Source of the DNA: Cryptosporangium minutisporangium
GTDB taxonomy: Bacteria > Actinomycetota > Actinomycetes > Mycobacteriales > Cryptosporangiaceae
Direction: 5' to 3'
Assembly (NCBI RefSeq): GCF_039536245.1
Contig: NZ_BAAAYN010000023.1
Span: forward strand, 6,875-70,874
DNA: 64,000 nt
Below the pieces are notes generated by a model. That model ran no database searches. It had not been told where the DNA came from and was given only the letters and a program-made list of their open reading frames with translations. The translations under genes were made by a program, and so were the position numbers. Below, one piece after another: positions 1 through 64,000 of this stretch (position 1 is the stretch's first letter; each line of letters opens with the position of its first letter).

Positions 1-1
1 C

Positions 2-1024
2 GAGCAGCGGGACCGGCTGCGGGAGCTGGCCGCGACGCTCCGCGAGCAGCTCACCGAACTCGCGGCCCAACAGGGGATCGCCCTCCCGGGCGGGCCTCGC
101 GCGGCCGGCCCGGCGACCGGGCCGAACCGCGTGGTCAGCGACGACCTGCTGCAGCCGGGGGACCTGGCGCCGTGGTCACTGCGCACCGAGCTGCCGTCCC
201 TGGTCGAACACCTGGTGAAGTCGGGGACCTCCGCGGTCGGCCTGGGTACGACCGTGCAGGTGGCGGCGCTGGTCGGGGTCTCCGCGCTGTTCGGCACCCC
301 GCTACCGCTCGTCGTCCTCTGGGCGGGCCTGGCCGGCGGTGCGATCGGCACCGTCGTCGGCGGCGTGTCGGAGTCCCGAATGCAGTACCACTGGGACCGG
401 CTCCGCCGCGAGCGGGAGCGCGACGAGGGGGAACTGGACGCGCAGACGGCCGCCGACCGGTCCGCGGAGTACGCGGCGGTGGTCGACGATCTGCGGGCTG
501 TCTCCGATATCCTGCACGCGTTCGGCGTTGCGTGGCAGGTGCCGGAGCTCACCGCACCGGCCCCGGCGCCGACCACGCCCGCCCCCGCGACACCCACCCG
601 GCGTCCCGAGGGGCCCGATTTCCGTAAGCTGCTCGACAGCGCCTACCTGCCACGGACGGTCCCCGCTGCCCTTCTCCACCTGGGTGTCGGCGTGCCGCTC
701 GCCCTCCTGCTGGGCGCCGTCGCCCATCTCCTGCCCGGTCTGGCCGGGCGGGTCGCCGCAGTGGTGGGCGCGTTGGGCGACAAGTGGGCCGACGCCGCCG
801 AGAAGGACCGCGCCACCACGCGCCAGGCTCCGCACGCCGACCGGATGGCCCAGGTCACCAACCGCCAGCACGCGCAGCGCGAGGACACCGAGAGGCTGGC
901 GCAGAGCGTGCGGGCCCGGCTGATCGCCCTGCGACGCGCCCTCGCCGATCGGCGGTCCGCGGCGCCGTCGCTACCGCCGTCGATCCCCGATCCGGGCGAT
1001 CCCGCATCCGGCGGCCAGCCGTGA
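2..1024 (+). CDS. Partial hypothetical membrane protein with coiled-coil segments
   Basis: The reading frame is open from the left edge of the window, so the true start lies outside it; GTG at 131 is only an internal possibility. The visible N-terminal part is charged and heptad-like (ELAATLREQLTELAAQQ), suggesting a coiled coil. A hydrophobic pair follows (VQVAALVGVSALFG then PLVVLWAGLAGGAIGTVVGG), then a charged helical stretch, a Pro/Ala/Thr linker (PAPAPTTPAPATPT), a second hydrophobic pair (VPLALLLGAVAHLLPGLAG) and a basic C-terminal helix. This suggests an integral membrane protein with two hairpins and long cytoplasmic helices. I do not recognise the family. It converges on the next operon and the two are separated by a strong hairpin. 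Confidence 0.7.
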   Translation, partial: EQRDRLRELAATLREQLTELAAQQGIALPGGPRAAGPATGPNRVVSDDLLQPGDLAPWSLRTELPSLVEHLVKSGTSAVGLGTTVQVAALVGVSALFGTPLPLVVLWAGLAGGAIGTVVGGVSESRMQYHWDRLRRERERDEGELDAQTAADRSAEYAAVVDDLRAVSDILHAFGVAWQVPELTAPAPAPTTPAPATPTRRPEGPDFRKLLDSAYLPRTVPAALLHLGVGVPLALLLGAVAHLLPGLAGRVAAVVGALGDKWADAAEKDRATTRQAPHADRMAQVTNRQHAQREDTERLAQSVRARLIALRRALADRRSAAPSLPPSIPDPGDPASGGQP

Positions 1025-1045
1025 CGACGTCAGTACCGGGCGAAT

Positions 1046-1087
1046 GATGTGGCGCTGGGCTTGTCATAGCGAGCCCGGCGCCACATC
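1046..1087. terminator. Bidirectional terminator hairpin
   Basis: Positions 1046-1061 pair with 1072-1087 over 16 bp with one G-U pair and a 10-nt loop. The hairpin lies between the stop of the left gene (1024) and the stop of the convergent operon (1103). No long T-run follows, which is usual for GC-rich actinobacterial terminators. Confidence 0.8.
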
Positions 1088-1102
1088 GATCTCGGACCAG
1101 GG

Positions 1103-2500
1103 CTACGGCGCGAGGTCCAGATAGGCCAGGCCGTCGCAGAGCAGGTCGCGCACGCCGTGCAGCCCCCAGTACGTGAGGTAGTGCTCGGTGTCGTTCCCGG
1201 ACACCGCGGTGATCGCGTCCCACAGCGTCGGCCACTGCCCGGCCGTCCGCCAGAGCAGCGCGGTGCGACCCGTCGTGGCTCCCACCCGGAACCGGCCGGG
1301 CACGCCGTACTCGAACATGGCCGGGTCGTCCTCCGGGTTCCCCAGCCCGTGCAGCAGCGGGTGCAGCCGATACGCCCGCGCGAACGCGACCGCCCGGTCG
1401 GTTCCCGGGTGCACCTCGACGATCAGGCCCCGCTCGATCAGGCCGTCCAGGCGCCGACCGGCATCCGGCACCCCCTCGCCGACCGCCGTCGCCGCGATCG
1501 ACGTCCGGGTCCACAGCCGATCGGTGGCCGCGCGGCGGGTGAGCTCCCAGATCCGGCCTTCACCGTCGTCGAGCTGGTGGTCGTCGGCGCCGACCCGGAC
1601 CGTGCGGCTGACGAACGAACTGTCCGCCGGGTGGTAGAACGACCCGCCGTCGTGCCCGACCGCGAACAGCCAGCCGGCCGCACCGGGATGCCCCGGCTCG
1701 GCCTCCCAGCGCGGGATCCGCGCGACCGGGGAGTCCGGCCGGCCGGGCTCCCACGGAACCGACAGCATCTCCTCGGGGTCCAGCGCCGTGAACGGATCCA
1801 CCGGCTCCGGCGGCGGCAGCGGCGATCCGGCTCCGCGCGGCCCGGGCACCAGCGGCGTCGGGGAGGCGGGCTGCAGCGCGGCCGCCCAGCCGGTGAGCAG
1901 CGGAGCGACGATCGCGATCCCGTGGTCGCGCGCAATCCGGTCGTCCAGGCCGCCCAGCCCCTCGTGTGCCGGGTTGGACGAACGCGCCGAGTCCGCTGCG
2001 GCGACCAGCAGGTCTCCTGCCTCCGCCAGCGAGCGCGTCGCGGCCGACCAGCGCCAGATCTCGTACCCGAGCGTGTGGAGCTCGGCCCAGGCCCCGGCGA
2101 GACCGGCGGTCGCCCCCGACTCGCCCGGAAGACCGATCCGGAACTGCCAGGCCGACCCGTCCGGGGAGTTCCCCAGCCCGTGGACGAGCGGCACCAGGCG
2201 GTACGCCTCCGCGAACGCGCGGTATCGCGCCGGGTCGCTCGGCACCTCGACCAGCAGACCACGGTCGTAGAGCCGCTCCAAGGGCGAGGGGTCGCCGACG
2301 AGCGTGCCCAGCGCCGCCGCGCTCAGCAGGTGCGGGCCGACGTCCGCGAGGCCGTGCGCGAGCAGCCACGCCGCGTACTCGACCTCGTCCAGCTCGACGG
2401 TGCGGGTACCGAGCCGAAGGTTGATCGTCGTCCGCGCGCCCCGGACGACGCCGTGGAGGTGGCCAGCCGGTGCGATCACCGGCTCGGTCCCCTGGGTCAT
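1103..2500 (-). CDS. Unknown protein with two copies of the domain shared with its two upstream neighbours
   Basis: The protein is about 465 residues. I chose ATG at 2500 because it overlaps the upstream stop by 4 bp (ATGA); the open frame runs further upstream but reads as arginine-rich non-coding sequence. It holds two copies of one domain, roughly residues 10-215 and 260-465, joined by a Pro-rich linker. Shared landmarks are GLLVEVPSD and GLIVEVHPGT, then a helix rich in F/A/Y, then LVHGLGN and LLHGLGN, then GLPG/GVPG, a Trp-rich helix and, in the second copy, a C-terminal GLAYLD. The next two genes carry the same landmarks. The domain looks soluble and mixed alpha/beta, with a winged-helix-like start (...WLLAHGL...RGLLVEV), but that reading is only a guess. 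No signal peptide or catalytic motif is visible. Confidence 0.75.
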   Translation of the reverse strand: MTQGTEPVIAPAGHLHGVVRGARTTINLRLGTRTVELDEVEYAAWLLAHGLADVGPHLLSAAALGTLVGDPSPLERLYDRGLLVEVPSDPARYRAFAEAYRLVPLVHGLGNSPDGSAWQFRIGLPGESGATAGLAGAWAELHTLGYEIWRWSAATRSLAEAGDLLVAAADSARSSNPAHEGLGGLDDRIARDHGIAIVAPLLTGWAAALQPASPTPLVPGPRGAGSPLPPPEPVDPFTALDPEEMLSVPWEPGRPDSPVARIPRWEAEPGHPGAAGWLFAVGHDGGSFYHPADSSFVSRTVRVGADDHQLDDGEGRIWELTRRAATDRLWTRTSIAATAVGEGVPDAGRRLDGLIERGLIVEVHPGTDRAVAFARAYRLHPLLHGLGNPEDDPAMFEYGVPGRFRVGATTGRTALLWRTAGQWPTLWDAITAVSGNDTEHYLTYWGLHGVRDLLCDGLAYLDLAP

Positions 2501-3147
2501 GATCGCGCTTCCGGACGCGGACGGTGGTCGAGGTAGGCCGCGCCGTGCGCGATCAGCGTCTGGACGGCGCCCAGCACGAACGTCAGCACCTGGTCGGGAT
2601 CGGCGTCCGACGGCTCGGTGCGGCCGGTGTCGCGCGCGGCCTCGGCGAGGCCTTCGCAGGCCGACCACAGGTCGGGCCAGAGGTGCGCCCACTCCCAGAC
2701 TTCGAGGACGCGCGGCGTCGCGCGCAGTGCGAGCACCAGGCCGGGGACGCCGATGCCGTCCAGCTCCTCCCCCGGTGCCCGGCCGAGTCCCAGCAGCAGC
2801 GGCTGGATCCGATGGTGCCGGGCGAACTCACGCGCCTGCTCGGTGCCGGGGCGGACCTCGACGGCCAGGCCGCGGTCGAGCAGGCTGTCGAGGACCGGCT
2901 CGACGTCCGCGTGGCCGGCTTGTGCCGCGGCGGCCAGCACCGCGGCACGCGTCCAGGCGCCGCGGAGCGTCAGCTCGTCCGGCAGGCCGTGGGCGATGCC
3001 CCAGACGTCCAGTTCGGTCTCGTCGGCGAGCCGGTACGGTTCCCAGCCGGCCCGCACCACGTGGTAGCTGGGCGGTCGCCCGTCGCCCGGATGGACGGCT
3101 CCGAGGTAATGGCCGATCGGAAGGACTATGGGTGGTGCTGTGACCAT
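2497..3147 (-). CDS. Unknown single-domain paralogue (middle gene of the repeat operon)
   Basis: The protein has 216 residues and is one copy of the domain duplicated in the following gene. It has GLAVEVRPGT, then ARHHRIQPLLLGLGR, GIGVPGL, a helix with WEWAHLWPDLW, and the C-terminal GAAYLD. It starts 3 nt after the stop of the gene before it and overlaps the next start by 4 bp, so the three genes are almost certainly one translationally coupled operon. I see no signal peptide, membrane segment or known catalytic motif. The N-terminus (PIGHYLGAVHP) resembles that of the first gene (PVGHSLGATVDP), which supports both starts. Function unknown; the conserved scaffold with divergent surface residues would suit partners in a hetero-oligomer. 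Confidence 0.75.
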   Translation of the reverse strand: MVTAPPIVLPIGHYLGAVHPGDGRPPSYHVVRAGWEPYRLADETELDVWGIAHGLPDELTLRGAWTRAAVLAAAAQAGHADVEPVLDSLLDRGLAVEVRPGTEQAREFARHHRIQPLLLGLGRAPGEELDGIGVPGLVLALRATPRVLEVWEWAHLWPDLWSACEGLAEAARDTGRTEPSDADPDQVLTFVLGAVQTLIAHGAAYLDHRPRPEARS

Positions 3148-3150
3148 GCG

Positions 3151-3720
3151 TCAGACCGCCGTGTCCAGATACGCCGCGTTCGGCCCGAGCAACGTCGCGA
3201 CGGCCGCGAGGACCGCGTCCAGCAGGCGGTGCGGGTCCGCGAACTCGGCCCCGGACTGTGCGGCCGTGGCACGGCAGGCCGCCCACAGGTCCGTCTCCAG
3301 GTGGCCCCACTGGTACAGCCGGTACAACACCGCGCCGACCGCCGCGACCGGCTGGCCGGGCAGGCCGATCTCGTACGTGTCCGGGTCGTCGGGGAGGTTG
3401 CCCAGGCCCAGCATCAGCGGCTTGAGCTGGTGGGTTTCCGCGAACTTCGGCGCGGCGGGGGTCCCCGGCTCCACCGCCGCGACCAGCCCGTCGTCCACCA
3501 GCCCGGTCAGCAGCGCGGCCGCGTCCGGCAGGTCGGCGGCGGTGCTCAGCAGCGCGTCCTGGTCGGCGGCGGCCCCGTGGGTGAGCGCCCAGAGCGCGAA
3601 CTGCGGCTCGGAGAGCCGGACGACGTCCGGACCGACCCGGACCCGGTGCACGGGCGCGCCCGAGACCGGGTCCACCGTCGCGCCCAGCGAGTGTCCGACC
3701 GGGAGCAGCAGCAATGGCAT
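3151..3720 (-). CDS. Unknown single-domain paralogue (first gene of the repeat operon)
   Basis: The protein has 189 residues. It is the first gene of the three-gene operon and again one copy of the shared domain: GLVAAVEPGT, a helix ending in LKPLMLGLGN, EIGLPG, YQWGHLETDLW and C-terminal NAAYLD. Its N-terminus is MPLLLLPVGHSLGATVD, which is mildly hydrophobic but too short and uncharged to be a convincing signal peptide. Compared with its paralogues it lacks the Arg in the GLxVEVxPGT motif region. It is divergent from the zinc-ribbon-like gene at 3882, leaving about 160 bp for two promoters. Function unknown. Confidence 0.75.
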   Translation of the reverse strand: MPLLLLPVGHSLGATVDPVSGAPVHRVRVGPDVVRLSEPQFALWALTHGAAADQDALLSTAADLPDAAALLTGLVDDGLVAAVEPGTPAAPKFAETHQLKPLMLGLGNLPDDPDTYEIGLPGQPVAAVGAVLYRLYQWGHLETDLWAACRATAAQSGAEFADPHRLLDAVLAAVATLLGPNAAYLDTAV

Positions 3721-3881
3721 GCCCGGACCCTATCGAAGGCCGGTGAACGCCCCAGCGAGGTGACGACGCAGGTCAGCGCGGTAGTCAGCCGCCACACGAA
3801 CCGTTCAGCCGTCCGGTCTTCACCAGAAGTTCGCCTGCGGCCTAGTCGGATCCGGCGGGAGCACACCGTTACCGTCGACGC

Positions 3882-4451
3882 ATGCCGACCGCGCCACCGC
3901 GGCCTCCGCTGGCGCGCACCAGCGCCGAGGCCCACCTCTACCTGGATTTACGCCCCTGCGCGTGCGGAGAGACGGCGTTCCCCCGATCGAGCGCGATCGT
4001 GGAGTTCGGTGACGACGAGCTGGGCAGCCGGTACGACGGCGAGTGCCCCGCGTGCGGCGCCGCCCGCGAGTTCCTGTTCCGGCTCCCCGCGGAGGCGGTG
4101 TTCCCGCCGGCCGGCGTCGTCGTCTATGGCGACGGGACACCCTCCGAGCTGCTCGACCCGGGTGAGTGGCTGTGGGTCGCCGACCGGTACGCCGGCTCGG
4201 TGCCCGCCGACACCTCCGGCCTCGACGACGCGGCGCGCGCGCAGGTACGCGTCCGGATCGGGGCCGCCGCGGCGGCGATGGACGAAGTCTTGGCCTTCGT
4301 TCCGACCGATGCGGACGCCGTGCCGCCGGACGCCGTCCGGAGCGAACTCGGACGAGCGGTCTACGAGGAGGAGCCGGGGCGCTTCGACCGGGACCGGCTC
4401 GAGGTGATCCGGGACACCTACCGTGCGCTCCTTCGAGCGGGATCGGTATAG
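3882..4451 (+). CDS. Hypothetical protein with CxC...CxxC zinc-ribbon-like motif
   Basis: The protein has 189 residues. Cysteines at about 26 and 28 (RPCACGE) and 55 and 58 (GECPACG) form a probable zinc site near the N-terminus, followed by a segment with PSELLDPGEWLWVAD and a helical C-terminal half rich in Asp, Glu and Ala. I have seen proteins with this outline (AEAHLYLDL, then CxCGE, then SRYxGxCPxCG, then a DPGEWLW motif) in actinobacteria as small uncharacterised proteins, sometimes near secreted-toxin genes, but I cannot assign a function and no toxin is next to it here. It ends 1 nt from the stop of the convergent aldolase gene, so the two 3' ends share terminator space. Confidence 0.7.
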   Translation: MPTAPPRPPLARTSAEAHLYLDLRPCACGETAFPRSSAIVEFGDDELGSRYDGECPACGAAREFLFRLPAEAVFPPAGVVVYGDGTPSELLDPGEWLWVADRYAGSVPADTSGLDDAARAQVRVRIGAAAAAMDEVLAFVPTDADAVPPDAVRSELGRAVYEEEPGRFDRDRLEVIRDTYRALLRAGSV

Positions 4452-4452
4452 C

Positions 4453-5343
4453 TCACCCCGTCGGCCCGGCGACGTCGCGCTCGGCCGCCGCGGCGGCGGC
4501 GAACGTCGTCGGGACCGGTGTCAACGGCGGCCGCACGGTCCCCATCGGATACCCGTGCCGCTGCTCGGCGATCTTCTTGAGCACCCCGGGAGCGGCGTAC
4601 TCCTTGGTCATCGCCCGCACCTCCTGCAGGTGCGCGGAGAGCGCCGCCGCCTCGGCGGTGCGGTCCGCGCGGACGTGCGCGTAGAGGCTGACGACCTGCT
4701 CCGGGACGATGTTGGCGAGCGCGGAGATCGAGCCCTGTGCCGTCCGCAGTCGCGCGGGCAGGTCGTCCTCCGTGCCGACCAGGACGCCCTTCCCCGCGGC
4801 ACGGACCGCCGCCGCGTAACCCGCCTCTCCCCCGGAGTCCTTCACCCCCCACACCGGCAGGTCGATGACCACCTCCGTCGGCACCGGGATCGCGTACTTC
4901 GGGATGTGGTAGAGCACCACCGGGTGCCGGGTGGCAGCCAGCGCCCGCTCGTAGAACCGGCGCAGGCCGTCGGCCGAGACCGGCTTGAAGTAGTAGGGCG
5001 GCAGCACCATCACCGCCGCCACCGGCAGGTCCTCCAGGTGGGCCAGCAGGTCGAGGGTGTCGGGCAGGTTCCCCTCCGCGACCGTGGGCACGATCTGCAG
5101 TGAGCCGGCGACCGGAGCCAGCGCGTCGAGCACGGCGTGCTTCTCGTGGGTGGCGACCGAGGGGCCCTCGCCGTTGGTACCGAACGGGATGACGCCGGTG
5201 ACGCCCCGCTCGGCCAGCCAGCGGACGTGCCCGAGGTAGGCGTCGACATCGATGCTCCAACGCTCGTCGTCGCGGAACGGCGTCACGTTCGCGGCGTAGA
5301 CGCCCTCGAGGACGCCGGTGGAGTCCTGCGGCTGCATCGTCAT
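4453..5343 (-). CDS. DapA-family aldolase, probably acting on a 2-keto-3-deoxy sugar acid
   Basis: The protein has 296 residues, the usual length for the dihydrodipicolinate synthase/N-acetylneuraminate lyase superfamily. Visible landmarks are the phosphate/carboxylate loop GTNGEGPS, the catalytic tyrosine in LYHIPKYA, and the Schiff-base lysine in WGVKDSGG. DapA itself normally has GTTGE and a lysine-pathway setting. Here the gene directly follows a KDG-kinase-like gene with an ATGA overlap (start 5343, upstream stop at 5340), so I infer a sugar-acid aldolase giving pyruvate plus an aldehyde. The reported role of homologues in this setting is 2-keto-3-deoxygluconate or phospho-KDG cleavage. 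A second ATG two codons downstream (5337) is an alternative start. It is the last gene of a four-gene operon. Confidence 0.85.
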   Translation of the reverse strand: MTMQPQDSTGVLEGVYAANVTPFRDDERWSIDVDAYLGHVRWLAERGVTGVIPFGTNGEGPSVATHEKHAVLDALAPVAGSLQIVPTVAEGNLPDTLDLLAHLEDLPVAAVMVLPPYYFKPVSADGLRRFYERALAATRHPVVLYHIPKYAIPVPTEVVIDLPVWGVKDSGGEAGYAAAVRAAGKGVLVGTEDDLPARLRTAQGSISALANIVPEQVVSLYAHVRADRTAEAAALSAHLQEVRAMTKEYAAPGVLKKIAEQRHGYPMGTVRPPLTPVPTTFAAAAAAERDVAGPTG

Positions 5344-6305
5344 CTCCCCAGGTCGACGGTCTGGTTCAGGAACGCGGTGAGTTCGCGACGGTTCGGCAGC
5401 CCTTCGTAGTCGCCCCGGTTCTGGACGCAGAACGCCCCCATGGCGTTCGCCGTCCGCAGCCGGTCCGCCGGACCCAGGCCGTCGAGCGACGCGGCCAGGT
5501 AGCCGGCGGCGAACGCGTCGCCGGCCCCGATCGGGTCCACCTGGCGGACCGGGAAGCCCGGCGAGGTGAGTCGCTCGCCGTCCACGACCGCGACGCAGCC
5601 GCGCGCACCGCGTTTGAGCACGACCTCGGCGGGGCCGGAATCGGCGAGCTGGTCCAGACAGGCGTGGTCGTCCCAGCCCCACAGGGCGCGGGCCTCCTCG
5701 TCCCCCACGAGCAGGACGTCGACGTTGGGCAGCATCGCCTCGCTGGCGGCCCGCGCCGCCGCTGGCTCCCACAGCCGGCTGCGGTAGTTGACGTCGTAGG
5801 ACACCCGGACGCCGGCTTCCCTGGCGGTTCGCGCCGCCCACGGCAGGAATTCGGCCGACTCCGGTGACAGGGCTCCGGTGATCCCGGTGAGGTGCAGGTA
5901 CTCGGCGCCATCGAGGACCGCCGCGTCGAACTCCCCCGGCGCCAGGGTCGAGGCCGCCGACCCGGAGCGGTAGTAGTACACCCGCAGCGCACCGACGACC
6001 TCCTCCCGCAGGTAGAGACCGGTGGGCCGGTCCGCGACCCGCCGTACCGCCCTGGTGTCGACGCCTTCGGCGCGCACCCGGTGCAGCACCAGCTCGCCGA
6101 GTTCGTCCTCGCCCAGCGCGCTCACCCAGCCGGCCGGGACGCCGAGCCGCGACAGTCCGATCGCGACGTTGCTCTCCGCACCGCCGATCGACAGCGTCAC
6201 CGCTCCGGCGTGCCGCAGCCGGCCCGGCGTCGGCGGGGCGACGAGCACCATCGTCTCCCCGGCCGTGACGACCCGTGGCCGGGGAACCGGCCACGGCTCA
6301 GCCAT
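5340..6305 (-). CDS. kdgK: PfkB-family sugar kinase, 2-keto-3-deoxygluconate kinase type
   Basis: The protein has 321 residues. It has the N-terminal PfkB signature region (GGAESNVAIGLSRLG), the YYYRSGSAAS segment typical of KDG kinases, the SYDVNYRSRLW motif, and the C-terminal PfkB signature with the catalytic base (DPIGAGDAFAAGY). The family phosphorylates the 6-hydroxyl of 2-keto-3-deoxy sugar acids with ATP; the YYYR pattern favours KDG over ribose or fructose. It overlaps the upstream transporter stop by 8 bp and the downstream aldolase start by 4 bp, so all three are coupled. Kinase followed by aldolase is the classic pair of a (semi-)phosphorylative Entner-Doudoroff-type branch. Exact substrate not provable from sequence. 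Confidence 0.88.
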   Translation of the reverse strand: MAEPWPVPRPRVVTAGETMVLVAPPTPGRLRHAGAVTLSIGGAESNVAIGLSRLGVPAGWVSALGEDELGELVLHRVRAEGVDTRAVRRVADRPTGLYLREEVVGALRVYYYRSGSAASTLAPGEFDAAVLDGAEYLHLTGITGALSPESAEFLPWAARTAREAGVRVSYDVNYRSRLWEPAAARAASEAMLPNVDVLLVGDEEARALWGWDDHACLDQLADSGPAEVVLKRGARGCVAVVDGERLTSPGFPVRQVDPIGAGDAFAAGYLAASLDGLGPADRLRTANAMGAFCVQNRGDYEGLPNRRELTAFLNQTVDLGR

Positions 6306-7743
6306 TGAACAGTTCTCGCAACTGCTGGTTGAAGGTCAGCACGGACAAGACGCCGAACAGCAGGAACGCCCAGATCAGCGCCGCGATCCGGCCGGCGCCG
6401 GGGCGAATCTCCTTCGGCAGCACCCGCCGGTTGATCAGCAGCAGCAGCGCCGAGTACATGAACATCATCAACCCGCCGGTGACCGCGGAGATGACGAGCA
6501 GGATCAGCGGCTGGGTGAGCCCGGCCAGCAGGACGATGACACCGATCGTCACGAGGCCCCAGACCAGCGCGAAGTAGATCTTGCTCTCGTTCGTCGACTT
6601 CAGATAGGCGGTCTTCAGGACGTCGGCCCCCAGCCGACTGGTGTAGTCCACGATTCCGAGCGCCGCGGCGAACAGCGAGAAGGCACCGATGATCCAGAAG
6701 AACGTGCCGAACCAGCCGCCGACGGAGTCGTTGAGCGCGTCTCCCTCCGCCTCCAGGAAGGAGATGTCGCTGGCCAGGCCTTCCTGGCCGAACACGGTGG
6801 CGTAGGCCAGCAGGGAGGTGAAGAAGATCGTCAGGAAGCTGATCAGCACGAACGTGCTCAGCTGCTCCAGGTTGGCGAACCGCCACCAGCGCCGCCACCG
6901 GGCGAGGTTCTCCTGCGTCGGCTCGAACACGAAGCCGGTCGAGGGTGCGGCCTCCGGATGGCCGGTGACCGGGCTGACGATCCGCGGCACGTACGCGCCC
7001 ATGCCGAAGCCCTTGTCCCGGATCCAGTTGCTCTGGCACAGGTTCTGGCCACCTCCGGCGCCGGCGAACGCCAGCGCTCCGAGCAGCAGTGCGAACCCGA
7101 GCTCCTCGTGCGGTATCCCTGCCTTGGTGACGATCTGGCGGCTGTCGGCCCAGGCCGTCGCGCTGATCGCGGCCACCGCGGCGACGACGATCAGCAGCAG
7201 GACGGCCGCGACCTTGACCATCTCGATCTTCTCGAGCGCCTGGTACACCACCGGGGCCATGGTCAGGGTGAAGCCGATCAGGACCAGGATGCCGATCGCG
7301 ATCGGCGTCGAGTTGCCGCCGAGGAGGTACGTGATGAGGCTGGCCGAACTCGTGGCCCAGCCCGGCCAGATGTTGGCGAAGTACGCCATGATCGCGAAGA
7401 CCAGCCCCCAGTGCCGCCAGTACCGGCTGAAGCCGGTGAGCGCGGTCTCCCCGGTGGCGAGCGTGTAGCGCTCGATCTCCATGTTGAGGAAGTACTGGGT
7501 GGCCAGGCCCACGAACGCGGCCCAGACGAACACCAGCCCGACCTGGGACGCGATGTAGGGGTAGAGGATGAACTCGCCGCTGGCCATGCCGACGCCGGCC
7601 GCGATGACCCCCGGTCCGATGACGCTTCGGAATCTCGCTGGTGGCTCGGGCAGCTCCCGCACTTCGGGTGCGGCCAGGTGCTTGGTCGGGAACCGGTCCA
7701 CCACCGAGGTGGGGCTTCCTCCGGTCGAAGGGACGCTGACCAT
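6298..7743 (-). CDS. Nramp-related multi-pass transporter lacking the canonical metal ligands
   Basis: The protein has 481 residues with about 11-12 hydrophobic segments starting near residue 40. The overall pattern matches the Nramp family, with GPGVIAAG at the start of TM1, but the DPGN metal motif of TM1 is replaced by MASGEF and the MPHNLYLHS motif of TM6 by GGQNLCQSN. The Asp, Asn and Met that bind divalent metal are therefore absent. RBS GAAGGAGG sits just upstream of ATG 7743. It lies between the hydroxyacid oxidase and the sugar-acid kinase genes, so I infer uptake of an organic acid rather than a metal. Automatic pipelines would probably call it a divalent metal transporter, and I doubt that label. 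Confidence 0.8.
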   Translation of the reverse strand: MVSVPSTGGSPTSVVDRFPTKHLAAPEVRELPEPPARFRSVIGPGVIAAGVGMASGEFILYPYIASQVGLVFVWAAFVGLATQYFLNMEIERYTLATGETALTGFSRYWRHWGLVFAIMAYFANIWPGWATSSASLITYLLGGNSTPIAIGILVLIGFTLTMAPVVYQALEKIEMVKVAAVLLLIVVAAVAAISATAWADSRQIVTKAGIPHEELGFALLLGALAFAGAGGGQNLCQSNWIRDKGFGMGAYVPRIVSPVTGHPEAAPSTGFVFEPTQENLARWRRWWRFANLEQLSTFVLISFLTIFFTSLLAYATVFGQEGLASDISFLEAEGDALNDSVGGWFGTFFWIIGAFSLFAAALGIVDYTSRLGADVLKTAYLKSTNESKIYFALVWGLVTIGVIVLLAGLTQPLILLVISAVTGGLMMFMYSALLLLINRRVLPKEIRPGAGRIAALIWAFLLFGVLSVLTFNQQLRELFNG

Positions 7744-7827
7744 GGTGCCTCCTTCATCCGTGCGCTGCGTCGTTGCCGCGGCGGAACAGGCTTCGTGCCG
7801 GACCCGGCGGGTCCCGAGCGAGGTCGG

Positions 7828-9144
7828 TCAGACCGAGACGTGCGGGTAGTCGCCTGCTGCGTGCGGTGTGAAGGCGACGTGCCGGTCGGTGAGGTCCTCG
7901 CTGCGCCGCACGCCGAGCAGCTGCATCGACCGCAGGTACTCCTCGGCGAGGATCTCGTAGGTACGGAGCACACCGTCCCGGCCGCCGGCCATGAGGCCGT
8001 AGAGGTAGGCGCGGCCGATCATCACCGCGTCCGCGCCGAGCGCACGGGCGGCGACGACGTCCTGTCCGTGCAGCACGCCGCCGTCGATGAGGACGGTCGT
8101 CTCCGGTCCGACCGCGGCGCGGATGGCCGGGAGCACGTCGAGGGTGGCCGCCGAGCGGTCCAGCTGCCGACCGCCGTGGTTCGAGACCACGATGCCGTCC
8201 GCGCCGTACTCGAGCACCTCCCGCGCCGAGGCCGGCGTCGTCACGCCCTTGACGACGAGGTTGCCGCGCCATCGTTGGCGTAACCAGGTCAACGAGTTCA
8301 GGTCCAGGCCCGGGTCGAACATCATGCTCGCGACCTCGCCCGGAGTCGGGCTGCCGGGAACGTCGGTGAGCGAGGCGAACGTCATCCCGCCGGTGGTCAG
8401 CTTGTTGAACCACCACATCGGATAGCGGGACATGTTCAGCACGGTCCGGGCGGTCAGCGTCGGCGGGATCGTCAGGCCGTTGACGACGTCCCGCAGGCGC
8501 ATTCCGGAGACCGTGGTGTCGACCGTCAGCAGGATCGTCGAGTACCCGGCCGCCTCCGCCCTGGAGAGCAGGTCCTCGTTGATCCGCGGGTCGGCGGTGA
8601 AGAAGAGCTGGAACCACAGGTCGCCGTCGGGCGCTGCGGCCCGCACGTCCTCGATCGACGTCGTGCCCACCGTCGAGAGCGCGTACGGCACCCCGACGTG
8701 CTGGGCCACCGCGGCGACGGCGGCCTCCCCGTGGTGGTGCATCATCCGCGTGTAGCCGGTCGGCGCGAACACCAGCGGCAGACTGATACGCCGTCCCTGG
8801 AGGACGACGCTCGGATCGGGTTCGGCGACCGAGCGCAGCGCGTCCGGGTGGAACGTGACACGGCGGTACGCGGCGATGTTCCGCGCCGCGGTGATCTCCT
8901 CCTCCGCCGCGCCGTCCACGTAGTCGAAGACGGCCCGCGGGGTCGTGCGACGGGCCGCCTCGCGCAGGCCGCGGATCGAGAGGGCGCGCTCGAGCCGGCG
9001 CTGCGTCCGGCCCAGTTGGGGCCTGCGGAACTGCGCGACGTCACGCAGCTCCGACCACTTCGGTACCTGTCTGGCCGTCCTGACCGGCGCGAGGGGTGCC
9101 GGCGGGGTGTACGGAGGCCGTTTCGTTCCATCCCGGTTGCTCAC
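7828..9144 (-). CDS. lldD: FMN-dependent alpha-hydroxy acid oxidase/dehydrogenase (LldD family)
   Basis: The protein has 438 residues, somewhat longer than the usual 360-400 because of an N-terminal extension of about 40 residues. Core landmarks are VFDYVDGAAEEE, PLVFAPTG, the catalytic His/Arg pair in SNHGGRQLD, and the FMN phosphate loop DGGVLHGQD with ADAVMIGRAY. The family oxidises 2-hydroxy acids (L-lactate, glycolate, mandelate) to 2-keto acids. GTG at 9144 is preceded by GGAGGAGA. It is the first gene of the operon that continues with the Nramp-like transporter (84-nt gap), kinase and aldolase, so its substrate is probably a hydroxylated sugar acid rather than plain lactate. That substrate is inference. 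The 124 bp upstream must hold the operon promoter. Confidence 0.87.
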   Translation of the reverse strand: MSNRDGTKRPPYTPPAPLAPVRTARQVPKWSELRDVAQFRRPQLGRTQRRLERALSIRGLREAARRTTPRAVFDYVDGAAEEEITAARNIAAYRRVTFHPDALRSVAEPDPSVVLQGRRISLPLVFAPTGYTRMMHHHGEAAVAAVAQHVGVPYALSTVGTTSIEDVRAAAPDGDLWFQLFFTADPRINEDLLSRAEAAGYSTILLTVDTTVSGMRLRDVVNGLTIPPTLTARTVLNMSRYPMWWFNKLTTGGMTFASLTDVPGSPTPGEVASMMFDPGLDLNSLTWLRQRWRGNLVVKGVTTPASAREVLEYGADGIVVSNHGGRQLDRSAATLDVLPAIRAAVGPETTVLIDGGVLHGQDVVAARALGADAVMIGRAYLYGLMAGGRDGVLRTYEILAEEYLRSMQLLGVRRSEDLTDRHVAFTPHAAGDYPHVSV

Positions 9145-9268
9145 CGTCTCTCCTCCCGTGGGACGGGGCGGACGCGGAGCTGCTCGTCAGTGGATGAGCT
9201 GGATCACACTTCCCCACTGAAGCGGCCCTCGAAACGGACAGCCGGCGCGACCATCGCGGAGAGCGGTT

Positions 9269-11497
9269 TCAGACGCGGAGCGCCTCCGCGGTGGCGGTGC
9301 CGGTCGCGTCGGCGACGGGGCCTTCGTAGACGACCGTTCCGCCGTACTTGCCGGGCCCTGGCCCGAGGTCGACGAGCCAGTCGGCGCGGCGGATCACGTC
9401 GAGGTTGTGCTCGATGACCACCACCGTGTGGCCGTGTTCGACGAGGTTGTCGAGGACGTTCAAGAGCGTGCCGATATCCCGCAGGTGCAGCCCGGTAGTG
9501 GGTTCGTCGAGGACGTAGAGCGTCGGTTCGAGTGCCTCGCGGAGCTCCTTGGCGATCTTGACGCGCTGGCTCTCGCCCCCGGAGAGGGTGGTGAGCGGCT
9601 GACCGAGCCGGAGGTAGCCCAGGCCGACGGCCTGCAGGGAACTCAACGCCTTCGTGATCGCCCGGTCGGGCAGGCGGCGGATGGCGTCGTCGATCGTCAG
9701 GTCGTCCACGTCGGCGATGGACAGCCCGTCGACCGTGTAGCCGAGCACCTCGGGGACGAAGCGTCGTCCGCCGCAGGTCTCGCAGATCGTCTCCTGCCCT
9801 TCCATGAACGCGAGGTCGGTGTAGATGACGCCGAGGCCGCGGCAGTCGGGGCAGGCGCCGTCGGAGTTGGCGCTGAACAGGCCGGCCGGAACGTCGTTGT
9901 AGCGCGCGAACAGCTTGCGGATGGGCGTCGCGATGCCGGTGTAGGTGATGGGCGTGGATCGGCGGTTGGCGGCGACCGGCTTTTGATCGATCACCACCGC
10001 GTCGTGCTGGGCGACCAGCTCGGCGGCGAGACTGGACTTCCCCGAGCCGGCGACCCCGGTGAGCACGGTCATCACTCCGGCGGGGATGTCGACCGTGAGG
10101 TTCTTCAGGTTGTTGCGGGTGGCGTCCGTGACGATGATGCGCCCGCGCGGCGTCCGGGGCCGGTCCTCGAGCGGCTGCTGCCGGGACAGTTCAGCCGCGG
10201 TGAGGGTGTCTGCTCGGCGCAGCTGCGCGAAGGTTCCCTGGAAGACGAGTGTGCCGCCGCGCTCGCCGGCTCCCGGGCCGATCTCGATGATCTGGTCTGC
10301 GATGGCCATCACCGCCGGGTCGTGTTCGACGACGAGGACGCTGTTGCCCTTGTCCCGCAGACGCTGGAGCAGCTCGGTCATGGACGCGACGTCGCGCGGA
10401 TGGAGGCCGACGGTGGGTTCGTCGAAGATGTAGAGCATCTCCACGAGGCTGCTGCCCAGGTGCTTGACGGTCTTTATCCGCTGCGACTCGCCGCCGGACA
10501 GGGTCGAGGTGCCGCGGCCGAGGTGGAGATATCCCAGCCCGATCGCGACCAGGGCATCCAGCCGTGCCTTCAGAGCGGCCACGACCGGCGCGACGTTCGG
10601 ATCGGTCACCGTGGTGACCAGCGCGGCGAGCTCGCTGATCTCCGTGCGCGCCAGCTCGCCGATGGTGAACCCCAGCACGGTGGCGGTGCGGGCGGCTTCG
10701 TTGAGCCGGTCTCCGCGGCACTCCGGGCACAACGCCGAGCGGGTGAACCGGGCGAGGGTCTCGCGCTTCCGGTCGGAGAGGTTGTCGGCGGTTCGCAGGT
10801 AGATGCGTTCGAAGCGTTCGACGACGCCCTCGTACTGCTTGGGGAGCCTGCCGCTCAGACGTGCGGCGTGTTCGCCGCCGTACAGCAGTGCGTCGCGTTC
10901 GGCCTGGGTCCACTCGCGCAACGGGGTGTCGGCGTCGAACGTGCCGATGTCGGCGTACTGGGCGTACCAGTAGCCGCCGTTGCCGAACCCGGGCAGCAGG
11001 ATGGCGCCCCCCTTCAAGGACTTGTCCAGGTCGAGGAAGCGCTCGACGGCACTGACGACGACCTCGCCGATGCCGGAGCACGTCGGGCACATGCCGGTGC
11101 GGTCGTTGAACGAGAAGCGATTGGACTCGCCGACGTGCGGCGTGCTCACGCGGGAGAACAGGAGCCTGAGGTAGGTCCACGCGTCGGTGATCGTCCCGAC
11201 CGTGGAGCGCGCGTTCCCGCCGATGCGTCGCTGGTCGATCACCACGACCGAGGAGAGGCCGTCGATCCGCCGGGCCTCCGGCCGCGCCCACTTCGGCAGC
11301 CGGTTGCGTACGAACGGGGGGAAGGTCTCGTTGAGCTGGTAACCGGCCTCGGCGGCGATCGTGTCGAACACCAGCGACGACTTGCCGGAGCCGGACACTC
11401 CCACGAACACCACGATCCGGCCGCGGGGCACGTCGACGTCGAGGGCCTTCAGGTTGTTGGCTCGCGCTTCCCGAATCTCGATCATTCGCTGCGACAT
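9269..11497 (-). CDS. UvrA-like ABC ATPase lacking the UvrB-binding insertion
   Basis: The protein has 742 residues against about 950 for housekeeping UvrA. It holds two ABC modules: Walker A GVSGSGKSS near residue 32 and GVAGSGKSS near 480, signatures LSGGESQRIK and LSGGESQRVK, and Walker B IFDEPT and VLDEPT. Two zinc modules are present (CPTCSG; CPDCRG with CETCGG). The segment that binds UvrB in canonical UvrA is missing, as in the UvrA2/DrrC-like group, which is associated with resistance to DNA-binding drugs rather than general excision repair. It is divergent from the WYL regulator with only 62 bp between starts, suggesting shared control. No good RBS precedes ATG 11497. Specific function uncertain. 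Confidence 0.88.
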   Translation of the reverse strand: MSQRMIEIREARANNLKALDVDVPRGRIVVFVGVSGSGKSSLVFDTIAAEAGYQLNETFPPFVRNRLPKWARPEARRIDGLSSVVVIDQRRIGGNARSTVGTITDAWTYLRLLFSRVSTPHVGESNRFSFNDRTGMCPTCSGIGEVVVSAVERFLDLDKSLKGGAILLPGFGNGGYWYAQYADIGTFDADTPLREWTQAERDALLYGGEHAARLSGRLPKQYEGVVERFERIYLRTADNLSDRKRETLARFTRSALCPECRGDRLNEAARTATVLGFTIGELARTEISELAALVTTVTDPNVAPVVAALKARLDALVAIGLGYLHLGRGTSTLSGGESQRIKTVKHLGSSLVEMLYIFDEPTVGLHPRDVASMTELLQRLRDKGNSVLVVEHDPAVMAIADQIIEIGPGAGERGGTLVFQGTFAQLRRADTLTAAELSRQQPLEDRPRTPRGRIIVTDATRNNLKNLTVDIPAGVMTVLTGVAGSGKSSLAAELVAQHDAVVIDQKPVAANRRSTPITYTGIATPIRKLFARYNDVPAGLFSANSDGACPDCRGLGVIYTDLAFMEGQETICETCGGRRFVPEVLGYTVDGLSIADVDDLTIDDAIRRLPDRAITKALSSLQAVGLGYLRLGQPLTTLSGGESQRVKIAKELREALEPTLYVLDEPTTGLHLRDIGTLLNVLDNLVEHGHTVVVIEHNLDVIRRADWLVDLGPGPGKYGGTVVYEGPVADATGTATAEALRV

Positions 11498-11559
11498 ATC
11501 ACCGACGGTAGGACGAGATGTGGTCAGAATCTGTCCGCGATTGCTCCGACAATGGGGTC

Positions 11560-12528
11560 ATGAGCGACGTCACTCAACGCACCCTCGCTCTGCTCGCGCT
11601 GCTGCAGACGGGGCGGGCGTTCAGCGGCGACGAGCTCGCCGGCCGCCTGGACGTCAACCCGCGCACACTGCGACGAGACGTGGATCGGCTCCGTGGTTAC
11701 GGCTACCCGGTGGAGACCCAGCCGGGCCCCGGCGGCTACTACCGGCTCTCGGCCGGCAGCGCGATGCCGCCACTACTTCTGGAGGACGCCGAGGCCATCG
11801 CGACCCTGCTCGGGCTGGCCCTCCTCGCCTCCACCGGCATGGCCAGCGAAGGAAGCATCGGCGACGCGGCGACGCGCGCTTACGGGAAGGTCGATCAGTA
11901 CCTGCCCAAACGGTTGCGTGCCCGAGCGGCGGCCGTCCGCGCCAGCGTCGAAGCCGGGCAGGTGCACGCCCCGAGCACTGGTGTCGACACGATGAGCGCG
12001 CTCGCCGACGCCATCCACCGCCGGCACGTGGTGACGTTCGACTACGTCGGAGCGTCCGGGTCCACGACCGAACGCCGGGTCGAGCCGCACCGCCAGATCC
12101 ACCACAGCCTGCGCTGGTACCTGCTCGCCTGGGACGTCGACAAGCACGACTGGCGGGTGTTCCGCACCGACCGGATCACCGACCTCCAGGAGCGCAGTCA
12201 GGAGTTCGCGCCTCGCCCCCTCCCCGCCGACACCGGCGTCGACTACCTGCGCCAGGGTCTCCGCAAGCCGCGGCAGCGGGTGGTCCTGACGATCGACGCA
12301 CCGGCGATCGCCGTGGCCGACGCGCTCCGGTACCAGGACGTCGAACTCGTCCCCCTCGCCGCCGACCGCACGCGCGCCGTCCTGCGCGTCGACTCCTGGC
12401 AGTGGCTGCTGCTCAACCTCGCGTTCCTCGACGCCGACTTCACCGTCGACGAGCCGGACGCGTTCCGCACCGCGCTCCGACGATTCGGTGCCCGCCTCGG
12501 CGGGCAGGAAACGGATCAGGCCGGGTGA
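11560..12528 (+). CDS. WYL-domain transcriptional regulator with N-terminal HTH (YafY type)
   Basis: The protein has 322 residues. I chose ATG at 11560 because the HTH begins right after it; the frame is open 14 codons further upstream. The N-terminal winged helix is visible as LAGRLDVNPRTLRRDVDRL. The WYL domain at about 135-215 contains the name-giving LRWYLLAWD and the downstream FRTDRI. WYL proteins sense ligands, often nucleic-acid related, and several control DNA-damage or defence genes. Divergent placement from the UvrA-like gene (62 bp) suggests it regulates that gene. It converges on and overlaps the TetR gene by 13 bp at the 3' end. Confidence 0.88.
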   Translation: MSDVTQRTLALLALLQTGRAFSGDELAGRLDVNPRTLRRDVDRLRGYGYPVETQPGPGGYYRLSAGSAMPPLLLEDAEAIATLLGLALLASTGMASEGSIGDAATRAYGKVDQYLPKRLRARAAAVRASVEAGQVHAPSTGVDTMSALADAIHRRHVVTFDYVGASGSTTERRVEPHRQIHHSLRWYLLAWDVDKHDWRVFRTDRITDLQERSQEFAPRPLPADTGVDYLRQGLRKPRQRVVLTIDAPAIAVADALRYQDVELVPLAADRTRAVLRVDSWQWLLLNLAFLDADFTVDEPDAFRTALRRFGARLGGQETDQAG

Positions 12529-13094
12529 CCGAGAACGGCGCGAACGTAGCCGGCGAGTTCGCTCCGCACGTCGTCGAGCGGGTTCGTGCTCCGCGCCGCC
12601 CGGGCCAGCAGGAGCCCTCCTTCCACGGCGGCGACCACCAGCGTCGCGGCACGCGCCGCACGGGAAGGAGCGGCTCCGTCCCGCGTGAACGCCGCCGCCA
12701 GCACGGACTGCCACGCCGTGAACGTCTCGGTCGACGCCGTCGCGAGCGTCGTATCGGACGGCGCGAGGTCCAGCGCCACCCCGGCGACCGGGCACCCCTG
12801 GCCGAATTCACTGCGGCGTAGCGCGTCCTGCGAGGCGTCGAGGAAGAGCGCGACCGCCTCGTCCGCCGGGAATCCTCCGGTCAGCCGGCTGAGCGCCTCG
12901 GTACTCCGCTGGGCGTACCAACGCAGCGCCTCCTCGGCCAGCTGGACCTTGCCGCCGGGGAAGTGGTGGTAGATCGACCCCCGCGGAGCGCCGCTCCGCT
13001 CGATGACGTCGCCGAACGAGGTGCCCGCGTAGCCGCGCTCGCGGAACAACTCGACCGCCGCCCGGATCATTCGGTCCCGGCTGTCAGATCCCAC
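12516..13094 (-). CDS. TetR-family repressor
   Basis: The protein has 192 residues. GTG at 13094 is chosen because GGGGAGG lies 5 nt upstream; a further ATG at 13133 would place the start inside the operator region. The N-terminal HTH is clear: MIRAAVELFRERGYAGTSF, then SGAPRGSIYHHFPGGK. The C-terminal ligand domain is of the QacR/AcrR-like helical type. It is divergent from the zinc-type dehydrogenase at 13145, and two similar 18-20 bp palindromes lie between the genes, so it most likely represses itself and the dehydrogenase. The inducer is unknown. Confidence 0.87.
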   Translation of the reverse strand: MGSDSRDRMIRAAVELFRERGYAGTSFGDVIERSGAPRGSIYHHFPGGKVQLAEEALRWYAQRSTEALSRLTGGFPADEAVALFLDASQDALRRSEFGQGCPVAGVALDLAPSDTTLATASTETFTAWQSVLAAAFTRDGAAPSRAARAATLVVAAVEGGLLLARAARSTNPLDDVRSELAGYVRAVLGHPA

Positions 13095-13109
13095 GTCCAC
13101 CTCCCCTTG

Positions 13110-13160
13110 ACTATGACGACCAACATAGTGCACGGTGCTGGACTATGACGGTTGGTATAG
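13110..13160. promoter_or_regulatory. Two TetR operator palindromes in the divergent promoter
   Basis: Site 1 is ACTATG (13110-13115), 8 nt, CATAGT (13124-13129), a perfect inverted repeat. Site 2 is CTAT (13143-13146), 10 nt, ATAG (13157-13160). The full sites CTATGACGACCAACATAG and CTATGACGGTTGGTATAG share their first eight bases. Site 2 covers the ATG of the dehydrogenase gene (13145), which would let a repressor block both transcription and a leaderless start. Size and layout fit a TetR dimer. Confidence 0.75.
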
Positions 13161-14170
13161 AGACGCAGCCTCAACTGGTCCTCACCACCCCCGGCCGCGC
13201 GGAGTGGACGGAGGTGCCCGTCCCCGTCCTGACCGGACCCGGTGAGGCTCTCGTCCGGCCGGTCGCCGTGGCCACCTGCGACCTCGACACGATGATCAAC
13301 GCGGGCTCCTACCCGCTGCCGCTGCCCTACGCGCTCGGCCACGAGTTCGTCGCGGAGGTGCTCACGGTCAGCGAGGGCGTCACCGTGGCCGCGCCCGGCG
13401 ATCTCGTCGTGGTGCCGTTCCAGATCAGCTGCGGCGTGTGCCGGTCGTGCCGGCGCGGACGAACCGGCGACTGCAACGCGGTGCCGCCGCTCTCCGCGTA
13501 CGGCCTCGGCGCCATGGGCGGCGACTGGGGCGGCGCGGTCTCCGACGTCGTCCGGGTGCCGTTCGCCGACGCGATGCTCGTTCCGATGCCTCCCGGCGTC
13601 GATCCGGCCGCCGCGGCCAGTGCGGACAACCTCACCGACGCCTGGCGCACCGTCGCGCCGTACCTCTCCGACACCGAAGACGACCGGCGGGTCCTCGTCT
13701 TCGGGGCCTGGTCGATCGGCCTGTACGCGGTCGCGATCGCCCGTGCCCTGGGCGCCGCGGTGACCTACGTCGACGACGACCCCGGCCGCCTCGCGGTGGC
13801 GGAGCAACTCGGCGCCACCGCCCGGGAGGTCGCGGAGAACGCCCGCCTGGAGCTGGCGCCGCTGACCGTCCACACCACCGGCCGGCCGGGTCGGCTGCGG
13901 CAGGCGATCAAGGCCACCGAGCCCGGCGGCACGCTGGTCGACACCGGGATCTTCCCCGCGGAGCAGCCGATGCCGCTGATGCGCATGTACACCACGGGCC
14001 TGACGTTCGTGACCGGACGCGCCCAGTGTCGCCGCGACCTCCCCGCGGTACTCGACCTGATCGCCGCCGGAGCCCTCGCTCCCTCGGTCGTCACCGGCCA
14101 CACCGCGGGTTGGTCGGACGCACCCGCGGCGTGGGCCGGACACACCCACAAACTCGTCCTTCGCCGCTGA
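13145..14170 (+). CDS. Zinc-type medium-chain alcohol dehydrogenase
   Basis: The protein has 341 residues. It shows the MDR fold: the GHEF motif for the catalytic zinc (ALGHEFVAEV), four cysteines of the structural zinc loop (CGVCRSCRRGRTGDC), and a Rossmann region at about 180-215 (VLVFGAWSIGLYAVAIA). The usual GxGxxG is altered to GAWSIG, so nucleotide binding may be atypical. The ATG lies inside a predicted TetR operator and has no RBS, which suggests a leaderless transcript. It probably belongs to the regulon of the divergent TetR gene. The substrate is not predictable. It ends 7 nt before the stop of the convergent winged-helix gene. Confidence 0.85.
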   Translation: MTVGIETQPQLVLTTPGRAEWTEVPVPVLTGPGEALVRPVAVATCDLDTMINAGSYPLPLPYALGHEFVAEVLTVSEGVTVAAPGDLVVVPFQISCGVCRSCRRGRTGDCNAVPPLSAYGLGAMGGDWGGAVSDVVRVPFADAMLVPMPPGVDPAAAASADNLTDAWRTVAPYLSDTEDDRRVLVFGAWSIGLYAVAIARALGAAVTYVDDDPGRLAVAEQLGATAREVAENARLELAPLTVHTTGRPGRLRQAIKATEPGGTLVDTGIFPAEQPMPLMRMYTTGLTFVTGRAQCRRDLPAVLDLIAAGALAPSVVTGHTAGWSDAPAAWAGHTHKLVLRR

Positions 14171-14177
14171 GCACCGC

Positions 14178-15281
14178 TTACTCGGGCGCCGCCGCCACCT
14201 CCACCCGGTCGCTCTCCCCGTTCGACAAGAAGCCGGCCAGCTCGCGGCCTTCCTCGGCGACGGCGGTCCGGTCGGCCGCCGAGAAGGGGCGCAGCGGCGT
14301 CACGACCACGGTGCCGGCCTCCACGGTCCACAGTGCTGCGACCCGCCCGTCGACCAGCACGGCGCGCTGACCGGCCACCGAGAGCCCGCGGTGGGCGTCG
14401 TCCACGATCCGGGTGCGGTCGTCGTAGCCGAGGATCGCGTTGTCGAAGGCGGGCAGGTAGCGGACCGGGGCCGGTGTGTCCGGGTCGGGACGTGGAGCGT
14501 CGGGAAGGTCGAGCAGCTCCCGGCCGCGTTCGTCGCGGAATGCGACGAGTTCGGGCCGGACCGCCGCCACCGCGTGCGGCAGGCCGGCGAGGCCGCACCA
14601 GGCACGCAGGTCAGCCGTGGCGGCCGGGCCGTACGCGGCGAGGTAGCGGCGGACCAGCGCCTCACCCACCGGGTCCGAGCCCGGCGCCGCCGGCGGATCG
14701 ACCGCCCGCCCCAGCCACGCTTCCATCGGGAGGTTCTTGACGCCGGCGGTCGCGCGCCAGACCCCCCGCGGCGGAAGCTGCACCATCGGGATCAGGGAGC
14801 CGACGACCGCATCACCCAGGACACGCGCGCCGACGTCCGGCCAGCGGTCGGCGAGCACCTTGCCGACCTCGCTCGTCGAGCGGGGCTGCCCGTCGGCCAT
14901 CAGCCGAGCTCCGGTGGCGGCCAGCTCGTCGAGGTCGACGCCGTCCAGGTCGCGCCGGTACACCCCGAGCATCCGCTGGCGGAGCATGGCGTCGTGACGG
15001 GAGCGCCAGGCCAGCGCGTCGTCGGCGGTGAGGAGGTGGATCGTGCGCCGCATCAGGCCGGTGCGGACGACCTGGCGGTCCAGGAGGAGGTCGGAAAGCT
15101 CGGCCGGGTCGAATCGGCGCAGCCGCGACCAGAGCCCGACGAACGGTTCCTGCGGCTCCTGCGCTTGCAGACCGCAGAGATGAGCGACGGCGTCCAGAAC
15201 CGGAACATCCGCCCGTTCGAGCAGAAACTGGCGGGCCAGCGCCGCACGGTTCAGCGCGCGGGCACTCAGTCGGGTGAGCAT
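14178..15281 (-). CDS. Winged-helix DNA-binding domain protein (HTH_42/YcaQ-related)
   Basis: The protein has 367 residues. The early motif LCGLQAQEPQEPFVGLWSR and RTGLMRRTIHLLTADD are hallmarks of the HTH_42 family, whose characterised member YcaQ (AlkX) is a glycosylase that removes DNA interstrand crosslinks. The central and C-terminal parts (YLPAFDNAILGYDDRTR, then VLVDGRVAALWTVE) also match the actinobacterial form of the family. Whether this paralogue has glycosylase activity cannot be told from sequence; many relatives are only called winged-helix proteins. It lies downstream of the following TetR gene on the same strand with a gap of about 42 nt, but its own ATG at 15281 has no strong RBS. 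Confidence 0.8.
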   Translation of the reverse strand: MLTRLSARALNRAALARQFLLERADVPVLDAVAHLCGLQAQEPQEPFVGLWSRLRRFDPAELSDLLLDRQVVRTGLMRRTIHLLTADDALAWRSRHDAMLRQRMLGVYRRDLDGVDLDELAATGARLMADGQPRSTSEVGKVLADRWPDVGARVLGDAVVGSLIPMVQLPPRGVWRATAGVKNLPMEAWLGRAVDPPAAPGSDPVGEALVRRYLAAYGPAATADLRAWCGLAGLPHAVAAVRPELVAFRDERGRELLDLPDAPRPDPDTPAPVRYLPAFDNAILGYDDRTRIVDDAHRGLSVAGQRAVLVDGRVAALWTVEAGTVVVTPLRPFSAADRTAVAEEGRELAGFLSNGESDRVEVAAAPE

Positions 15282-15323
15282 GCCTCAACGGTCGCATCCA
15301 TACCGGTCAGGTACTGACCGCAA

Positions 15324-15914
15324 TTAGCGAATCCGTCGATCGTCCCGGCCCGACCCGAGGCCATCGTGCAGCAGGTCGAGCCCGTGCGCGATGACGGCGC
15401 CCAGGTCGGTGGCGGCACCTGACTCGGCCCAGCGCAGGATGGCCATGTTGATCATGCCCATGATCGCGGCACCGCCGAGCAGCGCGTCCTCTTCGCGCGG
15501 GACGTCGGAGGCGAGGAGCTGCGCCATCGCCTCGGTCCAGGCGCGGTCGCGAGCCGCGGCGGCCTGGGCGAGGGAGGGTTCGGCCATCGCCAGCCGATAG
15601 GCCGCGAGCACGCGGTCGGTGTCGCGCTCGATCAGTTCGACGACGGCCGCGCAGACACGCTGCACGAGCACCCAGCCGGTGGCGGGCTCCTCCGCGACCA
15701 CCCGCTGCAGGGCTTCTCGCCACTCGTCCTGGACCGCGAACACGTAGTCGGCCTTGGTCGGGAAGTACCGGAACGCGGTGGGCCGGGAGACGCCCGCTTC
15801 GACCGCGATCTCGGTCACCGTCGTGGCGCCGTACCCGTTGGTCGCGAACAGTCGCTCGGCCGCGTCGAGCAGCGCGGTACGGACCCGTGCCCGCCGTGCA
15901 GATGTGAGAGACAC
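15324..15914 (-). CDS. TetR-family repressor of the divergent oxidoreductase gene
   Basis: The protein has 196 residues and starts at GTG 15914 with AGGAG 8 nt upstream. The N-terminal HTH is clear: LLDAAERLFATNGYGATTV, then AGVSRPTAFRYFPTKADYVF. The C-terminal domain is helical (VCAAVVELIERDTDRVL). Two nearly identical 15-bp palindromes sit between it and the divergent gene at 15988, one close to each start, which is the textbook arrangement for autoregulation plus repression of the neighbour. Confidence 0.88.
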   Translation of the reverse strand: MSLTSARRARVRTALLDAAERLFATNGYGATTVTEIAVEAGVSRPTAFRYFPTKADYVFAVQDEWREALQRVVAEEPATGWVLVQRVCAAVVELIERDTDRVLAAYRLAMAEPSLAQAAAARDRAWTEAMAQLLASDVPREEDALLGGAAIMGMINMAILRWAESGAATDLGAVIAHGLDLLHDGLGSGRDDRRIR

Positions 15915-15927
15915 CCCACTCCTCTCT

Positions 15928-15974
15928 TGATACTCAGTATCAGGATAGGCCTACTGTACTGATACTGAGTATCA
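15928..15974. promoter_or_regulatory. Pair of 15-bp TetR operators
   Basis: TGATACTcAGTATCA at 15928-15942 and TGATACTgAGTATCA at 15960-15974 are perfect 7-bp inverted repeats differing only at the central base. Centre-to-centre spacing is 32 bp, about three helical turns. The second site ends where the RBS GGAGG (15975-15979) of the downstream gene begins. Confidence 0.88.
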
Positions 15975-15987
15975 GGAGGTGGCTTCG

Positions 15988-17241
15988 ATGGCCGACACCG
16001 TGTCCTCCCCCGAGTCGCACCGGGTTCACTCCGCGCAGCGAAGTACCGGCCCCACCGGGCCGTCGATGGCGGTCCGCCGGAACGCGGCGAGCGCGGCCGG
16101 CGTGGTGCTGGTTCTCGCTGCGGCCGTCCACGGCTACTGGGCGGCGGGCGGACGCTGGCCGGGTTGGGACGAGGCATCGCTGGCGCAGCGCGTCGTCGGC
16201 GACACCGTCCACTTTCCGTCCGCCTTCGCGACCGCTTCGGTGGCGGCCCTACTGGGCGGCGCCGCCGCCCTGCTGCTGATCCGCGCACGGCTCCTCCCGC
16301 CCGTCCTGCCGACCGGCCTCCAGCGCCTCGGGCTCGTGCTCCTGGCCGGGGCGCTGGCCGCGCGCGGCGTCCTCGGAGCGATCACCTCGGCGCACGCCCT
16401 GGTCGGACGAGGCGCCGACGTGCCGTACTACCGGTTGGATCTGCTCGTCTACTCCCCGGCCTGCCTCGTCGTCGCCGCCCTCACCGTCGTCGCCCTGCGG
16501 AGCGGACGACGACACGTGGACGAGATCTCGCTGGCCCGGCTCTGGCCCCGCCGCGCGCCGGGAGCCGCCCTGCCGCCCGGCCAGCGGCTGCTCGAGGTCT
16601 TCCCGCGCTTCTCCGACGATCCGCGCCGGCCGCTGCCGCCCTTACCCGCAACGGCCGAGCTGACGATCGGCGGCGCCGTGGTGCACCCGCTCCACCTCGA
16701 CCTCTCCGCCCTGGCCGGGGCCGTCCCACGAACCCAGCTCACCGCCGACTTCCACTGCGTGACCACCTGGTCGGTGCGCGATCTCACCTGGAGCGGCTTC
16801 TCGTTCGCCGAGGTCTGGCGACAGGTGATCGTTCCGCGGTGCGAGCCGGATCCGGACAGCATCGGCGTCGTCGTCCGGGGGGCGGACGGCGTCCAGGCGA
16901 TCATCGACCTCCGTGACGCGCTGCAGCCCGACGTCCTGCTCGCCGATCAACTCGACGGAGCGCCGCTCAGCCCGGTGCACGGCGCACCGCTGCGGTTCGT
17001 CAGCCCGCAGCAGTACGGCTACAAGAACATCAAGCACGTGAGCCATCTCGAGGTCTTCGTCCGTACTCCGGAGAGCACCTTCGGCCCCAAGGAACACCCT
17101 CGCGCCCGGGTGACTCGGGAAGAGCGGCACTCCCGCCTCCCAGCCACCGCGCTGCGCTGGCCCTACCGGATCGTCGTGCCGCTGACGGCACGGCTGTCCG
17201 AACGATCTACCCGGAGCAGCACGCGACGATCGGCACGGTGA
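15988..17241 (+). CDS. DUF3995-like membrane domain fused to a molybdopterin-dependent oxidoreductase domain
   Basis: The protein has 417 residues. ATG at 15988 is 8 nt after GGAGG; an in-frame GTG at 15979 overlaps that RBS and is less likely. Residues about 25-165 hold four hydrophobic segments (GVVLVLAAAVHGYWAAGG at the start) with WDE and a pattern typical of DUF3995. Residues about 215-380 are a sulfite-oxidase-type molybdopterin domain: DFHCVTTWSVRDLTWSG contains the Mo-ligating cysteine, followed by a segment with YGYKNIKHV. The arrangement suggests a membrane-anchored Moco enzyme that could pass electrons through its own membrane part. It is controlled by the divergent TetR. The C-terminal tail is Ser/Arg-rich and probably disordered. 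Confidence 0.82.
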   Translation: MADTVSSPESHRVHSAQRSTGPTGPSMAVRRNAASAAGVVLVLAAAVHGYWAAGGRWPGWDEASLAQRVVGDTVHFPSAFATASVAALLGGAAALLLIRARLLPPVLPTGLQRLGLVLLAGALAARGVLGAITSAHALVGRGADVPYYRLDLLVYSPACLVVAALTVVALRSGRRHVDEISLARLWPRRAPGAALPPGQRLLEVFPRFSDDPRRPLPPLPATAELTIGGAVVHPLHLDLSALAGAVPRTQLTADFHCVTTWSVRDLTWSGFSFAEVWRQVIVPRCEPDPDSIGVVVRGADGVQAIIDLRDALQPDVLLADQLDGAPLSPVHGAPLRFVSPQQYGYKNIKHVSHLEVFVRTPESTFGPKEHPRARVTREERHSRLPATALRWPYRIVVPLTARLSERSTRSSTRRSAR

Positions 17242-17253
17242 CGCGAACCCGGG

Positions 17254-17326
17254 CGGCTCAGGCCGGCCGACTCAGGCGGGGCGACTCAGGCGGGGCGACT
17301 CAGGCCGGGCGACTCAGGCCGGGCCG
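17254..17326. repeat. Five-copy 14-bp tandem repeat
   Basis: The core CTCAGGC recurs at 17257, 17271, 17285, 17299 and 17313, exactly 14 bp apart, within a unit close to CTCAGGCGGGGCGA. The last copy contains the stop codon of the LysR gene, and the array fills the gap between two convergent genes. It looks like slippage expansion of an intergenic element. Confidence 0.85.
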
Positions 17327-18258
17327 GTGACCGCCGAACCGCGACGGCGGCGCGAGAGCAGCATCTCCCGGGCGAGCCGGGCGATCTCCCGCGTCGCCGG
17401 TGACAGCACGGTCGACTCCCGCTGGATCAGCGCGATCGTGTCGTAGAGCGGCTCGGCGAACGGCACGGTTCCGACGCCGGCCGGGAAACTGATGCCCTGG
17501 GACACCGCCCGGCACACGAACGTATCGCCGACGCCGCGCGCGACGAGCCCCAGCGCGGCCTCGACGTGCTCCACCTCGATCCGGGCCTCCAGCTTCACCC
17601 CGGCCAGCTGAGCGCGGTCGGAGAGCTGGCGGCGGGTCGGGTCCTTCCAGCCGTAGTGCGCGTCGTAGAGGATCAGCTTGGCCTCGGCCAGCTGCCGGGT
17701 GGTGATCGGTTCGGTCAGGTGGGTGGGATCGGCGCTGGCGTACACCACCTCGTCGCGCAGGAGCGGCCGGACGGTGAGGCCCTCGTCGTCGATCGGCAGC
17801 ACGACCAGGCCCGCTTCCAGATCGCCGGCGGCGACGGACGCGGCGACCTCGACCGAGTTCTGTCCGACCAGTCGCACCCGGACGTTCGGGTACGCGTCAT
17901 GGAACTGCTCGACGAGGTTCCGCAGCAGGTAGTAGTCCGCGTTGCGCAGGACGCCGAACGTGGCCACCCCACCGCCGAGCGAGCGTAAGGAGCGCAGCGC
18001 CTGCTGTCCGCTCTCGGCCGCCGCGACCGCCTGCTCGGCGTAGGGCAGCAGCTCCTCACCGGCCGTGGCCAGGATCAGTCGCCGCGGCCCACGAGTGAAC
18101 AGCGGCAGCCCCTGTTCCTCTTCCAGCCGACGGATCAGCTCGGACACCGAAGCCTGTGACATCTGCAGCGAGGTGGCTGCCGCGGTGAACGAACCGGTAC
18201 GGACTGCCGCAAGAAAGGCGCGCAACTGGTTGAGCGTCACGACCGCGAGGCTAGCCAT
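17314..18258 (-). CDS. LysR-family regulator, probably of the divergent 18-27 kb operon
   Basis: The protein has about 314 residues. I start it at ATG 18258, 8 codons inside the open frame, because the LysR fold begins at VTLNQLRAFLAAVRTGSFT; GTG codons at 18243 and 18240 are alternatives. The HTH is at about 20-45 (AAATSLQMSQASVSELIRRL). The C-terminal co-inducer domain runs from about 95 to 300. It is divergent from the first HisD-like gene, with roughly 70 bp between starts, the standard LysR layout, so I infer control of the nine-gene catabolic operon. The C-terminal residues run into the 14-bp tandem repeat. Confidence 0.87.
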   Translation of the reverse strand: MASLAVVTLNQLRAFLAAVRTGSFTAAATSLQMSQASVSELIRRLEEEQGLPLFTRGPRRLILATAGEELLPYAEQAVAAAESGQQALRSLRSLGGGVATFGVLRNADYYLLRNLVEQFHDAYPNVRVRLVGQNSVEVAASVAAGDLEAGLVVLPIDDEGLTVRPLLRDEVVYASADPTHLTEPITTRQLAEAKLILYDAHYGWKDPTRRQLSDRAQLAGVKLEARIEVEHVEAALGLVARGVGDTFVCRAVSQGISFPAGVGTVPFAEPLYDTIALIQRESTVLSPATREIARLAREMLLSRRRRGSAVTGPA

Positions 18259-18331
18259 AGGGAAACACGAAGGGAAGTACAAGAAACATCAGGCTAGACC
18301 TGCGGCCTGACCGCTCTTACGCTCCCCGTTC

Positions 18332-19645
18332 ATGCAGCTGAATCCCTCTCGCATCGCCCATCTGGCCGGTGCGTACAAGGTCCTCAAGGCGCCCGCCGTC
18401 GATGGCCCCGAAGCGCAGCGCGACCCCGCGGTCATCGCCCGGGTCAGCGAGATGCTCTCGACGATCGAGCGCGGCGGCATGGACGCGGTGCTGCGTTACG
18501 CCCGAGAACTGGACAAGTGGGACAGTCAGGACGTCGAGATCGACCCGGCCGCACCCGCCGGTGACGCGCTCACCCCGGAGCTGCGCGCGGCGCTCGAACT
18601 GGGTCAGCAGCGCACCGCGGCGTTCGCCGCGCTCCAGCGCGAGAAGCTCGTCGACTTCGAGGCCGAGTTGGTGCCGGGGCTGACCGTCGGGCACCGGTAC
18701 ATCCCGATCGCTCGCGTCGGCGCGTACCTGCCTGCCGGGCGGTTCCCGCTGCTCGCCAGCGCGTTCATGACCGTCAACGTGGCCAAAGTGGCCGGCGTCC
18801 CGACAGTGGTCGCCTGCACGCCGCCGCAGCCGGACGGCAAGCCCAACCCCGCCGTTCTGTACGCGGCGCAGATCTCGAAGGCCGACCGGATCTTCTGCCT
18901 CGGCGGCGTCCAGGCGCTGGCCGCGATGGCGTTCGGACTGCTCGGTGAGCTCCCCGTCGACATGCTCGTCGGCGCCGGTAACGCCTACGTCGCCGAAGCG
19001 AAGCGCCAACTCTTCGGCCGGGTTGCGATCGACCTGCTGGCCGGACCGTCCGAGGTCGCCGTGATCGCCGACGAGACAGCGGACCCCGAGCTCGTCGCCG
19101 CCGACCTGCTCGGCCAGGCCGAGCACGGCCCGGACAGCCCAGCCGCGCTCGTCACGACGTCGGAGGAGCTGGCCATCGCGGTCCTCACCGAGGTCGAGCG
19201 TCAGCTGGAGACCCTGGCCACCAACGGCATCGCCGGTCCGGCCTGGCACAACCACGGCAGCGTGGTCTGGGCCCAAGACCGGGCGACCGCGGTCGCGCTG
19301 ATGGACGAGTTCGCGCCCGAGCACCTCGAGGTGCAGACCGCGGACGACGAGTGGTACTGGCGGGAGCTGACCAACTACGGCTCCCTCTTCCTGGGACGCG
19401 CGTCCACGGTGGCCTACTCCGACAAAGGAATGGCGGGCACGAACCACGTCTTACCGACCGCAGGCGGCGCCCGGCACAGCGCCGGACTCTCGGTCTCCCG
19501 GTTCCTGAAGCCGCTCACGTTCCAGCGGGTGGCGTCGGCGGCGACGGCCGACCTGGCGGTCGCGGTCGACGAGATGTCGGCCTACGAAGGCATGGCGGCC
19601 CACCGGGCGACGGCGACCCTCCGCCTCGACCGCTGGTCGGCCTGA
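18332..19645 (+). CDS. Histidinol dehydrogenase-family alcohol dehydrogenase 1 (HpsN-like)
   Basis: The protein has 437 residues, family length. It carries HisD-family landmarks: RVGAYLPAG, GGVQALAAMAFG, GNAYVAEAKRQLFG, AGPSEVAVIAD, the zinc-binding region in GQAEHGPDSP, the catalytic Glu-His in FAPEHLEVQ, GTNHVLPT, and a C-terminal AAHRATATL. Context is wrong for histidine synthesis: no other his gene is nearby and a paralogue lies in the same operon. HisD homologues such as HpsN oxidise other primary alcohols to acids in two NAD-dependent steps (HpsN acts on 2,3-dihydroxypropane sulfonate). I infer a four-electron alcohol oxidation of an unknown substrate. It is the first gene of the operon. 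No clear RBS precedes ATG 18332. Confidence 0.85.
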   Translation: MQLNPSRIAHLAGAYKVLKAPAVDGPEAQRDPAVIARVSEMLSTIERGGMDAVLRYARELDKWDSQDVEIDPAAPAGDALTPELRAALELGQQRTAAFAALQREKLVDFEAELVPGLTVGHRYIPIARVGAYLPAGRFPLLASAFMTVNVAKVAGVPTVVACTPPQPDGKPNPAVLYAAQISKADRIFCLGGVQALAAMAFGLLGELPVDMLVGAGNAYVAEAKRQLFGRVAIDLLAGPSEVAVIADETADPELVAADLLGQAEHGPDSPAALVTTSEELAIAVLTEVERQLETLATNGIAGPAWHNHGSVVWAQDRATAVALMDEFAPEHLEVQTADDEWYWRELTNYGSLFLGRASTVAYSDKGMAGTNHVLPTAGGARHSAGLSVSRFLKPLTFQRVASAATADLAVAVDEMSAYEGMAAHRATATLRLDRWSA

Positions 19646-19694
19646 CCGCGCAGTAGCTCCCCCTCCACTGCACGAGGTCAGGAAGGACGAACTG

Positions 19695-20450
19695 ATGACC
19701 GTCTTGTTCGAGGCCCGCGGCATCACGAAACGGTACGGACATGTTCAGGCCCTCTCCGGTGCCGATTTCCAGGTCGACGCCGGCGAGGTGGTCGCGCTGA
19801 TCGGCGACAACGGCGCCGGGAAGAGCACGCTGGTGAAGTGCCTCTCCGGGGTGCAGAGCCCGGACGAGGGCGAGATCCTGCTCCGCGGCGAGCGGGTGAC
19901 GCTGCAGTCGCCGCTGCACGCTCGCAACCTGGGGATCGAGACCGTCTACCAGGACCTGGCGCTGGCGCCCGAGCTCGGCCCGGCGGAGAACGCCTACATC
20001 GGCCGCGAGCTGCTCAAGCCCGGCCTGCTCGGCAAGCTGGGGGTGCTCGACCGGAAGACGATGCGCACCAAGGCCGCGGAGGCGTTCCGGTCGCTCGGCA
20101 CCGACGTCAAGGATCTCGACGCACCGGTGGCCGCGCTCTCCGGCGGTCAGCGCCAGAGCGTCGCGATCTGCCGGGCGGTGATGTGGGCGAAAGGCATCAT
20201 CTTCATGGACGAGCCCACCGCGGCCCTCGGCGTCCGGCAGACCCGGAACGTCCTGAAGCTGGTCCGCACGGTCGCCGACTCCGGCGTCGCCGTCGTGCTG
20301 ATCAGCCACAACATGACCGAGGTCCTCGAGGTCGCCGACCGGATCGAGGTGCTGCGCCTCGGCAAGCGGGTGGCGCAGCTGCAGGCCTCCGACTGTGACG
20401 TCGAACAGCTGGTGGGCGCCATGACCGGCGCCCTGGACGGGGTGGCGTGA
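19695..20450 (+). CDS. ABC importer ATP-binding subunit (single-domain, ribose/fructose type)
   Basis: The protein has 251 residues with one ABC module. Walker A is GDNGAGKST, the signature LSGGQRQS, Walker B IIFMDEPTAAL and the switch histidine SHNM. A single module instead of the tandem RbsA type is typical of FrcA-like carbohydrate importers. RBS GGAAGGA precedes ATG 19695. The next gene starts on its stop codon (TGATG). With the permease and lipoprotein that follow, it completes an importer embedded in the catabolic operon. Confidence 0.9.
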   Translation: MTVLFEARGITKRYGHVQALSGADFQVDAGEVVALIGDNGAGKSTLVKCLSGVQSPDEGEILLRGERVTLQSPLHARNLGIETVYQDLALAPELGPAENAYIGRELLKPGLLGKLGVLDRKTMRTKAAEAFRSLGTDVKDLDAPVAALSGGQRQSVAICRAVMWAKGIIFMDEPTAALGVRQTRNVLKLVRTVADSGVAVVLISHNMTEVLEVADRIEVLRLGKRVAQLQASDCDVEQLVGAMTGALDGVA

Positions 20451-21484
20451 TGAGCGTGGACACACAAACGACGGCCGCACCGCTGGACGCCGTGGGCCAG
20501 AACGTCTCGCCGCGCAAGCGGGCGCTCACCAGGCTGCTGTCCGCGACACCGTTCTACCTGGCCGGCGTCCTGGTGCTGATGGCGATCGTCTTCTCCAGCC
20601 TGCGGCCGGACGCGTTCCCCACGGTCGCCAACGGCCGCAACATCCTCACCGATGTCAGCATCCTGCTGGTGATGGCGGTCGGTATGACGTACGTGATGGT
20701 CGCGGGCGGCTTCGACCTCTCGATCGGGTCCATCCTGGTGTTCTCCGGCGTGATGGCCGCGAAAACGATGGGCGCGGTCGGCGGCGAGGGCTGGTTGCCG
20801 GTGTTCGCCGGGCTGGGCGTCGCGTTGATCAGCGGCATCGCCTGGGGCCTGTTCAACGGGTTCTGCATCACCCGGCTGCGGGTTCCCGCGCTGATCACGA
20901 CGCTCGGCACGATGGGCGCCGCCCTCGGTATCGCCCGGCTGATCACCGACGGAAACGACGTCCGGACCGTTCCGCTGTCGCTGATCAAACTCTCGGTCGA
21001 CCAGTGGCTCGGCTTGCCTGCCCTGGTCTGGATCTCCGCGGCGATCGCGGTGGTCGGTGGCCTCCACCTCGCCAACACCCGCTTCGGCCGGCACACCTAC
21101 ATCGTCGGGTCGAACGCCGAAGCCGCCCGCCGGGCCGGCATCAACGTCGACCGGCACCTGCTCAAGCTCTACGCGCTCTCCGGCCTGCTGGCCGGCGCCG
21201 CCGGAATGATGTCGCTGACCCGGTTCGCCACCACGACGATCGCCGGCCACACCCAGGACGCACTGCAGGTGATCACCGGGGTGGTGCTCGGCGGGACCAG
21301 CCTGTTCGGCGGTGTCGGAACCATCGTCGGCACGACCGTCGGCATGTTCATCTCCGCCGTGCTCAACAACGGCCTGATCGTCATCGACGTGAAGCCGTTC
21401 TGGCAGGAGGTGGCGATCGGTTTCATCCTGATCGTCGCCGTGTTCATCGACCAGCGTCGCCGCAGCCGCCGCGACCGCGGCTGA
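20450..21484 (+). CDS. ABC importer permease (RbsC/FrcC type)
   Basis: The protein has 344 residues with 8-10 hydrophobic segments. Typical BPD_transp_2 motifs are GMTYVMVAGGFDLSIGSIL near residue 80, CITRLRVPALITTLGTMG, and NAEAARRAGINV with DRHLLKLYALSG. The start ATG 20450 overlaps the preceding stop by one base (TGATG); GTG at 20447 is an alternative. It forms the membrane channel with a homodimer expected. The N-terminal about 40 residues are cytoplasmic and lack a signal peptide. Confidence 0.9.
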   Translation: MSVDTQTTAAPLDAVGQNVSPRKRALTRLLSATPFYLAGVLVLMAIVFSSLRPDAFPTVANGRNILTDVSILLVMAVGMTYVMVAGGFDLSIGSILVFSGVMAAKTMGAVGGEGWLPVFAGLGVALISGIAWGLFNGFCITRLRVPALITTLGTMGAALGIARLITDGNDVRTVPLSLIKLSVDQWLGLPALVWISAAIAVVGGLHLANTRFGRHTYIVGSNAEAARRAGINVDRHLLKLYALSGLLAGAAGMMSLTRFATTTIAGHTQDALQVITGVVLGGTSLFGGVGTIVGTTVGMFISAVLNNGLIVIDVKPFWQEVAIGFILIVAVFIDQRRRSRRDRG

Positions 21485-21526
21485 GTTCCATCAAACCCCC
21501 ACGCACGATCTGAAAGAGGAACGTCG

Positions 21527-22489
21527 ATGCGCAAGGTATTCGTGCTGGCCGCTGTCTTACCACTACTGCTCACCGCATGTGGCGGCTCGGATGACGGAGG
21601 GTCGTCAGGCACCAAGAAGGTCGTCTACATCCAGGGAATGTCCGGCATTCCGTTCTACCAAACGGTCGCGTGTGGAGCGACCGAGCAGGCCAAGAAGGAC
21701 GGCATCGAGTTCTCCTACCAGGGCGCCTCGGAATGGGACGTCGCCAAGCAGACCCAGATCGTCAACGCCGTGGTCGCCGGGAAGCCCGACGCGATCATGA
21801 TCTCGGTGACCGACACCAAGGCGATGATCGGTCCGCTGGCCAGAGCGAAGGCGGCCGGTATCCCGATCATCGGGATCGACGACAACGTCCAGGACGACAG
21901 CATCATGGACACGTTCATCCAGTCCGACAGCATCGAGGGCGGCAAGCTCGCCGGCCGGAAGATGGGCGAGCTGCTCAAGGGCACCGGCGAGGTGATGGCG
22001 CTGAACAACACGCCGGGCACCCCGATCGGCGACGCCCGGGTCGAGGGCTTCAAGCAGGGCATCGCGGAGTTCCCCGGCATCAAGTTCCTCGGTGTCCAGT
22101 ACACCCAGAACGCCACCGCCAAGGCCGCGAACATCGCGTCGACCACCGCCGGGTCGAACAAGAAGCTGTCCGGCATCTTCGGTGTCACCACGAACAACAC
22201 CGAGGGCGCCGTCACCGGCATCCGCGAGGCGGGCAAGACCGGTCAGATCAAGGTCATCGGGTACGACACGTCCGACCCGATCGTCGAGGCCCTGAAGAAC
22301 GGTGGCGCCGACGCCCTCGTCGTCCAGTACCCGTTCGGCGAGGGTAAGCAGGGCATCGTGTCCGCCCAGAAGATCTGGAAGGGCGAGTCGGTGCCGAAGA
22401 AGCAGACGTCGCCGTTCGTGGTGGCGACCAAGGAGAACCTCAACACGCCCGAGGTGCAGGAGTACATCTACAAGATGACCTGCTCGTGA
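21527..22489 (+). CDS. ABC importer substrate-binding lipoprotein (periplasmic binding protein type 1)
   Basis: The protein has 320 residues. A lipoprotein signal peptide ends in LLTAC, with the lipidated Cys about residue 18, followed by a Gly/Asp/Ser linker. The mature part is a type-1 sugar-binding fold: GKPDAIMISVTDTKAMIG, a segment with IPIIGIDDNV, GEVMALNNTPGTPIG, and YDTSDPIVEALKNG. The family binds pentoses, hexoses, polyols and related molecules. RBS GAAAGAGGAA precedes ATG 21527. A stable hairpin follows the stop, which would favour higher levels of this binding protein over the downstream enzymes. Confidence 0.9.
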   Translation: MRKVFVLAAVLPLLLTACGGSDDGGSSGTKKVVYIQGMSGIPFYQTVACGATEQAKKDGIEFSYQGASEWDVAKQTQIVNAVVAGKPDAIMISVTDTKAMIGPLARAKAAGIPIIGIDDNVQDDSIMDTFIQSDSIEGGKLAGRKMGELLKGTGEVMALNNTPGTPIGDARVEGFKQGIAEFPGIKFLGVQYTQNATAKAANIASTTAGSNKKLSGIFGVTTNNTEGAVTGIREAGKTGQIKVIGYDTSDPIVEALKNGGADALVVQYPFGEGKQGIVSAQKIWKGESVPKKQTSPFVVATKENLNTPEVQEYIYKMTCS

Positions 22490-22502
22490 CCCAGGACGCA
22501 CC

Positions 22503-22530
22503 GGAGGGGGCGCCTGGCGGCGCCTCCTCC
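22503..22530 (+). terminator. Intercistronic 12-bp hairpin (attenuator or mRNA-stabilising stem)
   Basis: Positions 22503-22514 pair with 22519-22530 over 12 bp with one G-U pair and a 4-nt loop TGGC. It sits 13 nt after the stop of the binding-protein gene and just before the RBS GGGAGGG of the next gene. No T-run follows, so partial termination or 3'-end protection is more likely than full termination. Confidence 0.7.
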
Positions 22531-22548
22531 GCCCCGGGAGGGAATGCA

Positions 22549-23700
22549 GTGGCAGAAACCGTTCTCATCGGCCAGCACATCGGGGACGGACCCTCGATCC
22601 GCACGATGCCGCGCGACTACTCGATCGCGGTCCGCCCGGCGACCGGCACCGACACCGCGCGGGCCGCCGCCGAGCGCGGCGACCGCCGGCAGTCGATGCG
22701 CGGCTTCGAGGACACGTACGTCGACATCATCGACTACATCGTCCGGATCACCCACCGCATCTGGGAAGACCAGGACGTCGGCTACATCTACGACACGTAC
22801 GCGCCGGGCTGCTTCGTCCACGACGACCACGGGCCGCACTACGGGGTCGAGCGGGTCGTGTCCGGCACGATGCAGAGCATCCACGCCTTTCCCGACACGC
22901 GGTCCTACGCCGACGACGTGATCTGGGCCGGGGACGACGTCCAGGGCTTCGTCACGTCGCACCGGTACATCACCACCGGGCACCACCTGGGCCCGTGGGA
23001 GCACGGCCCGGCCACCGGCCGCCGGGTGAACATGTGGGGCATCGCCAACTGCGTGATCCGTGAAAACGAGATCTTCGAGGAGTGGGTGCTCTACAACATG
23101 TGCTCGAAGCTGGCGCAGCTCGGCATCGACGTCGCCGACGCAGCTCGCCGGTACGGCAACGAGGTCGCCGCCTCTCCGGCTGCGGAGCGCTACCTCGCCG
23201 AGGTCGACCGCCTCTCCGGCGGACGCAAGCCGGAGTACTACCCGTCCCACGACGCCCCGGAGTTCGACCCCGAGCACTTCGCCCGTGCGCTCTTCCACAA
23301 CGTCTACAACCGCCGTGACCTCAGCGCGTTCGAGCGGTCCTACAGCAGCACGGTGCGCTGGAAGGGCACGTCGAACCGCGTCGGCTACGGCCGCGCCGAC
23401 GTCAAGGGCATGGCCCGCAGCCTGATGGCGACCTTTCCCGACCTCGGCATGAAGGTCGACGAGGTGTACTGGATGGGCAACGACGCGGACGGCTACCGGA
23501 TCGTCGTCCGTTGGACCGCGTCCGGCACCCACCGCGGCCACGGCCTGTACGGCGCGCCCACCGGTCGCCGCGTCCACCTCTGGGGCATCTCCCAGCTCTA
23601 CGTGACCGACGGGCAGGTCACGGAGGAGTGGAACCTGTTCAACGAGTTCGACGTGATGGCGCAGATCCTGAGCGACGCACCGTTGCCGATGGTCCCGTGA
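22549..23700 (+). CDS. Protein with two SnoaL/NTF2-like domains
   Basis: The protein has 383 residues. I start it at GTG 22549, 6-7 nt after GGGAGGG; the GTG at 22486 overlaps the upstream stop but would translate the hairpin into low-complexity sequence. Two NTF2-like barrels are visible, about residues 50-185 and 235-370, each with the pattern of an N-terminal helix pair (IVRITHRIWEDQDVGYIYD; ARALFHNVYNRRDLSAFE), then HG/GxGRRV and WGI...EEW. The repeated motifs GRRVNMWGI..EEW and GRRVHLWGI..EEW confirm duplication. The fold includes cyclases, isomerases and hydrolases acting on small ligands. The specific reaction is unknown. It overlaps the next gene by 4 bp. Confidence 0.83.
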   Translation: MAETVLIGQHIGDGPSIRTMPRDYSIAVRPATGTDTARAAAERGDRRQSMRGFEDTYVDIIDYIVRITHRIWEDQDVGYIYDTYAPGCFVHDDHGPHYGVERVVSGTMQSIHAFPDTRSYADDVIWAGDDVQGFVTSHRYITTGHHLGPWEHGPATGRRVNMWGIANCVIRENEIFEEWVLYNMCSKLAQLGIDVADAARRYGNEVAASPAAERYLAEVDRLSGGRKPEYYPSHDAPEFDPEHFARALFHNVYNRRDLSAFERSYSSTVRWKGTSNRVGYGRADVKGMARSLMATFPDLGMKVDEVYWMGNDADGYRIVVRWTASGTHRGHGLYGAPTGRRVHLWGISQLYVTDGQVTEEWNLFNEFDVMAQILSDAPLPMVP

Positions 23701-24503
23701 TCCGAGTGGTGTGCGCGCAGGTCGCCCCGGAGATCGGGGACCTGCGGCACAACGCCGCGATGTCCGCGGCGGCGGTGTCGTCGGCCGCCGCGGACGGTGC
23801 CGACCTGATCGTGCTCCCCGAGCTGGTCACCTCGGGGTACCTGTTCTCGTCCACCGATGAGGCGCGAGCAGCCGCGCTGGACCCCGGTTCCCCGCTCTTG
23901 GCGGCCTGGGGCCGCGCCGCGGGTGACGCGGTCGTCGTGGGCGGCTTCTGCGAAGCCGGCGAGGACTCCGCCGTCTACAACAGCGCCGCGGTCGTCGACC
24001 GCTCCGGGGTGCTGGCCGTCTACCGCAAAACCCACCTGTGGGACGCGGAGCGCACGGTGTTCTCGCCCGGGACCGCCGCTCCCCCGGTCCTCGACACGCG
24101 GGCCGGCCGGATCGGCGTCCTGATCTGCTACGACATGGAGTTCCCGGAGATGACCCGGGGTCTCGCGCTGGCCGGAGCGGACCTCCTCGCAGTGCCGACC
24201 AACTGGCCGCTGGTGCCCCGGCCGTCCGGCGAGCGTCCGCCCGAGGTCGTCACCGCGATGGCCGCAGCCCGGGCGAACCGGGTCTACCTCGCCTGCTGCG
24301 ACCGGACCGGCACCGAGCGCGGCCAGGCCTGGACCGAGGGCACCGCGATCGTCGACCCGGACGGCTGGGTGGTGGCTTCCGCCGGCCCCGGCGTCGCGTC
24401 CGCCTTGGCCTCGTGCGACTTGGGCGCCGCGCGCCGGAAGACGATCTCGGCGGTCAACCACGTCCTGGCGGACCGGCGCACCGACGTCTACGACCAGTTC
24501 TGA
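23697..24503 (+). CDS. Nitrilase-superfamily carbon-nitrogen hydrolase
   Basis: The protein has 268 residues. GTG 23697 overlaps the upstream stop (GTGA). The catalytic triad is readable: Glu in VLPELVTSG, Lys in YRKTHLW and Cys in LICYDMEFPE. The family hydrolyses amides, carbamoyl groups or nitriles, releasing ammonia. Its length and FDTR-like ring motif region (DTRAGRIGVLICYD) place it with the aliphatic amidase/carbamoylase type branch rather than true nitrilases. Its presence in the operon says that a pathway intermediate contains a C-N bond. Confidence 0.88.
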   Translation: MIRVVCAQVAPEIGDLRHNAAMSAAAVSSAAADGADLIVLPELVTSGYLFSSTDEARAAALDPGSPLLAAWGRAAGDAVVVGGFCEAGEDSAVYNSAAVVDRSGVLAVYRKTHLWDAERTVFSPGTAAPPVLDTRAGRIGVLICYDMEFPEMTRGLALAGADLLAVPTNWPLVPRPSGERPPEVVTAMAAARANRVYLACCDRTGTERGQAWTEGTAIVDPDGWVVASAGPGVASALASCDLGAARRKTISAVNHVLADRRTDVYDQF

Positions 24504-24525
24504 TCCTCTCCCTGGGAGATTTCGC

Positions 24526-25851
24526 ATGATCACCTACCTGAAGTCTGTTCCGCCGACGCCGCGCGGTGCGGCGGTCACCGACCCGGCCGTGGCCGCCACG
24601 GTCGCGGCGATCCTGGACGACGTCCGCGAGCGCGGGGACGTCGCCGTCACGGAGTACTCGGCGAAGTTCGACAACTGGTCACCGGAGTCGTTCCGGCTCA
24701 GCTCGTCGGAGATCGACGGGCTGATCCGCAGCCTCCCGCAGCAGGTGATCGACGACATCGAGTTCGTTCAGGCGCAGGTGCGGCGGTTCGCCGAGCACCA
24801 GCGGGCCTCGCTCACCGACTTCGAGGTCGAGACGCTGCCCGGGGTCCGGCTCGGGCAGAAGCAGGTGCCGGTGGCCGCGGTCGGCGCCTACGTTCCCGGT
24901 GGGCGGTACCCGCTCACCGCGTCGGCGCACATGACGATCGTGACCGCGAAGGTCGCGGGGGTTTCGCGGGTCGTGGCCTGTACGCCGCCCATCCGGGGCT
25001 CGATACCGGCGGCCACGGTGGCGGCGATGGCGATGGCGGGCGCCGACGAGATCTACCTGCTCGGCGGCGTGCAGGCGATGGCCGCGATGGCGCTGGGCAC
25101 CCAGACCATCGACCGCGTCGACCTGATCGCCGGGCCGGGCAACGCGTACGTCGCCGAGGCCAAGCGGCGCCTGTTCGGCGAGGTCGGCATCGACCTGTTC
25201 GCGGGGCCGACCGAGATCCTGGTGATCGCGGACGAGCACGCCGACCCGTTCGTCGTCGCGGTGGACCTGCTCAGCCAGGCCGAGCACGGTCCGGACTCGC
25301 CCGCCGTCCTGATCACCACCTCGCGCGACGTGGCCGTGTCGGTCTCCGAGCACGTGGAGCGGATCCTGGTGGACATGCCGACCCGCGACCTGGCCGGGCC
25401 CGCGTGGCGCGACCACGGCCAGATCCTGCTGGTCGACGACCTGGACGAGGCGTACGCGGTCGCCGACTCGTTCGCCAGCGAGCACGTCGAGGTGCTCACC
25501 CGCTCGCCGCGCGAGGCGCTGGAGAAGATGCGGCACTACGGGGCGCTGTTCCTCGGTGAGGGAACCTGCGTGTCCTACGGCGACAAGGTGATCGGCACCA
25601 ACCACGTCCTGCCCACCCGAGGCAACGCCCGCTTCACCGGCGGGCTGTGGGTCGGCAAGTACCTCCGCACGGTGACCTACCAGGAGGTCACCGACTTGAG
25701 CTCCAGCGCGTACCTCGGCGAGGTGTGCGGCCGGGCGTCCCGGGTCGAGCTGTTCGAGGGGCACGCCCGCTCGGGTGACGTCCGGGCCGCCAAGTACGCC
25801 GGCGCGCCGCTGCCCTGGTCCGACCACACGTTCGCGGCCAGCCGTGCCTGA
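24526..25851 (+). CDS. Histidinol dehydrogenase-family alcohol dehydrogenase 2 (HpsN-like)
   Basis: The protein has 441 residues. It reads closer to HpsN than the first paralogue: the EVETLPGVRLGQKQVPV segment, AVGAYVPGGRYPLTASAHM, TAKVAGVSRVVACTPP, GVQAMAAMALGT, GPGNAYVAEAKRRLFGEVG, SQAEHGPDSPA, catalytic FASEHVEV, KVIGTNHVLPT and RFTGGLWVGKYLRTVTYQ. The ending EGHAR replaces the AAHR of paralogue 1. HpsN is known for oxidising (R)-dihydroxypropanesulfonate to sulfolactate; no sulfolyase gene is visible here, so sulfonate use is possible but unproven. RBS GGGAG is before ATG 24526. The SDR gene overlaps its end by 8 bp. Confidence 0.87.
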   Translation: MITYLKSVPPTPRGAAVTDPAVAATVAAILDDVRERGDVAVTEYSAKFDNWSPESFRLSSSEIDGLIRSLPQQVIDDIEFVQAQVRRFAEHQRASLTDFEVETLPGVRLGQKQVPVAAVGAYVPGGRYPLTASAHMTIVTAKVAGVSRVVACTPPIRGSIPAATVAAMAMAGADEIYLLGGVQAMAAMALGTQTIDRVDLIAGPGNAYVAEAKRRLFGEVGIDLFAGPTEILVIADEHADPFVVAVDLLSQAEHGPDSPAVLITTSRDVAVSVSEHVERILVDMPTRDLAGPAWRDHGQILLVDDLDEAYAVADSFASEHVEVLTRSPREALEKMRHYGALFLGEGTCVSYGDKVIGTNHVLPTRGNARFTGGLWVGKYLRTVTYQEVTDLSSSAYLGEVCGRASRVELFEGHARSGDVRAAKYAGAPLPWSDHTFAASRA

Positions 25852-26605
25852 CCGTCTCGTCGCCCGGACCGCGCTGATCACCGGCGCCGGGAACGGTCTC
25901 GGCCGGGCGTTCGCGCTCGCACTCGACGCGCGCGGCGTCCGAACGATCCTCGCGGGGCGTCGGCGCGAGCCGCTGGAGGAGACACGCGCGTTGCTCACCG
26001 ACTCGCGCGTCGCCACCGTGGACGTCGCCTCGCCGGAGTCGGTCGCGGCGCTCGCCGCGGAGCTCGCGGACGAGGAGATCTCGATCCTGGTGAACAACGC
26101 CGGGGTTCCCGGGCCGGTCAAATCGCTGGTCGAGATCGAGCCGGACGAGTGGGACGACGTCTTCGCGGTCAACGTCCGGGGGATCTACCTGGTGTGCCGC
26201 GCGTTCGTGCCGCCGATGGTGGCTCGCGGCGCCGGAGACGTGATCAACCTGGCGTCGATCAGCGGCAAGCGTCCACTGGCAAACCGGACGCCGTACTGCG
26301 CGTCGAAGATGGCGGTGATCGGGCTGTCGACGACGCTCGGGGCCGAGGTGGGACCGGCCGGGGTGCGGGTGAACACGCTGTCGCCGGGGCCGGTGCGCGG
26401 GCCGCGGATGGAGCGCAACTTCCGGCTGGAGGCCGAGCGCAGCGGCATCACGTACGAGGAGGCCGAGCAGAGCTTCACGTCCCGGGCGGCGCTCGGCCGG
26501 ATGGTCGAGGAGTCCGAAGTGGCGGACGCCCTGGTCGCGATGCTCAGCATGACCGGCCTGCACTGCGCCGACATCGACCTGTCCGCGGGCATGGTGGGTC
26601 GATGA
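25844..26605 (+). CDS. Short-chain dehydrogenase/reductase
   Basis: The protein has 253 residues and is a classical SDR. The cofactor loop is TGAGNGLG near residue 12, followed by NNAG, the catalytic Ser in NLASISG, and Tyr/Lys in YCASK. The residue at the end of beta-2 is followed by GRRREP, suggesting NADP(H). GTG 25844 overlaps the HisD-2 stop by 8 bp. In the operon it may oxidise or reduce a secondary alcohol of the same substrate. The final residues (DIDLSAGMVGR) are the usual SDR C-terminus. Confidence 0.9.
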   Translation: MPDRLVARTALITGAGNGLGRAFALALDARGVRTILAGRRREPLEETRALLTDSRVATVDVASPESVAALAAELADEEISILVNNAGVPGPVKSLVEIEPDEWDDVFAVNVRGIYLVCRAFVPPMVARGAGDVINLASISGKRPLANRTPYCASKMAVIGLSTTLGAEVGPAGVRVNTLSPGPVRGPRMERNFRLEAERSGITYEEAEQSFTSRAALGRMVEESEVADALVAMLSMTGLHCADIDLSAGMVGR

Positions 26606-27282
26606 CGCTGGTGCTGCTGCCGGGCATGCTGGGAAGCGCCGACGGCTGGGCCGACGTCGTTTTCCGGCTGGGTTCCGACACTGCGATCCACGTTGGCCGG
26701 ATCGACCAGCACGACACGATCGCCGGCCTCGCCGCCGGTGTCCTCGCCGGCTCGCCGTCGGAGTTCGCGCTCGCCGGGCACTCGCTCGGCGGGATCGTCG
26801 CGCTGGAGATGGTCCGGCAGCAGCCGTCCCGGATCCGCCGCCTCGCGCTGCTCAACAGCAGCGCGAGGCCCCCGACGGACGCCCAGCGAGCGGCCTGGCG
26901 CGGCTGGGACGCGCGGATCGCGGCCGGTGAGTTCGACGCGGTGGCGCGCGAACTGGCGGTGGCCACGCTCCCGGCGTCCCGAGCCGACCTGGTGGAGCGG
27001 AACGCCCGGATGGCGTCCGCGGTGGGCGCCGTCGGCTTCCGACGCCAGCTCGCCGCTCAGCAGTCCCGCACCGACGCCCGGCCCCGGCTCGCCGCGATCA
27101 CCGTCCCGACGGTGGTGATCCGTGGTGACCTGGACCAGGTCAGCCCCGCGCCGATGCAGCACGAGCTCGCCCACGGCATCCCGGACGCGACACTCCACGT
27201 CCTGCCGGAGGTCGGCCACATGTCCCCGCTCGAGGCGCCGGATGCGGTGGTGGCCCTACTCCGGGAGTGGCTGGACCGCTGA
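26602..27282 (+). CDS. Alpha/beta hydrolase (last gene of the nine-gene operon)
   Basis: The protein has 226 residues. ATG 26602 overlaps the SDR stop (ATGA). The nucleophile elbow is GHSLGG, the acid is in RGDLDQVSP and the catalytic histidine in EVGHMSPLE, giving a complete triad. The N-terminus starts directly at the first strand (TLVLLPGMLGSADGW), so it is cytoplasmic. It resembles 3-oxoadipate enol-lactonase-like and MhpC-like hydrolases. In this setting it may open a lactone or ester intermediate, which is inference. Confidence 0.88.
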   Translation: MTLVLLPGMLGSADGWADVVFRLGSDTAIHVGRIDQHDTIAGLAAGVLAGSPSEFALAGHSLGGIVALEMVRQQPSRIRRLALLNSSARPPTDAQRAAWRGWDARIAAGEFDAVARELAVATLPASRADLVERNARMASAVGAVGFRRQLAAQQSRTDARPRLAAITVPTVVIRGDLDQVSPAPMQHELAHGIPDATLHVLPEVGHMSPLEAPDAVVALLREWLDR

Positions 27283-27374
27283 GCCGGCAGTATCGGCACG
27301 GTCGGCGCCCGCGTTGAGCGGCGCCAGGACGGGTGGCGCTCCGGTCCCATACTTTAGGGGCCGGAGGTGGGCTC

Positions 27375-27927
27375 TTGACCGGGATAACGCGCCGCTCCGC
27401 GCTGTTCGTCCTCGCCGGTGTCGGAGCAGCGACCGCGGCCGGCGGCGTCGCCTGGGCCAGCCTCCGGGACGACGCGCCCGAGCCCGGATCGACGGCGACG
27501 ATCCGCCCGCGTGCCTGGCGCGCAGGTATCAGCACCGATCAGTTCACGCCGCCGGTCCTCGACCGATCGCGTCGTCGCGATGCTGCAGCGCTCCGATCAG
27601 ACCGTGATCGCCGTCGGGCTGGACGCGGTCTGCGCCGGTAGCGGTTATGGGTTCGTCGTCCTCGACCGCGACTCCGGAGAGGAGCTCTGGTCGACCACCG
27701 AATCGCGCGGAGACCTCGTGCCGGGACCGGTGACGTCGGACGACGCCGTCTTCGTGAGCCAAGGTGCCGGCGAAGACTCCGTCATCCAGGCCTGGCAACT
27801 ACGGGACGGCAAGCCGCTGCGTACCCAGAAGGGCCTCTCGATCGGCGTCCATCTGCAGGTGGTGGAGGAGATGCTGATCGCGTCGACGTTCAGGGAGATC
27901 CACGCCTACCCGCTCCCGCTGAACTGA
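27375..27927 (+). pseudogene. Frameshifted secreted PQQ/beta-propeller-repeat protein
   Basis: TTG at 27375 follows GGAGGTGG and opens a twin-arginine signal peptide (TRRSALFVLAGVGAATAAGG) that continues into WRAGISTDQFTPPVLDR. At about 27555-27570 the coding sense moves to another frame, which reads DRVVAMLQRSDQTVIAVGLD and then the propeller-like FVVLDRDSGEELWST and PGPVTSDDAVFVSQG, ending at 27927. Joining the two frames gives about 184 residues, far shorter than normal PQQ-repeat proteins, so either a single indel hit an already shortened gene or the read has an error. Its 3' end overlaps the LacI gene on the other strand. Confidence 0.7.
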
Positions 27928-28939
27928 CCGCGGAGTCCGGACTCGGCAGCGGGTGCGTGGCGCGCAGTACCGGGGTGACGGGGTGGAGCACCCGTCGCCC
28001 ACCGCCGTCGAAGCCGCCGATCCGCTCCAGCAGCAACGTCACCGCGGTCCGCAGCATGTCGGCGAACGGGACGCGGATCGTGGTCAGGGACAGGATCGGC
28101 CAGGCGGCGCTCTCCAGGTCGTCGAACCCGACCAGCGCCAGGTCGTCCGGCACCCGGACACCGGCCGCGTGCGCCGCGTTCATCGCGCCGATCGCGATGA
28201 TGTCGTTCGCGCAGAACAGCGCGGTGGGTCTGCGTCGCCCCCGGAGCACCGCCGCGAGCGACTCGGCACCGTGGGCCTGCTCGAACGCGCCGGTGCGGAC
28301 CCACGCGTCGGGGAGCTCGACGTCGGCCTCGGCGAGGCGCGTGCGGAACCCCGCGGCGCGGTCCCGGCCGGTGCTGGTGTCCTCCGGGCCGAGGAGCGCG
28401 CCGATGCGCCGGTGTCCGGCGTCCAGCAGGAGCTGCGCGGCGGCGGCTCCTCCGGCACGGTCGTCGGCGACCGCGGCGTCCAGATCGGAGCCTTCGACGT
28501 ACCGGTGGAGGAGCACGGCCGGAACGCCCCGCCTCCGCAGGGTCGCCGGCAACGCCGAGTCGATCCGCGCCGTGCTGACGATGACGCCGTCGACACCACC
28601 GCCGATGAGGTGCTCCTCGACGTCGGCCGGGTCACCGTGGCCGGCCAGCAGCGTGAGCCGGTAGCCGCGCGACGCCAGCTCGTCGTGGAGCCGGCCGACC
28701 AGCAGCGACCAGAGCGGGTTGTCGAGATCGACCACCATCGCGATCCGCTGGGTCGCGCCGGTGGACAGGGCTCGGGCCCGCGCGCTGGGAACGTAGTCGA
28801 GGGCTCGAGCTGCGTCGAGGACCTTGCGGACCGTCTCGGCGCCGATGCTGGGGTCGCGCCGCAACGCGCGGGAGACCGTGGCCTGCGAAACGCCGGCGCG
28901 CTCCGCGACGTCGAAGCTCGTGACCTTGCGCGATCCCAC
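27890..28939 (-). CDS. LacI-family regulator downstream of the aldolase gene
   Basis: The protein has 349 residues. GTG 28939 lies 2 nt after the stop of the aldolase gene. The LacI HTH is at the N-terminus: VTSFDVAERAGVSQATVSRAL, with hinge region LDYVPSARARALSTG. The effector domain follows (IAMVVDLDNPLWSLLVGRL, ALLGPEDTSTGRDRAAGFR, FCANDIIAIGAMNA). It probably represses its own operon and the divergent bicupin through the CG-centred palindromes at 29761-29828. The C-terminal tail overlaps the decayed gene on the opposite strand by 38 bp. Confidence 0.88.
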   Translation of the reverse strand: MGSRKVTSFDVAERAGVSQATVSRALRRDPSIGAETVRKVLDAARALDYVPSARARALSTGATQRIAMVVDLDNPLWSLLVGRLHDELASRGYRLTLLAGHGDPADVEEHLIGGGVDGVIVSTARIDSALPATLRRRGVPAVLLHRYVEGSDLDAAVADDRAGGAAAAQLLLDAGHRRIGALLGPEDTSTGRDRAAGFRTRLAEADVELPDAWVRTGAFEQAHGAESLAAVLRGRRRPTALFCANDIIAIGAMNAAHAAGVRVPDDLALVGFDDLESAAWPILSLTTIRVPFADMLRTAVTLLLERIGGFDGGGRRVLHPVTPVLRATHPLPSPDSAVSSAGAGRRGSP

Positions 28940-28941
28940 GA

Positions 28942-29739
28942 TCAGTACCCCGTCCGGGCGCCGGAGGGCGCGGACCCGGCCCCTCCGCGGGCCGCGGTCA
29001 GCGCGGCGGCGGCTCCGGCGCGCAGTAGCGCAGCGTCGTTGCCGGGCGTCACCAGGTCGTACCCGAGGGAGACGAGATGCGCCGCCACCGTGCCGTCGGC
29101 GCAGAAGCTGCCCGCGTAGATCCCGGCGTGGTGCGCCGCCTCCACGACCCGTTCCCAGGCCCGCTCGACCTCCGCGGGCGCCGGCACCTGCCCCGGCCGG
29201 ACGCCGAGCGCCAGCGCGAGGTCGTTCGGCCCCACGTAGAGGCCGTCCAGGCCGGGGGTGGCCGCGATCTCTTCGACCGCGTCGAGCGCCTCCGCCGACT
29301 CGATCATCGCCCACGTCATCACCGTCGCGTTCGCACCGTCGACGTAGCCCGGACCGCCGTAGAGGGTGGCGCGTGCCGGGCCGAAGCTCCGCCGACCGAC
29401 CGGTGGGTACCGGCACGCCGCGACGAACGCCGCCGCGTCGACCGGGCTGTCGATCGCCGGGCAGACGATGCCGTACGCGCCGGCGTCGAGCAGCTTTCCG
29501 ATGACCGCGGGGTCGTGGCTCGGGCAGCGCGCGAACGGCTCGGCCGGCCCCGCGCTCACGGCCTGGATCAGCCGGATCGCACCGTCGAGGCCGAACATGC
29601 CGTGCTGAAGGTCCACGGTCACCGCGTTGAAGCCCGCGTACGACAGCGTCTCGGCGAGGTAAGGACTGTCGCCGGAGACCCACGCATTGACCACGGTCTT
29701 CCCGCTTGCGAGCAGCGCCCGCACGGCACTCGTCCGCAT
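28942..29739 (-). CDS. HpcH/HpaI-family class II aldolase
   Basis: The protein has 265 residues. Landmarks are the catalytic His in VTVDLQHGMFG, GAYGIVCPAIDSPVDAAAFV, SFGPARATLYGG, the metal-binding Glu in AMIESAEALD and Asp in YVGPNDLALALG. The family cleaves 4-hydroxy-2-oxo acids to pyruvate (or a related 2-keto acid) plus an aldehyde with Mg or Mn. Sugar-acid members act on 2-keto-3-deoxy-rhamnonate or galactarate intermediates. It shares an operon with the LacI gene and a divergent promoter with a bicupin protein, so it probably acts on a sugar-acid or aromatic-ring-derived keto acid. Confidence 0.88.
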   Translation of the reverse strand: MRTSAVRALLASGKTVVNAWVSGDSPYLAETLSYAGFNAVTVDLQHGMFGLDGAIRLIQAVSAGPAEPFARCPSHDPAVIGKLLDAGAYGIVCPAIDSPVDAAAFVAACRYPPVGRRSFGPARATLYGGPGYVDGANATVMTWAMIESAEALDAVEEIAATPGLDGLYVGPNDLALALGVRPGQVPAPAEVERAWERVVEAAHHAGIYAGSFCADGTVAAHLVSLGYDLVTPGNDAALLRAGAAAALTAARGGAGSAPSGARTGY

Positions 29740-29760
29740 GGCTCACCTTTCCCGGTCGAC

Positions 29761-29828
29761 TACGTATGCACAGACTAGACGATTGACAACCTGAAACACG
29801 CTGGCCTGTACTATGCATACGTATACGC
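29761..29828. promoter_or_regulatory. Paired LacI-type operator half-palindromes and candidate promoter
   Basis: TACGTATGCA at 29761-29770 is the exact reverse complement of TGCATACGTA at 29814-29823, 53 bp apart. The second site extends to a CG-centred palindrome, GCATACGTATACGC (29815-29828). CG-centred palindromes are typical of LacI operators. A perfect -35 TTGACA lies at 29783-29788, with a weak -10-like TACTAT at 29809-29814 but a long 20-nt spacer. Two operators flanking the promoter fit looping or autoregulation by the LacI gene. Confidence 0.72.
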
Positions 29829-29848
29829 AACCGCTGAGAGGAAGCACC

Positions 29849-30967
29849 ATGTCGACCGATCGCGAGGTCACCGACGCCGAGCTGGAGCGCCGAACCATTC
29901 TGCGGAGGAACCTGGTCCCGGACACGGCCGCGTTCCTGGACACGAAGATTCCCGGCAGCCAAGCGAAGATCAACTACCCGTTGATCGGACCAGGTGTCTC
30001 CGAGAACGGTGAGCAGATCGTGCCGGTCGACGAGCCGCACGGGTTCAACCTGGGTGGCGCCGTCATGCCCGCCGACACGGTGAACAACCTCCACCTCCAC
30101 TTCACCGCCGAGGTCTTCCTGTGCTTCGCCGGCTCGTGGACCTTCCGCTGGGGTGTCGACGGGAAGGACGGCGAGGCGACGGTCAGCGACGGGGACGTCA
30201 TCTCGATCCCGACCTGGATCTTCCGCGGCTTCACCAGCGAGTCGGACGACGCCTGGCTCTACACCGCACTGGGTCGGGACGAGAGCGGTGGCCTCCTCTG
30301 GGCCCCGTCGGTGATCTCCGCGGCGGCGAAGACCGGGATGTTCCTCAGCACCGATCACCGCCTCATCGAGGTGGAGCCCGGAACGGTTCCCGAGGGCGTC
30401 GACCTGGTCCAGCCGATGTCGGAGCAGGACCTGGCTGGCCTGCGTCGAGTCTCGGTCGAGGAGATGCGTACCCGCTTGACTCGCCCCGGGGACCTGGTGT
30501 GGCGACCGGATGCGCTGCTCGACTCCGGACTGCCCGGCGGCGGCGCCGAACTCGCGCTCGTGATCGGCTATGGCCTGACCGAGCACCGCGACCAGGCCCC
30601 GCGGCTCGCTGATCCGCACGGCTTCTCGCTCGCCTGGTTACGCGCCGCGCCCGAAGCCGGGGTCAATCGGCACCGGATCACCGAGCCGCAGGTGCTGATC
30701 GCTAAGTCGGGCCGGTGGCGGGTCACGCTGAACGCGGAGAACCCGGTCACCGCCGAGCTCGGGCCGTTCGACACGCTGTCGGTGCCGGCCGGAGCCTGGC
30801 GACGGTTCGAGAGCATCGGGTCGGAGGCCGGGCAGCTCGCGGTACTGACCAGCGGAGACGGCCGGACGCGACTGGACTGGGACCCGGCCGTCGTCGCGGC
30901 CGCGGGCGAGCGGAACGTCGCGATCGACGCGAACGGCTACGTGGCGCCGGCCCATCTGGTCCGCTGA
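29849..30967 (+). CDS. Two-domain cupin protein (gentisate-dioxygenase-like fold)
   Basis: The protein has 372 residues. ATG 29849 follows GAGAGGA; a longer start at 29813 would lie in the operator. The first cupin (about residues 70-160) has the metal motif region VNNLHLHFTAEVFLCFAGS and the second motif DGDVISIPTWIFRGF. The second cupin (about 240-350) has VNRHRITEPQVLIAKSG and PFDTLSVPAGAWRRFES. The first domain keeps histidines suitable for metal binding; the second has fewer, as in many bicupins. It is divergent from the aldolase/LacI operon, so it should act in the same pathway, possibly as a ring-opening dioxygenase or sugar-acid isomerase. Confidence 0.8.
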   Translation: MSTDREVTDAELERRTILRRNLVPDTAAFLDTKIPGSQAKINYPLIGPGVSENGEQIVPVDEPHGFNLGGAVMPADTVNNLHLHFTAEVFLCFAGSWTFRWGVDGKDGEATVSDGDVISIPTWIFRGFTSESDDAWLYTALGRDESGGLLWAPSVISAAAKTGMFLSTDHRLIEVEPGTVPEGVDLVQPMSEQDLAGLRRVSVEEMRTRLTRPGDLVWRPDALLDSGLPGGGAELALVIGYGLTEHRDQAPRLADPHGFSLAWLRAAPEAGVNRHRITEPQVLIAKSGRWRVTLNAENPVTAELGPFDTLSVPAGAWRRFESIGSEAGQLAVLTSGDGRTRLDWDPAVVAAAGERNVAIDANGYVAPAHLVR

Positions 30968-30980
30968 CCCTCACGGCTGC

Positions 30981-31991
30981 TCACGTCGTGCCCCGCACCA
31001 GCAGCTTCGGGGTGAGCACCTCCGGTCGAGGCAGTTCGCCGACGAGCAGCTGGTCCAGCTGGCGGACGGCGAGTTCGCCGATCCGCCGTTTGTCGAGGTG
31101 GATCGTGGTGAGCGGCGGATCCAGCAGCTCGCCGATGCTCAAACCGTCGTGACCGACCAGCGCGCACTCCGTCGGCACGGCCACGCCGAGCCGGCGGGCC
31201 GCCTGGAACGCTCCGATCGCGACGAGGTCGTTGAACGCCAGAACGGCGGTCAACTCGGGCCGGGCGGCGCGCAGCGTTTCGAACGCGCGACCGCCGCCGG
31301 CCATCGACTGCTCGCCGACGATGATGCACTCCTCGTCGACCGGCAACCCGTGGGTGTGCGCGAGGTCGAGGAGCGTCCGGCGGCGCACGTCCGGGTGACC
31401 GGTGGTGACGCAGTCGATCAGGCCGATGTGCCGGTGCCCTCGTTCGACCAGGTGCCCCAGGCCCGCCCGCACACCCGTCTCGGTATCGACGCGCACCAGC
31501 GCGTAGGTCTCCGAGTCCAGCCCCCGGTCGACGATGACCAGCGGCACGCCCGCGACGTACGGCTCCAGCTCGGCGTCGGTGTGGCTGACGTAGCCGACGA
31601 GCGCGTCGACCTGCTGGCCGAGTGAGCGCAGCAACGCCAGCTCGCGGGCGCGGTCGTTCTCCGTGCTGGCGACGACTACCTGCCACTCCCGGCCGTCGGC
31701 CGCCTCGATCACTCCGGCGATGAACTCGGGGTAGAACGGGTTCACCACGTCCGGGACGATCAGGCCGATCGTGACCACGTCGGGCCGCACGAGTCCGCGT
31801 CCGAACCGGCTGGGGCGGTAGCGCAACTGCCGGGCGACCTCGAGGACCCGGCGCTGGGTCTCCGGGTCGATCTCCCCTTTGCTGTTGATGGCGCGGGAAA
31901 CCGTCTGATGCGAAACGCCCGCCGCCCGGGCGACGTCCCTGAGCGTCACCCGCCTGCCTGCCGGCGCTGACGTCGTGCCGTTCTTCTCCAC
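30981..31991 (-). CDS. LacI-family regulator 2
   Basis: The protein is about 336 residues from GTG 31991, 4 nt after AGGAG; the open frame starts further upstream at 32102 but that part does not resemble LacI proteins. The HTH is VTLRDVARAAGVSHQTVSRA with the hinge LRYRPSRFGRGL. The effector domain follows (IGLIVPDVVNPFYPEFIAGV; LVGHDGLSIGELLDPPLTTI). It is transcribed toward the bicupin gene (convergent, 13 nt between stops). A perfect palindrome lies 75-100 bp upstream, between this gene and the small gene at 32130, pointing to autoregulation. Confidence 0.87.
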   Translation of the reverse strand: MEKNGTTSAPAGRRVTLRDVARAAGVSHQTVSRAINSKGEIDPETQRRVLEVARQLRYRPSRFGRGLVRPDVVTIGLIVPDVVNPFYPEFIAGVIEAADGREWQVVVASTENDRARELALLRSLGQQVDALVGYVSHTDAELEPYVAGVPLVIVDRGLDSETYALVRVDTETGVRAGLGHLVERGHRHIGLIDCVTTGHPDVRRRTLLDLAHTHGLPVDEECIIVGEQSMAGGGRAFETLRAARPELTAVLAFNDLVAIGAFQAARRLGVAVPTECALVGHDGLSIGELLDPPLTTIHLDKRRIGELAVRQLDQLLVGELPRPEVLTPKLLVRGTT

Positions 31992-32065
31992 CACGCTCCT
32001 ACTCAACCAGAACCCGCTGGCGCCGGAGCTTGCCGGTTGACGCCGACCAACTCCTGAGGCACGCT

Positions 32066-32091
32066 CGTTACCGTTCACGTTAACGGTAACG
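32066..32091. promoter_or_regulatory. LacI-type operator, perfect 10-bp inverted repeat
   Basis: CGTTACCGTT (32066-32075) and AACGGTAACG (32082-32091) are exact reverse complements separated by CACGTT. The length and A/T-rich GTTA/TAAC outer parts are typical of LacI-family sites. It lies between the divergent LacI gene 2 and the small gene at 32130. Confidence 0.8.
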
Positions 32092-32129
32092 GCGTCGACC
32101 AAGACGTCGTGGAACGATGGAGGAACGTC

Positions 32130-32339
32130 ATGGCTTCTCCGGGGCGCTCGCTACCGACCGGGATCCACCCGCTGTTCCGCGGGGTAATCGACGAGTGGCA
32201 GGCCGAGGCCGGGGTCTGGTCCGCGCTGCCGGACGCCCCGGTCGTGCCGGACGCTCCTCGCCGACGGCCCGTGTGGCGCCGGCTGCTGCCGCGCCGCCCG
32301 AGTCGGCGCCGCTGCCACCTGGCCCTACCGGCGGGATGA
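32130..32339 (+). CDS. Small hypothetical protein (69 residues)
   Basis: ATG 32130 is preceded by a near-perfect RBS GGAGGAAC (32119-32126), which makes translation likely. The product begins MASPGRSLPTGIHPLFRGVI, continues with DEWQAEAGVWSALPDAPVVP, and ends in an Arg/Pro-rich basic tail. The tail could be real or a frame-driven artefact of GC-rich DNA. No homologue is recognised. The LacI-type operator at 32066-32091 is positioned to control it. A transcript would converge on the TetR gene at 32363-32989. Confidence 0.5.
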   Translation: MASPGRSLPTGIHPLFRGVIDEWQAEAGVWSALPDAPVVPDAPRRRPVWRRLLPRRPSRRRCHLALPAG

Positions 32340-32362
32340 CCGCGTCCGATCGCCGCGCGGGA

Positions 32363-32989
32363 CTACTCCGACGAGGGCCGGGGCGCGCCGATCTCGTCAC
32401 AACAACCGATCGCCGCACGGTAGGCGCGGTCGAGTTCTCGCACGTCGCCGAAGAGTTGGAACCTGGTGTTCCCCGCCCGCAGGAACGCGTCGACGCGAAA
32501 CGCGTCCTCGACGGGGTCGGCACTCCCCGCCACCTTCAGTTCCGACTCCAGCAGGTCCAGCCATTCGCGGGTGAGGCTGCGCACCGCGTCGGCGACGGGC
32601 CCGCTCCGATTGCCGTACTCGACCGACGTCGCGGTGATGAAGCATCCGCCGGGGAAGACACCGTTCCGCAGGTAGGCGACCCAGTTCTCGAGGAGAGCGC
32701 GGAGCCGGGGCCGGCCGGACTCCACGTGCCAGGCCGGGCCGATGACGTGGTCGCGATACAGAGTGCGCGCTTCGGCGACGGCGGCGAGCTGAATGGCCTC
32801 TCGATTGCCGAACACGGTGAGTATCCCGCTCTTGCTGTGCCCGGTCTGCGCGGCGAGCGATCCGACGGTGAGGGCGTCCAGGCCGTAGACGGTCGCTGCC
32901 CTCGCCGCCTCGCGGGCGACCTCGTGTCGCGTGCGGTCGCCCCGGGCGCGGCGGCCGTCGGAGTGCGACGAGGCAGGGCGAGTCGGCAT
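32363..32989 (-). CDS. TetR-family regulator of the dienelactone-hydrolase-like gene
   Basis: The protein has 208 residues. The HTH is at about 20-60: EVAREAARAATVYGLDALTV, then SLAAQTGHSKSGILTVFGNR. The C-terminal domain (FPGGCFITATSVEYGNRSGP, ELDRAYRAAIGCCDE) is the TetR_C type often found with hydrolase genes. Two copies of an operator containing TATGCGACCGAGCGG lie between its ATG (32989) and the divergent hydrolase, so it should regulate both. Confidence 0.87.
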   Translation of the reverse strand: MPTRPASSHSDGRRARGDRTRHEVAREAARAATVYGLDALTVGSLAAQTGHSKSGILTVFGNREAIQLAAVAEARTLYRDHVIGPAWHVESGRPRLRALLENWVAYLRNGVFPGGCFITATSVEYGNRSGPVADAVRSLTREWLDLLESELKVAGSADPVEDAFRVDAFLRAGNTRFQLFGDVRELDRAYRAAIGCCDEIGAPRPSSE

Positions 32990-32999
32990 CCGGCCATTG

Positions 33000-33056
33000 T
33001 ATGCGACCGAGCGGACGTATAGCCTCCTCCACTATGCGACCGAGCGGTCGCATAGT
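33000..33056. promoter_or_regulatory. Two TetR operators, one a perfect long palindrome
   Basis: ACTATGCGACC (33031-33041), GAGC, GGTCGCATAGT (33046-33056) is a perfect 11-bp inverted repeat. An imperfect copy, TATGCGACCGAGCGGACGTATA (shown here only by its ends TATGCGACC and CGTATA), occupies 33000-33021. Centre-to-centre spacing is about 33 bp, three helical turns. The second site abuts the RBS GGGGAGG of the hydrolase gene. Confidence 0.86.
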
Positions 33057-33070
33057 GGGGAGGATCGTTG

Positions 33071-33889
33071 ATGGACGCGGCATCCGACGACGTGTTCGGC
33101 GGCTTCACCCGGCGCACGGTTGCGCTGGCCGGACAGGAGAAGACGGTCCATGTCGCCGGGAACGGGCCGGCCGTGATCGTGATGCCGGAGATGCCGGGGA
33201 TCAGTCTCGACGTGATGCGCTTCGCCCGGTGGGTTCGCGACGCGGGGTTCGCGGTCTACGTGCCGTCCCTGTTCGGCGTCGACGGCGCCTACCCCACCGT
33301 CGAGCTCGGCGAGCCGATCATGCGGCGAGCGTGCGTGAGCAAGGAGTTCCGTGCGTTCGCCGGGGGCGGCTCGAGTCCGATCACGACCTGGCTGCGGGCC
33401 CTGGCGCGGACGGCGCACGAGGAGCGAGGCGGCCCGGGCGTCGGTGCGGTGGGGATGTGCTTCACCGGCAACTTCGCCCTGACCATGACGCTGGAACCGT
33501 CCGTCATCGCCCCGGTCCTCAACCACCCCTCCCTGCCGCTCGACGCCCCGGCCGAGCTGGAGCTCTCGGCCGAGGACGCCGAGGCGATCAAGCAGCGATT
33601 CCTTCGCGACGATCTGACCGCGATCGGCTACCGCTTCGACAACGACAAGTGGTGCACGGGCCAGCGTTTCGCCGCGTACGCACAACTTCTCGGTGATCGA
33701 TTCGACGGCCGCGTGCTCCCCGGCGCCTGCGCGAATCCCGAGCCACCACCGTTCTTCCGCGACCTCGTGCAGACGCCGCACAGCGTGGTCACCGCCCATC
33801 TGGTCGACGAAGAGGGTCATCCCACCCTGCGGGCCAGGGACGAGATCCTCGCGTTCCTCCGCGGTCGCCTGCACGAGGCAGATCAGTAG
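33071..33889 (+). CDS. Dienelactone hydrolase-family protein
   Basis: The protein has 272 residues. ATG 33071 is 7 nt after GGGGAGG; an in-frame TTG just before it is less likely. The family nucleophile is a cysteine, and GMCFTGNF has it in the elbow. The acid is expected near YRFDNDKW, and His in DEEGHPTLR. Dienelactone hydrolases open lactones in chloroaromatic degradation, but many homologues act on other esters. A divergent TetR with two operators suggests induction by its substrate. It ends directly against the convergent MFS gene. Confidence 0.85.
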   Translation: MDAASDDVFGGFTRRTVALAGQEKTVHVAGNGPAVIVMPEMPGISLDVMRFARWVRDAGFAVYVPSLFGVDGAYPTVELGEPIMRRACVSKEFRAFAGGGSSPITTWLRALARTAHEERGGPGVGAVGMCFTGNFALTMTLEPSVIAPVLNHPSLPLDAPAELELSAEDAEAIKQRFLRDDLTAIGYRFDNDKWCTGQRFAAYAQLLGDRFDGRVLPGACANPEPPPFFRDLVQTPHSVVTAHLVDEEGHPTLRARDEILAFLRGRLHEADQ

Positions 33890-35356
33890 CTAGTCAGCCC
33901 TGGCACTCCCCCGCAGCCGGAGCAACGCCGGTATCAGCGACAGGACGAGCAGCGCGAGCGCCCATCCGAACGTCGAGCGGTACGCGTCCGCGATGGCCGG
34001 AACGAGGAGTCCGCCGGCCTGCTCGGGCAGTTCTCGCAGCGACGTCGCGAGCTGGTCGTACAGGATCACCGACAGCAGCGCGGTGCCGATCGACGCGGCG
34101 ACCTGCTGGATGATGCTCAAGCTCGTCGACGCGCGGGCGATGTCCTGCGGCCGCAGCGCCTTCAGCGCGATCGACATGTTCGGCATCCCCACCATGCCCA
34201 TACCGAGCCCCATGACGAACAGGGCCGTGCCGATCGCCCAGTACGGCGTGGCGTCGGTGAGCTGGGTGAACAGAACCATCGCGCCGGCGATCACGACGAT
34301 GCCCACCGGCACGAGCCTGGCCGCGTAGCCGCGGTCGACGAGCCGTCCGGAGATCGACATCATGACCATGGCGCCGATGCCCTGCGGCGCGATCAACAGA
34401 CCCGCGTTCAAGGGGCCCTCGCCCCGCACCTGCTGGAAGTAGAGCGGCAACAGCAGCAGAGTGCCGTAGAACGCGATGAGGAACAGCGCCATCGTGGCCG
34501 TCGCGATCGAGAACTGCCGGTTGCGGAACAACCTCACGTCGATCAGTGCGTGCGGAGTGCGTGCCGCATGCCAGAGGAACGCGACCACCAGCACCGCGCC
34601 GATGCCCGCGGGCAGGTAGACCTCCGGGTGCGTGACACCCGAGCGCGAGGGCACCTGGGCGAGGCCGTAGATCAACGCGACCAACCCCGGCGGCAGGAGG
34701 AACAGCCCGAGCACGTCGAGCTTCGCCGCCGGCCGCCGCTCGTCGTCGGGGAGGACGCGCGCCCCGAGGAGGAGCGTCAGGATGCCGATCGGAACGTTGA
34801 GGTAGAAGATCGACCGCCACGAGACGTCCTGGACGAGCCAACCGCCGAGAATGGGGCCGAGAATCGGGCCGAGTCCCATGGCGATGCCGAGCACGGCCAT
34901 CATCCGGCCGATCCGCTCCGGCCCGGCCGCCTTGGTCAGGATCGTCATGCTGAGCGGCAGCAACATTCCGCCACCGAGTCCCTGGATGATCCGGAACCCG
35001 ATGAGCGACTCGACCGACCAAGCCGTTCCGGCCAGCGCGGAGCCGGTCATGAAAAGCGCCACCGCGGCGAGATAGACGGCCTTCGTACCGAACCGGTCGG
35101 CGGCCCAGCCCGACAGTGGGATCACGGTGGCGAGGGCGAGCGTGTAGCCGGTCGCGACCCACTGCATCGTGTCCAGCGTGGTGCCGAACTCGACGATGAG
35201 CTGGTCGAACGCCACGTTGATGACGGTGGCGTCGAGCATCGCCATCAGGGCGCCGAGCACCACGACGCCGCCGATCGCGAGAATTCGTCGATCCAGTTTT
35301 TCCGGCCCATCCGCCGCCGTCCCCACAGGAGGCGGCGGAGTGGTTGATTGCGTCAA
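33890..35356 (-). CDS. MFS drug exporter, EmrB/QacA type (14 TM)
   Basis: The protein has 488 residues from TTG 35356, with GAAGGGAAGGG upstream; the open frame extends to 35518 without resembling the family. It has 14 predicted membrane segments. Motifs include LDATVINVAFDQL in TM1 (motif D1), GWAADRFGTKAV (motif A), FRIIQGLGGGMLLPL (motif B), and GLGPILGPILGGWLVQDVSW (motif C of DHA2 exporters). Typical substrates are hydrophobic or cationic drugs. Its stop abuts the stop of the dienelactone-hydrolase gene. No adjacent regulator is obvious. Confidence 0.88.
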   Translation of the reverse strand: MTQSTTPPPPVGTAADGPEKLDRRILAIGGVVVLGALMAMLDATVINVAFDQLIVEFGTTLDTMQWVATGYTLALATVIPLSGWAADRFGTKAVYLAAVALFMTGSALAGTAWSVESLIGFRIIQGLGGGMLLPLSMTILTKAAGPERIGRMMAVLGIAMGLGPILGPILGGWLVQDVSWRSIFYLNVPIGILTLLLGARVLPDDERRPAAKLDVLGLFLLPPGLVALIYGLAQVPSRSGVTHPEVYLPAGIGAVLVVAFLWHAARTPHALIDVRLFRNRQFSIATATMALFLIAFYGTLLLLPLYFQQVRGEGPLNAGLLIAPQGIGAMVMMSISGRLVDRGYAARLVPVGIVVIAGAMVLFTQLTDATPYWAIGTALFVMGLGMGMVGMPNMSIALKALRPQDIARASTSLSIIQQVAASIGTALLSVILYDQLATSLRELPEQAGGLLVPAIADAYRSTFGWALALLVLSLIPALLRLRGSARAD

Positions 35357-35621
35357 AACCCTTCCCTTCGATGCCGAGGAATTGCGGAAAATGGGCAGGG
35401 GTGTACGCCCCGCGACATCGGCGAGGTCAGTGAATGCGAGGTGAGTGGGCCGACGGAGAGCCGACCACCGGGTAATTCGGGATCGCAGTTTTAGCTTCGG
35501 TCGGTGATTGTGCGGCACGACCGGGGGCTTGCCACAAGTCCCCCTCTGTGCTATATGTTCGATATGGCGGAGACTGCTGACACGCGGTCTCCGTTTCGCA
35601 TGTGAGGGCGCACGCTTAGCG
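35357..35621. other. Non-coding stretch upstream of the MFS gene
   Basis: No convincing reading frame, RNA or repeat is visible. It should contain the promoter of the MFS gene on the minus strand. An A/T-richer patch (CTATATGTTCGATATGG, around 35551-35567) is the only unusual composition and is a candidate promoter element. Confidence 0.4.
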
Positions 35622-35639
35622 CCCGCGCCGGAGCGCGGG
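35622..35639 (-). terminator. Terminator hairpin after the esterase gene
   Basis: CCCGCGC (35622-35628), CGGA, GCGCGGG (35633-35639) is a perfect 7-bp stem with a 4-nt loop, 30 nt beyond the esterase stop in its direction of transcription. Confidence 0.6.
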
Positions 35640-35668
35640 ATTTGCCCTCACTCGAGCCGGAGAACTCG

Positions 35669-36610
35669 CTACCCAGCGGTGGGCGGGAACAGCGCGGCGC
35701 GGAGCGCCCGGGCCTGGACCCGCCAGAACTCCTTCGAGACGTTCTTCCGACGGAACAGGGCGTCGAAGCCGTGGAAGGCACCCGGGACGACGTGGAGTTC
35801 GCACGGCACGCCGCTGGCGCGTAGCCGCTCGGCGTAGCGGGTGTCTTCGTCGAGGAACAGATCGAGATCCCCCACCCCGATCCAGGCCGGCGGCAGCCCG
35901 CTCAGGTCCTCACGCCGAGCCGGCGCGGCGTAGGACGAGACCCCGGGATCGCCCGGCGCCAGGCCCCCGAGGTAGGACGTCCAGCCGTAACGGTTGCTCC
36001 CCGGCGTCCACACCCGGACGTTCGTCGTGTCCAGATCGGTCCGCACGACGGTGCGGTCGTCGAGCATCGGGTAGATCAGCAACTGGAACGCCGGGCGGAT
36101 CTCTCCCTGGTCCAGCGCGTACTGGGCGAGTGCCGCCGCGATACCGCCACCGGCGCTGGCGCCTCCGATCGCGATCCGGTCGGCATCGACGAGCCGTTCC
36201 CCGGCGGAGGCGACCAGCCAGCGCAGGGCGGCGTAGGCGTCCTCGACCGCCGCGGGCGCCGGATGCTGCGGCGCGAGCCGGTAAGTCACCGAGACGACCG
36301 TGATCCCGAGCGCGCGTGCGAACGCGATGTTCGTCGTCTCGTCCTGGAGGTTGCTACCGGAGATCATCCCGCCGCCGTGGATCCAGAGCAGCGCCGGCGC
36401 GGGGCTGGTGAGATCCCGAGGCCGGTACACCTGCAGCCGCACCGCCGGTGCCCCCGGAGGCCCCGGCGCCTCCACCTCTTCGGCCACCAGTTCGTCCGGC
36501 AGCGGACCCGGCTTGAACTGCGCCCGGTTCATCAGGCGCGTCAGGCGCGGACCGGTCGAGAAGCGGGGGATGAAACGCCCGGCCTTCAGATCGGGATGAA
36601 ACACGGACAT
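35669..36610 (-). CDS. Alpha/beta hydrolase of the hormone-sensitive lipase (HSL) family
   Basis: The protein has 313 residues. The oxyanion-hole motif HGGG (LLWIHGGGMISGS), nucleophile elbow GASAGGG, acid in GVGDLDLFLDED and catalytic His in GAFHGFD form a complete HSL-family esterase. N-terminal cap residues 1-50 are as usual in this family. There is no signal peptide, so it should be intracellular. Natural substrate unknown; the family prefers short-chain esters. It stands alone and is followed by a hairpin terminator. Confidence 0.9.
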   Translation of the reverse strand: MSVFHPDLKAGRFIPRFSTGPRLTRLMNRAQFKPGPLPDELVAEEVEAPGPPGAPAVRLQVYRPRDLTSPAPALLWIHGGGMISGSNLQDETTNIAFARALGITVVSVTYRLAPQHPAPAAVEDAYAALRWLVASAGERLVDADRIAIGGASAGGGIAAALAQYALDQGEIRPAFQLLIYPMLDDRTVVRTDLDTTNVRVWTPGSNRYGWTSYLGGLAPGDPGVSSYAAPARREDLSGLPPAWIGVGDLDLFLDEDTRYAERLRASGVPCELHVVPGAFHGFDALFRRKNVSKEFWRVQARALRAALFPPTAG

Positions 36611-36695
36611 GCGACACCCTCGTCCCTCTCGGCGACGCAGTCATCATTCCCCAACCGGCGCCGGCCCACGCGATGATCCGGCAAGAGCGACCCGG

Positions 36696-37100
36696 TCACT
36701 CGGTCATGGTAGGCGGCACCCCGTAGAACGGCCGGACCTCGAGCCACTCGTGGATCGGCTTCCCGCCCGCCCCGGGTGCGGCGGAGAGCTCCGCAGCCAG
36801 CTCGAGCGCACGCTCCCAGGACTCCACGTCGATGACGTACCAGCCGGCGATGAGGTCCTTGGTCTCGGCGAACGGGCCGTCGGTCACCGGCGGACGCCCC
36901 TCGCCGTCGTAGCGCACGAACGTGCCCTCCGGCGACAGGGCCTGGGTCTCGACGAACTCACCCGTCTCCTGCAGTCGGGTGCCGAAGTCGCGCATGAACT
37001 GGATGTGCGCGTCGACCTCCTCGGGCGTCCACTGGTCCATCGGGACGTCGTTGGCCGGAGCCGGGGCGCCTCGGTAGTGCTTCAGCAACAGGTACTTCAT
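36696..37100 (-). CDS. YCII-related domain protein (DGPFAETK type)
   Basis: The protein has 134 residues. It begins MKYLLLKHYRG and contains the family signature TDGPFAETKDLIAGWYVIDV, followed by a helical segment and LEVRPFYGVPP. These small ferredoxin-like proteins are common near ECF sigma factors in actinobacteria and were once called DGPF domain proteins. ATG 37100 is supported by the conserved N-terminus and the upstream GGAGCC-like RBS. It probably shares an operon with the PPOX gene (41-nt gap). Confidence 0.87.
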   Translation of the reverse strand: MKYLLLKHYRGAPAPANDVPMDQWTPEEVDAHIQFMRDFGTRLQETGEFVETQALSPEGTFVRYDGEGRPPVTDGPFAETKDLIAGWYVIDVESWERALELAAELSAAPGAGGKPIHEWLEVRPFYGVPPTMTE

Positions 37101-37141
37101 GGTGGGCTCCTTCGATGGTCGCGAGGTGTACGGACGGCGGT

Positions 37142-37639
37142 TCAGGCGCGCTGACGCTCGGCGCGCTCGCGGACCAGCTCCTCGACCGCCGTCGGCAGGG
37201 TCGTCTCGAAGTCGATCAGCTTCACCCACGTCGGGGTCACCACGATCCGGACCATGCTGTCGTACAGCGAGCGGACCTCCGCCTCCCACTCGACGCGCTG
37301 CTCGGCCGTCATCTGGTAGCCGCCGTTCATCTGCAGGTACTCGTCCGGGATGCCATCGACGACGTCCAGCTCGGCGCGGCCACGGATGAGCAGGATCTTG
37401 GGCGGGTGCACCTCGGTGTCGATGGTCAACGCGACCGTCGGGTTGCGGCGCAGCGACGGCAGCTTCGGAGCGTTCAGCGTCGTGCACATGACGACGTGCG
37501 TGTCGTTCCAGACGAAGGAGATCGGGACGTTGCGCGGTGTGCCGTCCTTGGCGACGTAGGCCAGCCGGGTCAGGTCGCGAGCCAGCAGCTCCTGGCTGAG
37601 CGGGCGGTTGAGGATCTCGGTGATCTCGGTCGCGTGCAC
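37142..37639 (-). CDS. PPOX-class flavin/F420-binding oxidoreductase
   Basis: The protein has 165 residues from GTG 37639, preceded by GGAGGTGA; a longer frame to 37798 lacks similarity. The split beta-barrel fold is visible in LAYVAKDGTPRNVPISFVWN, THVVMCTTLNAPKLPSLRRN and LLIRGRAELDVVDG. Actinobacterial members use F420 or FMN/heme rather than pyridoxal substrates, so the PNPOx label would be misleading. It is followed by the YCII gene. Confidence 0.85.
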   Translation of the reverse strand: MHATEITEILNRPLSQELLARDLTRLAYVAKDGTPRNVPISFVWNDTHVVMCTTLNAPKLPSLRRNPTVALTIDTEVHPPKILLIRGRAELDVVDGIPDEYLQMNGGYQMTAEQRVEWEAEVRSLYDSMVRIVVTPTWVKLIDFETTLPTAVEELVRERAERQRA

Positions 37640-37785
37640 GGCACTCACCTCCGTCGTCGGGCGGCCCCTTCCGGCCGCTTGCGCCCCTGGGACGGAGCCG
37701 GCACCGGATTCTCGACACCCGGAGGGCGCCGATCCGATGATCTTGCTTGGAGCGGAGTAGCCCGCGGGTGCCAGGATGGACCGCC

Positions 37786-39108
37786 GTGGAGAAGACACCG
37801 CCGTTCGAGACGCCGCTGGGACGCGCCGCCGCGCTGATCACCAACCCGGCGCTTCCCGTGGACGCGATGATGCGCATCCTGCGGGCGGTCCCGGGAGCGC
37901 CCGGCGAGGTGGAGTACCTCCGGGCGTTCTCGGACGAGCTCTCCGCGAGGCTGGCCACCCATGAGGATCCGGCCCTCCGCATGCTGCTCGGTCGCGCGCC
38001 GGGCGTTACCGGTCCGCAACGGGCGCTGCTCGTGGCAGATCCTGACCCGGCGGTGCGCAAGCAGGCCGCGTACGGTCCCGACCCGACGGACTTCTTCCGG
38101 CTGCCGCGCTCACCGATGCCGGCCGAGGCCTACCGGGTCGTGCTGGCCGACCCCGAGGTCGCCGTCCGGCTCCGGGCGGCGCTCAGCTACCACACGCCGG
38201 ACGACGTCCGCGCCGCCCTCACCCGCGATCCGGAGGCCCGGGTGCGGCGGGAAGCGCTGGAGGAACTGGAACGCCCGCCCCGCGACGTACTCGCCGCCCT
38301 GCTCGACGACCCGGACGAACAGGTTCGCGTGGTGGCCGAGCGGCGCAGCCAGCCCCGTGACACCGCCAAGGATCTGCGCGAGGCGGCCGACCCGGACCCG
38401 TGGATCCGCGCCAGGGCGGCACGCGATGGCCACCTGCCCGCCGACGTCGTCGCCAGGCTGGTGGCCGACCCCGACAACCGGGTGCGGGTGGCCGTGTCGA
38501 TGCGACCGGAGCTGACCGAGGAACAACGCGCCGCCATCGACTACCACATCGACCCGTCCGACCGAATCCAGCCGCCGACGTGGGTCACGGACGCTACCGA
38601 CCCGGACATCGTGCGGCGATGCGTGTACTCCGCGCACGTCGGGTTGCGGCGGGCCGCGGCCTACAACCCGAAGTTGCCGCCCGACCTGGTAGCCGTGCTC
38701 GCCGAGGACGAGGACTTCATCGTCCGGCTGATCCTGACCGAGAGCCACCCCGAGCCACCCGCCGCGGTGCTCCTCGACGTGGTGCTCCGCTCCGAGTTCG
38801 TCACCCGCTTCGACGGCCTCCGCCACCCCAACTTCCCCCGCACCGGCCTCACCCACCTCGCGGACTCATCCGACGAGGTGGCGCGGGGCTTGGTAGCCCT
38901 GGACCGCGACGCCCCGGACGAGCTGATCGCACGCCTGGCCCGGGACGAGAGCCTGATCGTGCGTCGATGGATGGCCAGGCACGCGCGGCTCGACCCGGCG
39001 GTGCTCGCCGCGTTCCTCGACGACCCGCAGACCGTCAAGTCCGCGCTGAACAACCCACACCTACCGCCGGAGTACATCGAGGCGACCCTCGCCGACGCCG
39101 GGATCTGA
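37786..39108 (+). CDS. HEAT/LRV-like alpha-solenoid repeat protein
   Basis: The protein has 440 residues from GTG 37786. It consists of repeats of about 22-25 residues with a pattern such as LADPEVAVRLRAAL, LLDDPDEQVRVVAERR, LVADPDNRVRVAVSM, LAEDEDFIVRLIL and LARDESLIVRRWMA, each with a D-P-(D/E)-x-x-V-R core. This resembles leucine-rich repeat variant (LRV) or HEAT-type solenoids and implies protein-protein binding. No signal peptide or enzyme motif is visible. I count at least ten repeats between residues 60 and 420. Function unknown. Confidence 0.82.
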   Translation: MEKTPPFETPLGRAAALITNPALPVDAMMRILRAVPGAPGEVEYLRAFSDELSARLATHEDPALRMLLGRAPGVTGPQRALLVADPDPAVRKQAAYGPDPTDFFRLPRSPMPAEAYRVVLADPEVAVRLRAALSYHTPDDVRAALTRDPEARVRREALEELERPPRDVLAALLDDPDEQVRVVAERRSQPRDTAKDLREAADPDPWIRARAARDGHLPADVVARLVADPDNRVRVAVSMRPELTEEQRAAIDYHIDPSDRIQPPTWVTDATDPDIVRRCVYSAHVGLRRAAAYNPKLPPDLVAVLAEDEDFIVRLILTESHPEPPAAVLLDVVLRSEFVTRFDGLRHPNFPRTGLTHLADSSDEVARGLVALDRDAPDELIARLARDESLIVRRWMARHARLDPAVLAAFLDDPQTVKSALNNPHLPPEYIEATLADAGI

Positions 39109-39153
39109 GCGCTGCTCGGCGCGCTGCCGCGCATATCGCGGGCGTATCAAAAA

Positions 39154-39900
39154 ATGCATACGCCGTCGCAACAGCCCACCGACTTCGATGGGCGCGTGGA
39201 CCACAGCGCATCCCCATCAGCACCGCCCCACCGCACGCGCAGCGTCGTGCTCGTGAGCCTCGGGATCCTCGGCCTGGCGGGCATGTTGTTCGTCCTGCGG
39301 CGACCGCTCCTGATGTCAGCTCCGACGTGCCTGGCCGGGCAGTGGCACGGCTGCCTCGACACGGAGAACGGTCTGCTGTTCACGATGTTGATCGGGCTGC
39401 CGTTGCCTGCTCTGGCGGTGTGGGCGCTCGCGCACCGTCGGCGTGCCGCCGGCGTTCCGTCGGCGTGGCGGATGTCGCTGGCCGAGGTGGGGATGGTCTA
39501 CGGGACGGTGCCGTTCGTGTGGCTGACCCTGATGCCGGGCGCGGGGGCCGGCGTCGTCCCCGGCCGACTGAGCCTGGTTCCGCTCCAGGACCTGGCCACG
39601 ATGGGATCGCTCGGGATCGTCGGCAACCTCCTGATCTTCGCCGCCCTGGGGTTCTTCGCTCCGATGCGGTTCGCGGTGGTGGCGTCCGTGCCGCGGATCC
39701 TGGCGCTCGGCGCCGCCTGCTCGCTCCTGGTCGAGACCGCACAGTACGTCCTGCGGCTCGACCGGGTGTCCTCGGTGGATGACGTCTTGGTCAACGCCGT
39801 CGGCGCGGCGCTGGCCGCGCTGGCCTCGCGCCGCTGGTGGCGCAGTAGAGCGGACGAGCCGTCGGAGCAGTGTCGCCCAGCACCGGTATCAGTGCGTTGA
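39154..39900 (+). CDS. VanZ-family membrane protein
   Basis: The protein has 248 residues. After a polar N-terminus of about 28 residues there are 5-6 hydrophobic segments: VVLVSLGILGLAGMLFVL, then FTMLIGLPLPALAVWALA, VGMVYGTVPFVWLTLMPG and others. The family region near the C-terminus is LLVETAQYVLRLDRVSSVDD with a buried acidic pair, then VLVNAVGAALAAL. VanZ proteins modify resistance to teicoplanin and related lipoglycopeptides by an unknown mechanism; many actinobacterial members are not linked to van clusters, as here. Confidence 0.82.
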   Translation: MHTPSQQPTDFDGRVDHSASPSAPPHRTRSVVLVSLGILGLAGMLFVLRRPLLMSAPTCLAGQWHGCLDTENGLLFTMLIGLPLPALAVWALAHRRRAAGVPSAWRMSLAEVGMVYGTVPFVWLTLMPGAGAGVVPGRLSLVPLQDLATMGSLGIVGNLLIFAALGFFAPMRFAVVASVPRILALGAACSLLVETAQYVLRLDRVSSVDDVLVNAVGAALAALASRRWWRSRADEPSEQCRPAPVSVR

Positions 39901-39962
39901 GCCGGGTATCCGCCGTGCCCTGCCGAGGGCAGTGCGGTGGGGCCCGGGGTGGGATTGAGGCG

Positions 39963-40471
39963 GTGGCGGACGCATGGGACGCTTCGCACGAAGCGCTGCC
40001 ATCCCACACGAAGTCCGCTGTGGACGAGACCACGCTCGGTTGGATGACGCCGGATCCGGAGGCAGTGGCTGAGCACGCAGTCGACCTCCAGACCGACCGA
40101 CCGCACTCGGCCCGGGTCTACAACCACATCATCGGGGGAAAGGACCATTTCGCTCCCGATCGAGAAGCCGGCGATGCGCTGCTCGCGGCGCTGCCCACGA
40201 TGGGCATCTCCATACGGCAGAGCCGAGCGTGGCTGCGCCGAGTCTCGGCCTGGCTGGCCAGCGAAGCCGGTTTGGACCAGTTCCTCGACCTCGGAACCGG
40301 TCTGCCGACCAGCCCGAACGTCCACGAGATCGAGGTCGAGAAGTTCTTCACCGGCCTGGACCTCGTCGATCCCGAATCGTCCTCGTCCACCGCTGGCACC
40401 CGGACGCCGAGACCGCCGGTGTCGAGGACTACCAGGTCGGCATGTACGGAGGCGTCGCCCGTGAGCCCTAG
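39963..40471 (+). pseudogene. Decayed DUF574 SAM-dependent methyltransferase (internal deletion plus frameshift)
   Basis: The 5' part reads like the DUF574 (SCO family) methyltransferases: PHSARVYNHIIGGKDHFAPD, IRQSRAWLRRVSAWL, FLDLGTGLPTSPNVHE. It then jumps directly to the family C-terminus, EVEKFFTGLDLVDP, so about 120-130 residues of the SAM-binding core are missing. After CCCG at about 40376 a single base is lost: continuing in the next frame gives RIVLVHRWHPDAETAGVED and GGVAREP, the expected C-terminus, ending at 40471. The deletion plus shift shows a dead gene. GTG 39963 or ATG 40045 would be the original start. Confidence 0.82.
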
Positions 40472-40537
40472 GCACCCGCCCGACGCCGCCCTGCGGCGGG
40501 ACGGAACTCATCCGAGGGGTGTGGACACTACTCAGGT

Positions 40538-41122
40538 GTGACCACCAATCTCCGGAGCCGGGTGCGTGCAGGAGACCGGGATGCCTTCGGCGAACTGTTC
40601 GACGACTATGCCGACCGGGTGTACCAGCATCTCTGCCGGCTGCTCGGGAACTGGTCCGCGGCCGAGGACGCGACGTCGCTGACCTTCCTCGAGGCCTGGC
40701 GGACCCGAGAACGTCTGCAACCGTCCGACGGGTCGCCGCTGCCCTGGCTGCTCGGCATCGCCACGAACGTCGCCCGCAACAGCGTCCGGTCGCGCCGCCG
40801 CCGGGCAGCGGCGATGAGTCGGTTACCGGAGGCCGACCGCGAGCCCGACTTCGCCGAAGATCTCGCCGGCCGGCTCGACGACGCCGAGCGGCTGCGCGCC
40901 GTCCGGACCGCGCTGCACGCCCTGCGCAGGCAAGAGCGTGAGGTGGTCGCGCTCTGCGTCTACGCGGGGCTCGACTACGCCGACGCCGCCGAGGCCCTGG
41001 GAGTGCCGATCGGCACCGTCCGGTCACGGCTCTCCCGCGCCAAGGCCCGCCTGCGCGCCGCTGTTTCGCCAGCTCCGGACGAACACCGGCCCGTCGCCCT
41101 CGCACCTCGAAGGGAGCCCTGA
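40538..41122 (+). CDS. ECF-type RNA polymerase sigma factor
   Basis: The protein has 194 residues from GTG 40538. Region 2 is visible as DAFGELFDDYADRVYQHLCR with SAAEDATSLTFLEAWRTRE; region 4 as QEREVVALCVYAGLDYADAA with PIGTVRSRLSRAKARL. It lacks an extra C-terminal domain. Its stop overlaps the ATG of the next gene (TGATG), so it is coupled with the putative membrane anti-sigma partner. Such pairs are the CU044_5270-type in actinobacteria. The promoter recognised is unknown; there is no close palindromic signal upstream. Confidence 0.9.
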   Translation: MTTNLRSRVRAGDRDAFGELFDDYADRVYQHLCRLLGNWSAAEDATSLTFLEAWRTRERLQPSDGSPLPWLLGIATNVARNSVRSRRRRAAAMSRLPEADREPDFAEDLAGRLDDAERLRAVRTALHALRRQEREVVALCVYAGLDYADAAEALGVPIGTVRSRLSRAKARLRAAVSPAPDEHRPVALAPRREP

Positions 41123-42537
41123 TGAGCACCCAGGACACCGCGCCGGAACTCACCGACGACGAGCGCGCCGAGTTCGCGGCCCTGCTGCCGCCCGCGGTGC
41201 CCGCCGCGGGTCTCCCCCGCCGGCAAGCCCGCCGGTACCAGTTGCTGCGGACGATCGCCGAGCCCGAGCGGCCTCCGCGGTTCCGCGTCCCGAAGCCGGC
41301 GCTGGCCGCGGGGGCTCTCGTGGTCACCGTGGGGCTGAGCGCGGTCGGCGCCGCCGTCGTCGACCGGGACACCGACCGACCGGCGCCCAGCCAGACCGCG
41401 CCGGTCCGGAGCCTCACCGAGCTGCTCGCCGGTATCGACGACGCCGCCGAGCGCCTGCCGGACGTCCGCGCCGGCGTCGGCCAGGTCGTGTACGGCCAGA
41501 CCGAGGTCGCGGGCTCGGACGGCCGGATCAGCCTGCGGGAGACGTGGACCTCGCTGGACGGGCGAACCGGCCTGCTCCGGGTGGACGGCATCCCGGCACC
41601 GGTGACGACCTACGTGCCGCAGCCCGGCGACCTGCCCGACCTCGCCCGGGCGACCGGATACCCGACCTACGAGACGCTGCGCGCGATCGCGGACGTGACA
41701 CCGAGGGCCCTTCGTGCCCAGCTCCGCGCGGACGTTGTCGGCCTGACCGGCGACCCGTCGCTGGCCGCATTCCGGACGGTCCGCACGATGCTGACGACCG
41801 CGCCGATCCCTCCTCGGCTTCGCGCCACCCTCTTCCGGGCCGCCGCCGAGCTCCCGGGCATCCGATTCGTCCCCCGCGACGTCGCGCTCGGCAACCAGCC
41901 GGGACCGGCGTTGGTGCTCGCGGCCGACGGCGCGGAGGAGCGGATGGTGATCGACGTCGGCGCGGTCGCGGTCCTCGGTGACCGTACCCACGCGTACGAG
42001 GACCCCGACCTGGCCGGCGGCTTCGGTGAGGACGGCCAGGGACGCGGCCCGGCGATCGTCCCCGCTGGCCCTTCGCGTCCCGTCACAGCCCGCGACTGGC
42101 GGAACGTCACGCTCTTCGTGCCGGACACCGGCTGGGCGCTGGGGGCGGCGGTCACGGCCCGCTTCCGTGACGGCGTCGCGATCGTCGAACAGCCGGGCGG
42201 GGTGCGGATGCAGTACGCGATCGGCGACGGCCAGACCGCCCAGTACGGGGACGTGACCGGCGACGGCCTCACCGACGTGGTGGTCTCCATCGAACAGTGG
42301 GGCTACGGCGATCAGGGACCGCCGGAGTCGTCGTACGTCGTCGTGGCCTACGCCGGTGCCGAGGGCGGGCGCCTGGTGCCGATCGGCGTCGTCGAATACG
42401 TATCGCCGCTGACGACCGGACCGACGTTCACCATCGAGTCCGGGGTGGTCACCGTCCATCCGCGGCTGGGAGGCAGCACCGAAGGGTCTCCCACCGCGTA
42501 CCGCTGGAACGGGGTCTGGTTCGTGCCGCAGCGCTGA
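41122..42537 (+). CDS. CU044_5270-family membrane protein, probable anti-sigma partner
   Basis: The protein has 471 residues. It has an N-terminal cytoplasmic part of about 55 residues, one TM (ALAAGALVVTVGLSAVGAAVV, about 58-78), then a large extracellular domain. The stretch LTELLAGIDDAAERLPDVRA, then WTSLDGRTGLLRVDG, is the hallmark of the CU044_5270 family. Near the C-terminus is an FG-GAP-like motif, YGDVTGDGLTDVVVSIEQWG, a calcium-type loop usually found in repeat propellers. Extracellular sensing with release of the coupled sigma factor is the likely role. It overlaps the sigma gene stop (TGATG). Confidence 0.85.
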   Translation: MSTQDTAPELTDDERAEFAALLPPAVPAAGLPRRQARRYQLLRTIAEPERPPRFRVPKPALAAGALVVTVGLSAVGAAVVDRDTDRPAPSQTAPVRSLTELLAGIDDAAERLPDVRAGVGQVVYGQTEVAGSDGRISLRETWTSLDGRTGLLRVDGIPAPVTTYVPQPGDLPDLARATGYPTYETLRAIADVTPRALRAQLRADVVGLTGDPSLAAFRTVRTMLTTAPIPPRLRATLFRAAAELPGIRFVPRDVALGNQPGPALVLAADGAEERMVIDVGAVAVLGDRTHAYEDPDLAGGFGEDGQGRGPAIVPAGPSRPVTARDWRNVTLFVPDTGWALGAAVTARFRDGVAIVEQPGGVRMQYAIGDGQTAQYGDVTGDGLTDVVVSIEQWGYGDQGPPESSYVVVAYAGAEGGRLVPIGVVEYVSPLTTGPTFTIESGVVTVHPRLGGSTEGSPTAYRWNGVWFVPQR

Positions 42538-42542
42538 GGCAG

Positions 42543-42680
42543 TCAGGACATGGCGCCGAGCACCGTCTGAACCACTCCGTACGCGATCCGCCCGAACAGC
42601 AGTCCCACCACGACACAGAACACGAGGAAGCCCACCAGCACGTACCACAGGCTGCGGTCCGTTGGCTCGCGGTAGCTCAC
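42543..42680 (-). CDS. Small single-pass membrane protein (45 residues)
   Basis: This gene is too short for ordinary calling. Reading the minus strand from GTG 42680 to the TGA at 42545-42543 gives 45 residues. They begin MSYREPTDRSLWYVLVGFLV, continue FCVVVGLLFGRIAYGVVQTV and end LGAMS. About 24 residues (13-36) form one hydrophobic helix with a short charged N-terminus (positive-inside unclear). The absence of stops and the amphipathic composition argue for coding. No strong RBS is seen (CTGGTGAC just upstream). It lies 84 nt after the polyol dehydrogenase stop on the same strand. Confidence 0.5.
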   Translation of the reverse strand: MSYREPTDRSLWYVLVGFLVFCVVVGLLFGRIAYGVVQTVLGAMS

Positions 42681-42764
42681 GTCACCAGTCAAGGAAGCGG
42701 GGGGTTGCCAGCACGTATGTGCTTCTGGATACGCCGCCGATAGGGCCCGGCGCCTACAGCGCCG

Positions 42765-43775
42765 TCAGCGCTGTCTCGGGTCGACGTGGATCTTGGGGCC
42801 CGGCCCGGCACCGGCCGGTCGCTCCCCCGCCAGCACCGCGGCGACCGCGTCCAGGCCGACGGTCGCGGCCACCAGCGGCCGGGGGTCGACCGCGCCGGTC
42901 GCGTACGCCTCGATCGCGGCGTCCAGGCCGGGTGAGGCGGAGAGAATGCCGACCGCGGTGACGTCCTTGAGCGCCACCGTCCGGGTGTCGATCAGGCTGT
43001 GGCTGCCGGCCAGGCCGATGTAGACGATCCGTCCGGACGGCTCGACGCGGTCGAGTGCCAGCGCGGGCAGGTGGGCGGCGTTCGAGGCCTCGACGATCGC
43101 GTCGAACGGCACGCCGGGCAGGGTGTCTTCGGTCCAGACGGAGTCGAAGCCGAGGCTGCGGGCGAAGTCGAGGGAGTCGCGCCCCAGGAGGTGGACCTCG
43201 GCACCGGCGGCGCGGAGGAACATCGCGGTGAGCAGCCCGATCGTCCCCGGGCCGAGCACCAGAGCCCGGTCTCCCGGGCCCACCGCGGCCGCCTGCGCCG
43301 CACGCAGCGAGTTGCCACCCGGTTCGACGAGTGCGCCGAGCACGGGGTCGACCGTGTCGGGCAGCGGACGCAGCGACCACGCCGGGACCGCGAGCTGCTC
43401 GGCCAACGCGCCGGGCCGGCCGTCGCGGACGCCGACCTCCTGCCGGTTCTCGCAGACGTGCTGGTGCCCTCGGCGGCAGCGGCGGCAGGTCTGATCGCCC
43501 AGCATCGTGTCGCCCATGACCCGGCGGCCGACCCAGGCCGGGTCGACGCCGTCGCCGACCGCGGACACCGTGCCGGCCCACTCGTGACCGAGCCGCATCG
43601 GGTAGGACGAGTGGCCCTCGTGGAGGTAGGCCATCTCGCCGGTGAAGAACTCCACGTCGGTGCCGCAGACGCCGACCCGCTCGACGTCGACCACGACCTC
43701 ACCGGGGACGGCGACCGGGTCCGGTACCTCCTCGACGGCGGCCTCACCCGGTGCGTGCAGCACGAACGCCTTCAT
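42765..43775 (-). CDS. Zinc-dependent polyol/threonine-type dehydrogenase (MDR)
   Basis: The protein has 336 residues from ATG 43775 (MKAFVLHAPGEAAVEEVPDP); a longer frame exists but is not family-like. Zinc ligands are CGTDVEFFTGE, GHEWAGTV and the structural loop TCRRCRRGHQHVCENRQEVG with only part of the usual four cysteines. The Rossmann motif is VLGPGTIGLLTAMFL. The family includes sorbitol, threonine and galactitol dehydrogenases. It is divergent from a sugar-acid dehydratase, suggesting oxidation of a sugar or sugar acid upstream of dehydration. A hairpin of ACAGCGC arms spans its stop. Confidence 0.86.
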   Translation of the reverse strand: MKAFVLHAPGEAAVEEVPDPVAVPGEVVVDVERVGVCGTDVEFFTGEMAYLHEGHSSYPMRLGHEWAGTVSAVGDGVDPAWVGRRVMGDTMLGDQTCRRCRRGHQHVCENRQEVGVRDGRPGALAEQLAVPAWSLRPLPDTVDPVLGALVEPGGNSLRAAQAAAVGPGDRALVLGPGTIGLLTAMFLRAAGAEVHLLGRDSLDFARSLGFDSVWTEDTLPGVPFDAIVEASNAAHLPALALDRVEPSGRIVYIGLAGSHSLIDTRTVALKDVTAVGILSASPGLDAAIEAYATGAVDPRPLVAATVGLDAVAAVLAGERPAGAGPGPKIHVDPRQR

Positions 43776-43917
43776 CGAGGTCCGAGGACTGGCTGGCCAG
43801 CCCGGCCCGGCGTAGCGACCCGAGCGCACGGTGCACGGTGGGTTGCTGTCTGTGTAGCGTCCATCGCGTTCCGAAACGTAGTCCACCGTGTCGATAGTTG
43901 GAAAGGCGGCGGTCGCG

Positions 43918-45627
43918 ATGACGCTCCGCAGCGCGCAGTGGTACGCCGGAGAGAACCGCAACGCCTACATCCACCGCGCCTGGATGCGCCGGGGCATACC
44001 CACCGAAGGATTCGAACGCCCGCAGATCGCGATCGCCAACACCGCCTCGGACCTGACGCCGTGCAACGCCCACCTGACCGAGGTCGCTCGCTCGGTTGCG
44101 AATGGCGTCTACGAAGCCGGCGGCATCCCGCTCGAGCTGCCGGTTGTCTCGCTCGGCGAGACGAACGTCCGGCCCACGGCGATGCTCTGGCGGAACATGG
44201 CCGCGATGGCTACCGAGGAGATGCTCCGGGCCAACCCGATCGACGGCGTGGTGTTACTCGGCGGCTGCGACAAGACGATCCCGTCGCTGCTGATGGCCGC
44301 CGCCTCGGTCGACCTTCCCGCCGTCGTGGTGCCCGGCGGTCCGATGCTCACCGGCACGTTCCGCGGCGTAACACTCGCCTGCGGCACCGACGTGTGGCGC
44401 CTGTCGGAGGAGGTCCGCGCCGGAACCCTGTCGCAGACCGACTTCACCCGGTCGGAATCCTCGATGATCCGTAGCCGCGGGCACTGCAACACGATGGGCA
44501 CCGCCTCGACGATGGCGCTGGTCGCGGAAGCACTGGGCACGGTGGTGCCCGGGGTGGCCGGAACGCCCGCGCCGGACAGCCGGCTGCTGGAGGCCGCGCA
44601 CGGCACCGGACGGCTCGCGGTCGAGCTGATCACCGAGGACCGACGCCCGAGCACGTTCCTGACCAAGGCCAACTTCGCCAACGCGATCGTCGCGCTCGCC
44701 GCGATCGGCGGCTCCACCAACGCGGTCGTGCACCTGCTCGCGATCGCCGGACGCCTCGGCGTCGAACTGACGCTCGACGACTTCGACCGGATCGGCTCCC
44801 GCGTCCCGGTCCTCGTCGATCTCCTCCCGGCCGGCCGGTACCTGATGGACGACTTCCACCGCGCCGGCGGCCTGCTCGCGGTCCTGCGGGAGGTCCGCGA
44901 CCTGCTCGACCCGGACGCGCTGACCGTGACCGGCAAGCCGCTGGTCGACTACCTCGACGACGCACCGATCTGGGACCCGGACGTCATCCACCCCCGCGAG
45001 GCGCCCCTCGTGGCCCAGGGCGGCATCGCCGTTCTGCGCGGTAACCTCGCCCCGTCCGGTGCGCTGATCAAGCCCGCCGCGGCCTCCCCGCACCTGCTGC
45101 GCCACCGCGGCCGAGCGGTCGTGTTCGACTCCATCGAGGACTTCCACGCCCGCGTCGACGACCCCGACCTCGACGTGGACGCCGACTCCGTGCTGGTGCT
45201 GCGCGGCTGCGGCCCTCGTGGGTACCCCGGCATGCCCGAGGTGTCGAACATGCCGCTGCCGCAGAAGCTGCTCGCGCAGGGCGTCCGGGACATGGTGCGG
45301 GTCTGCGACGGACGCATGAGCGGCACCGCCTACGGCACGGTCGTCCTGCACGTCGCGCCCGAGGCGGCAGCCGGTGGGCCGCTCGCCCTGGTGCGCACCG
45401 GCGATTTCATCGTCTTGGACGTCGAGGCGCGCCGTCTCGACCTGGACGTTCCTGCCGACGAGCTGGCCCGGCGCGTCCCGAACGAGGCCACCGTGGCCGG
45501 GTTCGCCGCGCCGAAGCGGGGCTGGGAGCGGCTCTACGTCGACCACGTCCTGCAGGCCGACACCGGCGCGGACCTGGACTTCCTCGTCGGCTCCAGCGGC
45601 TCGGAAGTCAGCCGCGAATCGCACTGA
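43918..45627 (+). CDS. IlvD/Edd-family sugar-acid dehydratase
   Basis: The protein has 569 residues from ATG 43918; the frame upstream to 43888 is not family-like. The Fe-S cysteines are in SDLTPCNAHL, GGCDKTIPSL and GHCNTMGTAST. Further motifs are STFLTKANFANAIVALAAIGGSTNA (shown by its parts FANAIVALAA and GGSTNA), RGCGPRGYPGMPEVSNMPLP and DGRMSGTAYGTV. The AQWYAGENRNAYIHRAWM start matches L-arabinonate/D-galactonate-type dehydratases better than true IlvD. The reaction would be sugar acid to 2-keto-3-deoxy acid plus water. Housekeeping ilvD would sit with branched-chain genes; here a polyol dehydrogenase is divergent. Confidence 0.87.
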   Translation: MTLRSAQWYAGENRNAYIHRAWMRRGIPTEGFERPQIAIANTASDLTPCNAHLTEVARSVANGVYEAGGIPLELPVVSLGETNVRPTAMLWRNMAAMATEEMLRANPIDGVVLLGGCDKTIPSLLMAAASVDLPAVVVPGGPMLTGTFRGVTLACGTDVWRLSEEVRAGTLSQTDFTRSESSMIRSRGHCNTMGTASTMALVAEALGTVVPGVAGTPAPDSRLLEAAHGTGRLAVELITEDRRPSTFLTKANFANAIVALAAIGGSTNAVVHLLAIAGRLGVELTLDDFDRIGSRVPVLVDLLPAGRYLMDDFHRAGGLLAVLREVRDLLDPDALTVTGKPLVDYLDDAPIWDPDVIHPREAPLVAQGGIAVLRGNLAPSGALIKPAAASPHLLRHRGRAVVFDSIEDFHARVDDPDLDVDADSVLVLRGCGPRGYPGMPEVSNMPLPQKLLAQGVRDMVRVCDGRMSGTAYGTVVLHVAPEAAAGGPLALVRTGDFIVLDVEARRLDLDVPADELARRVPNEATVAGFAAPKRGWERLYVDHVLQADTGADLDFLVGSSGSEVSRESH

Positions 45628-45695
45628 CACCGCGCCCGCGGCGGCGGGAAGCGCTGCACGGTTTGCGCCGTCATAGGGACGCAAGCCGGGCATCG

Positions 45696-46901
45696 CTACC
45701 GGGAAGCCTCGATCAGCGCCAGCTGCTTGTTGATATCGGCCGGGTTCGTATCCCCGGCGACCTTCTGCAGGAACGGGGTGTGGTCGAAGACGAAGTCGCG
45801 GAGCGGGCGCAGCGGCGCGGGCGTGTGGTGGAAGACCTTGCCGAGCATCCACGCCTGCTGCACCTGCCGCGCGGTGTGCGGCTTGCGCGGGTCCTCGTAG
45901 GCCTGCAGTGCGCCGCGGACCGCGTCGAGGTCGGTGAGGTCGACGCCGTGCAGGGCGCGGCCGAGGAAGTAGCCGTCCTCGATCGACATGCCCGCTCCGT
46001 AGGCGGCGTACGGAGAGGTGGCGTGCGCGGCGTCGCCCGCGAGGGTGGCACGCCCCTTGGACCACTGCTTGAGGGGTTTGCGGTCGCGGAGCACCCAGCG
46101 CTGGACGTGCTGCGGGTCGGTCTCGGCGATCAGCCCTGGTAACGGTGCCGGGAACCCGGTGGCGAGCTCGGCCGCCGCAGCGTGCAGATCCGGCGGCGGC
46201 GGCGCGCTGGGGTCGGTGGCGGTGAGCATCCACCACTGGTGTCCGTCGCGACCCTTGTGGCGGATCGAAGTCCAGCTGCCTTGAACGGTGCGGCCGTGGG
46301 TGAGGATGCACTTGTTCGGTGCGGTACCCGCGACGTCGGCGAACGTGAAGCCGCCGAAGATGTGCAGTCGGTGCTCGCGTTTCGGTGAGTCGCCCCAGAG
46401 CGTTCGGCGGACGAGGGAGTCGATGCCGTCGGCGCCGATCAGCACGTCGTGCTCGGCGCTGCTGCCGTCGGCGAAGTGCAGCGTGACCACGCGCTCGTCC
46501 TGCTCGATGCGCTCGACCTGCTGGTTGAACCGGAGAACGCCGGGAGGGATCGCGGCGAGCATCCGCTCGTAGAGCTCGGGGCGGAGCAGGCCGATGAACC
46601 CACCGCCGTAGGCGGCCTTGACGTCCGGGTCGAGCTTCACGTCCACGCGGACCTTGCCGCGGATGTTGTGGAACTGGGTGTCGGTCGGGGCGCCGAGGTC
46701 CTCGGTGTCCACGCCCAGCAGCCGCAGCGCCTTCAGCGGCGGCGGCCACAGGTTGAGGATGTTGCCGGCCGGGCGGGCTTCCCAGTAGCGCTCGTAGACC
46801 ACGACGTCATGGCCGGCTCGCAGGGCACCGAGAGCGGCCGCCATTCCGGCGGGCCCCGCACCGAGCACCGCGACGCGACCACGACGGGAGACAGCAGTCA
46901 T
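45696..46901 (-). CDS. FAD-dependent class A monooxygenase
   Basis: The protein has 401 residues from ATG 46901, 4 nt after GAGGTG. The FAD-binding GxGxxG is VAVLGAGPAGMAAALGA; the second motif DG is IGADGIDSLVRRTLWG; the third, GD, is LAGDAAHATSPYAAYGAG. This order is typical of PHBH-like aromatic hydroxylases. The substrate is unknown. It is divergent from the TetR gene at 47016, and two TAGCNNNCGCTA sites lie between them, so it is expected to be induced by an aromatic ligand of that repressor. Confidence 0.88.
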   Translation of the reverse strand: MTAVSRRGRVAVLGAGPAGMAAALGALRAGHDVVVYERYWEARPAGNILNLWPPPLKALRLLGVDTEDLGAPTDTQFHNIRGKVRVDVKLDPDVKAAYGGGFIGLLRPELYERMLAAIPPGVLRFNQQVERIEQDERVVTLHFADGSSAEHDVLIGADGIDSLVRRTLWGDSPKREHRLHIFGGFTFADVAGTAPNKCILTHGRTVQGSWTSIRHKGRDGHQWWMLTATDPSAPPPPDLHAAAAELATGFPAPLPGLIAETDPQHVQRWVLRDRKPLKQWSKGRATLAGDAAHATSPYAAYGAGMSIEDGYFLGRALHGVDLTDLDAVRGALQAYEDPRKPHTARQVQQAWMLGKVFHHTPAPLRPLRDFVFDHTPFLQKVAGDTNPADINKQLALIEASR

Positions 46902-46930
46902 CGGACACCTCAATGTGTCGGAGGAAACAG

Positions 46931-46971
46931 TAGCTGGCGCTACTATTAGAGCGAAACTTTAGCGTCCGCTA
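46931..46971. promoter_or_regulatory. Two TetR operators in the divergent promoter
   Basis: TAGCTGGCGCTA (46931-46942) and TAGCGTCCGCTA (46960-46971) both fit TAGC-NNN-CGCTA, with centres 29 bp apart. In addition AACAGTAGC (46926-46934) is the exact reverse complement of GCTACTGTT (46968-46976). The region between FAD monooxygenase and TetR starts is A/T-richer than its surroundings. Confidence 0.8.
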
Positions 46972-47015
46972 CTGTTCTGTCAAGACATCACGCGGACGAC
47001 GGGAGAGCGCGCGCC

Positions 47016-47663
47016 GTGGCAGACGCCGAGCTGGAGATCCGGCCCCCCAAGCAGCGCCGTAGCCGGGAGGCGTGGAACCGGGTCCTGGACGCGGGCGTGG
47101 CGATCCTCGAAGAGGACGGCTACGAGGCGTTCACCATCGCCGCGGTCTGCGCGCGCGCCACCGTGGCGCCACCCGCGATCTACGCCCGGACGACCAGCAA
47201 AGAGGCACTGTTCCTCGCCGTCTACGAGCACGGGATCGCCCGCCTGGTCGCCGACCAGGAAGCGCTCGACCCGGCCGACCACTGGACCGACCGGGAACCC
47301 GCCGAACTGGTACGGGCGGTGGTCGCCGAGACCGTGCGCATCGCGCTGCGTCATCAGCGCTTTCTCCGCCCGGTGGTGCTGCTCTCCGCCTCCCATCCCG
47401 AGATCCGGCGACGAGGGTCGAGGTACAGCCGCGCGCTCGGCGAGCAGTTCGTCGCTGTGCTCGCGCCGCTGCGCGACCGTTTCACGCACGACGACGCCGA
47501 CGCCGCCACGTCGACGTGTTTCGACACCGTGTTCGCCACCACCATGATCCGGGTGGCCTACGGGCCCGGCTTCGCCACCGCGGTGATCGAGGACGACGAG
47601 GCGTTCGTGGCTCGACTGGGCGAGACCGCCGCCCGCTACCTCCTGAGCGCGGCCCCCGACTGA
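47016..47663 (+). CDS. TetR-family repressor of the divergent monooxygenase
   Basis: The protein has 215 residues from GTG 47016. The HTH is RRSREAWNRVLDAGVAILEE, then CARATVAPPAIYARTTSKEA. The C-terminal ligand domain is helical, with two conserved-looking segments (VLLSASHPEIRRRGSRYS; DAATSTCFDTVFATT). It is divergent from the FAD monooxygenase gene with two operator-like sites in between. Confidence 0.87.
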   Translation: MADAELEIRPPKQRRSREAWNRVLDAGVAILEEDGYEAFTIAAVCARATVAPPAIYARTTSKEALFLAVYEHGIARLVADQEALDPADHWTDREPAELVRAVVAETVRIALRHQRFLRPVVLLSASHPEIRRRGSRYSRALGEQFVAVLAPLRDRFTHDDADAATSTCFDTVFATTMIRVAYGPGFATAVIEDDEAFVARLGETAARYLLSAAPD

Positions 47664-47780
47664 GTGGTTCTTCCACGACGATGAGTGATGCGACTATCCG
47701 GATCGGGTGATGCGCCGGAGCGACGATCGCGCCAGGCTGAGCGGGACTCGCCTGGTTCCCGATGTCGGCTTGGGGGTCGT

Positions 47781-50462
47781 GTGGCCACGGACGTCGCAAT
47801 CACGCTCTCCGGGAGCCCGGCCTTCTCGCCTCCGGGCGGAAACCCACTCCTGGAGTCGAAGTTCGCCATCCCCGAACCGCCACCGTTCCTGGTCACCCGC
47901 TCCCGGCTCTGGGGCACGCTGACCGCCGCAACACACGACCCGGTCGCGGTCGTGGTCGGATCGGCGGGCGCAGGGAAGACCCAATTGGTCGCGTCCTGGC
48001 TCCGCAGCCGGACCGGCGATGGACGCGCCGTCTGGATCACGCTCGAGGAGGGCGACGGCGACCCAGCCGTCCTCTGGACCTACGTGCTCGAGGGCCTTCG
48101 CCGCGCCGGACTCGACCTGCCCACCTCCGCGCAGCGGCCGTTTCCCGGCGCCGCCGCACACCGATCCTTCCTCGCGTGGCTGGCGGGTGAACTCGCCACC
48201 ATGGACCAGCCGGTGACGCTGGTGTTGGACGGCACCTCCTGCATCGACGACGACTACCAGTGGGCCACCGATCTCGATTTCGTGCTGCGACACGCCCGCG
48301 GCCGGCTCCAGGCGATCCTGATCGGACGGTCTGATCCGCCGCTCCCCCTGCACCGGTATCGGCTGGCCGGTCGGTTGACCGAGATTCACAGCCGCGAGCT
48401 GGCGTTCAGCCCGGCCGAAACCGCCGAGCTCATGGATCTACACGGGATTACGCTCACGGACGGCGCTATGGCCGCGCTGCTCCAACGTACCGAAGGGTGG
48501 GCGGCCGGCCTTCGGCTGGTGGCCATGGCCCTGGCCGGACGAGTCGACGCGGACCAGCAGATCGCGGACCTGACCGGCGACGACGCCGGAATCGCCGAGT
48601 ACTTCCTCGGCGAGGTGCTTCGCACCCAGCACAGGGACGTCCGGACCTTCCTGCTCGAAACCAGCATCCTCGACGTGTTCACCCCGGAACTGGCCGACGC
48701 GGTGACCGGACGCAGTGACAGCCGACGGATGCTGGCCGCTCTCCGCCGGGTGAACGCGTTCGTCGTCTCGGTGGACGGGCATGCCGCCGTCTACCGCTAC
48801 CACCGGCTCTTCGCCGACCTGCTCCGGACCCAGCTGGCGCTGGACGCTCCGGACCGGCTGATCGGGCTACAAGAGCGCGCGGCCCGGTGGCACGCCGCGA
48901 ACGGCGACCTCATCCGGGCCGTCGAACACGCGATCGCGGCCGGCAACCCGGCCGCGGCCGCCGCCCTTGTAATCCAGGGCTACGCAATCGGGGAACTGGC
49001 CCTGCACGGCCGACGCTGCCGACCGGGCGAGCTTCTCGCCGCCACCCCCGAGCCTGCGGAGACCCCGGAGAGCGCACTCGTCCTGGCCGCGCTGGCCACA
49101 GCCGACGGCGAGACCGAGCGGTGCGCGCGGTTGCTCGACGAAGCCCGCGCCCTCCTGCTGGAGCGCAACGGCGGTGATTGTCCCGATCCGATCGCGCTCG
49201 CCGGAATCTTGCTGGAAGTGCTGCTCGCACAGGACCTACGGCACTCCGTGCGGGTCGTGCACTCCGCGCGGGTCGCCGACGTGCTGCTCCGTCGCGCTCC
49301 CCCCGAGGTCCGCGAACGTCGCGCCGAGGCCGACGCGATCCTCCTGGCGGCGCGAGGCGTGGCCGAGAGCCGACTGGGGCAGCTCGACGACGCGGTCGGC
49401 ACCCTCCGGGCAGCGGTCACCGCAGCCGGCGCCGCGGGCTGCGCCGGCCCACGCCGGGAAGCACTCGAGCAGCTCGCACTGATCGAAGCCCACCGCGGTC
49501 GGCTCCGTCAGGCGGCGGCGCTCGCCGGCAAGGCGCGGGAGGCCGCGGAGCACGGCGGGACGGCGGGGGTCCACCCCTCGTCGGTGGCGGAGCTGACGCT
49601 GGCGTGGGTGGCCGCCGAGCGGTACGACGTGGAGCAGGCCTGGCATCACCTGCGCGCTGCCGCAGCGCATCCGCCGTGCGACCCGGCGGTGCGGGCAGGC
49701 GCCGCCCTGGTCCGGGCCCGACTGCTCCGTGCCCGTGGCGAGCTACGGGAGGCGCGCGCGGCCCTGGACGTGTCCGCTGGTGACCCTCCCCCGCTCTGGC
49801 TCGAACGCGAGCTCGCGCTCAACCGGGCCCGGCTGGCGATCGCCGCCGGTCAGCCGGCCGAGGCCGAGGTGATCCTCCGAACCCTGGACGGCCCGGACGA
49901 CGCGGACACCACCGTCGTTCGTGCCGCCGTCCAGCTCGCCGTCGGGGAACTCGACCGGGCGCAGCAGCTCGTACAGACGGTCGTCAGCACCACGGACGCA
50001 CCGGCCTCCGTACTGGTCGACGCCTGGCTGTTGCTGGCGACGATCGCTGCGGAGGACGACGATCCCGACCGGGCGCACCGAGCCGTGCGCCAAGCGTTGC
50101 GGGCGGCGTCCCCCGAGTCGTTACGCCGACCGTTCAACGAGATCGGTCCGGCGCTCCGTCGCTTGCTCCGGGAGGCTCCCGAGCTGCGCGACCGCCTCCG
50201 GCTACCGGGCACCGACCAGGCCGAGGCGCCCCGCCGCGGACCGGCGCCGGAGGACGACCCGGTGCTCGTGGAGCCGCTCAGCAAGCGCGAGATGGACGTC
50301 CTGCTCCAGATGGCCGCGATGCTGCCGAGCGAGGAGATCGCCGCGACTCTGTACGTCTCGATCAACACGGTGAAGACCCATGTGCGCAGCATCTTCCGCA
50401 AGCTCTCGGTCTCGCGGCGGAGCGAGGCGGTCCGCCGGGCCCGGGCGCTCGGCCTGATCTGA
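47781..50462 (+). CDS. Large STAND-type LuxR regulator (MalT-like) 1
   Basis: The protein has 893 residues from GTG 47781; the open frame before it lacks family likeness. Walker A is GSAGAGKT at 60-67, with the Walker B segment VTLVLDGTSCI. The P-loop NTPase core is followed by a tetratricopeptide-like helical region (about 420-800) with MalT-type segments such as RTEGWAAGLRLVAMAL and LERAARWHAANGDL-type helices. The C-terminal LuxR HTH, last 65 residues, is LSKREMDVLLQMAAM with SINTVKTHVRSIFRKL. These regulators bind an inducer with ATP and activate nearby genes. It faces the glycosidase operon at its 3' end. Confidence 0.86.
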   Translation: MATDVAITLSGSPAFSPPGGNPLLESKFAIPEPPPFLVTRSRLWGTLTAATHDPVAVVVGSAGAGKTQLVASWLRSRTGDGRAVWITLEEGDGDPAVLWTYVLEGLRRAGLDLPTSAQRPFPGAAAHRSFLAWLAGELATMDQPVTLVLDGTSCIDDDYQWATDLDFVLRHARGRLQAILIGRSDPPLPLHRYRLAGRLTEIHSRELAFSPAETAELMDLHGITLTDGAMAALLQRTEGWAAGLRLVAMALAGRVDADQQIADLTGDDAGIAEYFLGEVLRTQHRDVRTFLLETSILDVFTPELADAVTGRSDSRRMLAALRRVNAFVVSVDGHAAVYRYHRLFADLLRTQLALDAPDRLIGLQERAARWHAANGDLIRAVEHAIAAGNPAAAAALVIQGYAIGELALHGRRCRPGELLAATPEPAETPESALVLAALATADGETERCARLLDEARALLLERNGGDCPDPIALAGILLEVLLAQDLRHSVRVVHSARVADVLLRRAPPEVRERRAEADAILLAARGVAESRLGQLDDAVGTLRAAVTAAGAAGCAGPRREALEQLALIEAHRGRLRQAAALAGKAREAAEHGGTAGVHPSSVAELTLAWVAAERYDVEQAWHHLRAAAAHPPCDPAVRAGAALVRARLLRARGELREARAALDVSAGDPPPLWLERELALNRARLAIAAGQPAEAEVILRTLDGPDDADTTVVRAAVQLAVGELDRAQQLVQTVVSTTDAPASVLVDAWLLLATIAAEDDDPDRAHRAVRQALRAASPESLRRPFNEIGPALRRLLREAPELRDRLRLPGTDQAEAPRRGPAPEDDPVLVEPLSKREMDVLLQMAAMLPSEEIAATLYVSINTVKTHVRSIFRKLSVSRRSEAVRRARALGLI

Positions 50463-50534
50463 CTGCGCCGAGACCCGGCGACCAGGCCCCGGCGAGTAGG
50501 CCCCGGCGAGTAGACCCGGCGACCCCGAGCACCG

Positions 50535-51041
50535 TCAATGCGTGAGTAGCTTGAGAGCTACCGTCGCCAGGCCGAACAGCGCCGCCACGGCCGCCGACAC
50601 GGCCCGCTCCCAGCGAGACAGTTGTCCGGACCGGCCCATCTCCCAGCCGGCGAGGCCCAGTAGAGCCGTCGCGCAGCCCAGCGACCACAAGATCGCCGTT
50701 CGCAGCTCCATCCCGGTCGCGCGGAGCAGGAGGAGGCACGCCAACGGCAGGTAGGAGGCGGTGACCAGTTCCCACCCCTCGGTCACTTGCCGGCGGATGT
50801 GGCTCCAGCTGGGGCGGCGATCGCTGTGCAGTCGCTCGGCGACCACGCGGGCGTAGCGCTCCGCGCTCCAGTAGATGACGAGCGTTCCGACCACCACCAC
50901 CGACGTCTGCCACGCGGTCGCCGAGTGCGAAGCGGTGAGCACGGCGGCGCTGAGGATCAGGCCGTAGATCGCGGCAGCCGTTCCCTCCTCGGTGGCCCGC
51001 CGAAGCCGCAGTCGCGTCGAGAGCTCCACCGGGGGCCTCAC
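50535..51041 (-). CDS. Four-TM membrane protein, last gene of the glycosidase operon
   Basis: The protein has 168 residues from GTG 51041, which overlaps the GH13 stop by 4 bp (GTGA). Predicted membrane helices are about 30-50 (AIYGLILSAAVLTAS), 56-75 (TSVVVVGTLVIYWSAERYA), 105-125 (LPLACLLLLRATG) and 128-168 (AILWSLGCATALLGLAG and AVAALFGLATVALKLL). The segment ERYARVVAERLHSDRR lies between TM2 and TM3. I cannot name the family. Coupling to the glycosidase genes suggests a role in the same stress or sugar function. Confidence 0.75.
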   Translation of the reverse strand: MRPPVELSTRLRLRRATEEGTAAAIYGLILSAAVLTASHSATAWQTSVVVVGTLVIYWSAERYARVVAERLHSDRRPSWSHIRRQVTEGWELVTASYLPLACLLLLRATGMELRTAILWSLGCATALLGLAGWEMGRSGQLSRWERAVSAAVAALFGLATVALKLLTH

Positions 51042-52539
51042 ACCGACGGCTCTACCGCGACGAGATGCCAGCCCCACGCGGGCAGATCGACGAAGAGCCC
51101 GACGTCCGCCATCTCGCTACCGTCCCGAACGAACGGGTCCGAGTCGTACGGGTCCTCGTCGAGCAGCGGTGTCAGCGTCCACCGGTGCGACCGCAGGTCT
51201 GCCCACGGCAAGCGGACACGGCCCTGTGCGGGATCGGCGGAGAGATTGAGGATCACCAGCTGTCGCTCCGGCCCCTTCTCCCAGGTCCACGCGAGCAGGT
51301 TGCGGTGGGTGGGATTGTCCGGCCAGCCGGTCGTCTCCGACAAGCACCACTCACCGGATCGCAGTCCGCTGCGTCCGATCGCGGCGAGCAACCCCAGCGC
51401 GAACCGCCGGAGCTCGGGGTCGGAGGGCTCGTCGGGCCGCCGTCCGAGGAACACCGGCACGCGGACCCGCCGCCCGTCGAACTGTCCCTCGTGCCAGAGC
51501 GTGGCGCCCGGCAGCGTGGCGATCGCGACCGTCGCTGCCCGGAGCCGCTCCGGCGGCGACAGCGTGGACGCTGCCCGTGGCTCGTCGTGGTTCTCGATGA
51601 ACCGGATCAGCTTCCGCTGGTAGTCCGAGCCCGCCCGCAGATGCCCCCGGACACCGTCGGCGTCGCCGAGGAGACGATCGTAGAGACGTTTGTCGTAGCA
51701 GTAGTCAAAGCCCTGCCGCTGCAGGGTCCACTCCCGGTCCCAGTACGCCTCCGCGACGAACAGCAAGTGGGGATGGCGCTCCCGGACGCGGCGGAGGACC
51801 TCCGGCCAGAACTCCTCCGCAGGCGCCGGGCCCGCTCGTTCCGCCCACGTGGCGGCGAAGACGTCGGTGAGCAGCAGCATCGCCATGTCGCAGCGCAGCC
51901 CGTCGCACTGGTCGCCGATGTCCGACAGCACCTCGACGGTGGCCTGTCGCACCTCCGGATGGAACGCGTTGAGCTGTAGGACGTCCGGCCACGGCGGAAA
52001 GAAGGGATCCCGCCCCCGCGCGAGCACTGCGCCGCCGACCTCGACGAACGCGTCCGGCGAGCGGGCCAGGTCGTCGGACGTGCCGCGGATGAACAGCTCG
52101 GGCCGCCTCAGCGCCCACGGGTGGTCCGGCGCGACGTGGTTGGGCACGTAGTCGAGCACCAGCCGGATGCCCCGCTCCGCCAGCAGCGCCCGCGCCGCTG
52201 CGAGGGCATCCGGTCCGCCGAGGCGGGCGTCGACCCGGTAGTTGCGCACGCAGTACGGCGAGCCGACCACGTCTCCCGGCTCCAGATCCGGCAGCGCCGC
52301 GCGGAAAGCAGCCCGCAACTCGTCGTTGCCCAGCGCGATCTCCAGCCCGACCGGACTCCGCTCCCAGACGCCCATCAGCCAGATCGCATCGATGCCGGGC
52401 AGCGTGACCTCGTCCCACGCTTCGGCCGGGACGTCGGCGAGCGTCACCGGGCGCTGGTAGCGGCGTGCCAGCGCGGTCAGCCAGACCCAGGTGTCGACCT
52501 CGTGGATGACCGGCTGCGCCGGCCACGGCGCCGACCTGC

Positions 52540-52543
<4 letters not shown>
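51038..52543 (-). CDS. GH13 alpha-amylase-family glycoside hydrolase
   Basis: The protein has 501 residues from ATG 52543, overlapping the GH63 stop by 4 bp. The GH13 regions are readable: LVLDYVPNHVAPDHP (region I), CDGLRCDMAMLL with the nucleophile Asp (region II), LFVAEAYWDREW with the acid/base Glu (region III) and FIENHDEPRA with the stabilising Asp (region IV). It lacks a signal peptide, so it acts inside the cell. The product would be cleavage or transfer of an alpha-glucosyl bond; the exact subfamily is not clear. It shares an operon with a GH63-type enzyme and a membrane protein. Confidence 0.87.
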
Positions 52544-55296
<2,753 letters not shown>

Positions 55297-55438
55297 GTGC
55301 GCCATCCTTCCGGGCTAGCAGAGGCTCCGCCCAGTGCGCCACATCCGCCGGTGGCCGGACTCCTCCGCCAGAGGTGAACTTCGCCCGCGCGCTCGATCCC
55401 GTCCCGGTGTGGGTTCGGCGACCTGGGTCGCTGCGGAG

Positions 55439-58135
55439 TCAGTCCGGTGCGCCGAGGATTCCCAGACCCCGAGCGCGCATGACCGCTTCCCGCCGCCGCG
55501 AGGCACCCAGTTTCCGGTAGATCGATTTCAGGTGGGCCTTCACGGTGTTCACCGAGACGTGCAGCTCGTCGGCGATCTCTTGGGCGCTGAGCATCGTCGG
55601 CAGGTAGCGGAGCACGTCGTCCTCCCGCTCGCTGAGCCGATCGACCGGTGGGACCACGACGCCGGCCGTACCCCCGATGCTCCCCCCAGAGCTCGAGTCG
55701 GTCAGCAGGTCGGCGATCAGCGGTGACGGGCGGTCGGGCAGCCAGCGCTCGGAGCCGAACCCGACTGCCTCGGGAGCAGGTAGGCCGAGCATCCGATCGG
55801 TGCGTCGGCGCGCGAGGCCGAGCAAGACTTCGCGGATGCAGGAGTCCACGACGCCCGCCAGGTCCGCCGGCGTGGTGCCGAGTCGGGCCAGGAGGGATTC
55901 GGCGCCTCGGAAGTCGCCGAGCGCGATTTCGGCGCGGGCCAGGCAGATCGCTTCCCGCCGGGTGAGTGGATCACGTCCCGCCAGTTGCGCCTCCACCCGT
56001 TCGGGATGCCCGTCCACCAGATCGATCTCGGCCTCCACCAGCGCCACCCAGCGGGCCACCGTCGACGCGGTGCGGAGCAGCAGCGTCTCCGACCGGATCC
56101 GACGCAAAGCCGTCCGGGCCGTCGGAACGTCGTCGATCAGGCGGGAGTAGACGCAGTGTGCGACGTCGACCAGGACCGAGGACAGCGCGTCGGAACCTGC
56201 TCGGGCGGCCTGCGCGGCCAGCAGCGCCTGCCGCGCCGCGGGGACGTTCTGCCGGTCGGACTCGACCAGCACCAGGGCGACGTACGCGGCAACGCAGTCC
56301 GGGCTGTGCGACTGCCCGGTTCGGGACCCGTCGGCGGCGGTCTGCACGGCGAGTTCGTGGCAGGCCACCGCGTGCTCCCGCGCCTCCTCCGGGAAGCCCC
56401 GCAGGTAGGCCAGGAGCGCGAGGTGGCCCTGTGCGTCGAGTTCGACCCGCTGGACGCCGGCGATCCGCGCCGCGGCCCGGGCGGCTTCCAGATACCGTTC
56501 GGCCTTGTCCTGACGGCCGGTCCAGAACAGACCCACGCCCTTACTGCCCAGCGCGAGGGACCGGTACTGGAGTAATGCGGGGAACTGCGCGGTCGGGACA
56601 GCGGCGAGCCGATCCAGGATGTCGGTCGCGGCGGCGGTCCGAGTGGTGAAGTTGCCCTGGGCCGTCGCGGCGGCCAGCTCGAGGGTCCGCAGCGTGACCT
56701 CGATCGATCGTCGCTCCACCTCGAACCGCCCGGCGAGGCGGCGCCTGATCCGGCCCGTGTACTTCGGTACCGCTTCGTAGTCACCGGCGCAGTACCGGAG
56801 AAGCACCGTGCACAGCTCCAACCGCGCGTCCGTCAGGTACGCGCTCGCGGGAACCCGGTTCAGTGCCGCCACGAGCGCGGTGTGATCGCCGGCGAGCGCC
56901 AGCGGCCCGCCCCCGGTCTCCAGCAGACGGGCGAGGAACGGCCAGTGTGCGCCCGCGACCGCGCTCCGAATTGCGGCCAATGTGTCGTTCTCGTCGTCGT
57001 ACCACCGCGCCGCTCGGCGGTGGATCTCGGCGCCGGCTCCTGGTTCCTCCCGGCTCAGCTCGTAGCGGAGCAGATCACGAAGCAGCGGGTGGTACCGGTA
57101 CCATCCGGCCTTCTCTCCGCATGCGGTGACGAGCGCGTTCGTTTGTTCGAGGTTCTCCAGGAGGCGGGCGCTGTCGGATCCTTCGGTCAGCGCGTCCGCC
57201 AGCCCGGCGCACACCTCGTCGGGCAGGCTGGTCCGTCGGAGGAACGAGCGCACCGATGCGGGTAGGCCGCTGAGCACTTCGTGGGTCAGGTACGCCGCGA
57301 CCGCGGGCAGCGCGCCGGTGAAACCCTCGACCCGACGATCTGCACCCGAGCCGCCGCCGAGAAACGCGGCGGCGAGACTCAGGCCGGCCGGCCAGCCACC
57401 GGTTCGTCGCTGTACTCGGCGCGCATCGCCCACGGTCAGCTCCACACCGTGCCGAGCCAGCAGTTGCGCGCACTCGTCGTCGAAGAAGCGCAGGTCGCTG
57501 TCGCGGAGGTCGGTCAGTTCCCCGCTCACCCGCTCCCGGTGGAGGGACAGCCGGGGCTCGACCCGCGCCAGCAGCACCACCGCCAGCTGATTCGACGGGT
57601 AGCGCAGCAGGGCGCGGATGTCCTCGAGGACCCGCGGTTCGCAGATCTCGTCAACGCCGTCCAGAACGAGGACGAAGTCGTCGAGGGTGGCTGCGCATTC
57701 GTGGGCCGCCACCGCGCAGTCGGCGGGCGGCGCGGATGCCGGGCCGACGCCGCCGGCGCGTCCGAGGACGGCGAAGAGGCGGGATCGGAACGTGTCCGGA
57801 TCGCTGTCCGCCGCGGTCAGCGTCAGCCAGCCGACCGACCGCGACGTGGTCGCGGCCCACGCCCGTACGGCCACCGTCTTCCCCCACCCCGCGCCGGCGC
57901 ACACCAGCGTGGTGCCCTGTCGGGTGCTCGCCTCGATCGTGGCGGTCAGCCGTTCTCGTTCGATCAGAACGGGAGGTAGTCGCGGAGACTCGTCTTCCGG
58001 CGGGCGGTAGCGAAGGATCTCCGCCCCCCGCCGTTCGGACGTGCGGCTCCGCACGGGCCGTCGGCTCCGAATCGCTGGTTCGGCATAGCGCCGCGGTGCA
58101 CCGTCAGAATTCTGTAGTCCGTCCCTGCCTCGCAC
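55439..58135 (-). CDS. Large STAND-type LuxR regulator (MalT-like) 2
   Basis: The protein has about 898 residues if ATG 58135 is used; the start is uncertain and GTG 58054 is an alternative. The family similarity begins near residue 50 (PPVLIERERLTATIEAS). Walker A is AGAGWGKT at about 80-87; Walker B is FVLVLDGVDEI. The long helical middle is rich in Ala and Leu like MalT-type TPR regions. The C-terminal LuxR HTH is LSEREDDVLRYLPTM with SVNTVKAHLKSIYRKL. It follows the same architecture as the regulator at 47781. It reads toward the GH63 gene start (142-bp gap), so it is upstream of the glycosidase operon and on the same strand. Confidence 0.84.
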   Translation of the reverse strand: MRGRDGLQNSDGAPRRYAEPAIRSRRPVRSRTSERRGAEILRYRPPEDESPRLPPVLIERERLTATIEASTRQGTTLVCAGAGWGKTVAVRAWAATTSRSVGWLTLTAADSDPDTFRSRLFAVLGRAGGVGPASAPPADCAVAAHECAATLDDFVLVLDGVDEICEPRVLEDIRALLRYPSNQLAVVLLARVEPRLSLHRERVSGELTDLRDSDLRFFDDECAQLLARHGVELTVGDARRVQRRTGGWPAGLSLAAAFLGGGSGADRRVEGFTGALPAVAAYLTHEVLSGLPASVRSFLRRTSLPDEVCAGLADALTEGSDSARLLENLEQTNALVTACGEKAGWYRYHPLLRDLLRYELSREEPGAGAEIHRRAARWYDDENDTLAAIRSAVAGAHWPFLARLLETGGGPLALAGDHTALVAALNRVPASAYLTDARLELCTVLLRYCAGDYEAVPKYTGRIRRRLAGRFEVERRSIEVTLRTLELAAATAQGNFTTRTAAATDILDRLAAVPTAQFPALLQYRSLALGSKGVGLFWTGRQDKAERYLEAARAAARIAGVQRVELDAQGHLALLAYLRGFPEEAREHAVACHELAVQTAADGSRTGQSHSPDCVAAYVALVLVESDRQNVPAARQALLAAQAARAGSDALSSVLVDVAHCVYSRLIDDVPTARTALRRIRSETLLLRTASTVARWVALVEAEIDLVDGHPERVEAQLAGRDPLTRREAICLARAEIALGDFRGAESLLARLGTTPADLAGVVDSCIREVLLGLARRRTDRMLGLPAPEAVGFGSERWLPDRPSPLIADLLTDSSSGGSIGGTAGVVVPPVDRLSEREDDVLRYLPTMLSAQEIADELHVSVNTVKAHLKSIYRKLGASRRREAVMRARGLGILGAPD

Positions 58136-58635
58136 GCTGCTCGACCACCCCTCGCCGCCCTACGGGGCGTGGTTCGCGCACGCCGCCGCACACCTCCTGT
58201 GCTCGATCCCGGTTCGCCGCCGGTCGATGCCGCCCGATTCGCGGCGGGCCCCGAGGTTCCGGCGCCTCGCGCGTGGACGGAACGGCATCAACGCCCGGTG
58301 ACGACGAGCGCAGGCGTTCCGCCGTCCCGGCTGGGCGTTCCGGTGCGGCAGCGGCAAGTGTCCAGAGCGACGTCGCACACAGCGGGTCTGCCGGGACCCG
58401 GCATGGAGGCGCTGGGCCACCCGGACCTTCCGGACGCGACCATGCCCCGGCATGACACCACACGACGCGACGCGGGCGGATCCCCCGAATCGGGTGAGTT
58501 TGGATGAGTAATCGTTGTCTTGAGGCCAATCCCTTCTGGACGGAAAGCCGCCTCAGCTGTCGTGCGTGCACTGCCGCGCGGGATTCACCCTCCCTAGATG
58601 AGGTGCCACCGCCGAGTCCGTCGCAACCTGCCGGA
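58136..58635. other. 500-bp stretch without a convincing gene
   Basis: Open frames here are short shadows without RBS or family likeness. It must contain the divergent promoters of the LuxR-type regulator (minus strand) and of the lipoprotein gene (plus strand). A 14-bp palindrome CATGCC-CC-GGCATG at 58441-58454 is the only distinct symmetric site. Confidence 0.5.
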
Positions 58636-59043
58636 ATGAGGCGATACCGCAGACTGCTCACCGCCGCCGCCGTTCTCGTCGCCCTCGGCGTCGGAGGATG
58701 CGCGGACGATCCGACCGAGCCCCCGGTGTGCGAGAGCCTCGCCGCCGCTCAGGTGACCGTCGACCACATCCGGGAAACCAACGACTCCGAGAACGGACTC
58801 AGCCAGCTCAGGCCCTATCTGGCACAGCTGAGGACCGATCTGCAACAGCTCTACGCCGACGCCAAGACGCAGTACGCGCCGCAGGCCGAAGCTCTGCGGA
58901 CCTCCGTGGACGAGCTCTCGACACGCGTGGACACCGCGAAGGCCGACCCGAACACGGAGAACATCGCCGCAGTGCGGAGCGCGGTCGGTGGCGTCCGCGA
59001 GAGCGCGCGGCAGCTGCGCGACGCGTTGGCCGGAACCTGCTGA
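58636..59043 (+). CDS. Small lipoprotein with coiled-coil body
   Basis: The protein has 135 residues from ATG 58636; the frame upstream to 58504 is not signal-like. The signal peptide (RRYRRLLTAAAVLVALGVGG) ends before Cys at about 22 with the lipobox VGGC. The mature part has two long helices with heptad leucines: LSQLRPYLAQLRTDLQQLYA and ALRTSVDELSTRVDTAKAD. It has single Cys residues after the lipobox (VCES) and at the very C-terminus (GTC), which may pair. No homologue is recognised; the architecture suggests a cell-surface spacer or adaptor. Confidence 0.75.
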   Translation: MRRYRRLLTAAAVLVALGVGGCADDPTEPPVCESLAAAQVTVDHIRETNDSENGLSQLRPYLAQLRTDLQQLYADAKTQYAPQAEALRTSVDELSTRVDTAKADPNTENIAAVRSAVGGVRESARQLRDALAGTC

Positions 59044-59168
59044 ACGGCCCGGCCACCGGCCGCCCCGACGAACTCGCCCGCTGCGGATGGCGCGCGCGTA
59101 CGCGGATCGGCGCACGCTCTGCGACGGCGAAGGACCACATCTCAGCCCACTCGGCGGGAGGCACGGCC

Positions 59169-59663
59169 ATGACCACTTTCACGGTATGGAAGTTCGACAA
59201 CACCACGGACGCGGACGGGATCTACTCGGCCCTCCAACAGGCGGCCGACGACGGACTGGTCACGATCGTCGACCACGCCGTCGTCCGCTGGCCGGAAGGC
59301 GCGGACCGGCCGGACATCGACCACAAGCACAACAGCGTCCGGAAAGGCGCTGGGTGGGGGGCGCTCTGGGGTCTCGTCGTCGGTGCGCTGTTCTTCGTTC
59401 CGGTCGTGGGTGGGGTGGTCGGCGCCTCGATCGGTGCGATCAGCAAGGCGACGGAGGGCACCGGCATCACCAAGGAGGATCTGGAGAGGATCCGCACGCA
59501 GGTGACCGAGGGAACGTCGGCGCTGTTCCTCGTCACCGACAAGGGTGACCTGGACCGCTTGGGCGAGCGGTTCCACGGCATGCACAGCACGCTGGTGGCG
59601 ACCAACCTCACCGAGGGTGAGCGGGAGATCCTCTTCGAGACGTTCGGCGACCACCGCGGCTGA
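59169..59663 (+). CDS. DUF1269-family membrane-associated protein
   Basis: The protein has 164 residues from ATG 59169. The N-terminal half MTTFTVWKFDNTTDADGIYS, then VTIVDHAVVRWPEGADRPD, is followed by a glycine-rich hydrophobic segment (GALWGLVVGALFFVPVVGG, GASIGAI) typical of DUF1269. The C-terminal part TSALFLVTDKGDLDRLGERF repeats the small beta-alpha unit of the N-terminus. The family often sits with stress-related genes; a defined role is not known. It is separated from the lipoprotein by 125 nt and from the next gene by 8 nt. Confidence 0.8.
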   Translation: MTTFTVWKFDNTTDADGIYSALQQAADDGLVTIVDHAVVRWPEGADRPDIDHKHNSVRKGAGWGALWGLVVGALFFVPVVGGVVGASIGAISKATEGTGITKEDLERIRTQVTEGTSALFLVTDKGDLDRLGERFHGMHSTLVATNLTEGEREILFETFGDHRG

Positions 59664-59671
59664 GAACGACG

Positions 59672-60562
59672 ATGACGTACTCGCTCCTCGGCCGCGATGC
59701 CACCAACGGTGACCTCGGCACCGCCGTGCAGTCGAAGTTCCCGGGCGTCGGCAGCCTCGTCCCGTACGGCGAGGCCGAGGTCGGTGCCGTCGCTACCCAG
59801 GGATTCGGTAATCCGCGCCACGGATCGGTCGGCCTGCAGCTGCTGCGGTGCGGGGCGACGCCTCGCCAGGCCGTCGACATCCTGCTCAACGGCGACCCCG
59901 ACCAGCACAAGCGGCAGTTCGCCCTGATCGACCGGGACGGCCGCGTCGCCGCCCACACCGGCGGGGAGTTGCAGACCTGGGACGGGTGGTCCGGCAGTGT
60001 TTCGGGGCGCGACTGCGTCGCACTGGGGAACGGCCTGGCGAGCGGCGACGTCGTCGAGCGGATGGTTCGGACCTTCGAGGGCGCGCCCGGCTCGCTGGCC
60101 GAGCGGCTGATGGCCGGCCTCGACGCGGGCGAACAGGCGGGCGGCGACATCCGCGGCCAGCAGTCCGCGGCACTGCTGATCGTGCGGCGCGACGGTGGCT
60201 ACGGGTCGCTGGACGACCGGCACGTGGTGATCTCGATTTACGACCACGAGCGGCCGATCGCGGAGCTGATCCGCTGCTACGCGCTGCACCGGCTTGCGTA
60301 CTTCCCGAGCGACCCGGCGAACCTGGTGCCGATCACACCGGACCTCGCGCTCGAGCTCAAGCGGCTGATGGCGGTCTCCGGCTACTTCCGGGGTGAGCTC
60401 GACGCCTCGTGGGACGAGCCCGCACAGCGACGGTTCCAGCTCTTCCTCGGCAGTGAGAACTACGACAACCGCATCCACGCCGACGGGCTGGTCGACCTCG
60501 AAGTGGTCGCGGACCTCCGCCGACGCTACGGCCCCGAGGCGAGCGCCGGCCCAGTGGGCTGA
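59672..60562 (+). CDS. DUF1028-family putative Ntn-type hydrolase
   Basis: The protein has 296 residues. The DUF1028 start is typical: TYSLLGRDATNGDLGTAVQS, KFPGVGSLVPYGEAEVGAVA, TQGFGNPRHGSVGLQLL. It continues with FALIDRDGRVAAHTG and CVALGNGLASGDVVERM, as in the Ntn-hydrolase-like core. The C-terminal part (about 225-296) has ELKRLMAVSGYFRGELDASW, a form of small peptidoglycan-binding-like repeat seen in some members. ATG 59672 lies 8 nt after the DUF1269 stop, so both are probably cotranscribed. Substrate unknown. Confidence 0.84.
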   Translation: MTYSLLGRDATNGDLGTAVQSKFPGVGSLVPYGEAEVGAVATQGFGNPRHGSVGLQLLRCGATPRQAVDILLNGDPDQHKRQFALIDRDGRVAAHTGGELQTWDGWSGSVSGRDCVALGNGLASGDVVERMVRTFEGAPGSLAERLMAGLDAGEQAGGDIRGQQSAALLIVRRDGGYGSLDDRHVVISIYDHERPIAELIRCYALHRLAYFPSDPANLVPITPDLALELKRLMAVSGYFRGELDASWDEPAQRRFQLFLGSENYDNRIHADGLVDLEVVADLRRRYGPEASAGPVG

Positions 60563-60666
60563 CGCCGGCCCAACTCACCCCGGCTGGGTGAGGCCCCTCC
60601 CCGGCGCCGCGTGGTTGGTTGTGGGCCGCGGATGCCGAAGCGCACGACCGAGAGGGCGTGGGAGCG

Positions 60667-61032
60667 ATGTGCAGGTTAATGGCTTACTCAGGCGGCCCCG
60701 TCCTCGCCGACGACTTGTTGTTCCGGCCCAAGCACTCGATCATCGACCAGAGTCTGCACGCGGACCTCGGCGGCATCACCACGAACGGTGACGGTTTCGG
60801 CATCGGGTGGTACGGCATCGACGATCGCACGTCACCGACCGTGTGCAAGGGCACCCACCCGGCCTGGACCGACCAGAACCTGCGTGAGCTCGACGACAGC
60901 CGATTCATCGTCTCCGAGCCGCTGCGAGACCTGCCCGGCGCCTGGTCGGAGGTCCCCGAGGGTTCCTGGGCGCTCGTCCGCCAGAGCCAACAGGAGACTC
61001 ATCCGTTCCAGCCGATCGCCCCCGCGTCATGA
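60667..61032 (+). pseudogene. Class-II glutamine amidotransferase with a large in-frame internal deletion
   Basis: ATG 60667 is preceded by GGGAG. The N-terminus MCRLMAYSGGPVLADDLLF keeps the nucleophile Cys after Met, and NGDGFGIGWYG and KGTHPAWTDQNLREL are typical of the EgtC/YafJ-like family. Immediately after LREL comes DDSRFIVSEPLRDLPGAWSE, which belongs to the C-terminal part of the family. About 130 residues are missing, including the glutamine-binding core (the usual HVRAAT and HPFRHGRW-like segments). The remaining 121 codons stay in frame and end at a stop that overlaps the next start, so the product could be made but should not be active. Confidence 0.75.
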
Positions 61033-62471
61033 GGGCGACGGTCCCGTCGGCGCGCCACCGGGATCCGGCCGGGCGAGCCGAGGCCGGGTTGTCCGCGCGG
61101 GAACGGGCGCCGCTGGCGAGCCACGCGGACTACGCGCCGGCCCTCGACCGGGTCGATCCGGTCGCCATTCTCGCGGCACAGGCCACTGAGCGGGTGCCGG
61201 AACTGGTGCCGGTACGACACGCACGGATGCTGGTCTCCCCCTTCACGTTCTACCGGGGCGCGGCCGCGATCATGGCCGCCGACCTGGCTGCGACACCGCA
61301 CTCGGGCTTCCCAGTTCAGCTCTGCGGGGACGCGCACCTGTCCAACTTCGGAGTGTTCGGATCACCCGAGCGGCGGATGCTCTTCGACGTCAACGACTTC
61401 GACGAGACGCATCCCGGTCCCTGGGAGTGGGACATCAAACGGTTGGCGGCCAGTCTCGTCGTCGCGGCTCGAGCCAACGGCTTCCGCCGGAAGGCCCGCG
61501 CCGAGATCGTCCGGGCTGCGGTCGCCAGGTATCGAGGCGCGATGGCAGAGTTCGCCGCGGCCGGCGAACTCGAGGTTTGGTACGCCCACGCCGATTTCGA
61601 TCAGCTGGCTCCGCAGTTGTCGGCCCAACTCAGCACCGCACAGCGGCGCAAGCAGCTGGGCAAGGCGCAGGCCAAGGCCCGGTCGCGGAACAGTCTGCAG
61701 GCCTACCGCAAGCTCACCGCGATCCAGAACGGTCGGCGGCGGATCGTCGCCGACCCGCCGCTCCTGGTGCCGGTGGGCGATCTGCTCCCCGGCCGCGACA
61801 GCGAGGATCTCGCCGCTGAGATCCGCGGGCTGCTCAGCCGTTACCGACGAAGCCTGGCTCCCGAGCGCCGCCGGCTCTTCGACGCGTTCGAGTACGTCGA
61901 CATGGCCCGCAAGGTGGTCGGCGTCGGCAGCGTCGGTACTCGCTGCTGGATCGTGTTGCTCCGCGGACGCGACGACAACGATCCGCTGCTCCTCCAGGTG
62001 AAGGAGGCCCAACGATCGGTGCTGGCCGGGCATGTTCCGTCCGGCCTGGCGTTGCCGCACCGACTGAACGAGGGCCAGCGGGTGGTCAACGGCCAACGGC
62101 TCATGCAGGTGGCCAGCGACATCTTCCTGGGCTGGGAACGGGCAGCGGGATCGGACGGCCAAACCCGCGACTTCTACGTGCGCCAGCTCCGGGACTGGAA
62201 AGGATCCGCGGTCGTCGAGGAGATGGACCGTGCTGGGTTGCGAACCTACGGCGAGCTGTGTGCGTGGACGCTGTCCCGCGCGCACGCCCGCACCGGCGAT
62301 CGGATCGCGATCGCGGCGTACCTCGGCGACGAACCGACGTTCGACGAGGCGCTGGTCGAATTCTCCGAGCGTTACGCGGACCAGTCGGAGCGCGACTACG
62401 CGGCCCTCCAGGAGGCCGTGCGCGTCGGCAGGCTCGAGGCGGCGGGTACGGCGAGCGACGAGGAAGCGTGA
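61029..62471 (+). CDS. DUF2252-family protein (kinase-like fold)
   Basis: The protein has 480 residues. ATG 61029 overlaps the upstream stop by 4 bp. Landmarks are SPFTFYRGAAAIMAADLA, LCGDAHLSNFGVFGSPERRM, FDVNDFDETHPGPWEWDIKR, VGVGSVGTRCWIVLLRGRDD and LLLQVKEAQRSVLAG. The GDAHLSNFG and DFNDFDE-like motifs match the catalytic loop and metal loop of aminoglycoside-phosphotransferase/kinase-fold proteins. Function is unknown. The family is widespread in actinobacteria and often sits alone; here it is coupled to a broken amidotransferase. Confidence 0.85.
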   Translation: MRATVPSARHRDPAGRAEAGLSARERAPLASHADYAPALDRVDPVAILAAQATERVPELVPVRHARMLVSPFTFYRGAAAIMAADLAATPHSGFPVQLCGDAHLSNFGVFGSPERRMLFDVNDFDETHPGPWEWDIKRLAASLVVAARANGFRRKARAEIVRAAVARYRGAMAEFAAAGELEVWYAHADFDQLAPQLSAQLSTAQRRKQLGKAQAKARSRNSLQAYRKLTAIQNGRRRIVADPPLLVPVGDLLPGRDSEDLAAEIRGLLSRYRRSLAPERRRLFDAFEYVDMARKVVGVGSVGTRCWIVLLRGRDDNDPLLLQVKEAQRSVLAGHVPSGLALPHRLNEGQRVVNGQRLMQVASDIFLGWERAAGSDGQTRDFYVRQLRDWKGSAVVEEMDRAGLRTYGELCAWTLSRAHARTGDRIAIAAYLGDEPTFDEALVEFSERYADQSERDYAALQEAVRVGRLEAAGTASDEEA

Positions 62472-62486
62472 GCGCGGGTCGCCGGA

Positions 62487-63044
62487 TCACTCGGTCCGGC
62501 GACCTGCGGCTCCGATCTGCGCGGCGGTCACCAGGAAGCGGATACCGAGCCCGAGGAAGACCATGCCGCCGATCATCTGCGCGCTGGCCAGGAGCCGCGC
62601 GGCGCCGGTCTGCGGGACGACGTCACCGAACCCGGTCGTGGAGAACACGGTGATCGTGAAGTAGAGCGCATCGTGGTGGGACAGCGGCTCGCTGAAGCTC
62701 GCCCTGTCCACCCCGGCCAGCATGAGATAGGCCGTGGCGAACACGACGAGGAACAGCGGGGCGGCGACGGCGAGCGCCTGGATCGCGCGGAGGCGTGGCA
62801 CCGGCGACCGGCTGATCGCCCGGAACTGCAGGATCAGAACCGACACGACGGCGACCGCACCGGCGATTACCAGCACCAGCACGCCCCAGCTCGTGCGGGC
62901 GGGCACCGCCGGAACCGCGTAGTACGTGCCGAGCAGCAGCGTCGTCGTGATCGCGGACCGCAGCAGCGTCGCGGGGACCGGTTTCAGTCCGCGGCCACGC
63001 ACCCGGGTACCCGGCCGCTCGGCCCCGGTCGTCTCCGTTGCCAC
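62487..63044 (-). CDS. Potassium channel-family protein
   Basis: The protein has 185 residues from GTG 63044, with GGAGAGGAGAG upstream; a longer frame lacks likeness. Hydrophobic segments are about 28-45 (ITTTLLLGTYYAVPAV), 55-75 (GVLVLVIAGAVAVVSVLIL) and 95-115 (LFLVVFATAYLMLAG), then the pore loop ALYFTITVFSTTGFGDVVPQ and a final TM (IGGMVFLGLGIRFLVTA). The selectivity filter is TTGFGD instead of TVGYGD, a known variant. It has no RCK domain, so gating would be independent of soluble ligands. It is 15 nt from the convergent DUF2252 stop. Confidence 0.85.
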   Translation of the reverse strand: MATETTGAERPGTRVRGRGLKPVPATLLRSAITTTLLLGTYYAVPAVPARTSWGVLVLVIAGAVAVVSVLILQFRAISRSPVPRLRAIQALAVAAPLFLVVFATAYLMLAGVDRASFSEPLSHHDALYFTITVFSTTGFGDVVPQTGAARLLASAQMIGGMVFLGLGIRFLVTAAQIGAAGRRTE

Positions 63045-63084
63045 GGCTCTCCTCTCCACGTCCGCGACGGTCTCCTGGCGGGCA

Positions 63085-64000
63085 TCAGTAGACCACCGCG
63101 ACCTCGTGCTCGGTCCGGCCGAGCCGGCGCGCACCGGTCCGGGTCACCGCGACGACGTCGCCGAGCCGCGCGCCGAGCCCGTGCGCCAGCTGGATTCCGG
63201 GCTCGACCGAGAAACACATCCCGACGTTCAGCGGTCGCATCTCGCCCTCGACCGTCCACGGCGGCTCGTCGGCGGTGAGGCCGATGCCGTGCCCCGCGTA
63301 CCGCACGTCGGCCTCGGCGTAACCGGCGTCGACCACCGTCCGTCGCACCGCCCGCTCGACCTCCTGGCTCGGCGCGCCGGGCCGCACGACGTCGAAGGCT
63401 GCGCGGGCGGCGAGCTGGAGAACGTCGTGCGCCCGCGCCACGGCGATGCCCGGCGGCCCGACGCTCACCGTCCGCACGAGCTCGGAGCGGTACTCCTCGA
63501 CGGCGCCGCCGAGGCGCAGCACGACGGTGTCTCCGAACTGGATCGGCCGGGAAGCCGGCTCGTGCTCCGGATCGGCCCCGTTCGGGCCGGAGGCCACACC
63601 AGCTACCACCTCGGACAGGCCGTACGCGGTCAGATACTCGCTGAGCTCCGCGGCGACCTCGCGCTCGGTGCGGCCCGCGAACTGAATGCGGAGAATCCGG
63701 GTGTAGGCGGCGTCGGTCGCCGCCGCGGCCGCGGCCAGCCGCGCGACCTCGCCCTCGTCCTTCAGCGCCCGCAGCATCGGGAGCGCCTCGGTGAGGGGAT
63801 GGATGACCACAGCCGGCGCGATGCGCTCGATGCCGACGACGTGGCGCGCCCACATCGAGTCGGACGCCGCGTAGACACCAACCGGGTCGAGGGCGTCGAT
63901 GAGCCGCTGGTACGGGCTCTCGCCGTCGTCCCAGGACTCGATGACGAGCGGCTCGACGACCGGCATCGCCGCAGCGGCGGGTAGGTCCCGGCGCGGCAGA
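63085..64000 (-). CDS. Partial M24/creatinase-fold protein with substituted metal ligands
   Basis: The frame is open to the right edge; LPRRDLPAAAAMPVVEPL before ATG 63966 reads like the creatinase N-terminal domain, so the gene continues outside the window. The pita-bread C-terminal domain is clear: GDTVVLRLGG, YRSELVRTVSVG, GHGIGL, DEPPWTVEG and GMCFSVEPGI. Canonical M24 peptidases need Asp-Asp-His-Glu-Glu: here the first Asp is Arg (VVLRLGG), the second is Glu (SELVRT), the last Glu is Gly (ARLGDVV), while His (GHGIG) and one Glu (EPGI) remain. That makes aminopeptidase action unlikely and favours a creatinase-like hydrolase or a non-catalytic role. Confidence 0.8.
   Translation of the reverse strand, partial: LPRRDLPAAAAMPVVEPLVIESWDDGESPYQRLIDALDPVGVYAASDSMWARHVVGIERIAPAVVIHPLTEALPMLRALKDEGEVARLAAAAAATDAAYTRILRIQFAGRTEREVAAELSEYLTAYGLSEVVAGVASGPNGADPEHEPASRPIQFGDTVVLRLGGAVEEYRSELVRTVSVGPPGIAVARAHDVLQLAARAAFDVVRPGAPSQEVERAVRRTVVDAGYAEADVRYAGHGIGLTADEPPWTVEGEMRPLNVGMCFSVEPGIQLAHGLGARLGDVVAVTRTGARRLGRTEHEVAVVY

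Follow-up and report, generated by a model that had tools for sequence, protein, structure and literature searches.

A cluster of about 13 linked genes in Cryptosporangium minutisporangium, which looks like one instance of a widespread gene set with one conserved DNA switch present in at least six bacterial phyla, probably encodes the LacI- and LysR-controlled catabolism of a polar, polyhydroxylated and amide-bearing compound. Judged from their sequences, two of its proteins that are usually labelled as histidine-making enzymes (HisD1 and HisD2) look as if they must do a different job here. Searches of the open-access literature on HisD-like catabolic clusters, on the operator sequence and on mycosporine breakdown brought up no description of the cluster, and HisD is absent from the main text of a LacI regulon survey (PMC4052901). 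From this literature, the pathway looks undescribed so far.

Layout and extent of the cluster

The window, i.e. the whole 64,000-nucleotide stretch of DNA that was analysed, contains all nine genes and the divergent LysR gene listed in the preliminary description, and profile matches (Pfam/NCBIfam) place them in the families named there (Table 1). The nine-gene operon postulated at that stage was, however, drawn too short: at 27890-30967, 3' of the nine genes, the cluster continues with genes for a LacI-family regulator, an HpcH/HpaI aldolase and a cupin, which recur in the clusters of relatives. The accompanying reading of the locus as a system for import and stepwise degradation is partly supported. 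Catabolism that includes the hydrolysis of an amide is backed by the fact that an unrelated amidase family substitutes in other lineages, but the extent of the cluster was likewise underestimated. Start positions were corrected for the C-N hydrolase (~23697, GTGA overlap), the SDR (~25844) and the alpha/beta hydrolase (26602, ATGA overlap). The LysR gene diverges from HisD1 across a gap of 49 bp, and this divergent pair is found again in many relatives.

Table 1. Genes and predicted operator sites of the cluster (positions within the window)
Feature	Position	Strand	Evidence
LysR-family regulator	17314..18282	-	Pfam HTH_1 + LysR_substrate
HisD1, HpsN/HisD-like zinc NAD dehydrogenase, side-arm module	18332..19645	+	PF00815
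CUT2-type sugar importer ATPase, single ATPase domain, 251 aa	19695..20450	+	PF00005
CUT2-type permease, AraH/RbsC-like	20447..21484	+	PF02653
Ribose-type substrate-binding lipoprotein	21527..22489	+	PF13407; best PDB 5dkv, E 5.4e-47
Double SnoaL/NTF2-fold protein (putative hydrolase or isomerase)	22486..23700	+	PF07366 twice
C-N hydrolase (amidase), side-arm module	23697..24503	+	PF00795; E-K-C triad present
HisD2, HpsN/HisD-like dehydrogenase, core module	24526..25851	+	PF00815
SDR dehydrogenase (start estimated)	25844..26605	+	PF00106/PF13561; TGxxxGxG + YxxxK motifs
Alpha/beta hydrolase, PcaD-like (putative esterase, lactonase or C-C hydrolase)	26602..27282	+	PF00561/PF12697; S-D-H motifs
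LacI-family cluster regulator, helix GVSQATVSRALR	27890..28939	-	Orthologous recognition helix in most relatives' loci
HpcH/HpaI pyruvate aldolase	28942..29739	-	PF03328; HpaI/GarL models; PDB hydroxyketoacid aldolase 6r62/7o5i
Weak second putative operator copy CGACTACGTATGCA	29757..29770	.	3 mismatches to TGCATACGTATGCA
Predicted LacI-type operator TGCATACGTATACG, between aldolase and cupin	29814..29827	.	2 mismatches to TGCATACGTATGCA
Bicupin, start moved downstream of operator	29849..30967	+	PF07883; N-terminal domain keeps HxHxxxE

The permease and the binding protein belong to the same families as those of the CUT2 sugar importers RbsABC, AraFGH and FrcABC. The ATPase, in contrast, is not duplicated and aligns to positions 1-245 of the AraG/RbsA models of about 500 aa, and among relatives the CUT2 importer is exchanged for one of the CUT1 or MFS type. 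An AlphaFold2 model of the SnoaL protein (mean pLDDT 80.5) has two SnoaL-type domains; Foldseek searches with this protein and with the cupin returned general fold matches only and no specific function. The HxHxxxE motif of the cupin is conserved in 15 of 15 aligned sequences. The protein shares a two-cupin fold with the bicupins of the oxalate decarboxylase/quercetinase type (Z ~20, rmsd 3-6 A, 226-286 residues), from which it differs in an Arg at the position of the fourth His ligand and in a C-terminal cupin that is degenerate or missing. The aldolase carries the catalytic His and Arg as well as the metal-ligand motifs and resembles the HpcH/HpaI class II pyruvate aldolases HpaI, GarL and SwHKA in family and active-site motifs, although it stays under every equivalog cut-off.

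Conservation and co-variation across phyla

The conserved gene set is present in 28 SnoaL-anchored loci. Since Paractinoplanes bogorensis NBRC 110975 has the complete set in identical order, and since the same families recur, differently arranged, across Actinomycetota, Deinococcota, Bacillota, Pseudomonadota, Chloroflexota and Dormibacterota, the grouping is not due to chance. Deinococcus taeanensis likewise has the full set. The neighbourhood comparison that the preliminary description had named as a check did not refute it, with the genes staying together across phyla. Annotated plasmids of other phyla also carry the set, including those of Pantoea, Klebsiella, Sinorhizobium and Deinococcus.

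Within the set, non-homologous enzymes of the same function replace one another, namely the C-N hydrolase and an amidase-signature enzyme, or the HpcH/HpaI and RraA aldolases. Gain and loss of the second HisD go almost hand in hand with those of the amidase (17 loci with both, 5 with neither, 2 with the amidase only and 0 with the HisD only), counts that, like those of the other genes, are conditional on SnoaL because the loci (27, related strains each counted) were gathered by means of this gene. This co-variation of HisD1 and the amidase narrows the chemistry of the substrate. The cupin was found in 2 of 395 other actinobacterial genomes, each time within such a cluster. One HisD is missing from the stretch seen in Priestia, Sinorhizobium and Roseibium, the number of SnoaL copies per cluster varies from one to four, and marine forms (sea ice, algal associate, coral) are without HisD1 and the amidase and have a MetE-like protein.

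Regulators and predicted operator

The cluster is apparently co-regulated. A palindromic predicted operator, TGCATACGTATGCA, occurs with at most 2 mismatches in 25 of the 27 relatives' loci, as compared with a mean of 0.68 and a maximum of 7 loci for 179 permuted palindromes. The operator in the window differs from this sequence at 2 positions, and a control confined to the window gives an equal number of sites in 9 of 100 shuffles; the exact sequence TGCATACGTATRC occurs once in 9.23 Mb, at 29814-29827. A conserved recognition helix is found together with a conserved palindrome at several cluster promoters, the combination that marks a LacI regulon, and the operator can serve as a marker for finding every regulon member. 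The LacI protein would act on TGCATACGTATGCA and be released by an intermediate of the pathway. The LysR protein would act on the HisD1 side, to which it is assigned because an operator search upstream of HisD1, within the window, found none.

Proposed pathway

From the protein families, the conserved active-site residues, the co-inheritance and the shared operator, all of which can be read directly from the sequence, we infer the following steps, whose order is a guess from family membership, as are the roles given to the SnoaL protein, the SDR, the cupin and the hydrolase. The sugar-type ABC importer would take up the substrate, and the SnoaL protein may split or isomerise a conjugate. HisD1 would form a carboxylate from a CH2OH whose neighbouring carbon bears O or N, presumably in a four-electron oxidation, and the C-N hydrolase would cleave an amide on the same side arm, these two enzymes forming a side-arm module next to a putative core of HisD2, SDR, cupin, hydrolase and aldolase. 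In this core, HisD2 could convert a second CH(OH)-CH2OH or C(OH)-CH2OH group into an alpha-hydroxy acid, while the SDR, the cupin with its 2-His-1-Glu site and the alpha/beta hydrolase would produce a 4-hydroxy-2-oxo acid from the ring or chain. This acid would finally be cleaved into pyruvate and a second oxo compound by the HpcH/HpaI aldolase or, in other lineages, by RraA.

With respect to the compound itself, one could imagine that the cluster degrades mycosporines, typically mycosporine-glutaminol (glucoside), a proposal to which we give a low probability. Mycosporines screen UV light in fungi, lichens and cyanobacteria, glutaminol is a histidinol-like amino alcohol, and it is our conjecture that mycosporine-glutaminol would suit every enzyme of the cluster. 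Glutaminol, freed from the cyclohexenone by the SnoaL protein, would become glutamine through oxidation by HisD1 and then glutamate through the amidase. On the ring, HisD2 would turn C(OH)-CH2OH into a carboxylate by oxidation; the 2-methoxy-enediol would be split by the cupin, and the methyl ester left by this cleavage would be removed by the hydrolase. The product would be 4-carboxy-4-hydroxy-2-oxoadipate, the type of substrate known for RraA (LigK/ProA) aldolases, from which the aldolase would release pyruvate and oxaloacetate. The loss of HisD1 and the amidase in the marine forms would suit algal mycosporine-like amino acids, since these, to our knowledge, contain no glutaminol. No gene set for mycosporine breakdown was found in the open-access literature, and if the substrate is a mycosporine, the cluster would represent a candidate breakdown route for a very common natural sunscreen.

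Alternative readings of the cluster

The sugar-type importers and the LacI regulator would also fit a sugar pathway of the aldaric-acid type, which we consider unlikely. In such a pathway, the SDR would convert an aldose into a lactone, which is then hydrolysed, the cupin or SnoaL protein would dehydrate or isomerise, HisD2 would oxidise the terminal CH(OH)CH2OH, a GarL-like aldolase would cleave a 2-keto-3-deoxy-aldarate, and the target of the amidase would be a uronamide or similar group. The aldolase matches the GarL (E 4.2e-35) and HpaI models, and a relative in Mesorhizobium that shares the operator carries PdxA and hydroxyacid dehydrogenases. Yet the cluster has no sugar-acid dehydratase among its constant members, and this reading would account neither for the co-variation of amide hydrolase and second HisD nor for the SnoaL proteins, of which there are one to four.

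Catabolism of an arylglycerol-type aromatic compound, in which the cupin would be a dioxygenase that cleaves the ring, is very unlikely. HisD relatives in Hymenobacter and Emticicia do adjoin pca and FAD-monooxygenase genes, but as SnoaL, cupin, amidase and aldolase are missing from these neighbourhoods, they represent a different use of the dehydrogenase. A marine cupin has a sub-threshold match to 3-hydroxyanthranilate dioxygenase (22 bits), whereas the cluster is without a ring-hydroxylating enzyme and its importers are of the sugar type.

The two HisD-like dehydrogenases

Both HisD proteins match PF00815 (E 1.6e-126 and 2.8e-139), and the best PDB match of both is HpsN (8v35, E 8.9e-109 for HisD1; E 7.1e-112 for HisD2), their closest solved relative with 48% identity versus 36% for E. 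coli HisD. The zinc and catalytic residues (Q, H, E, H, D, H, H) are all retained in the two proteins. A tree separates 21 canonical HisD sequences, all actinobacterial, from HisD1, HisD2 and HpsN at 100% support and resolves the latter three as separate lineages, so that neither HisD groups with characterised HpsN and both paralogues lie outside the canonical clade, an outcome that does not refute the preliminary description. The earlier remark that no his genes are near was also correct, and the reading as a spare histidine gene is rejected in view of a separate canonical hisD, which sits elsewhere in the genome in a complete operon of the order hisDCBHA (contig C26). With HisD, the cluster proteins share the PF00815 fold, the Zn ligands and a Leu at the position of HpsN His126; besides clade and the lack of a his operon around them, they differ from it in a Lys that replaces Tyr after the catalytic Asp.

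HpsN is the (R)-DHPS 3-dehydrogenase of Cupriavidus pinatubonensis, and its relatedness could suggest sulfonate (DHPS) catabolism, with HisD1 and HisD2 as HpsN enzymes of differing stereo-preference and the SDR as HpsO. Fold, zinc and catalytic residues are alike, Lys353, the second sulfonate-binding residue of HpsN, is retained, the HisD-SDR pair is similar to hpsN-hpsO, and both systems have a LacI regulator and an SDR neighbour. However, His126, which binds the sulfonate and is conserved among HpsN homologues (PMC11382572), is Leu in both HisDs, which makes DHPS use unlikely. The HpsN motif GRY-A/S-H is absent from both proteins, HisD1 having GRFPL and HisD2 GRYPL, and across all cluster members the position is Leu, Ile or Met, with His only in true HpsN-type controls. 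Furthermore, the Xsc profile gave no match above its curated cut-off, the one protein that resembles SuyB belongs to the galactarate dehydratase type (357 bits versus a cut-off of 731), an hpsP homologue was not seen within the cluster, and SnoaL, amidase, cupin and aldolase are the neighbours instead of a sulfolyase. Given the absence of His126, the tree and the lack of Xsc/SuyB evidence, we reject sulfonate use as highly improbable, and the caution of the preliminary description on plain DHPS use is now firmer. The least credible reading, secondary-metabolite biosynthesis with SnoaL as polyketide cyclase, is brought to mind by the SnoaL fold and was rejected for want of supporting genes in the cluster, as Pfam/NCBIfam scans found no polyketide synthase or carrier protein there, importer, LacI/LysR control, aldolase and amidase are present, and the set is found on enteric and Bacillus-group plasmids.

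Annotation is affected as well: a match occurs in 380 plasmid records, and the histidinol dehydrogenase label that proteins bear in hundreds of such records does not in every case denote a histidine enzyme.

HisD1 and HisD2 are distinct from canonical HisD

The two HisD-type dehydrogenases of the cluster, HisD1 and HisD2, had been proposed to act on an alcohol other than histidinol, and both indeed lie outside canonical HisD: in a tree of 98 sequences, the 21 canonical HisD proteins separate at 100%, HisD1, HisD2 and HpsN form three other lineages, and the genome's own hisD sits in a hisDCBHA operon on a different contig. The best solved relatives of both proteins are HpsN and an (R)-DHPS dehydrogenase, followed by HisD; they share 45% identity with each other and 48% each with HpsN, but only 36-38% with canonical HisD. 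Zn ligands and catalytic residues are retained, as is Lys353 of HpsN, whereas the hallmark His126, which binds the sulfonate in HpsN (PMC11382572), is Leu in both. Since HpsN residues are kept but His126 is replaced, HisD1 and HisD2 are, as judged from sequence, a third kind, with an HpsN-like scaffold and a HisD-like pocket position. HisD relatives in Emticicia and Hymenobacter (L040, L042) lie beside glycosidases and an FAD monooxygenase, with pca genes in Hymenobacter only, and this branch of dehydrogenases probably serves a distinct, aromatic role there.

Extent and conservation of the cluster

All nine genes and the divergent LysR gene of the preliminary description were found as described; the cluster was, however, drawn too short, as a cupin, a LacI regulator and an HpcH/HpaI aldolase belong to it as well, judging from relatives' loci. 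Locus sets were anchored on cluster genes. With the double SnoaL protein as query, 28 loci were gathered, mainly from Actinomycetota, plus Dormibacterota and Chloroflexota, and clustering of the surrounding reading frames recovered the families already described, the LacI regulator and the aldolase, as well as the cupin in 20 of 27 loci. Paractinoplanes has the whole set in identical gene order. HisD1 matches at E<=1e-90 occur in 19 of 396 actinobacterial genomes; L053 and L054, the two other genomes in which identity reaches 60%, have SnoaL, CN hydrolase and SDR nearby, and the more distant matches are mostly without them. Of 395 other actinobacterial genomes, just two contained the cupin, both times inside such a cluster.

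In the window, 4-bp overlaps join the ATPase and permease, binding protein and SnoaL, and SDR and hydrolase genes, and also SnoaL and amidase, provided that the latter starts at GTG 23697. The importer ATPase is a single domain of 251 aa, whereas CUT2-type importers usually have a duplicated ATPase of twice that size. Between the hydrolase and LacI genes lies a short reading frame with WD/PQQ-propeller-like repeats, perhaps a gene remnant. Elsewhere in the window, an IlvD/Edd dehydratase gene and an adjoining reading frame for a zinc-type alcohol dehydrogenase may form a sugar-acid operon of their own. In Microbacteriaceae, a GH13 alpha-glucosidase-like gene adjoins the cluster, which might reflect glucoside release or coincidence.

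The genes proposed as one catabolic pathway also stay together beyond Actinomycetota, namely on annotated plasmids of Deinococcus, Pantoea, Priestia, Sinorhizobium, Novosphingobium, Octadecabacter, Marinovum, Roseibium, Ruegeria, Martelella, Klebsiella and Alloyangia, where the genes come in a different order and unrelated families take over several steps: amide hydrolysis by a CN hydrolase or an amidase-signature amidase, aldol cleavage by HpcH/HpaI or RraA, and import by CUT2, CUT1 or MFS systems. That unrelated families replace one another is an argument that the pathway needs an amide-hydrolysing step, an aldol cleavage of the pyruvate type and uptake.

Positions of features in the window and in related loci (L-numbers)
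Feature	Locus	Position
Importer ATPase	window	19695-20450
Short reading frame	window	27418-27927
LacI regulator	window	27890-28939
HpcH/HpaI aldolase	window	28942-29739
Cupin	window	29849-30967
Second LacI	window	30981-32102
IlvD/Edd and alcohol dehydrogenase	window	42765-45627
MetE-like	L037	22790-23911
MetE-like	L031	135-1283
MetE-like	L020	14339-15628
MetE-like	L068	18759-19900
MetE-like	L114	13994-15115
MetE-like	L116	15066-16190
GH13-like gene	L028	2139-4244
GH13-like gene	L029	2089-3792
GH13-like gene	L005	
Minimal regulon	L069	9584-10963
Minimal regulon	L070	9594-11090
Minimal regulon	L041	1323-2636
Minimal regulon	L051	
Minimal regulon	L052	

Core and side-arm modules

A second HisD was accompanied by an amide hydrolase in sight in 17 of 17 loci, both were absent in five and the amidase stood alone in two, a co-occurrence with P 0.0005, or 0.005 at one row per lineage, neither being fully corrected for relatedness. 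On a Klebsiella plasmid, the cluster comprises no more than LacI, HisD2, SDR, MFS, hydrolase, aldolase and cupin. Co-variation and plasmid content together point to HisD2-SDR-cupin-hydrolase-aldolase as the core, with HisD1 and the amidase forming a putative side-arm module. A MetE-like protein (PF01717, cobalamin-independent methionine synthase II), which could be a demethylase or serve another step, is found mostly in clusters without the second HisD and amidase (Octadecabacter, Marinovum, Ruegeria, one actinobacterial MAG), and alongside the side-arm module in Chloroflexota and Dormibacterota.

Chemistry and candidate substrate

HpcH/HpaI and RraA enzymes both cleave 4-hydroxy-2-oxo acids to pyruvate by retro-aldol reaction, and this common reaction suggests a last intermediate of that type. 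In 15 of 15 aligned sequences, the N-terminal domain of the cupin retains HxHxxxE and has Arg where the fourth ligand would be; single-domain versions occur in Deinococcus, Priestia and Dormibacterota, so that activity probably resides in the N-terminal domain. HisD and HpsN catalyze the four-electron oxidation of a CH2OH adjoining a Zn-bound amino or hydroxyl group (PMC11382572). As two HisD-type enzymes with distinct partners are present, the substrate would carry two CH2OH groups, each beside an amino or hydroxyl group.

Reasoning from chemistry, one could conjecture, albeit with little confidence, that the substrate is mycosporine-glutaminol. The glutaminol part of this compound is an amino alcohol and bears a primary amide; the compound also has a C(OH)-CH2OH unit on its ring and a 2-methoxy-enaminone. 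Each cluster enzyme would find a place in such a route, and the carbon skeleton would end as 4-carboxy-4-hydroxy-2-oxoadipate. Fungal mycosporines consist of a cyclohexenone joined to an amino acid or amino alcohol (PMC10057719), and terrestrial cyanobacteria also contain mycosporine-glutaminol (PMC3083659).

A shared putative operator

In relatives from several phyla, the palindrome TGCATACGTATGCA precedes the genes for the cupin, LacI, importer and HisD2, and in some cases those for HisD1 or SnoaL; Deinococcus sp. QL22 has two perfect copies. At up to two mismatches it was present in 25 of 27 loci, compared to a mean of 0.68 and a maximum of 7 loci for 179 permuted palindromes. In the window alone the putative operator is not significant, and the case for it rests on comparison among relatives. 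A single exact copy of TGCATACGTATRC is present in the 9.23-Mb genome, ahead of the cupin, and its place suggests 29849 as the true cupin start. The clusters' LacI proteins have the recognition helix GVSQ[A/S/P]TVSR in common, from which the second LacI of the window differs.

Minimal regulons consist of a LacI gene and a HisD2-type gene, to which L069, L070 and L052 add an MFS transporter, and carry the same operator or the variant TGCATTCGAATGCA; a HisD2-type dehydrogenase may thus also work with few partners. In L070, an SDR and a 3-hydroxyacyl-CoA-dehydrogenase-like gene adjoin the regulon.
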